Shown here: piece after piece, positions 1 through 26,115 of the stretch
Numbering within the stretch: the stretch's first letter is position 1
Layout of the letters: the number at the start of each line of letters is the position of its first letter
IMG/VR virus record: IMGVR_UViG_3300034418_003197
Coordinates: 1-26,115 of that record
DNA length: 26,115 nucleotides
Source of the DNA: a virus
Reading direction: 5' to 3' (one strand)
Made by a program: the position numbers and the translations under genes
Notes under the pieces: generated by a model
The model's database searches: none
Told to the model about the DNA's origin: nothing
Seen by the model: the letters and a program-made list of their open reading frames with translations, nothing else

Positions 1-1
1 T

Positions 2-172
2 TCAAAAAACAAAAAGAACCCCGACCGTTGCTTGCCAAAGAAAAAAGCACAAAGCCTGACAAAGTCAGAGCGAGCGGCGACAGCTAGAAAGAAAAAGAAA
101 GCTGGCGCACAAGGTAAACAAGTTGTGGCTAACACAAAGAAAGCCAAAGTAACTCGTAGGAGCAAAGCATGA
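2..172 (+). CDS. Lys-rich small phage protein, 3' part only
   Basis: An open frame enters from the left edge and ends at the TGA at 170-172, leaving 56 residues; the true start lies outside the window. The product is strongly basic, with many Lys, Arg, Ala and Thr residues. It contains the stretches CLPKKKAQSLTKSERAATAR and GKQVVANTKKAKVTRRSKA. I recall similar Lys-rich C-terminal tails on small uncharacterised proteins of marine phages, but I cannot name the family with certainty. Its charge would suit DNA binding inside the capsid or packaging, which is inference only. The stop overlaps the start of the next gene as ATGA, so the two are probably translationally coupled. Confidence 0.75.
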   Translation, partial: SKNKKNPDRCLPKKKAQSLTKSERAATARKKKKAGAQGKQVVANTKKAKVTRRSKA

Positions 173-306
173 AAGGTTCAGGATGCGCGGTTCGTTTAGG
201 TAATGGCGGTTTTGTTAAGCCTAAAAAGATGGAATACGGTGGCGCCGTTAAAAAGATGTCTAAAGGCGGTTGCGCGAAATGCGGCAAGCGTAAGTGTGGG
301 TGCTAA
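169..306 (+). CDS. 45-residue Gly/Lys/Cys-rich peptide
   Basis: This short frame has an ATG at 169 overlapping the preceding stop by four bases and ends with TAA at 304-306, three bases before the next gene. An AGGAG-like sequence at about 157-162 sits at suitable distance as a ribosome site. The product is very basic. It begins MKGSGCAVRLGNGGF, carries YGGAVKKMSKGG in the middle, and ends CAKCGKRKCGC, a Cys-x-x-Cys followed by Cys-x-Cys that could bind a metal ion. The YGGAV and SKGG stretches resemble the GG motifs in later virion proteins of this window. I recognise the general style from marine phages but know no function. Coding is supported by coupling, ribosome site and tight packing. 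Confidence 0.7.
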   Translation: MKGSGCAVRLGNGGFVKPKKMEYGGAVKKMSKGGCAKCGKRKCGC

Positions 307-309
307 AGA

Positions 310-978
310 ATGGCTACTTCAGGGTCTACTGATTTTGAACTTAATGTAGCAGACTACATTGAGGAAGCGTTTGAGCGTTGCGGTTTAGAAGTTCGTACTG
401 GGTATGACTTAAAGACCGCACGTCGTTCATTAAACCTTATGCTAGCGGACTGGGCTAACCGCGGCTTAAATCAGTGGACCATTGAACAACGTCAATTCAC
501 TGTAACACAAGGGGATTCAGACGTTTCTTTAGGGACGGATGTTATAGACATTCTGTCTACTGTTGTTCGTCGAAATAACACAGACTACGCTTTAGATCGC
601 GTTAGTCGAGACGAGTTTTTAAATATTCCCAACAAGACCACTCAAGGACGACCGACACAGTTTTTCTTGGATCGTCAAATTACGCCAAACCTTAAAATTT
701 GGCCGACCCCCGAAAACAGTACAGACGTCATTGTTTATGATGTATTGACGCGTATTCAAGACGCAGATACGCAAGTCAACACAATGGAGGTTCCGTTCCG
801 ATTTTATCCGTGTTTGGCGGCGGGATTGGCTTATTACATTGCGATAAAACGCGCGCCTCAACGTCTTCAGCTTTTAAAAGCTATTTACGAAGAAGAGTTT
901 GAGCGCGCAATGACAGAGGATCGAGATCGAGCTTCATTTAACGTTGTTCCACAGTATGAATATTTTAGGACGACGTAA
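310..978 (+). CDS. P22 gp4-like tail accessory / head-tail adaptor protein
   Basis: The 222-residue product looks like a neck ring protein of podoviruses, similar to the P22 gp4 tail accessory factor or T7 tail tubular protein A. Such proteins bind under the portal as a dodecamer and form the platform for tail nozzle and fibres. The N-terminal helical part (residues about 14-60, with IEEAFERCGLE, GYDLKTARRSLN and DWANRGLNQWTIEQ) is the recognisable signature. A beta-rich middle with the pattern GRPTQFFLDRQ...LKIWPTP and a C-terminal helical part with FERAMTEDRDRASF follow. Length is slightly above P22 gp4 (166) and T7 gp11 (about 196). The next gene starts within the stop codon (TAATG). The family call rests on pattern memory; a profile search would confirm it. 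Confidence 0.8.
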   Translation: MATSGSTDFELNVADYIEEAFERCGLEVRTGYDLKTARRSLNLMLADWANRGLNQWTIEQRQFTVTQGDSDVSLGTDVIDILSTVVRRNNTDYALDRVSRDEFLNIPNKTTQGRPTQFFLDRQITPNLKIWPTPENSTDVIVYDVLTRIQDADTQVNTMEVPFRFYPCLAAGLAYYIAIKRAPQRLQLLKAIYEEEFERAMTEDRDRASFNVVPQYEYFRTT

Positions 979-1280
979 TGTCTAAGTTTGCTCAAGGAAA
1001 ATTCTCGTATGCAATTTCTGACCGTTCGGGAGTTCGCTATAAATACAAAGATATGCGGCGAGAATGGACGGGAGCTTTAGTCGGCAAAGATGAATTTGAG
1101 GCAAAACACCCTCAATTGGGCCCGTTCAGAAAAGTATCGGACGCTCAAGCTTTAAAAGATGCTAGGCCGGACAGAAAAGAGCCTTTGTCGGTGTATGTTG
1201 GATCTGGCGGGTTCCCTGACAGGGGGTTACCCGTGCAAGGTTCTGGTATAGTTGGAAAAGTTACGGTGACAATATCATGA
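978..1280 (+). CDS. Zinc-ribbon-like small phage protein lacking its cysteines
   Basis: This 100-residue protein of unknown role lies between the two neck adaptor genes and overlaps both (TAATG before, ATGA after). The N-terminal half resembles a small phage protein family that I recall as a zinc ribbon of the form CDRCG...RKEWTG..VCxxCxxxxHPQ. Here the matching positions are Ser14, Ser17, Gly36 and Glu39, so no Cys remains, while the framework (DRSGVRYKYKDMRREWTG and KHPQLGP) is kept. The C-terminal half carries DAQALKDARPDR and a Gly-rich tail. The fold may persist without metal. Position suggests a neck or tail component, by inference. Confidence 0.7.
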   Translation: MSKFAQGKFSYAISDRSGVRYKYKDMRREWTGALVGKDEFEAKHPQLGPFRKVSDAQALKDARPDRKEPLSVYVGSGGFPDRGLPVQGSGIVGKVTVTIS

Positions 1281-1924
1281 GTTTTACGTTATCTCAGTTA
1301 AAACAAGCTATTCAAGATTACACGGAAAACACCGAAACAACGTTTGTAAACAACTTGAACAATTTTATTCAGTCGGCGGAAGAGCAGATTTTTAAGTCCG
1401 TCAGCTTAGAATTTTTCCGAAAAAACCAAACAACAACCTTTGAGTCAGGAAATCAGTACCTTAATGTGCCTACAGATTTTATGGCGCCTTTTTCACTAAG
1501 TTTCACTAAAGATGGCAACAAAATCTTTCTTGACTACAAAGACGTTAATTTCTTGCAAGAGTTTGCTCCAGACGATACCGCTACTGGCACGCCTCGTTAT
1601 TACGCCTTTTTTGACATTGATAACTTTATGGTCGCTCCGACGCCAGATGACACCTATGAAGTAGAGCTACATTATTACTATCGTCCAAACAGCTTGACGA
1701 TAGCGGGAGACTCAGGAACAACGTGGCTTTCAGAAAATGCACCTCAAGCGATGTTGTACGGATCTTTGATGGCCGCCTACATTTTTATGAAAGGCGAGCA
1801 AGATGTAATTCAGATGTATCAACAACAGTTTGTTGAAGCAATGTCTCGGCTCAAAAACTTTGGAGAAGCTCGGGAAAATACAGACGCCTATCGGGCAGGT
1901 TTACTTCGTAGGGAACCAACATGA
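1277..1924 (+). CDS. SU10-type phage adaptor protein
   Basis: The 215-residue product matches the adaptor family named after Escherichia phage SU10, a ring protein of the head-tail neck. Recognisable parts are the N-terminal helix (LSQLKQAIQDYTEN, then FVNNLNNFIQSAEEQIFKSV, residues about 5-41), the segment GNQYLNVPTDFMAPFSLSF (about 58-76), the pattern GTPRYYAFFD (about 103-112) and the C-terminal helices with LYGSLMAAYIFMKGE and YQQQFVEAMSRLKNFGE. These are conserved positions I associate with the family. It starts in an ATGA overlap with the upstream gene and ends in one with the downstream gene. With the gp4-like protein at 310 it gives two adaptor-like proteins in one neck cluster. Confidence 0.8.
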   Translation: MSFTLSQLKQAIQDYTENTETTFVNNLNNFIQSAEEQIFKSVSLEFFRKNQTTTFESGNQYLNVPTDFMAPFSLSFTKDGNKIFLDYKDVNFLQEFAPDDTATGTPRYYAFFDIDNFMVAPTPDDTYEVELHYYYRPNSLTIAGDSGTTWLSENAPQAMLYGSLMAAYIFMKGEQDVIQMYQQQFVEAMSRLKNFGEARENTDAYRAGLLRREPT

Positions 1925-2223
1925 GTTTAACGTCACCCCTAAGCATGGACTTACCAAAAGGACCAATCGTTCAAGTCAACACCACGGCAAATCGAGGGTT
2001 TACGACAGACGAGCTAGCGCAACAGTGTGTAAGTCGTTTGATTTCTATATCGGAAGATGCCGATCCAGCTTTGCGAGAACAAGCAAAAGCTTTTGAAAAA
2101 CAAGCACTTTTTCTGATAAAGACGTATCTGGACAAGGCCGTGCAATCCGATAGGACTACGTTATACAATCGGCTTAGTGAATCAGGGCAATCAGAGTTAG
2201 CAGAGCTAATTAGGAGAATCTAA
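1921..2223 (+). CDS. Small helical protein of the neck cluster, function unknown
   Basis: The 100-residue product overlaps the adaptor gene by ATGA. It has a short extended N-terminus with NTTANRGFTTDELAQ, then predicted helices covering residues about 28-100 (CVSRLISISEDADPALREQA, QALFLIKTYLDKAVQSDRTT, LYNRLSESGQSELAELIRR). I recall close relatives as uncharacterised proteins in marine phage genomes, next to neck or fibre genes. No catalytic motif, signal peptide or membrane segment is visible. Conserved placement suggests a virion or assembly role, but this is inference. Confidence 0.7.
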   Translation: MSLTSPLSMDLPKGPIVQVNTTANRGFTTDELAQQCVSRLISISEDADPALREQAKAFEKQALFLIKTYLDKAVQSDRTTLYNRLSESGQSELAELIRRI

Positions 2224-2224
2224 A

Positions 2225-2662
2225 ATGGCCTTTACTGGAAACTACATGTGTACTTCGTTTAAGCAAGAGCTTATGGAAGCAGTACACAACTTTAAGTTGA
2301 GTGGGGGCAACACCTTTAAGATTGCTCTTTACGACAGCTCAGCGTCTTTTGATGCTAGCACCACCGCTTATACAGCCACGAATGAAGTTAGCGATTCTGG
2401 ATCGTATGTAGCGGGCGGTGGAGAATTGACTCGCGTAGACCCCACAACGTCAGGAACTACGGCGTTTACCGATTTTGCGGACATTACTTTTACGTCTGCA
2501 ACAATTACTGCGAGAGGCGCGTTGATTTATAACGACAGCGCGGCCGGTGATCCAACAGTTTGTGTTCTTGACTTTGGGGAAGATAAAACGTCCACGAGTG
2601 GAGATTTCCAAATTATTTTTCCAACAGCGGATGCGTCTAACGCAATTATTCGGATCGCGTAA
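2225..2662 (+). CDS. Small virion structural protein, beta-rich
   Basis: The 145-residue product starts after a good ribosome site (AGGAG at 2213-2217) and overlaps the next gene by TAATG. The sequence alternates Thr, Ser, Ala and Gly with hydrophobic residues, as expected for a beta-sheet protein. It has the features MCTSFKQELMEAVHNF near the start, FKIALYDSSASFDASTTAYT (about 32-51), TTSGTTAFTDFADITFTSAT (about 74-93) and the end FPTADASNAIIRIA. I know this family as a frequent structural protein next to fibre genes in marine phages. It could be a fibre-base or tail decoration protein. No enzyme motif is visible. Confidence 0.7.
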   Translation: MAFTGNYMCTSFKQELMEAVHNFKLSGGNTFKIALYDSSASFDASTTAYTATNEVSDSGSYVAGGGELTRVDPTTSGTTAFTDFADITFTSATITARGALIYNDSAAGDPTVCVLDFGEDKTSTSGDFQIIFPTADASNAIIRIA

Positions 2663-4425
2663 TGGCTTTTATTACCGGAGATCGGGTCAAAGAGACCTCA
2701 ACAACCACGGGAACAGGTGATTTCACCTTAGATGGTGCGGCCTCCGGTTTTAAGGCGTTTGGGGATTTAGTTTCTGTTGGCGATACTGTTTACTACGCTA
2801 TTTACGACGAAACCGCAGGTGACTTTGAGGTTGGAGAAGGATCTTTTCCAACTGCAACAAATACGTTGCAACGAGACGTTGTTTTATCCAGTTCAAACAG
2901 CGATACGCTTGTTAACTTTGCGGCAGGCGCTAAGGTTGTTTTTTTAACAGCCCCGGCCGACAAGTTTTTACAGATTACAACTTCTGATAATCTAACTCCT
3001 CCAACTTTAGGGTCGGTAGACATCAATGCCACTACAATAGATCTTGACGCTACTGTCATCAACATTGACGGAAGTTCAAGCGTTTCAATTCAAGATAACG
3101 CGCTTAATGTTTTAACCCTAAACAGCCTTGCCGTCGTTAATTATGCAAGCGAGTTCGTTGCAACAACTGGAACAATAACCCCAACTCTATTTCCCTCAAA
3201 TAGGGTCATGATCTTTGGGGGGTTTAGTTCTAACGGTTATGTATACTCCGGAGCCGACGGCTTTTTGCATATAGGCAATAACGGCGCGGGGGTTTCGATA
3301 GACGTTGATAGCGGTGGGGATTTTCAGGTAACTAATAATTTATCCGCCTCGCTGATAGAAGCCGATGGTGTATCTACTCGCCTATACGATAACGGGATAC
3401 TCTCAGCATATACATCAGGGTCGAGCTTTACTGTAGTCGGAACGGTATTCGCCAACGGTCTCGATATGGGTGACAGTGACGAGATCCGCCTCGGTACTGG
3501 CGATGATACCCGTATCGATTTTGACGGCACGAACTACATCCATAATCAAATAGCTGGAGATATGGTATTCCAAAACAACGGGTCTGATGCGATGCGTCTC
3601 GATTCATCTGGAAGACTATCTCTAGGCAGTGCCGGACCGCTTTCTTGGCCTACCACTTATTCTGTTTTTGAAATTGGTGCGGCAGGTGCAATATGGAGCA
3701 ATACTAGCTCAGGGACTCCTCAAAATCTCATTACGAGCAATATTATGTTTGATGGCTCGGACTATCGACTAATTAACGATGGCTCGGGGGCTATGTTTTG
3801 GCAGTCAACCAGTAATTCAACTGCTCCTGCTACAATTATTTATGCCTACACAGGCGCAACTGGGACGGCGGGGGAAGTAGCCACAGGCACTCCAATTTTC
3901 AAGTTGTGGGAGGCAGATAACACAATTACAGGAACCCTCGCTCAAGTTTACGGTGAACTTGAAGCGGACATGCCTGCTTTTTCTTGTGCGTGTGTAAATA
4001 ATGTAAACGTAACAGGTTCCGCTGGGGTAAAAGCTGTCCTTGATACAGCAAATATTGGTATTAACAGAGGGCCTTTCACAGCAAGTACGACCTACATAAC
4101 CATTCCAGAAGACGGCTGGTATTGTTTGTACGCACATATCCGAATGGATTCGGCGGTAGCTCGTATTGCACCACAAGTATTGTGGTACAGAACCACCCCT
4201 ACAGTAACTAACCTTTCACAATATGCCGCCACCGGTTACATCCGTGTTTCTGGTCATGATGAGTCCTCTCTTCACCCATTGACCTATTATGAGCTTAGTT
4301 CTGGAGACCAAGTGGGCCTTTATTTTAGAAACGAGGGAGCCGCAGGGACAGCAAACACGGTTGGATCCGCTAGTATCCAACAAATTTTTGTTTTTAAGAT
4401 GCCTTGGTTAGCGGGTACATCCTAA
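2662..4425 (+). CDS. Tail fibre protein with C-terminal C1q/TNF-like domain
   Basis: The 587-residue fibre has at least three parts. Residues 1-105 (ITGDRVKETSTTTGTGDFTL, later TLQRDVVLSSSNSDT and VNFAAGAKVVFLTAPADKF) form an N-terminal domain I recognise on many marine phage fibres, presumably the virion anchor. Residues about 110-330 are beta-repeat shaft, with INATTIDLDATVINIDGSS and a module around 268-315 (MGDSDEIRLGTGDDTRIDFD) shared with other phage fibres. Residues about 437-587 look like a C1q/TNF jelly roll: GPFTASTTYITIPEDGWYCL, then LYAHIRMDSA, GYIRVSG, LTYYELSSGDQVGLYFRN, and a final beta strand IQQIFVFKM. Such tips usually trimerise and bind host surface structures. The tail-assembly-chaperone-like gene follows at once (TAATG). 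Confidence 0.8.
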   Translation: MAFITGDRVKETSTTTGTGDFTLDGAASGFKAFGDLVSVGDTVYYAIYDETAGDFEVGEGSFPTATNTLQRDVVLSSSNSDTLVNFAAGAKVVFLTAPADKFLQITTSDNLTPPTLGSVDINATTIDLDATVINIDGSSSVSIQDNALNVLTLNSLAVVNYASEFVATTGTITPTLFPSNRVMIFGGFSSNGYVYSGADGFLHIGNNGAGVSIDVDSGGDFQVTNNLSASLIEADGVSTRLYDNGILSAYTSGSSFTVVGTVFANGLDMGDSDEIRLGTGDDTRIDFDGTNYIHNQIAGDMVFQNNGSDAMRLDSSGRLSLGSAGPLSWPTTYSVFEIGAAGAIWSNTSSGTPQNLITSNIMFDGSDYRLINDGSGAMFWQSTSNSTAPATIIYAYTGATGTAGEVATGTPIFKLWEADNTITGTLAQVYGELEADMPAFSCACVNNVNVTGSAGVKAVLDTANIGINRGPFTASTTYITIPEDGWYCLYAHIRMDSAVARIAPQVLWYRTTPTVTNLSQYAATGYIRVSGHDESSLHPLTYYELSSGDQVGLYFRNEGAAGTANTVGSASIQQIFVFKMPWLAGTS

Positions 4426-4814
4426 TGATTACAGAAACCTTTTCAGATTATACAGCTAAACAGTATTCGCTAGCTCTTCAGAAGTGGGGGCAAGATAACT
4501 CTAAGACGGTAAACTTTGGGTCTAATGACACCCAGATGTTTTGGTATTTTGAGGATGAAAACGGCCCTACGGATACCGTAGAAGGACTACCGTCTAAAGC
4601 AGATTTGGAAGCGCTTATTAGCGCGGCAGAAGACGATCACAACCTGACCAAATTACGCGGGGTTCGTGATGAAATGCTTTTGGAAACAGACTGGTGGGCC
4701 GTGTCCGACCGCACGATGACTCAGGCTCAAATAGATTATCGTCAAGCTTTGCGAGACATTACGGCCACATACACCTCTTTGGATGAAGTGGTTTGGCCGA
4801 CCAAACCGGAGTAG
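4425..4814 (+). CDS. Phage tail assembly chaperone-like protein
   Basis: I chose the ATG at 4425, which overlaps the fibre stop as TAATG; an upstream in-frame ATG at 4404 lies inside the fibre gene and would add only seven residues. The 129-residue product ends with the signature RDEMLLETDWWAVSDRTM, then QIDYRQALRDI and VVWPTKPE. This pattern (R..LL..TDW...D......YRQALRD....WP.KP) is the hallmark of the phage tail assembly chaperone family (Phage_tail_APC) often found next to tail fibres. The N-terminal 60 residues, with NFGSNDTQMFWYFEDENG, are variable and may contact the particular fibre. It probably helps fold or trimerise the fibre encoded just upstream. Confidence 0.8.
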   Translation: MITETFSDYTAKQYSLALQKWGQDNSKTVNFGSNDTQMFWYFEDENGPTDTVEGLPSKADLEALISAAEDDHNLTKLRGVRDEMLLETDWWAVSDRTMTQAQIDYRQALRDITATYTSLDEVVWPTKPE

Positions 4815-4849
4815 AATGTAACTACTTGTTCTTATTGGGGGTTATGTAA

Positions 4850-5491
4850 ATGCTAGGTTTTGTAGCACTATCCGAAACCCCCATTTCGTCCGTTCAAACA
4901 GCTAGTAGTGTTGCCCTTCTTACAGGGGTAGAGGCTACTGGAGCTGTTGGAACAGTCACCGTTGCGGCTGACGCTAATGTTTCCCTAACTGGCGTTTCAG
5001 CAACGGGTGCGGTCGGCACCGTAACCATTGTTGAAGGAACCGGGATCGACGTATCGGTCACCGGCGTCAATGCCACTGGAGTTATAGATCAAGTCACCGT
5101 TTCGGCGGATGCCAATGTATCTCCCACAGGCGTTTCTTCTAGCGTAGAAATCGGCGAAGTTAGCGTAATTGGCGATGCTAACGTCTATCCGACAGGCGTG
5201 TTTGCTCAAGCCCTAATTGGCAATGGTGTTGACATTATCATTGTTGAGGGCTCCGCAAACGTATATCCTACAGGGGTACAAGCTGATGTTTTTGTAGGAT
5301 ATTTAAGAGCTTGGGGTCGTATTGTTCCAAGCACTGCACAGCCTTACTCAGCAATTGATCCGTCGGAATCGACGGCGTGGACAGAGATTACTCCAAGTGT
5401 ATCTTCTACATACACTGGAATTACGGGCCCGGATCAAACTTGGACAGAGATTGAACCGAGCGTAAATAAAACTTGGGAAGATGTAGCGTGA
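4850..5491 (+). CDS. Two-tier repeat virion protein
   Basis: The 213-residue product begins after a GGGGG ribosome site at 4837-4841. Residues about 20-150 hold six beta-strand repeats of 22-26 residues, marked by TGV at residues 25, 47, 71, 93, 115 and 141 and the pattern NVSxTGVxATGxVGxVTV. Residues 155-213 switch to a different repeat of 10-11 residues with an aromatic first position (W155, Y166, W177, Y188, W198, W209) and the pattern (W/Y)xxI(x)P. Both repeat types are ones I have seen in marine phage structural proteins. No catalytic residue or membrane segment is visible. The likely role is a rod-like fibre or tail decoration between two fibre genes, by inference. Confidence 0.7.
   Translation: MLGFVALSETPISSVQTASSVALLTGVEATGAVGTVTVAADANVSLTGVSATGAVGTVTIVEGTGIDVSVTGVNATGVIDQVTVSADANVSPTGVSSSVEIGEVSVIGDANVYPTGVFAQALIGNGVDIIIVEGSANVYPTGVQADVFVGYLRAWGRIVPSTAQPYSAIDPSESTAWTEITPSVSSTYTGITGPDQTWTEIEPSVNKTWEDVA
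4907..5309 (+). repeat. Six protein-level beta repeats of 22-26 residues
   Basis: Within the 213-residue protein the TGV core recurs with spacings of 22, 24, 22, 22 and 26 residues. The first three copies are closest (TGVEATGAVGTVTV, TGVSATGAVGTVTI, TGVNATGVIDQVTV). The last three have diverged, so the array is older than a simple recent duplication. At DNA level the copies are only partly alike. Confidence 0.8.
5312..5491 (+). repeat. Aromatic 11-residue repeats at the C-terminus
   Basis: Six units begin with Trp or Tyr at residues 155, 166, 177, 188, 198 and 209, spaced 11, 11, 11, 10 and 11. Examples are WGRIVPSTAQP, WTEITPSVSST and WTEIEPSVNKT. The array runs to the last residue of the protein. 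Confidence 0.8.
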
Positions 5492-5498
5492 GTTAATT

Positions 5499-6572
5499 AT
5501 GGCAAGCTCGTATGGACAAGGTGGCGTAGAACTAATTGCAACCGGGGAAAAATCCGGTTCTTGGGGTGATGTCACAAACATTAACCTACAGATTTTGGCC
5601 AGAATGGCTTCAGGCGTTATTACGGTAGATTTGACCGGATCGGGCGCTACTTACACGCTTGAAACTGACACCGGTGGAGCAACCGCCGCCTTATCTGAAG
5701 GTCAAGGCAAAGTGCTTGTTTTCACGAGTGCTGACGAAGCCTGTACCGTAACAATTTCTCCAAACTCAGAACAGCGGTTGTATGCGGCTATCAATACGTC
5801 TGGCTATAGCGTAACCCTGACACAGGGCAGTGGTGGAGATGTCACCGTTTTAAACAACAAGAACGCTTTTGTTTATTGCGACGGAGCCGGGTCCGGGGCC
5901 GCGGTCACCGATATTACGTCGGCGTTAACATCTCTTGGTACGATGTCAACGCAAGACGCCAGTAGTGTAAATATCACAGGCGGAGCAATTGCAGGGATCA
6001 CTGATCTTGCGGTAGCTGATGGCGGAACTGGAGCTTCCGATGCGGCAACCGCACTGATTAACCTTGGGTTAACCTCAACAGCGGCTGAAATTAACACGCT
6101 GGACGGATACACGGGTGACGTTGATGACTTCAACACGGTGCCTGTCACAACATTAGGAACGTCTGAGGCAAGCAAGGTTGTAACAGCAGACGCTAACGGC
6201 GATGTGAATTTATCACAAGAGCTGAAAGCCAAGAGTTACAACGAGACTTTTTTAACAGCGAACTCCACATCAAACACGACTACTTTAGACTTAGAAGCGG
6301 CAAACGTGTTTACGACAACACTAACTGAAGCTACAACGCTGGTTTTTTCAAATCCACCGTCTACAGGAACTGCGTATAGTTTCACGTTAAAAATTGTTCA
6401 AGACGCCTCTGCAAGCGGATACGCAGTAACCTTCCCCGCGGCCGTTGATTGGCCCGCAGGTCTTGCTCCAATTTTGTCTACGGCGGCTTCTGCGGTAGAC
6501 ATGCTGGTGTTTATGACGCATGACGGCGGGACTACATGGTACGGCTTTTTTGCCGGTAAAGGCATGGCTTAA
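5499..6572 (+). CDS. Second tail fibre protein
   Basis: The 357-residue product has an N-terminal domain of about 135 residues: SYGQGGVELIATGEKSGSWG, then INLQILARMASGVITVDL and GYSVTLTQGSGGDVTVLNN. This is a pattern I associate with phage fibre bases. Residues about 168-205 contain VADGGTGASDAATALINLG followed by TSTAAEINTLDGYTG, a linker found in many tail fibres of caudoviruses. The C-terminal 120 residues are beta-rich (TTLDLEAANVFTTTLTEATT, FTLKIVQDASASGYAVTFP, DGGTTWYGFFAGKGMA) and presumably form the tip. The ribosome site is weak (GTGAG), and only seven bases separate it from the upstream gene. It probably works with the other fibres at 2662 and 10577 in host attachment. Confidence 0.75.
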   Translation: MASSYGQGGVELIATGEKSGSWGDVTNINLQILARMASGVITVDLTGSGATYTLETDTGGATAALSEGQGKVLVFTSADEACTVTISPNSEQRLYAAINTSGYSVTLTQGSGGDVTVLNNKNAFVYCDGAGSGAAVTDITSALTSLGTMSTQDASSVNITGGAIAGITDLAVADGGTGASDAATALINLGLTSTAAEINTLDGYTGDVDDFNTVPVTTLGTSEASKVVTADANGDVNLSQELKAKSYNETFLTANSTSNTTTLDLEAANVFTTTLTEATTLVFSNPPSTGTAYSFTLKIVQDASASGYAVTFPAAVDWPAGLAPILSTAASAVDMLVFMTHDGGTTWYGFFAGKGMA

Positions 6573-6587
6573 CGGCGGAGATTAAAC

Positions 6588-8387
6588 ATGAGTTTAACAA
6601 GCAACCGCTTAATACAAGCCACATCAACAACTGCGAATAAACCGTTTTTAGCGACTAATAACGCAGATTATGTTCAAAAGGTTTCGGTAGCTAGCGGAAG
6701 GGGATTTTGTTTTTCCCCATCGGCGGGGTCTCGGTTTTGGACCAGCGATGGCAACACCGTAATTAGACAATATGACACGTCAAGTGCTTTATCTTTAACG
6801 GGGGCAACTTTAGACACCACACAAGATATTTCGGCTCAGATAGGTACTGATGATATTGAAGATATTGCGGTGTGGGACACGCATTTATATGTATTAACTA
6901 CAAACTTTTTTAGTGTTACTTGCAAAATATGGCAGTACGATTTGGGATCTGCCGAAGATATAAGCTCGCTTACTTATGTAGATGCCGTGGAAATCGGCCT
7001 TAACGATGCTTTGTTCTTAAATTTAGCTAAAGATCGTGACAACAATAACGGAGGAGAAACGATCTGGCTTGGACGGTTTAATAGTACAACGACGCATGTG
7101 CATAAATTTACCTTCGGAACGGACTATGACATTTCCACGTTAAGCTCCTCGGGTTCGTATGTATTCACCAGTTACTTACCGACTTATATCAACTCTGGTG
7201 GATTTGTAGTGGACTCTTTTTCTACGAGTGAGTCCGCGGGATTTTACTATAACACTTCGGGGGCTTTAGTATGGGTCCATCGAGGAACCGTCAGTGCTAA
7301 AAACTTACTTCCGACAACCTTATTTAATAGCCCTGCTTTTCCTTTTCTATTACGCACAAATTCCGATTTAGATAAAATAAGCACTCCGGCCATTTTAGGA
7401 GCGGATTATTTTTCAGAAGGCAAAGCGTTTGTTTTTATCGCAGGCGGGAATGTTTATGAATATGACAATAAGTCAGGAACGTCTGATGACGATTACGGGT
7501 TTATTAGCACTTTGACTAATACTGCTTACGAAACAGAAAACGCCGTTGCTGGTGCAATCAATTTCACGACATTTAATTTCTCAGATAATGGTAAATACGC
7601 AATTATGGTTAGGGAGTCTGGTACAGACACCATTATGACCATTGCATGTGATGATGCTTATGATCCTCCAATGGACGGCACAAACATCAGTTCCTTTGAC
7701 TTTACAAGTGCTACACCTTGGACGAATAACCCAACTTCTGTTCAAGTAGATCCGACGGGGCTTATTTACTTGATTGCGGCAAAAGATACCGACGGTACAG
7801 ATCAAGAAGTTTATACAGTAACTTTGGACGGAACTGGCTTTTTACCGGGAACGGCTACAACACAAACGTATGCGACTTTAGATCTTTCGTCTGATCTTAC
7901 AACAGACGAAGTGCCTTCCTGTGCTAAATTTGACCGAACGGGATACAAGCTTTTTGTTATGACGTGTGCGGAAGATTCTGACGCTACTGGTCGCAGTAAT
8001 TTTTACGAATACCCATTATCCACGGCTTGGGACATTACAAGTGCCGGTTCTTACACAACAAAAACTCAGTATGAAAAAGTCAATATTTCAGCGCACTTTG
8101 ACTTTAGCAAAGATGGAACACGTTTATATATTTATGATCAAATTGCCGCGAATGTGCATATCCACGAACTAGAAACGGCGTTTACCCTTCCCTCAGTTGA
8201 CATTACTACAGATTTTCCGATTATTAACATGGGTCAATTTATACTTTATGACCCTTGGAATGAAAGGCCAACGGAAGCAATTGGTGTTAGTGTGGATAAT
8301 ACCGAAATCTTTTTCTATCGTTCAAGAAATGCAGACACTACTCTTGGAGCGGCTGACCCAACTCTTTTTAGAATCCCGCTGACTTAA
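6588..8387 (+). CDS. Beta-propeller-like virion or host-recognition protein
   Basis: The 599-residue product follows a GGAG ribosome site at 6575-6578. Its sequence is built from loosely similar units of 60-80 residues, each with a strand pattern like (F/V)DxxGxxLY(V/I) followed by an element such as IWQYDLGSAEDISSLTY, FYEYPLSTAWDITSAGSY or VHIHELETAFTLPSVDI. The repeated Q/EY-x-L-S-T-A-W-D-(I/V)-S element is one I know from marine phage host-recognition and structural proteins, where it is read as a beta-propeller blade. No signal peptide or enzyme motif is seen. Position between a fibre and the stabilisation protein suggests a peripheral tail protein that may bind glycans, which is inference. 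Confidence 0.65.
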   Translation: MSLTSNRLIQATSTTANKPFLATNNADYVQKVSVASGRGFCFSPSAGSRFWTSDGNTVIRQYDTSSALSLTGATLDTTQDISAQIGTDDIEDIAVWDTHLYVLTTNFFSVTCKIWQYDLGSAEDISSLTYVDAVEIGLNDALFLNLAKDRDNNNGGETIWLGRFNSTTTHVHKFTFGTDYDISTLSSSGSYVFTSYLPTYINSGGFVVDSFSTSESAGFYYNTSGALVWVHRGTVSAKNLLPTTLFNSPAFPFLLRTNSDLDKISTPAILGADYFSEGKAFVFIAGGNVYEYDNKSGTSDDDYGFISTLTNTAYETENAVAGAINFTTFNFSDNGKYAIMVRESGTDTIMTIACDDAYDPPMDGTNISSFDFTSATPWTNNPTSVQVDPTGLIYLIAAKDTDGTDQEVYTVTLDGTGFLPGTATTQTYATLDLSSDLTTDEVPSCAKFDRTGYKLFVMTCAEDSDATGRSNFYEYPLSTAWDITSAGSYTTKTQYEKVNISAHFDFSKDGTRLYIYDQIAANVHIHELETAFTLPSVDITTDFPIINMGQFILYDPWNERPTEAIGVSVDNTEIFFYRSRNADTTLGAADPTLFRIPLT

Positions 8388-8399
8388 CGGAGCGCCATT

Positions 8400-10577
8400 A
8401 TGTTAACTAAGTTACAGTTCAAGCCGGGAGTTAACAGAGAAATCACCTCATATTCTAATGAAGGCGGTTGGGTCGATTGTAATCGAGTCCGGTTTCGGTT
8501 TGGATTCCCGGAAAAAATTGGCGGATGGGATAAGCTTTCTCAAAACACCTATCAAGGGTCTTGTCGTGCCTTACACGCATGGAACTCCTTAGATGGTTCC
8601 GCATATATTGGTGTAGGCACACATCTTAAATATTATGCTTTGGAAGGCGGAGCCTATAACGACATTACTCCAATTCGACTGACGACAGACGCTGGGGATG
8701 TCACCGTTGACAACGGATCAACTGTTACTGGATCTAGCATCCTTACCATACTGCATACAAGCTGTGGCGCTGTAAATGACGATTTCGTGACTTTTTCTGG
8801 TGCGGTGTCTCTTGGCGGAGACATTACAGCGGATGTCCTGAATGTAGAGCATCAAATTATTACAGTCGCTCCAGACGGAAACTCATACACAATTGATGTC
8901 GGCGTTGCGGCAACAGCCTCTGACACAGGAACCGGCGGGACATCTATTGTTGGCGAATATCAAATCAACACCGGATTGGACACCACGGTAGGCGGTAACG
9001 GCTGGGGAGCAGGAACGTGGTCACGCGGAGCGTGGGGATCGTCTACGCCGTTAACAGCCGTTAACGCAAAACTACGTTACTGGACACACGATAATTTTGG
9101 CGAAGATCTGCTTTTAGTACCTAATGATTCGTCTATTTATTATTGGGACACTAGCGCAAAAGCCTCGACTAACCCGTTTGGCCGCGCAATCGACTTAACA
9201 GAGCTAGGTCGCGTTGATGAAAGTGTTGCGGCAAGCCAGACCCCCGGAGGGGCTGGGTCATTAACCCTGACCTCGGGTACGGTAACTTTAAGTCCTTCTC
9301 AGTATGTAGTTATCAATTCGGTATCGGATGAAACAAGCGTCACTTTTACTATTACAGGGACGGATGTTAACGGTAACGCGCAAACAGAAACTCTGGCAGG
9401 CCCAAATGCGGGGTATGTAGTTGGAATATACAAATTTTCGACTATCACCGATATTTCGGTTGACGCCGCAACCACAGGAGCTGTGAGTGTTGGAAACCAG
9501 CAATCGGATGGTTACACTCCGACAGTTTGCCGCAAGGTCATTGTCCATAACCAGAACCGAATCACCATTGCGTTTGGGGCGGATTCAGGAGATAACCTTG
9601 GGACACAAGATCCACTTCTTATTCGTTTTTCTGATGTAGAAGATCCCGGCGTTTGGTATCCGACTGTGGATAACTTTGCAGGGGATCTACGGATCAGTTC
9701 TGGTTCTCAAATTGTGACTGCAATTGAAACACGTCAGCAGATTTTGGTTTGGACTGATGTATCTCTTCATACGATGCAGTTTTTGGGTCAACCCTTTGTA
9801 TTTGGCCAGACTCAGGTGTCCAACAACACGACCATCATATCGCCATTATCTGCGGTAGCAGTAGGCGATCAAGTGTTTTGGATGGGCAATGAAAGTTTCT
9901 ACACTTTCCAAGGTTCTGTACAGGTTATCCCCTGTTCTGTTAAGTCCTATGTGTTTGATAATCTTAACTATTTACAGCGGGACAAGATTTGCGCCGGCGT
10001 GAACTCGTCGTTTAATGAAATCTGGTGGTTCTACCCATCTGCTGAATCCGAAGAAAATGACAGCTATGTGGTTTTTAATTATGTTCAAAACATCTGGTAT
10101 TACGGATCAATTAACCGTACTGCTTGGATTGATCTTGGCGTACCGCAATACCCGGTTGCCGCGCAATCAACAGATAACACAGGAAACTATTTGTACTCAC
10201 ATGAGTCAGGGTTAAATGATGATGGATCAGCGTTAGGAGCGTTTATCGAGTCTTCGCAAATAGATTTAGGCGAGGGAGATCAGTTTTCGTTTATCAGCCG
10301 CCTTATTCCGGATGTTAAGTTTAGCGGAAGTTCCGCAGAATCACCTGCGGTAGACTTTACTCTAAAAGTCCGAAATTTTCCCGGAGGCGATTACACTAAG
10401 TCCACAGATAGCACCGTTACAAGAACAGCAACAGTACCTGTAGAGCAATTTACAGAACAGACGTTTGTTCGATTACGCGGACGATCTTTTGCAATGAGGC
10501 TGTCTTCTAATCAACTAGGATGTCAATGGCGACTAGGGTCTCCAAGAATTGATGTCCGTCCGGACGGGCGCCGCTAA
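8400..10577 (+). CDS. P22 gp10-like stabilisation / tail nozzle structural protein
   Basis: The 725-residue product starts after a CGGAG ribosome site at 8388-8392. It opens with LQFKPGVNREITSYSNEGGW, then CNRVRFRFGFPEKIGGW. This start is typical of a large conserved structural protein of marine podovirus-like phages, related in my reading to P22 gp10 (packaged DNA stabilisation, tail nozzle). Further landmarks are GWGAGTWSRGAWGS (about 200-213), LRYWTHDNFGEDLLLVPNDS (about 224-243), and a C-terminal half with repeated strands (QQILVWTDVSLHTMQFLGQP, GDQVFWMGNESFYTF, NEIWWFYPSAESEENDSYVV). A beta-propeller is plausible. About residues 95-190 look like an inserted Ig-like beta domain. Nozzle rings close the tail and hold the genome after packaging. 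The next gene starts within the stop (TAATG). Confidence 0.7.
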   Translation: MLTKLQFKPGVNREITSYSNEGGWVDCNRVRFRFGFPEKIGGWDKLSQNTYQGSCRALHAWNSLDGSAYIGVGTHLKYYALEGGAYNDITPIRLTTDAGDVTVDNGSTVTGSSILTILHTSCGAVNDDFVTFSGAVSLGGDITADVLNVEHQIITVAPDGNSYTIDVGVAATASDTGTGGTSIVGEYQINTGLDTTVGGNGWGAGTWSRGAWGSSTPLTAVNAKLRYWTHDNFGEDLLLVPNDSSIYYWDTSAKASTNPFGRAIDLTELGRVDESVAASQTPGGAGSLTLTSGTVTLSPSQYVVINSVSDETSVTFTITGTDVNGNAQTETLAGPNAGYVVGIYKFSTITDISVDAATTGAVSVGNQQSDGYTPTVCRKVIVHNQNRITIAFGADSGDNLGTQDPLLIRFSDVEDPGVWYPTVDNFAGDLRISSGSQIVTAIETRQQILVWTDVSLHTMQFLGQPFVFGQTQVSNNTTIISPLSAVAVGDQVFWMGNESFYTFQGSVQVIPCSVKSYVFDNLNYLQRDKICAGVNSSFNEIWWFYPSAESEENDSYVVFNYVQNIWYYGSINRTAWIDLGVPQYPVAAQSTDNTGNYLYSHESGLNDDGSALGAFIESSQIDLGEGDQFSFISRLIPDVKFSGSSAESPAVDFTLKVRNFPGGDYTKSTDSTVTRTATVPVEQFTEQTFVRLRGRSFAMRLSSNQLGCQWRLGSPRIDVRPDGRR

Positions 10578-11281
10578 TGACTAGCCGTCGTTTAACACTA
10601 CCGTTCTTCCCGATTGCTCCGGAGGAGTACAACAAACAATACATGGACGAACTGGTTCGTCAGTTCTCTATTTATTTGGAGCAAATGCAAAATCCGGGAG
10701 ATGCTAGACACACTACAATGGCGTTAACACAACTGCCAACAAGTAAGACAGGTCTGGCTACAGATGAAGTTTGGAATGATGGCGGCCACTTAGCCATAGC
10801 GGGGTATAAGATCTGGGCACCTCTAGGCAACAGCCGTTTATCTGTACAACACAGAACAGCGTTTAACGTCAATGGTGGCACGGCTACGTTGGGCGTTTTA
10901 AACACCCGACCTCTGACAGAAATTGTCAATACAATTGACGACTGCACTGTATCCGGTACAGATATTACGTTACCTGCCGGTGACTACTACGCAATTGGCT
11001 ACGGCAGTGGGTATGATTGCGGACGATTCAGGCAGAGTCTCTATAACGCAACCACTTCTACCCCAGAAATATTAGGCGGGATTAGTTATTCAAACCCAAC
11101 ATATCCAAACCAGTGCGCTTCAAACTTCTGTGGATTCTTTTCGCTAGAAGAAGAAAGCACTCTTCAAATGGTTATGACTGTTCAAACAACTAGAGCTACT
11201 AACGGCCTCGGTCTTGACGCAGATCCCGGAGACGCTTTCGATACGATTCACGCAGAAGCCCAGATATGGCGGGTTGGATAA
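10577..11281 (+). CDS. Tail fibre with short anchor and jelly-roll-like receptor-binding end
   Basis: The 234-residue product has an N-terminal anchor of about 70 residues (LPFFPIAPEEYNKQYMDELV, FSIYLEQMQNPGDARHT, TQLPTSKTGLATDEVWND). I recall this anchor as a conserved segment of small marine phage proteins next to the nozzle gene. Residues about 78-234 form a separate beta domain: YKIWAPLGNSRLSVQHRT, DITLPAGDYYAIGYGSG, DCGRFRQSLYNAT, and the end LQMVMTVQTTRATNGLGLD then IHAEAQIWRVG. The order 'LPAGxY ... RxRLYN ... FxIQ..C/VQTT...NG ... EIWRV' is typical of a TNF/C1q-like tip on phage fibres. It is the last gene before the promoter at 11300. Confidence 0.75.
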   Translation: MTSRRLTLPFFPIAPEEYNKQYMDELVRQFSIYLEQMQNPGDARHTTMALTQLPTSKTGLATDEVWNDGGHLAIAGYKIWAPLGNSRLSVQHRTAFNVNGGTATLGVLNTRPLTEIVNTIDDCTVSGTDITLPAGDYYAIGYGSGYDCGRFRQSLYNATTSTPEILGGISYSNPTYPNQCASNFCGFFSLEEESTLQMVMTVQTTRATNGLGLDADPGDAFDTIHAEAQIWRVG

Positions 11282-11299
11282 TTGAATTTAAAGCATTTT

Positions 11300-11328
11300 T
11301 TTACGAAATAGACTAAACAAAGTATACT
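11300..11328 (+). promoter_or_regulatory. Sigma-70-type promoter for the ejection-protein operon
   Basis: TTTACG (11300-11305) and TATACT (11323-11328) are separated by exactly 17 bases, close to the TTGACA/TATAAT consensus. It lies in one of only two sizeable gene-free gaps (11282-11371). The start of transcription is expected near 11335. It would let the ejection-type genes be transcribed apart from the fibre block. Confidence 0.7.
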
Positions 11329-11342
11329 TAACCAAGGTAAGA

Positions 11343-11359
11343 TGCCGGTATAACTGGCG
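11343..11359 (+). promoter_or_regulatory. Leader hairpin just upstream of the ribosome site
   Basis: GCCGG (11344-11348) can pair with CTGGC (11354-11358) through one G-U pair around the loop TATAA; a further U-G pair closes the base. It sits about 8 bases after the predicted transcript start and 2 bases before the Shine-Dalgarno sequence. It may stabilise the mRNA or keep the ribosome site open. Confidence 0.4.
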
Positions 11360-11361
11360 AT

Positions 11362-11365
11362 GGAG
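11362..11365 (+). promoter_or_regulatory. Ribosome site that sets the start at 11372
   Basis: GGAG lies six bases before the ATG at 11372. An in-frame ATG at 11360 has no such site and would itself contain the GGAG, so the shorter protein is preferred. Confidence 0.6.
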
Positions 11366-11371
11366 CAAAAA

Positions 11372-13183
11372 ATGGCCGCAACAGCACTTCAAGAGGAGCT
11401 AATGCCTGCCGGGGGCATCGCAGATTTTATCTTTTCAGATGAAGAGCTTGATGCTTTAGAAGAAGCCGAAACAGAGCAAACTTTCGGCACACAAGGCATT
11501 GCTGAATTTAAACCAATTGCTAGAAAAATGGCCTCTTACGGTCGTTATGGCGACGATCATATCGTACACGCCGAAACTGGCGAGCTGGTTGTTCCCAAAA
11601 TGTTAATTGATCAAAGTCCAGAGCTTAAAGAATCTATCTTTAGCCATCTTCGTGAAATGGGCATTGAAGAGCCAGAACGCTTTGTTGTTGGGTCTGACGC
11701 AAACTCATTAAACCCGATGACTGGAATGCCTGAATTTTGGAACCCTTTAAAGCAGGTAAGAAAGGCGGTCTCTAATATCGGAAAAGGCGTTTCAAAAGCG
11801 TTCAAGTCTGTCGGCAAAGTCCTCAAAAAAGTTGCTCCGATTGTTCTTCCAATTGTAGGAACAGCGCTGTTCGGACCAATTTATGGTGCGGCTCTTGGCT
11901 CGGGTATTAGCACTTTAATACAGGGCGGCAATATAAAAGACGCCTTTAAGTCCGCGTTAATTAGCGGCGGTATCGGGGCTCTTGGCGCAGGAGTTACCTC
12001 AAAACTAGGCGGTGGCGGCTTTATGGAAGGCGTTAAAAATGCTGGAAATACGGCAAACCTTAAAGCAGGTTTTGATAGCCTCGGTAGAGCCGCAACCGGA
12101 GACTTCTCGGGCTTCTCTATGTCTAACATGAAGGCTGGTCCTGCTAGTGAAGGAGGTACGGCCTATATTGAACCACCCTCTACTGGCCCCTTGACTACCG
12201 AAGCGGCGAGAGAAGCGGCAATGAACGTTCAGACTGCCTCTCAATATCCGGTTTCTCCATCTACGGATGCGTTGACTACTCCTACGAGTTCGGTGAGCGA
12301 CGCTCAATTATATGATTCCGCAATGTCTGGTTCAGCAAACACTTTGACAACCCCTACTAATCCGTTGACAACCCCTACGACAGACGTTGTTACGCAAAAC
12401 ACTTTGACACCCCCTGCGGGAGACGTTGTTACTCAGAGCGCCTATGAACCCAAAGGGTTTTTACAAAACCTTTCCGAAGGTAATATTAGCGAAGCGTTCC
12501 TTCCTTCTGGACCAACGGCAGAGCAGGTGGCCGCGCAACAAGCAAGTACCTACAATAAGGCGTATCAAACAGCAATATCGAACGGTTCTACTCCGGCAGT
12601 TGCAGAGAATATTGCGAAAAAAGCAATGAGTAATGTAACTGCTTCAAGCATGGGACCCGGCTTAATTGCAAGCTACGGACCGTTAGCCGCGGCAGGAACA
12701 GCGGGGGCCGCGGCCCTTGGGTTCTTTGACACTCCTCCAGAGGAAGAGCCCGAGGGGGCTGAGGATTTTGAACTATCTGGTGAAGATTTAATTGCTCAGA
12801 ATCCGGATGATTACCTCATCAGCGGAATTGATCCTGTAACAGGACAAGTTATTGGGTTAGATCCAAAACTGGCCTCTGACAGAAACTTCTTAGTTGAGTC
12901 TAGTCGTCAGCTAGGCGGCTACGGTGGTGGAACCCGAGGAAGAACCGATGGTATCTTCCGCGCCGCCGCCGGCGGTCAGGTTTATCCCCGCAGAAATGGC
13001 GGGATTATGCCTAATGAGGGCACCCCTAACCGCGATAGTGTACGCGCATTGCTAATGCCCGGTGAGTTTGTAATGACAAAAGATGCGGTCCGGGGCCTTG
13101 GTAACGGAAGTCTAAACAACGGCATTCAGAACATGTACTCGATGATGCGAGGGCTTGAAACCAAAGGACGGAGAATGGCGTAA
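11372..13183 (+). CDS. Internal virion / DNA-ejection protein with cationic helix and hydrophobic segment
   Basis: The 603-residue product has several parts. Residues 1-115 include an acidic start and a conserved stretch (YGRYGDDHIVHAETGELVVP, then SLNPMTGMPEFW). Residues about 127-155 form a cationic amphipathic helix with Lys at 138, 142, 145, 149, 152 and 153. A hydrophobic glycine-rich region follows (about 155-215: PIVLPIVGTALFGPIYGAAL, then GGIGALGAGV) that could cross or insert into a membrane. Residues about 265-365 are a Thr/Pro linker. The C-terminus carries GGQVYPRRNGGIMPNEGTPN and ALLMPGEFVMTKDAVRGLGN, a pattern common at the ends of phage tape-measure or internal virion proteins. 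No enzyme motif is visible. First gene of the operon; the next starts within its stop (TAATG). Confidence 0.7.
   Translation: MAATALQEELMPAGGIADFIFSDEELDALEEAETEQTFGTQGIAEFKPIARKMASYGRYGDDHIVHAETGELVVPKMLIDQSPELKESIFSHLREMGIEEPERFVVGSDANSLNPMTGMPEFWNPLKQVRKAVSNIGKGVSKAFKSVGKVLKKVAPIVLPIVGTALFGPIYGAALGSGISTLIQGGNIKDAFKSALISGGIGALGAGVTSKLGGGGFMEGVKNAGNTANLKAGFDSLGRAATGDFSGFSMSNMKAGPASEGGTAYIEPPSTGPLTTEAAREAAMNVQTASQYPVSPSTDALTTPTSSVSDAQLYDSAMSGSANTLTTPTNPLTTPTTDVVTQNTLTPPAGDVVTQSAYEPKGFLQNLSEGNISEAFLPSGPTAEQVAAQQASTYNKAYQTAISNGSTPAVAENIAKKAMSNVTASSMGPGLIASYGPLAAAGTAGAAALGFFDTPPEEEPEGAEDFELSGEDLIAQNPDDYLISGIDPVTGQVIGLDPKLASDRNFLVESSRQLGGYGGGTRGRTDGIFRAAAGGQVYPRRNGGIMPNEGTPNRDSVRALLMPGEFVMTKDAVRGLGNGSLNNGIQNMYSMMRGLETKGRRMA
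12272..12440 (+). repeat. Thr/Pro low-complexity repeats in the ejection protein
   Basis: TTGACAACCCCTAC occurs at 12344 and again at 12365 (21-base period), with related copies at 12272 and 12403. The elements GACGTTGTTAC at 12382-12392 and 12422-12432 also repeat. At protein level this gives LTTPT and DVVTQ units in a disordered linker. Confidence 0.6.
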
Positions 13184-14055
13184 TGGCTAAAGATACGACC
13201 ATACAGATTGTCAAAGAAGATCCTAAAATTGAAGCCTATAAGCTAGCGCTTTTAAAAGAAGCGCAAGCATTATCGCAAAAAGATTTAGCGGACGAGCTTC
13301 CTATTTATCAAATTGCTGGGATGGATCCGCTACAGACTCGGGCTTTGGAATTGGCGGAGCAAGGGATTGGAGCGTATGAGCCGTACATGACGGATGCTGA
13401 TGTTGCTTCAGCGGCTTCTTATGGCGCTTTAACGTCTGGAGTAGACCCAAGTCAGCTTACAGAATTAACACAACAGTATATGACACCCTATATGGATGCT
13501 GTTGGGTCTGAGATTAACAGAGCTTATGACATTCAGCAGGCTCAACAAACCGGACAATCTATTGGTCAAGGCGCTTTTGGTGGATCTCGGGCGGCTTTAT
13601 TGCAGAATGAAATTGACCGTGACCGCGTAGGTGCTTTAGCTAAGGCGCAAGCGGATGCGTATATGAACGCGCAACAAGCGGCTTCTGGAATGATGGACCG
13701 TAGCTTACAAGGGGGACAAGCACTGGGCACCTTGGCTTTACAGCAGGCCGGTCTTGGCGAGTTGCTTCAACAGCTTGGTCAAAGAGAAACTCAATATTTA
13801 TACGATGCCGGTAAAGCTCAGCAAGCGCAGGATCAGGCAGTTCTTGAAGCAGAGCGCATGAGTGATCTACAAAGCTTGTATCAGCCTTATCAGAATCTTG
13901 CATTTTTGTCAGATATTTATAAAGGAGCGCCGTCTTCACAGATGTCGTTAACTTCAACGACTGCGCCACAAGCCTCACCTTTCCAAACATATTTAGGATT
14001 AGGTATTGGAGGGCTGAGTGCCGCGGCGGGTGCTAAAGAGGCAGGGTTGTTCTAA
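13183..14055 (+). CDS. Internal virion protein, Gln/Ala-rich and helical
   Basis: The 290-residue product overlaps the previous gene by TAATG and the next by TAATG. It begins with a basic/acidic segment, then a motif QIAGMDPLQTRALELAEQGI (about 44-63) and YMTPYMDAVGSEINRAYDIQ (about 104-123). A long Gln/Ala-rich helical stretch follows to about residue 240, with SIGQGAFGGSRAALLQNEID at about 127-146. The C-terminus is small-residue rich and mildly hydrophobic (FQTYLGLGIGGLSAAAGAKE). I recognise this family as a frequent gene among internal virion proteins of marine podovirus-like phages. By size, helix content and position it may correspond to the small T7-type core protein gp14, but the sequence alone does not prove it. 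Confidence 0.65.
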   Translation: MAKDTTIQIVKEDPKIEAYKLALLKEAQALSQKDLADELPIYQIAGMDPLQTRALELAEQGIGAYEPYMTDADVASAASYGALTSGVDPSQLTELTQQYMTPYMDAVGSEINRAYDIQQAQQTGQSIGQGAFGGSRAALLQNEIDRDRVGALAKAQADAYMNAQQAASGMMDRSLQGGQALGTLALQQAGLGELLQQLGQRETQYLYDAGKAQQAQDQAVLEAERMSDLQSLYQPYQNLAFLSDIYKGAPSSQMSLTSTTAPQASPFQTYLGLGIGGLSAAAGAKEAGLF

Positions 14056-15377
14056 TGGCTTTTCCGGGAAGACGAAATTTAAATTTATTACTTGGCGGTT
14101 CCAATCCCGCAGACCTTATTTCTAGCTTACCGGGATTTTCTGGCGGTATGCCTAGACCAAGACCACGTTTTCCTATGCCTCCGGGCGGCGGATCCCCGGG
14201 CGGTATGCCACGCCCTCCTGTGATTAACCCCGGTATGCCTCCGGGCGGCGGGTCTCCGGGCGGTATGCCACGCCCTCCAATGGTTAATCCGGGCATACCT
14301 CCGGGAGGTATTAACCGACGTTTCTTTGGCGGACGTGGACGTTTCCCCAGCGGAAGTTTCCCCTCTATACCCCAAGGTTTTCCCGGCGGACGTTTAGGAG
14401 GCGGCTATCCCGGCATGGGCGGTACAGGTCCTTTACCAGTTCCTCCCGGAGGTATGGGCGGCTATCCCGGCATGGGCGGTACAGGTCCTTTACCAGTTCC
14501 TCCCGGAGGTATGGGCGGCGTATTTCCTACGATGCAACACCAAGCTCAAATGCAAGGACCGCTCGGTACTCTAGTGCAACAAGCTCAACCGGCTCAACCG
14601 GCTCAATCAACTCAGATGAACAATCTTGGTGCGGTTGGTAATCGTCAAATGTTTGCCAAAGGCGGAGTGGTTCAGAAGTATGCGGACGGCGGTTTAATCG
14701 GATACGCTAGTGATTTGATGGGTATTGGCGAAGGCGTTAAAGACGCGCTAGGTCAAATCGCAGGCGGTGATTACTACGCAATGGCACAATCTACCCCAAC
14801 AGCGGGCGGGTATGGCGGAACGTCAACCACGGACCTTGGCGAAGTTATTCCGCAAGAAGAAACAATGTTTACAGATGCTACAGGTATGGCAGAAGGCGGT
14901 GAACCAATGGACGCAATGATGGCACAAGACACAATGATGGCGCCGGGTGCAATGGATGAGATGAGTTCAGAGGGGCTAGAAGTTAACCCAGAAAACCTTG
15001 CAATGACGATGGGCGAAGGGTTGGATCCAGAGGGGATGGCTTTTGTTCAAGGTTCTTTGGAAGAAGCCTCTCAGTCACTTGGTGATATTGAAAATTCTGA
15101 TTCCCCTGAATCAATGATGGATGCTGTTCGCGGGGATCAGGCTACGATGTCAGATCGCCGTGCAGAACTTGCGATGGTTGTAGGCGAAGAAGACGCCGCA
15201 CGCACCCCGGATTCAGTTTTGGTACTTCTTCAGCCTGTAATGGCAATGAATGAGATGTCTCCTGAAGAAATCGATCAAAACATGGATCAAGGCATCGGCT
15301 TTTTAGCACAGCAAGAGATGCAAGAACCCGTACAAGGCGATATGGCCGGCGGGATTATGTCAATGATGGGAGGCTAA
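14055..15377 (+). CDS. Pro/Gly-rich repeat virion-associated protein
   Basis: The 440-residue product has two unlike halves. Residues 1-155 are Pro/Gly/Met/Arg-rich, with two kinds of tandem repeat: 20 residues (MPPGGGSPGGMPRPPxxNPG) and 19 residues (GYPGMGGTGPLPVPPGGMG). They look disordered or collagen-like but lack a strict Gly-x-y rhythm. After a Gln linker comes QMFAKGGVVQKYADGGLIGY (about residues 198-217). The C-terminal part (about 275-440) is acidic, Met-rich and helical, with MAEGGEPMDAMMAQDTMM and a stretch starting PESMMDAVRGDQ. No enzyme or membrane segment is seen. It lies between two internal-protein genes, so it is probably packaged or a scaffold-like partner of them, by inference. 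Confidence 0.6.
   Translation: MAFPGRRNLNLLLGGSNPADLISSLPGFSGGMPRPRPRFPMPPGGGSPGGMPRPPVINPGMPPGGGSPGGMPRPPMVNPGIPPGGINRRFFGGRGRFPSGSFPSIPQGFPGGRLGGGYPGMGGTGPLPVPPGGMGGYPGMGGTGPLPVPPGGMGGVFPTMQHQAQMQGPLGTLVQQAQPAQPAQSTQMNNLGAVGNRQMFAKGGVVQKYADGGLIGYASDLMGIGEGVKDALGQIAGGDYYAMAQSTPTAGGYGGTSTTDLGEVIPQEETMFTDATGMAEGGEPMDAMMAQDTMMAPGAMDEMSSEGLEVNPENLAMTMGEGLDPEGMAFVQGSLEEASQSLGDIENSDSPESMMDAVRGDQATMSDRRAELAMVVGEEDAARTPDSVLVLLQPVMAMNEMSPEEIDQNMDQGIGFLAQQEMQEPVQGDMAGGIMSMMGG
14175..14310 (+). repeat. 60-base tandem repeat, about 2.3 copies
   Basis: Copies start at 14175 and 14235 and a partial third at 14295. The unit begins ATGCCTCCGGGCGGCGG and encodes MPPGGGSPGGMPRPPxxNPG. Differences between copies are few. 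Confidence 0.85.
14400..14513 (+). repeat. Exact 57-base tandem duplication
   Basis: Bases 14400-14456 and 14457-14513 read identically by eye. The unit contains GGCTATCCCGGCATGGGCGG and encodes 19 residues. Identity without silent changes means a recent duplication. Confidence 0.85.
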
Positions 15378-15378
15378 T

Positions 15379-18099
15379 ATGGCCGTCAATAATGGTATTG
15401 GATCGTTACCCTTTCCTTTTCCTTCTTATGACGAGTTGTTGTCTTCCGGATTAACGCAAGATCAATACCAATCGGCGGCTCTTCGCGGAACTGCGAGAGG
15501 ACTTCAAGCGATGCGGAATCAATCTGCTCAACAACCAACTGCCGCACAATTTTTGATGCCAGAAGTACCGACTTTGCAAGAAGAATTCCAAGACCGACGG
15601 AACACTTATCGCGGCATTTTGGGGGATCCGGAACAACAGCGAAAAATGACACGAGCGCAAATACTGTTTGACATTGCAAACACTGCGCTTGCATTCGGTA
15701 CGGCTGGATCACGTCCGGGCATGTCCCCTGCCGAGCGTTTGGCAGAGGCGACGGTAGAAACCCAGTTGTTCCCGAAAATCGGAGCGCGGACCGCGGCACA
15801 AAACGAACAGCAACAGAAAGTTGATCTGGCGGCATTGCAGTCGGCAGAAACGTCTTTGGCCGCGAAACAGAAAGCGGCGGCGGATTATCGAGAAGCGTTG
15901 TTAAAGCAAGGCGATGATTATTTAGGCTATGTTTGGAAAGTAGGCGATACAACTTACGGTCCGTTTAACATGAAAAGTTTTAGCGGACGTCAAGAAATGG
16001 CCGCGGCTAAAGCGCGATATCCAGACGGAAGCCCATTTAAAGTTGGTGAAGAAAAAACTCCGGCTAAACCTTCATTAGTCACTTTAGTAGACCGAAATGC
16101 GTCAAATCCGATGTCTACTGCAATAACCTTAAACCCGTCGGACCCTACACAAGCACAACGAATTAAAGAATTAACCCAAGATCAAGGGTTTGTTGAGGCT
16201 GGAAATGCTCCAATGACTAGAAGCGCAGATCTAGTCACTATGATTAATCCTACAAACCCGTTTGATCGTAGAACGCTAAATTTAGCCCTTCCTCAACAGT
16301 ACGACATGTTTAAACAGTTGCAGGAATCTCGTTATGTTAAAGCCAGTGACGCGGTTAATTCAAAGCTATCTGATCCAGTAGTCTTAGTAGATCCGACAGA
16401 TCCGAAAAAGACAGTCATGCTGGATCCATTAATTCCGGCAGACTATGCTAGGTACCGAGATCTTACTCAAAATAGAGGATACGTTTTACAGGGTAAAGCT
16501 CCGGACATTAGTCCAGACATGAAAACGTTCGTTGATCCAGCTAATCCAAAAAATACAAAGATGTTGGATCTTAAAAACCCAGACGATATTGAACAACTTA
16601 AAACTCTCAAAACGTTGGGATGGGTTGAACAAGGTAAAGAACCAGATCTTACACAAGACCTTAAAACATTTGTGGATCCATCTAATCCAAATAATCGTAA
16701 GACGTTAGATCTAAACGACCCAGAAGAGCGGTCTATGGCAGACTTCTTACGGCAAGGCGGTTATGTAGTGTCCGGGACAGAAGGGGCTACATCTATGGAT
16801 TTAATCACTTTGGTTGATCCAGACGACCCAACAAAACGTCAGACATTTGATAGGAATAATCCGGCGGATAGAGCTACAATTCAAGCGCATATTAGTACCG
16901 GCTCTATATTGGAGGGGGATGAAGCTACTCCTCAAACGGTGGTTACCCGAAATTTCTATCATCCGGAAACTGGAGAAATACGCACAATTATTGCTAATGC
17001 TCCTGATGCTCAAAAACAAATCAAACAAGCCCTTTCTGACGGACTTGTTGGCACAGGCGAAGCGGATAATAGCCCCGGAGCAACATTCGGTCGTGGGTTT
17101 GAATCTCGGCTTATTGATCTTCTTGGAGATCCAGAAAAACTACGTCAATATGCTGACGGCACTCTGGATGAAGGCTTAACGCTGAAGCTCAACATGGCAA
17201 TTAGTAAGGCCGCACAACCAACAACGGGCTGGAATTCTGAGCTTGGCCGAAATGTCGTTATCCAAGGCATGAACTTCCCACAAGAAGTTGTTGACGCGAT
17301 CAGATCCCGTCAATCCTTGAATCTTGCAGTTCCAAATATGACGGGCACGGCGATGGTTGGTGCGCTTAACCCAGTTGCGGCGGAAGGTGCCGCTCCTAAT
17401 GAACTAGCGATTCCTTTAAACACGCCTTCTTTCTATACCTCTCTTAAAAGCGCAAACGGTTCTATTGATTTAGACGCGCCAAACTGGAGACGTTTACCAA
17501 CTACTTTGTTTAACCCATCTATTCGTTATGAAAGAGCAACCGGTATTGGTGAAATTGCTCAACGTGTCAGTAATTATTTTTCAGAAAATACTCGCGAACT
17601 TGGCGGGGCTCCAATGTCTGAGCAAGGCGCGGAACTTGTGCAAGCAGAGCGCGACCTGATTGCATTGCGTAACGAAGTCATGATGCTGATTACTAACATT
17701 GGCGTTGATGACAGGATGCTCAAATCTGTTCAAGACGCAATTAATCAGGAAATTGAAGGATTTACTCCGGGCATGTTTAAGAGTGATGAAAAAGCTCTTG
17801 GTACAATCACTACGACCAGAAAACAGTTGGGTCGAGCTTGGAATATGGGAGCGGGTATTGTTCCTGAGTACGGCGGGGATCCAACAGGATATACCGAAGC
17901 GCAAGTTACTAAGTACCGGGCAAATATGAAAAAAGTAACTGATTTAATCGCAGAATTAACGGCGTTTGAAGATTCGTATAGGGCACATTTGGCTAGAGGT
18001 GCTACTGGATCAAGCGAACAGCCGCTGTCCAGAAGTGATGCTAGAAACCTGATCCAACAATACTCAACTCTTCGTAGTCCTACGGCATCACCACAATAA
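15379..18099 (+). CDS. Large internal virion protein with seven 48-residue repeats
   Basis: The 906-residue product follows a GGGAGG ribosome site. Residues 1-200 are mostly helical and Gln-rich (LTQDQYQSAALRGTARGLQA, ARAQILFDIANTALAFG-like segment, LQSAETSLAAKQKAAADYRE). Residues 232-568 hold seven repeats of about 48 residues with the consensus D(L/M)xTxVDPxNPxxxKTLDLxxP, then a helix, then GYVxxGxxP. Residues about 575-906 return to a mixed and helical fold without known motifs. I do not recognise an enzyme. Size and position between the Pro/Gly protein and the 1507-residue protein fit a T7 gp15-type ejection protein or a tape-measure-like spacer. This is inference. Confidence 0.65.
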   Translation: MAVNNGIGSLPFPFPSYDELLSSGLTQDQYQSAALRGTARGLQAMRNQSAQQPTAAQFLMPEVPTLQEEFQDRRNTYRGILGDPEQQRKMTRAQILFDIANTALAFGTAGSRPGMSPAERLAEATVETQLFPKIGARTAAQNEQQQKVDLAALQSAETSLAAKQKAAADYREALLKQGDDYLGYVWKVGDTTYGPFNMKSFSGRQEMAAAKARYPDGSPFKVGEEKTPAKPSLVTLVDRNASNPMSTAITLNPSDPTQAQRIKELTQDQGFVEAGNAPMTRSADLVTMINPTNPFDRRTLNLALPQQYDMFKQLQESRYVKASDAVNSKLSDPVVLVDPTDPKKTVMLDPLIPADYARYRDLTQNRGYVLQGKAPDISPDMKTFVDPANPKNTKMLDLKNPDDIEQLKTLKTLGWVEQGKEPDLTQDLKTFVDPSNPNNRKTLDLNDPEERSMADFLRQGGYVVSGTEGATSMDLITLVDPDDPTKRQTFDRNNPADRATIQAHISTGSILEGDEATPQTVVTRNFYHPETGEIRTIIANAPDAQKQIKQALSDGLVGTGEADNSPGATFGRGFESRLIDLLGDPEKLRQYADGTLDEGLTLKLNMAISKAAQPTTGWNSELGRNVVIQGMNFPQEVVDAIRSRQSLNLAVPNMTGTAMVGALNPVAAEGAAPNELAIPLNTPSFYTSLKSANGSIDLDAPNWRRLPTTLFNPSIRYERATGIGEIAQRVSNYFSENTRELGGAPMSEQGAELVQAERDLIALRNEVMMLITNIGVDDRMLKSVQDAINQEIEGFTPGMFKSDEKALGTITTTRKQLGRAWNMGAGIVPEYGGDPTGYTEAQVTKYRANMKKVTDLIAELTAFEDSYRAHLARGATGSSEQPLSRSDARNLIQQYSTLRSPTASPQ
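16072..17082 (+). repeat. Seven protein repeats of about 48 residues
   Basis: Successive units begin at SLVTLVDRNASNP, DLVTMINPTNPFD, DPVVLVDPTDPKK, DMKTFVDPANPKN, DLKTFVDPSNPNN, DLITLVDPDDPTK and VVTRNFYHPETGE. Each continues with a strand, a short helix and a GxVxxG turn. Units 4 and 5 are most alike, while 1, 2 and 7 have drifted. A preceding segment (YVWKVGDTTYGPFN) may be a further degenerate copy. Confidence 0.8.
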
Positions 18100-18112
18100 G
18101 GGAAGGTAGAAC

Positions 18113-21100
18113 ATGGCACAGCAAACTCCAACCGCTCAATCCGCCGCTCCACCTTCAATTACTGTTGGAGGGTCAAGTTATCCCGTTCCAAACGTGGATA
18201 GGCCCTTATATGATGTTGAATTCACTGCGGAAAATTTTAACACCCTAGTTAAAGAAATCGGAGTTCATAATATAACAACGGGGGTAGTTGATACCGCTAC
18301 TCAAAACTACCAGCCCGGTCTTTTTTCTTATGAAACGTTAAAAGACGGAACTGCCCCGTTATTTGATTTGTTTCCACAATATGAAAACGTTGCCCCAGAA
18401 AAACGGGGATTAAAAGACGAAGCTATGCTGTCTCTTTTTAGTAACGTGCAAGATTTCGGGAAATACTGGAAGAACGAGGCGGACCCAGACCCTTCTTACA
18501 ATTTAGATGCCCTGTGGCACGGGGCTAAAAACGAGATAGGGCCTGCTACGGGGGTAACGCTTGGAGTTACGACAGGTATAAAAGCAGTAACACCGTGGGC
18601 CGCGCCTTTAATGCCGGTTTCCCCTTACCTTGGAACGGCCATATATCTAGGAGGCGCAACGGCGGGAGGAATTGCAGGATATTTTGCAGGAAGAGAAGCC
18701 GGAGAAGCGTTAATCGGTCCTAAAGCTCCTGTGGTCCCTACACTAAAGGCTAGTAACAATTTAGGGGAAACTTTGACTTTTGGTGTAAGCAGTCTTGCAA
18801 CTCCCATGCTTTGGCCGGTTAAGGCTATGCAAGGCACCGGTGCCGTTAATTTCTTGACCAATTTTAAACAAGTTGCTCAAGGCGAACGATTTGCCAATAT
18901 TGCTGACGACGCCATTGAAGCCGCCGCGAAAGAAGCGGGTCTCACCGTAAAACAAATGCAACGAGCGGTAGAATTACAAAGAAATCCTCCGGGAGTAATG
19001 TTTTCTAGACAAGGAGAAGGTATTCCTTTGGGGGTTACACGATTTAATCCTAGTGGAAAATTGTTTGACCCAACTAAGGGACCTGTTGGCGTTAGAATGA
19101 TTTCAGCCGCAGGCGAAGGGATTGAACGTAGCATGATAAATGCGCGGAACCACCCCGGAGTCTTTCTCGGGTTTGAGACTTTAGCCATAGGCGGTGCTGG
19201 ACTTGGTGCTTATGGATCTGAAACGGCGTTCCCCGGAAGTAACGGATTTCGTTTTTTGAGCGAAATAACGGGAGCGGCGTTAGTTCCCCTTGCCGCAAAG
19301 CCAATTGTGCAGTGGGGACCAGATGCGATTAAGAACGTCTATAACTTAGCCAAAAAATATTACACAGGGGAATCTCAGGGTCTTTTTGAGCAATCCATGA
19401 AACAGGATGCTGGCCGAAGAGTTTATTCTGTAATGGAAATGGCCTTTACGGATCCGCAAGCCGAAAGACCCGTAGGCCCAATGATGATTAATGCGGATGG
19501 GGATCTCAAGATTTTACCAGAAACTGCCCCAGATTTAGTTGAACAAATGCGGGCGTTCCGTGAACAAGGGTATGAAGAAATTGACCCGATGACCGGGTTT
19601 ATTCGTCTTTTAGAAAAAGCGGCAAATGATCCAAAATTCCAAGTTGCGGGAGAAGGGTCTGCTCAGTTAACTACGGCCAGTTTGGCTCAAGCGGCCGGAG
19701 TTCCCGGAGCAAAAGCGTTAAGCGTAATGGAAAATGAGTTAAAACGAAGCAGTGACGAATTAGCTCTGTCCAGCGATAAAGGTCGAGAAAGCTTTATTCA
19801 AGCCGCTAAATCTGCATTGTTGATGTTGAACAAGTCCGGAAAACCTGAAGATTTAGCGATGGCGGCTTTAATTCAACGAAAGTTGTTTGAACAAAACATT
19901 CTTGATGAAACAACGCTTTCATTAACCCGTCTTGCAGAAGCTTTTAAACGTGTATACGGAACAGGTGAAAATCTCGGAGAAAGCCAAAGGAATCTTTTTT
20001 CAGATAGAGTCTACGAAGTATTGATGAATCAGCTTGCTATTTCTAAAGGCCGAGAAAGACAGCTTTGGCAACAAATCCCTGACTTTAGCGTTGAACGATT
20101 TTTTGCAGTAGATGGATCAGAAGTTGATGTTCCAAACATGCTTAGGATCTTTGACGTAAGAATGGATGATGGGGGTATTAAATTTGCGTCAAAAACAGCC
20201 GAGGCTGATTTTAACAGAGCCCTTGGCGATGCCATGCTCGAACTGGAAGAAATGCGTACTTTCTATGGAAGGGGAGCAGGCGCAGGCGCAGGAGCCGCTG
20301 ACTCAACTGCCGGAGGAGCCGCGGATACGGCGCTTTCTGGTTTAGGAAAAGAAAAGACGTCTATTTACCAACCTGCCTTGAACATGATGCCAGACAGAGG
20401 CGATGCTCCGTCGGGCTTCCGTGTTTTTCAAAGACGCGGGGAAGAAAAAGGGTTTGTTACGACAGTTGTCGATTCCAACGGTAATAAGGTTGAACTACGG
20501 CTAGATCCGACAGATAGAGTAACCCCGTATACGGCCACAATTATTAACGGGGTTGGGCCGGATGCCTACCGTGCAGGGGCGACATCAGATACCGTACCCT
20601 TAGCGGGTCCAAACAATGTTCAGGAAGCGATTGCGATGACTCGCGTTCGCATGTCGCAGGGGGGAGACTTTGTATTTACTCCACCTACCGCGGCTCAAGG
20701 AACAACTGCCGCTTCAACGACTGCGGGAACAACTGCGGGAACAACTGCTCCGGCTTCTGATCCGTTAAATCCTCCTCCGTTTACGTTTGAAAAAATGTAT
20801 GAATACCGAAGTGCTATTTTAGATCGAGCGGCAGAAGCACGAGCGGCGGGAAAGAACAGCTTGGCTAAACGTTTAGACAGGTATGCGGCCGCAATTTTAC
20901 AAGATCTTGTGGGAACTCCATTGGATCAACTCCCGGCCGGAACCGGAGAAAAGGCCATTAAGGCATACAACTCCGCTAGAGAATATACGAAAGCGCGGAA
21001 CGCTGTTTGGAATCAAGGCATATTAGGCGAAATGCAAAAGTATAGCTCGGAAACCCGCGATTTAAGAATGGATCCGTCAGTGTTTGCTCATCGCCTTTTC

Positions 21101-22636
21101 CAAGGAGGCGATAACCCTCTGGTAAATCGCGTTGAACAGATTTTAAACGTACCTGCTTTTATGAAAGCTCAAGCAGGGGGATCCGTAGATGCACCTTCAT
21201 ATCAGTTAGATAAGACTGAATTTCCTACTTTTATAGAGGATTTGAAAGCCGGCGAAGATATTCCAGATCTAATGTTTAAACTGGTTAATGACGCTCAAAA
21301 GAAAATTCTTAGCAAGCGCGTAGACAAAGAAACAGGGGATATCACTTATGTAGTTGATCCCAAAAAACTAGAGGACTACCGGAACAATCCTGAAGTGCAA
21401 CGGTTAATGAGCATTTTCCCCAGCTTGGCTCAAGACCTGTCTACAGTAGAAAGTGCTCAACGATTAGCAAACTCTACGTTGTTCCGAGAAGCAACTGATG
21501 AGGAACTGTTAACTCGTTCCGTATTAGAAGGGTTTCTTGGGGGAGAAAAAGCCAGTTTAGGCGTTTCTAGAATATTGACGGGTAAAAATCCAAGCACGGG
21601 GCTTAATGAGTTAAGACGTTTAATTGACGGCATGGATGCAAACTCGATCAATCCGAAAACAAACCAACCGTTTGGAAAAGAAGGCTTGGAAGAATTTAAA
21701 TCGGATGTCTTTAAAGCCTTACGAGGATCTATTTTTGATGTCGCGATTACGCAATCGGGTGGAACAGGTTTCAGCTTTAGCCCCAAAAAAATGTCTGATT
21801 TTCTATTTCAACCATTGAAGTTTGCGGCGTCTAAAGAGGGCAAAGACTTTACCATCATAGACTGGATGAAAAGTAATAAACTAATTGGTGAAGATGAAGT
21901 TGGTCTAATTAAGAAAAACTTAGCAGAAATGATTGACGTTGAAGCGGCTTTTGCTACAGGTCAGCAAGAAAAAATATTGTTTAAAAATCCAACAGCGTCC
22001 AAGATGATGATGACTAAGATTCTTGGCGCCACTTTTGGTTTACAAGTACAAAACACCTTAGAAGGGATGCTGAAAAAAATTGGCATAACGCCGCCCAGTG
22101 GAATTGGCGGTGGAATTATTGCGGCGGAAAGTGGCTCCGATATCGTAGTCAACATGCTTTTGCGCGCGCCAGAAACGGCTAAAGTTAACTTCATGGTCGA
22201 GATGATGCAAAATCCACGATTAATGGCGTTAATGATGCGAGAAATTAAAGATGCGAAAGATGCTAAAAACACCTTTAAAGCAATAGAAAGCGCAATCAGC
22301 GGAACTATTTCTCAAGCTGGCCGAAGACTTCCTTATGCTGAAAGAGCGGTTATAGAAGAGGCTGAAGAGCCAGACTTAGACAATTTCGGGGCTTCTGTAA
22401 CTCCGCAAGCACCACAGCAGAACCTGATGGCACAGCGGTTTGCTCGCTCACAGCCGACGGTGATTCAACCACGGCCCGCGGCTCCTGCTCCCGCTCCTGT
22501 TGCACAGGCCCCCGCACCACAACCCGCACCACCACAAGGCGCGGCAAATCCACAGCAACGTCAGCAGTTAGCGGCAATGTTCCCTAACGATCCGATCTTG
22601 GGAGCGGCCGGCGGCATAGGAAGCTTGTTCTCATGA
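18113..22636 (+). CDS. Giant internal virion / ejection protein with hydrophobic segments
   Basis: The 1507-residue product is the largest in the window and follows a GGGAAGG ribosome site. Residues about 143-210 are Gly/Ala-rich and hydrophobic (TGVTLGVTTGIKAVTPWAAP, LGTAIYLGGATAGGIAGYFA), like a glycine-zipper membrane segment; a second such region lies at about 352-400. Long charged helical regions follow. Low-complexity linkers are at about 722-735 (GAGAGAGAADS) and 863-882 (Thr/Ala/Gly repeats). The C-terminus is Pro/Ala/Gln-rich (APAPAPVAQAPAPQPAPP) and ends AGGIGSLFS. By length it compares with T7 gp16 (1318 residues), which enters the host envelope, but I see no lytic transglycosylase motif. 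The acyltransferase gene starts in its stop codon (ATGA). Confidence 0.7.
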   Translation: MAQQTPTAQSAAPPSITVGGSSYPVPNVDRPLYDVEFTAENFNTLVKEIGVHNITTGVVDTATQNYQPGLFSYETLKDGTAPLFDLFPQYENVAPEKRGLKDEAMLSLFSNVQDFGKYWKNEADPDPSYNLDALWHGAKNEIGPATGVTLGVTTGIKAVTPWAAPLMPVSPYLGTAIYLGGATAGGIAGYFAGREAGEALIGPKAPVVPTLKASNNLGETLTFGVSSLATPMLWPVKAMQGTGAVNFLTNFKQVAQGERFANIADDAIEAAAKEAGLTVKQMQRAVELQRNPPGVMFSRQGEGIPLGVTRFNPSGKLFDPTKGPVGVRMISAAGEGIERSMINARNHPGVFLGFETLAIGGAGLGAYGSETAFPGSNGFRFLSEITGAALVPLAAKPIVQWGPDAIKNVYNLAKKYYTGESQGLFEQSMKQDAGRRVYSVMEMAFTDPQAERPVGPMMINADGDLKILPETAPDLVEQMRAFREQGYEEIDPMTGFIRLLEKAANDPKFQVAGEGSAQLTTASLAQAAGVPGAKALSVMENELKRSSDELALSSDKGRESFIQAAKSALLMLNKSGKPEDLAMAALIQRKLFEQNILDETTLSLTRLAEAFKRVYGTGENLGESQRNLFSDRVYEVLMNQLAISKGRERQLWQQIPDFSVERFFAVDGSEVDVPNMLRIFDVRMDDGGIKFASKTAEADFNRALGDAMLELEEMRTFYGRGAGAGAGAADSTAGGAADTALSGLGKEKTSIYQPALNMMPDRGDAPSGFRVFQRRGEEKGFVTTVVDSNGNKVELRLDPTDRVTPYTATIINGVGPDAYRAGATSDTVPLAGPNNVQEAIAMTRVRMSQGGDFVFTPPTAAQGTTAASTTAGTTAGTTAPASDPLNPPPFTFEKMYEYRSAILDRAAEARAAGKNSLAKRLDRYAAAILQDLVGTPLDQLPAGTGEKAIKAYNSAREYTKARNAVWNQGILGEMQKYSSETRDLRMDPSVFAHRLFQGGDNPLVNRVEQILNVPAFMKAQAGGSVDAPSYQLDKTEFPTFIEDLKAGEDIPDLMFKLVNDAQKKILSKRVDKETGDITYVVDPKKLEDYRNNPEVQRLMSIFPSLAQDLSTVESAQRLANSTLFREATDEELLTRSVLEGFLGGEKASLGVSRILTGKNPSTGLNELRRLIDGMDANSINPKTNQPFGKEGLEEFKSDVFKALRGSIFDVAITQSGGTGFSFSPKKMSDFLFQPLKFAASKEGKDFTIIDWMKSNKLIGEDEVGLIKKNLAEMIDVEAAFATGQQEKILFKNPTASKMMMTKILGATFGLQVQNTLEGMLKKIGITPPSGIGGGIIAAESGSDIVVNMLLRAPETAKVNFMVEMMQNPRLMALMMREIKDAKDAKNTFKAIESAISGTISQAGRRLPYAERAVIEEAEEPDLDNFGASVTPQAPQQNLMAQRFARSQPTVIQPRPAAPAPAPVAQAPAPQPAPPQGAANPQQRQQLAAMFPNDPILGAAGGIGSLFS

Positions 22637-23067
22637 ACGAACTCGGACTGGCAGTTAGCTTGATGATGAGGTCCGACTTCCATCGCCCGTGGTTTATTTC
22701 TGATCTGGAAGACTGGATAACTCCTGCCATTGAAAACAACAGGATTCAGTTTTTCTACGATGGTGAGGAGCCAATAGGCTTTTTTACCTACACGTTTTTA
22801 ACGGAATGTACAGAGCTTGGGTATCTGACAAAAACAGATAAGTTGCAACCAAGCGATTGGCAAACCGGACCGGAGGATGGCCGTTTATACGCCATTGACT
22901 TTATTGCGTTTAAAAATGTGAGACAATGTGTAAAGGATGCAGGCAAGACTTTGCAGGCCCAATATGGGACAGTCAAAGGCGAATGTCATTTTTTCCGGTA
23001 TGCAAAAGACCGCTTGGGACGCATAGCAAAGAGACGAGATGAATTATGTTTGAAGATGGCATCGTAA
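22633..23067 (+). CDS. HlyC-like toxin-activating lysine acyltransferase
   Basis: The 144-residue product aligns by eye with HlyC, the enzyme that moves a fatty acyl chain from acyl carrier protein to internal lysines of RTX toxins. Matching points are SDFHRPW (HlyC SPLHRNW) with His17 at the place of catalytic His23, PAIENNRIQFF (PAIxxNQY), PIGFFTYTFLTECTELGYL (the VA/GFxSWAxLSxExExxYL segment), LQPSDWQTGPEDGRLY (the DWxSGDRxW segment) and AIDFIAF with Asp89 at the place of Asp92. HlyC proteins have about 170 residues; here the C-terminus is shorter and basic. The gene overlaps the giant protein gene by ATGA and the next gene by 22 bases, so it is made with virion proteins. No RTX repeat protein is in the window; the substrate is unknown. 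Confidence 0.85.
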   Translation: MNELGLAVSLMMRSDFHRPWFISDLEDWITPAIENNRIQFFYDGEEPIGFFTYTFLTECTELGYLTKTDKLQPSDWQTGPEDGRLYAIDFIAFKNVRQCVKDAGKTLQAQYGTVKGECHFFRYAKDRLGRIAKRRDELCLKMAS

Positions 23068-23747
23068 AACAACGCCAGATTGGCTTTGACCCTGAAACCT
23101 CAATGCACTGTTTCGGCGGTGGCGGCGGTGGTGGCGGCGGTGGCGGTTTCGCCGGTGAAAACAGTACTGAAAGCCGTCCGGCAAACACTTATAACTTTAA
23201 TCAGCCAAAAGACAAGATGGATGCGATACAAGAAGCCGCTAAAACAGCTTTTGAACAACGCGCCATGCAACTTGGCCAAGTAACCAATCCTTATGAAACA
23301 CAAAAAGCTTTGGCTGAAGCCTCTCCGATGTCAGCAAGCCTTAACCCTTCTCAATTGACAGGTATTGGCGGAGGTTTTCAAGCTGAGATACAGAATGCAA
23401 TCGGGGGCCTTGGCGGACTTGGCGGAACTTCTATAGCGAGTCCTCAACAAGACTTTGGCCTTAATAATGTAAACTTCAATTCGGCTCAATCTCCAAAAGA
23501 TTTTATGGGTAATGCGCTTACAACTGTTGCGGATGTTTACAATCAGGCTAGAGCTGGATTGGATATTGCTCCCGGCGTTAATGTTTCAACAGGCGGAATC
23601 AACTTTGGATCTCCAGAGGGTCCTTATGGTCAACTAAGTATCAACCCAATGGATTTAGAAAGAGCCCTTCAGTTCAAAATGAACTTTGCCGAGGGTGGGG
23701 CGGTCCCTAATTCGGGCATCGCAACCCTCATGCGACGGAGAGTCTAA
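23046..23747 (+). CDS. Virion-associated protein with an 11-Gly run
   Basis: The 233-residue product starts inside the end of the acyltransferase gene (22-base overlap, different frame) with purine-rich GAGACGAGA before its ATG. Residues 1-23 end in HCF, followed by eleven Gly (24-34). The middle is Gln/Asn/Ala-rich, with a helical stretch MDAIQEAAKTAFEQRAMQLG at about 58-77 and a glycine patch IGGLGGLGGTS. The C-terminus reads NFAEGGAVPNSGIATLMRRR, with the FAxGGxV-like motif shared by its neighbours. I know no function. Position and style suggest another packaged or assembly-linked protein. The next gene starts within its stop (TAATG). Confidence 0.6.
   Translation: MFEDGIVKQRQIGFDPETSMHCFGGGGGGGGGGGFAGENSTESRPANTYNFNQPKDKMDAIQEAAKTAFEQRAMQLGQVTNPYETQKALAEASPMSASLNPSQLTGIGGGFQAEIQNAIGGLGGLGGTSIASPQQDFGLNNVNFNSAQSPKDFMGNALTTVADVYNQARAGLDIAPGVNVSTGGINFGSPEGPYGQLSINPMDLERALQFKMNFAEGGAVPNSGIATLMRRRV
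23115..23147 (+). repeat. GGY microsatellite coding poly-glycine
   Basis: Eleven consecutive GGC or GGT codons follow TGTTTC. Length changes by slippage in threes would alter glycine number without frameshift. Confidence 0.9.
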
Positions 23748-24298
23748 TGCCTAGTGTTTTTAACCGGATATATGACCGCTTTGAAAGGAGCAATGCTTCC
23801 CCGAGCATTACTCCTCGGGTCCGTCAATATTCTGCGTTGAGACGTGAGTTAGCTAAACGAAACAAGCGGTTAGATAAGTATTCTGAACAAGCAAAAGATT
23901 ACAATTCACAAATTGCCGAATGGAACAAAGGCCCGCGAGATAAAGAGCTTCCTTTCACGGAAGACGACATCAAAAAATTTCAAGCTGAATACGACAAATA
24001 TCATACTCAAGCTCAGAGATATGCAAACGATGCCGCAAGGCGCCACAAAGCTAGGCAACAAGGGGCTTCTACTGCGATGAGCATGTTTATGGGCGACACA
24101 GGTCCCGGCGGGGGCTTAGGTGGATTTGCTTTTCAGCCTACAATGTTTGCGGATGGCGGTATGGTACAGCCTACGATGGGAATGAATCCCATGATGCAAA
24201 ACGCTATGATGTACCCACCACCGCAAATGCAAAACCCTGTTACAACACAGGGTATCGCGCCTTTATTTAATTTTAGGTTGATCGGTCAACCGTCATAA
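23747..24298 (+). CDS. Coiled-coil protein with FADGGMV motif, last gene of the late operon
   Basis: The 183-residue product overlaps the upstream gene by TAATG. Residues about 24-105 are highly charged and helical (YSALRRELAKRNKRLDKYSE, DIKKFQAEYDKYHTQAQRYA), probably a coiled coil. The remainder is Gly/Met/Pro-rich with FADGGMVQPTMGMNPMMQ and YPPPQMQNP and ends FNFRLIGQPS. The FADGGMV stretch resembles FAKGGVV and FAEGGAV in other proteins of this operon. No known domain is seen. The stop codon lies six bases into the oppositely oriented helicase gene, so the two are convergent with no gap. Confidence 0.6.
   Translation: MPSVFNRIYDRFERSNASPSITPRVRQYSALRRELAKRNKRLDKYSEQAKDYNSQIAEWNKGPRDKELPFTEDDIKKFQAEYDKYHTQAQRYANDAARRHKARQQGASTAMSMFMGDTGPGGGLGGFAFQPTMFADGGMVQPTMGMNPMMQNAMMYPPPQMQNPVTTQGIAPLFNFRLIGQPS
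23787..23814 (+). promoter_or_regulatory. Inverted repeat near the 5' end of the last late gene
   Basis: GGAGCAATGC (23787-23796) faces GCATTACTCC (23805-23814) across an 8-base loop; nine of ten pairs match. It lies inside the coding sequence, about 40 bases past the start, and has no T-run after it, so it is not a standard terminator. It could affect translation or RNA decay, or be chance. Confidence 0.3.
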
Positions 24299-25747
24299 TA
24301 ACCAAGTCTTGGTTTCTTCCCCAAGCACTTGACCTGCAATATCAATCTTGTCGCGTAGCGCACTGAGTATTTTCTCATCCACGGTATGCGGCGTGACGAT
24401 ATCAATGTAAGTGACGTTTTTTCCTTGCCCAATCCGGTGGGCGCGATCTTCTGATTGCAAGCGTATCTCTAAGTCATAACCGTTATTGTAGTAGATCATA
24501 GTGCCTGCTTCGGTCAGGGTAATCCCGTAGCCCCCTGTGCGGGGCTGACCAACAAAGAACCGTAGCTCGCTGTTAGGATCTTGGAACGTTTCAACAATCT
24601 CCTGCCGTTCATCTTGCGGCGTCTCGCCAAAGTAGATACGGGACGAGCCTTCGCCATATTTCTTGGTTAGCTCTGAATGAATAATTTTTAGATCATGCGT
24701 AAAGGTTGCCCAGATAATGATCTTGCCCGAAGTTTCTTCAATAATATCAAGCAGTTCTGACAAACGATTGCTTTTTAAAGTGTGCAAATCACCGGCATCG
24801 TCAGGAAGATGTCCACAACAAATTTGCTGTAATCGCATAATTTGGGTTAATACCGACGCAGTTGTGGATAACTCTCCGGACTCTAGCTTTGCCAGAGCAA
24901 GTTTCTGCATTTGTTTGTAGGCTTTGGCTTGCTCATCGGTCAGGCTGACGTTGCGCCGCATGTAGACTTTATCTGGCAAATCCAGACAGTCGGACTTGAG
25001 TACGCGGTTGCTGAACTTATCGAGTTTTTCATTTAGCTCATCCAGACGACGGTAGCCGGTAATCTCATTAAAGCTCTTGTGACCCATCGTGCGCTTCTGC
25101 ACAACGGCGTAACGATTCTGGTAGCCATAGTACGAGTTGATACCAAGCGCCTTGGGGGACAGAAACGCGCACTGGCTAAACAAATCCATCGGGGACTTTG
25201 TGATGGGCGAACCTGTGAGGATGCGACGGTACTTGCTGACCTTCAACAGTTCTACAATGTTCGCGGTCCGCTGTGCTTTTCTGTTCTTAATCGTCGTCGA
25301 TTCATCAACAATTACTAAATTATCAGGATTCTTTTTGCAGAATTCATACGCGGCTCGCGTACCCCTTGGGGTAGAAAACGCCTCAACGTTCATCACAAAA
25401 ATTTTAAGCCCTTCAAAGGCTTCGTAGACTAACTTGACTAACTCGTCCTGATAACTTTTGGCACCAGAGGGCGTCCAACGGACGACCTGCGTTGCAATGC
25501 GCTCGGGCAAATGGGCTTCTAATTCTTTGCGAACCCAGTTATCGTAGACGCCCTTCGGAGCAATGATGAGCGCCGCGTCGATATGACCTTTTTCATACAG
25601 CATACCCATCGTATCAATGGTAACTTTCGACTTACCCGTTCCCATCTCCATGAACAGCGCATAGTATTCCGCGTCCCACGAGTCGCGTAGCGCATTAAGC
25701 TGATGTTCATACGGCTTGGTCTTAAATTCATAATTTTCAAAATTCAT
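24293..25747 (-). CDS. SNF2-family DEAD/DEAH-like helicase
   Basis: The 484-residue product is a superfamily 2 ATPase of the SNF2 type. Motifs in order are a Q-motif-like PYEHQ (12-16), Walker A MGTGKS (35-40), motif Ia IAPKGVYDNW (62-71), Walker B VIVDEST (145-151, with DEST instead of DEAH), motif III LTGSP (177-181), a motif V-like TGGYGITLTEA and motif VI QSEDRAHRIGQ (431-441). I chose the ATG at 25747 because AGGGG lies eight bases upstream; an in-frame ATG at 25807 would add twenty residues and run through the promoter region. Phage proteins of this type are usually grouped with replication or recombination genes, where they remodel DNA or remove bound proteins. It is the only minus-strand gene and has its own promoter. 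Confidence 0.9.
   Translation of the reverse strand: MNFENYEFKTKPYEHQLNALRDSWDAEYYALFMEMGTGKSKVTIDTMGMLYEKGHIDAALIIAPKGVYDNWVRKELEAHLPERIATQVVRWTPSGAKSYQDELVKLVYEAFEGLKIFVMNVEAFSTPRGTRAAYEFCKKNPDNLVIVDESTTIKNRKAQRTANIVELLKVSKYRRILTGSPITKSPMDLFSQCAFLSPKALGINSYYGYQNRYAVVQKRTMGHKSFNEITGYRRLDELNEKLDKFSNRVLKSDCLDLPDKVYMRRNVSLTDEQAKAYKQMQKLALAKLESGELSTTASVLTQIMRLQQICCGHLPDDAGDLHTLKSNRLSELLDIIEETSGKIIIWATFTHDLKIIHSELTKKYGEGSSRIYFGETPQDERQEIVETFQDPNSELRFFVGQPRTGGYGITLTEAGTMIYYNNGYDLEIRLQSEDRAHRIGQGKNVTYIDIVTPHTVDEKILSALRDKIDIAGQVLGEETKTWLL
24300..24314. repeat. 15-base palindrome at the convergent gene junction
   Basis: AACCAAG-T-CTTGGTT is a perfect inverted repeat directly after the late operon stop and inside the 3' end of the helicase gene. 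The central base leaves little loop, and only a weak T-rich stretch follows on the plus strand. It might be a weak terminator or protein site. Confidence 0.35.
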
Positions 25748-25759
25748 GTCACTTTCCCC

Positions 25760-25788
25760 TTGACTCTTGCTAATCATAGGATTATATA
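25760..25788 (+). promoter_or_regulatory. Plus-strand promoter for the rightward gene
   Basis: TTGACT (25760-25765) and TATATA (25783-25788) are 17 bases apart. The start is expected near 25795. It overlaps almost completely with the minus-strand promoter at 25773-25800, so one polymerase would block the other. Confidence 0.65.
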
Positions 25789-25800
25789 TAGAAATGTCAA
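25773..25800 (-). promoter_or_regulatory. Minus-strand promoter for the helicase gene
   Basis: On the minus strand, TTGACA (25800-25795) and TATGAT (25778-25773) are 16 bases apart. The -35 is a perfect consensus match. Transcription should begin near 25766, giving a leader of about 19 bases that already contains the AGGGG ribosome site. Confidence 0.65.
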
Positions 25801-25817
25801 GGCCCAAACGGTGCCTT
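25799..25817 (+). promoter_or_regulatory. Leader hairpin before the rightward gene
   Basis: AAGGCCC (25799-25805) can pair with GG (25810-25811) and GCCTT (25813-25817) with one bulged T, around the loop AAAC. It starts about four bases after the predicted transcript start and ends seven bases before the GGAG ribosome site at 25825-25828. Confidence 0.4.
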
Positions 25818-25836
25818 TAACAACGGAGAAAAGCGC

Positions 25837-26115
25837 ATGAGCGATCTTAACGAATCAGCAGATCTGCTGAGAATGATGGAGCAGGACACTGCCGAATCGA
25901 GCATAGAAACGCTAGACCAAGAAGGGCTTCATACTGTTGCCTCAATGGCCGTAGCAATAAGAAATAAAGAAGCAGAAATCGAAGATCTTGAGGCCAAACT
26001 CAAGAAAGAGAAAAACGCTCTTTTAAAAATGACTGACGAAGACTTGCCGACCATGTTGGCCGAACTTGGTTTGTCATCAATGACTTTGGACGACGGCTCA
26101 AACGTTACTGTAAAG
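25837..26115 (+). CDS. Coiled-coil small phage protein, 5' part only
   Basis: An ATG at 25837, eight bases after GGAG, opens a frame that runs to the window edge; 93 residues are visible. The N-terminal 45 residues are acidic and helical. Residues about 46-67 form a short coiled coil (KEAEIEDLEAKLKKEKNALL), followed by MTDEDLPTMLAELGLSSMTL and DDGSNVTVK. The pattern 'coiled coil, then (E/D)LP.(L/M)(M/L)AE.G...(F/M)TL.DG..(V/I).VK' is familiar from short phage proteins encoded near DNA replication genes (possibly the DUF7173 group, from memory). The function is unknown to me. It is probably the first gene of an early or replication operon. Confidence 0.75.
   Translation, partial: MSDLNESADLLRMMEQDTAESSIETLDQEGLHTVASMAVAIRNKEAEIEDLEAKLKKEKNALLKMTDEDLPTMLAELGLSSMTLDDGSNVTVK

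Follow-up and report, generated by a model that had tools for sequence, protein, structure and literature searches.

Conserved, fully overlapping divergent promoter sequences between the helicase gene and the replication operon of related phages

Two promoters on the same DNA

Can two promoters that point away from each other share all of their DNA, and what would such an arrangement do for the phage that carries it? The question arises in a stretch of 26,115 bases from a virus record, the whole of which was analysed and is called the window below. A rightward structural module (with PHROG matches to tail fibre, virion structural and tape-measure families) is followed there by a single leftward gene, encoding a helicase, and then by the start of a rightward gene (Table 1). 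A preliminary description placed two promoters, one on each strand, on the same 41 bases of the intervening gap, with both -35 boxes inside an inverted repeat, and proposed either a competitive switch between the helicase and the rightward operon or an operator bound by a dimeric regulator. The sequence agrees to the base with its reading of both promoters, TTGACT-17-TATATA (plus) and TTGACA-16-TATGAT (minus), and the repeat is exact. With a full set of -35 and -10 hexamers on each strand of the same DNA, the site belongs, as a class of sequence, to the overlapping divergent sigma70 promoters.

Table 1. Features of the helicase gap and its surroundings, with the basis of each assignment
Feature	Position	Strand	Basis or remark
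Window	26,115 bases		virus record
SNF2-like superfamily II DNA helicase, 484 aa	24293..25747	-	ATG 25747; PHROG 62 DNA helicase, E 1.7e-122
Left arm CCTTGAC of inverted repeat	25758..25764	.	exact
Rightward promoter -35, TTGACT	25760..25765	+	sequence; TTGAC arm and mirror arm kept in 54/57 clade tips
Leftward (helicase) promoter -10, TATGAT, spacer 16	25773..25778	-	sequence; promoter scan
Rightward promoter -10, TATATA, spacer 17	25783..25788	+	sequence; register 16 or 17 in relatives
Leftward promoter -35, TTGACA	25795..25800	-	sequence; promoter scan
Right arm GTCAAGG of inverted repeat	25796..25802	.	exact; AAGG forms the hairpin's 5' foot
RNA hairpin AAGGC-CC-AAAC-GG-U-GCCUU	25799..25817	+	19 nt, folded -7.9 kcal/mol
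First gene of rightward operon, cut by window end	25837..26115	+	phrog_2378; SD GGAG 25825-25828
Small Sigma70 region-4-like protein	L038:16574-16783	-	69 aa; also in G004, G021-G026

Both promoters are contained in 25760-25800. The leftward one matches the consensus at 11 of 12 positions and is the best promoter-like site in the scanned part of the window (8000-26115); the rightward one matches at 9 of 12, and was left out by the scan itself, the rule of which required a T at the last -10 position. The two -10 hexamers are separate, four bp apart, and the predicted starts, at about 25766 (leftward) and 25795 (rightward), lie 29 bp from each other.

The divergent arrangement of the genes is itself conserved. 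The nearest named relatives of the helicase belong to phages DSL-LC04 and 023Pt_psg01 (54.5% identity each, over about the whole protein), and the next to the pelagiphages HTVC027P (49.0%) and HTVC023P (43.3%). The DSL-LC04 helicase gene diverges from a gene run with primase, UvrD-like helicase and DNA polymerase I, while in the records of HTVC027P, HTVC023P and 023Pt_psg01 the replication genes run rightward from base 1 and the helicase lies leftward at the record end. The complete arrangement is visible in contig G001 (59,977 bases), whose helicase is 98% identical to that of the window. There, the full-length homologue of the window's cut rightward gene is a match to Pfam DUF7307 and heads a replication run leading away from the helicase, namely DUF7307, a Pam3 gp34-like protein, a primase-like protein, a small sigma-region-4-like protein, a UvrD-like helicase and PolA. 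HTVC027P, which has its helicase at a similar divergent boundary, is reported to lack an RNA polymerase of its own and to depend on that of its host (PMC12753301); the accessible part of this transcriptome text does not give start sites.

Expectation from the window alone

Is the layout unusual for DNA of this composition? Promoter-like sites number 17 in 8000-26115 versus 22.6 +/- 4.8 in shuffles, and 7-bp inverted repeats with gaps of 10 to 60 number 118 in the window versus a mean of 84.65 (range 67-109) in 20 mononucleotide shuffles. The exact 45-bp pattern is found once in the window. The shorter pair TTGAC..GTCAA with a gap of 26 to 36 occurs three times, at 8197, 20151 and 25760. The pair at 20151 spans 42 bp; that at 8197-8237 is also exactly 41 bp long and lies within an ORF (6588-8387). 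Related contigs G001, G002 and G003 carry the pattern once each, at the helicase gap, so the 8197 pair, which has no counterpart in them, is probably due to chance. When the arms were fixed and the interior of the window's core was shuffled, both -10 scores were jointly reached in 1.5% (mononucleotide) or 2.9% (dinucleotide) of cases, the plus -10 alone in 31-38% and the minus -10 alone in 6-11%. Taken alone, the window thus presents a mildly unusual layout, which is weak evidence. With counts so near to background, the case rests on conservation in relatives.

Conservation of the 41-bp core

Helicase searches of viral contigs at increasing distance gave 249 upstream regions among the matches listed, the window included and the partial helicase matches L027, L029 and L085 left out; removal of exact duplicates of an 80-bp core reduced these to 143 distinct regions. 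Among the matches listed, 76 of the 143 distinct regions contain TTGAC..GTCAA with a total length of 31 to 51 bp, and 67 of these pairs measure 41 bp (four measure 37, three 33, one 36 and one 40). Controls with the same gap range, again among the matches listed, gave 5/143 for GTCAA..TTGAC and 0/143 for the reversed letters. The exact pair is absent from the other 67 distinct regions listed; outside the window's clade most regions lack it, including those of the cultured HTVC027P and HTVC023P.

We then placed these counts on a helicase tree of 112 sequences, retained from 145 by a k-mer redundancy filter. The window belongs to a clade of 57 tips with support 0.837, several inner nodes of which are poorly supported. 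The exact TTGAC...GTCAA pair is present in 54 of the 57 (53 at 41 bp and one, L222, at 40). In the three remaining tips, L048 has a plus arm that is one base off, and L016 and L018 keep the plus -35 with a degenerate minus -35. Pairs of other lengths are found on other branches, at 33 bp in L139 and L073, 36 bp in L119 and 37 bp in L120, L121, L128 and 023Pt_psg01, and most of the remaining tree has no exact pair. A pattern search with gaps of 25 to 40 gave a 41-bp match at the helicase locus in nine of ten related contigs, the tenth being G006, which holds L018.

The core is constant while its flanks are not. Among 53 clade members, the core is 41 bp long in 52 and 40 bp in one, whereas the helicase leader takes 13 different lengths (8-27) and the rightward leader another 13 (32-63); start codons were assigned by a simple rule and clade member L108 was left out of this measurement. 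The preliminary description had named loss of the arrangement in close relatives as grounds for abandoning it, and the layout is kept throughout most of the clade. As far as sequence can tell, a fixed core between variable flanks makes the layout convincing. In L009, the first rightward ORF starts with a sequence unlike that of the other members, and both core and hairpin are kept.

How well conserved are the two -10 boxes?

We derived a profile from 33 non-redundant loci (less than 85% identical) out of 67; as these loci were chosen for having both arms, the 100% presence of the arms in the profile is circular, and the unbiased figure is the 54 of 57 given above. The -10 matrix was modelled on that of E. 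coli and may not match the consensus of the hosts. With this matrix, mean -10 scores over the 33 loci lie above those of interior shuffles in both directions, 0 of 300 shuffles reaching the observed values, and z-scores against dinucleotide shuffles are 4.2 (plus), 7.2 (minus) and 9.1 (for whichever direction scores lower). The two -10 boxes have mean pairwise identities of 0.64 and 0.69, and the rest of the interior has values of 0.34 and 0.42.

The leftward -10 gives a sharp peak at a spacer of 16 bp, with a mean of 4.33 matches of 6 and TA in 31 of 33 loci; the leftward -35 is TTGACA in 32 of 33, in a set chosen for TTGAC. For the rightward -10, TA is found at spacing 17 in 22 loci and at 16 in 10, hence at one or the other in 32 of 33. 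There is no single sharp peak, matrix scores at spacings 9, 11, 14 and 19 equalling or exceeding those at 16-17; the high scores at 9 and 11 come from the mirrored TATA of the leftward box, and that at 19 from a shifted TATA. From these profiles, the leftward promoter is very likely real, and the rightward promoter is likely real with a less canonical -10. The G at 25780, at the centre of the 41 bp and outside both -10 boxes, is kept in 30 of the 33 relatives.

An RNA hairpin at the rightward 5' end

The predicted rightward transcript would begin with a small hairpin (Table 1), the stem of which starts 3-5 nt after the predicted start. In an alignment of 27 related leaders, picked for diversity and including six from outside the exact-41-bp set, 89.9% of the cells in its seven base pairs are paired, and in five of these pairs both partners vary. 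Covariation scores 0.361, compared with 0.144 for shuffles and no more than 0.102 for slid controls; 0 of 500 shuffles reached the observed value. Within the clade, a stem of at least 5 pairs with a folding energy of -4 kcal/mol or lower is found in 54 of 56 leaders (L048 had no anchor and was left out) versus 9.7% of letter shuffles; the right arm and the hairpin are both missing in L018, and L016 has a weaker hairpin. Some loci with no exact pair, L066, L110 and L105 among them, keep the hairpin with wholly different letters.

In the window, the 19-nt hairpin folds with a z-score of -2.51 against shuffles, while the whole 42-nt leader folds no better than shuffles (z -0.81). The strict hairpin motif occurs in the window only at 25799-25817, and was not found in G001, which was searched as three pieces; its true copy lies across the L038/L039 boundary and is invisible to such a search. 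An Rfam search of 25600-26115 with E up to 1 gave no match. We also considered a terminator, which is unlikely since the tetraloop-closed stem has no U run behind it.

This element is a conserved hairpin that may be of the kind of the 5'-terminal stabilizing stem-loops. As in the ompA and papA leaders, named in reference titles of PMC3997798, a short hairpin would lie a few nucleotides from the predicted 5' end of a long mRNA, and by this analogy its likeliest role would be to shield the replication mRNA from 5'-end-dependent decay. Unlike in the ompA and papA leaders, the foot of the phage hairpin overlaps the -35 box of an opposing promoter. In the rightward leaders of L105, L208 and L223, tandem CACGAAC-like units lie between the hairpin and the start codon, and such units may be a source of leader length changes.

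What would the shared site do?

We think that the site is probably an interleaved bidirectional promoter for host sigma70 polymerase, which would split initiation between the helicase gene and the replication operon by exclusive polymerase occupancy. The leftward promoter would drive the helicase gene and the rightward promoter the replication operon, their transcripts diverging from the site without overlap. From the complete overlap of the two 41-bp footprints, we infer that occupancy is mutually exclusive: host RNA polymerase would sit on one promoter at a time, every departure would free both, and the ratio of initiations would be set by the quality of the two hexamer pairs and by polymerase supply. 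The leftward -35 box would also serve as template for the start of the rightward RNA, and this RNA would then fold into the hairpin. Real competition between the two directions is plausible here because both -35 boxes are near consensus. What stands of the competitive switch first proposed for this locus is therefore a conserved pair of overlapping divergent promoters between the helicase and the rightward operon; the switch as such is unproven, because exclusion without an added regulator would split initiation in a fixed partition and would not give the two stable states of a bistable device.

Could the partition be regulated nonetheless? A phage or host protein may steer the polymerase, so that the helicase and the replication operon alternate during infection. 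The lead for such a regulator is the small sigma70-region-4-like protein of the rightward operon: a Sigma70_r4 match (E <= 0.01) is present in 12 of 18 contigs, including all eight with the 41-bp promoter (in two of these, G024 and G026, only below the curated Pfam cut-off), its gene always lies about 3.1-3.4 kb into the operon, and the G001 copy has RERVRQI at the position of the recognition helix. Activation of one direction of an E. coli bidirectional promoter is also described as repressing the other, in the accessible part of PMC12825309. However, of the eight copies in genomes with the 41-bp core, four have an intact RER(V/I)RQI and four an altered one while the TTGAC arms are identical, Sigma70_r4 matches are also seen in 4 of the 10 contigs that lack the pair, and besides the -10 boxes and the central G no extra operator is conserved in the 41 bp. 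We hold such a regulated switch to be unlikely. We consider quite unlikely the further proposal of a fixed-ratio divider working at high occupancy, at which the two directions truly compete, with three functions on the same bases and, where the recognition helix is kept, possible feedback by the sigma-region-4-like protein, which would be made from the rightward transcript and recognize the mirrored TTGAC boxes. If true, the same few bases would act as a -35 box for one direction, as initially transcribed region for the opposite direction and as the foot of a hairpin that protects the RNA.

Several other sigma-like sequences came up in these searches. In contigs G021 and G022, a further strong Sigma70_r4 match (G021:C1:20902-21039 and G022:C1:46891-47031) lies within an open frame of 226-239 aa that may encode a fuller phage sigma factor. 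A DSL-LC04 gene for an 85-aa product (L031:4400-4657, minus strand) carries the annotation 'RNA polymerase sigma-G factor'; it has no NCBIfam match at E 0.01, and this label may be wrong. The one solved-structure match of the sigma-like query, to a repeat protein (E 0.00055), was attributed to chance, as no stretch was significant alone.

Is the rightward promoter needed at all? If only the helicase-ward promoter were real, the GTCAA mirror and the AT-rich middle would owe their conservation to something else, with the start of the rightward operon at another place. The leftward -10 is indeed far sharper than the rightward one, and the window's rightward -10 is readily reached by shuffles, as seen above. 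Yet the rightward TTGAC arm stays at a fixed distance in 54 of 57 tips, is retained in L016 and L018 and mismatched in L048; the rightward TA is at one of two adjacent spacings in all but one relative; and a covarying hairpin follows closely upon the predicted rightward start. The sole other plus-strand candidate nearby, at 25706-25734 (9/12), lies inside the helicase gene. These observations make a single promoter distinctly improbable.

The inverted repeat could alternatively be an operator for a dimeric regulator, with the promoter matches secondary to it. Its 7-bp arms are exact in the window, and TTGAC and GTCAA are kept as a pair in relatives; however, this core supplies both promoters with their -35 boxes, and the bases beyond it, which lack symmetric conservation, are explained otherwise. 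On the left, the GG read on the minus strand is part of the helicase SD GGGGAAAG (25759-25752), and is missing outside the -35 in relatives with a longer helicase leader, L043 and L235 for example; on the right, the extra GG belongs to the foot of the covarying hairpin (AAGG). Nor do the dyads agree, since the arms are centred on column 20 of the core and the inner TATA dyad on column 20.5. Complementarity around 20.5 is seen in 28, 29, 27 and 20 of 33 loci at the inner positions, versus 2, 6, 10 and 2 at comparable positions around 20, the half-base-pair offset that a 17-bp and a 16-bp spacer should produce. In relatives, moreover, the various pair lengths (33, 36, 37, 40 and 41) would shift the helical phase of the arms. 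We found no symmetric half-sites beyond the promoter elements at a fixed helical phase, and we regard the operator put forward in the preliminary description as very improbable. That the arrangement arose by chance in an AT-rich gap is scarcely conceivable, since near-background matches in the window and a second 41-bp pair within a gene at 8197 are set against conservation at fixed length in 54 of 57 tips and the lack of any counterpart to that second pair in G001-G003.

Relation to known promoter pairs

The interleaved bidirectional promoter that we favour is best compared with those of E. coli described by Warman, Forrest, Stringer, Wade and Grainger, which are called hardly studied in the accessible part of PMC12825309. 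There, starts lie mostly 18 bp apart, also 10 or 23 bp, and the two directions share a -10. The phage site resembles them in that a single short, pseudo-symmetrical sigma70 sequence lies between two mRNAs and would start them in opposite directions, with polymerases that exclude each other (a prediction in our case). It differs from them in having predicted starts 29 bp apart, a separate -10 for each direction and near-consensus -35 boxes. Judged on predicted starts, it falls outside the geometry of a shared -10 with starts 10, 18 or 23 bp apart, and we therefore class it with the overlapping divergent promoters, as an interleaved variant. In the portion of PMC12825309 available, the basal activity of five tested E. 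coli bidirectional promoters was too low for competition, and improving one -35 strongly repressed the other direction; it is these 'up' mutants that the -35 boxes of the window resemble. If our reading is true, strong promoters in both directions may allow a phage to exploit the polymerase competition that is weak at the E. coli sites tested.

Other compact divergent promoters are accompanied by dedicated regulators. At bioA/bioB of E. coli, the operator of the BirA repressor overlaps the promoter pair, unlike at the phage site, where no repressor operator is evident. The likeness lies in the compact divergent promoters within one gap (bioA/bioB is listed as bidirectional in the accessible part of PMC12825309). 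Plasmid pLS20 likewise has overlapping divergent promoters between two transcription units of a mobile element; according to the title of PMC4207663 it uses DNA looping in a genetic switch, whereas at the phage site we found no operators or loop sites.

Overlapping divergent promoters are thus a known kind of element. What is new is the family-wide fixed geometry and the overlap of -35 box, initially transcribed region and hairpin. Our literature searches on bidirectional and divergent promoters gave no description of the 41-bp element, which is not proof of absence, and term searches within three papers on related phage groups did not find the word 'promoter'. The related aquatic-type phage contigs constitute a set of natural variants, with a fixed 41 bp and variable insides, and with branches at 33, 36 and 37 bp, from which the packing rules for two promoters on one site could be read from evolution.

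Six of the 143 distinct regions among the matches listed, all from the DSL-LC04 group (L031, L091, L094, L095, L100 and L101), have no TTGAC pair and share instead the palindrome AGTGTACACT. With TACACT on both strands, this palindrome looks like a bidirectional promoter with a shared -10 in the helicase gap.
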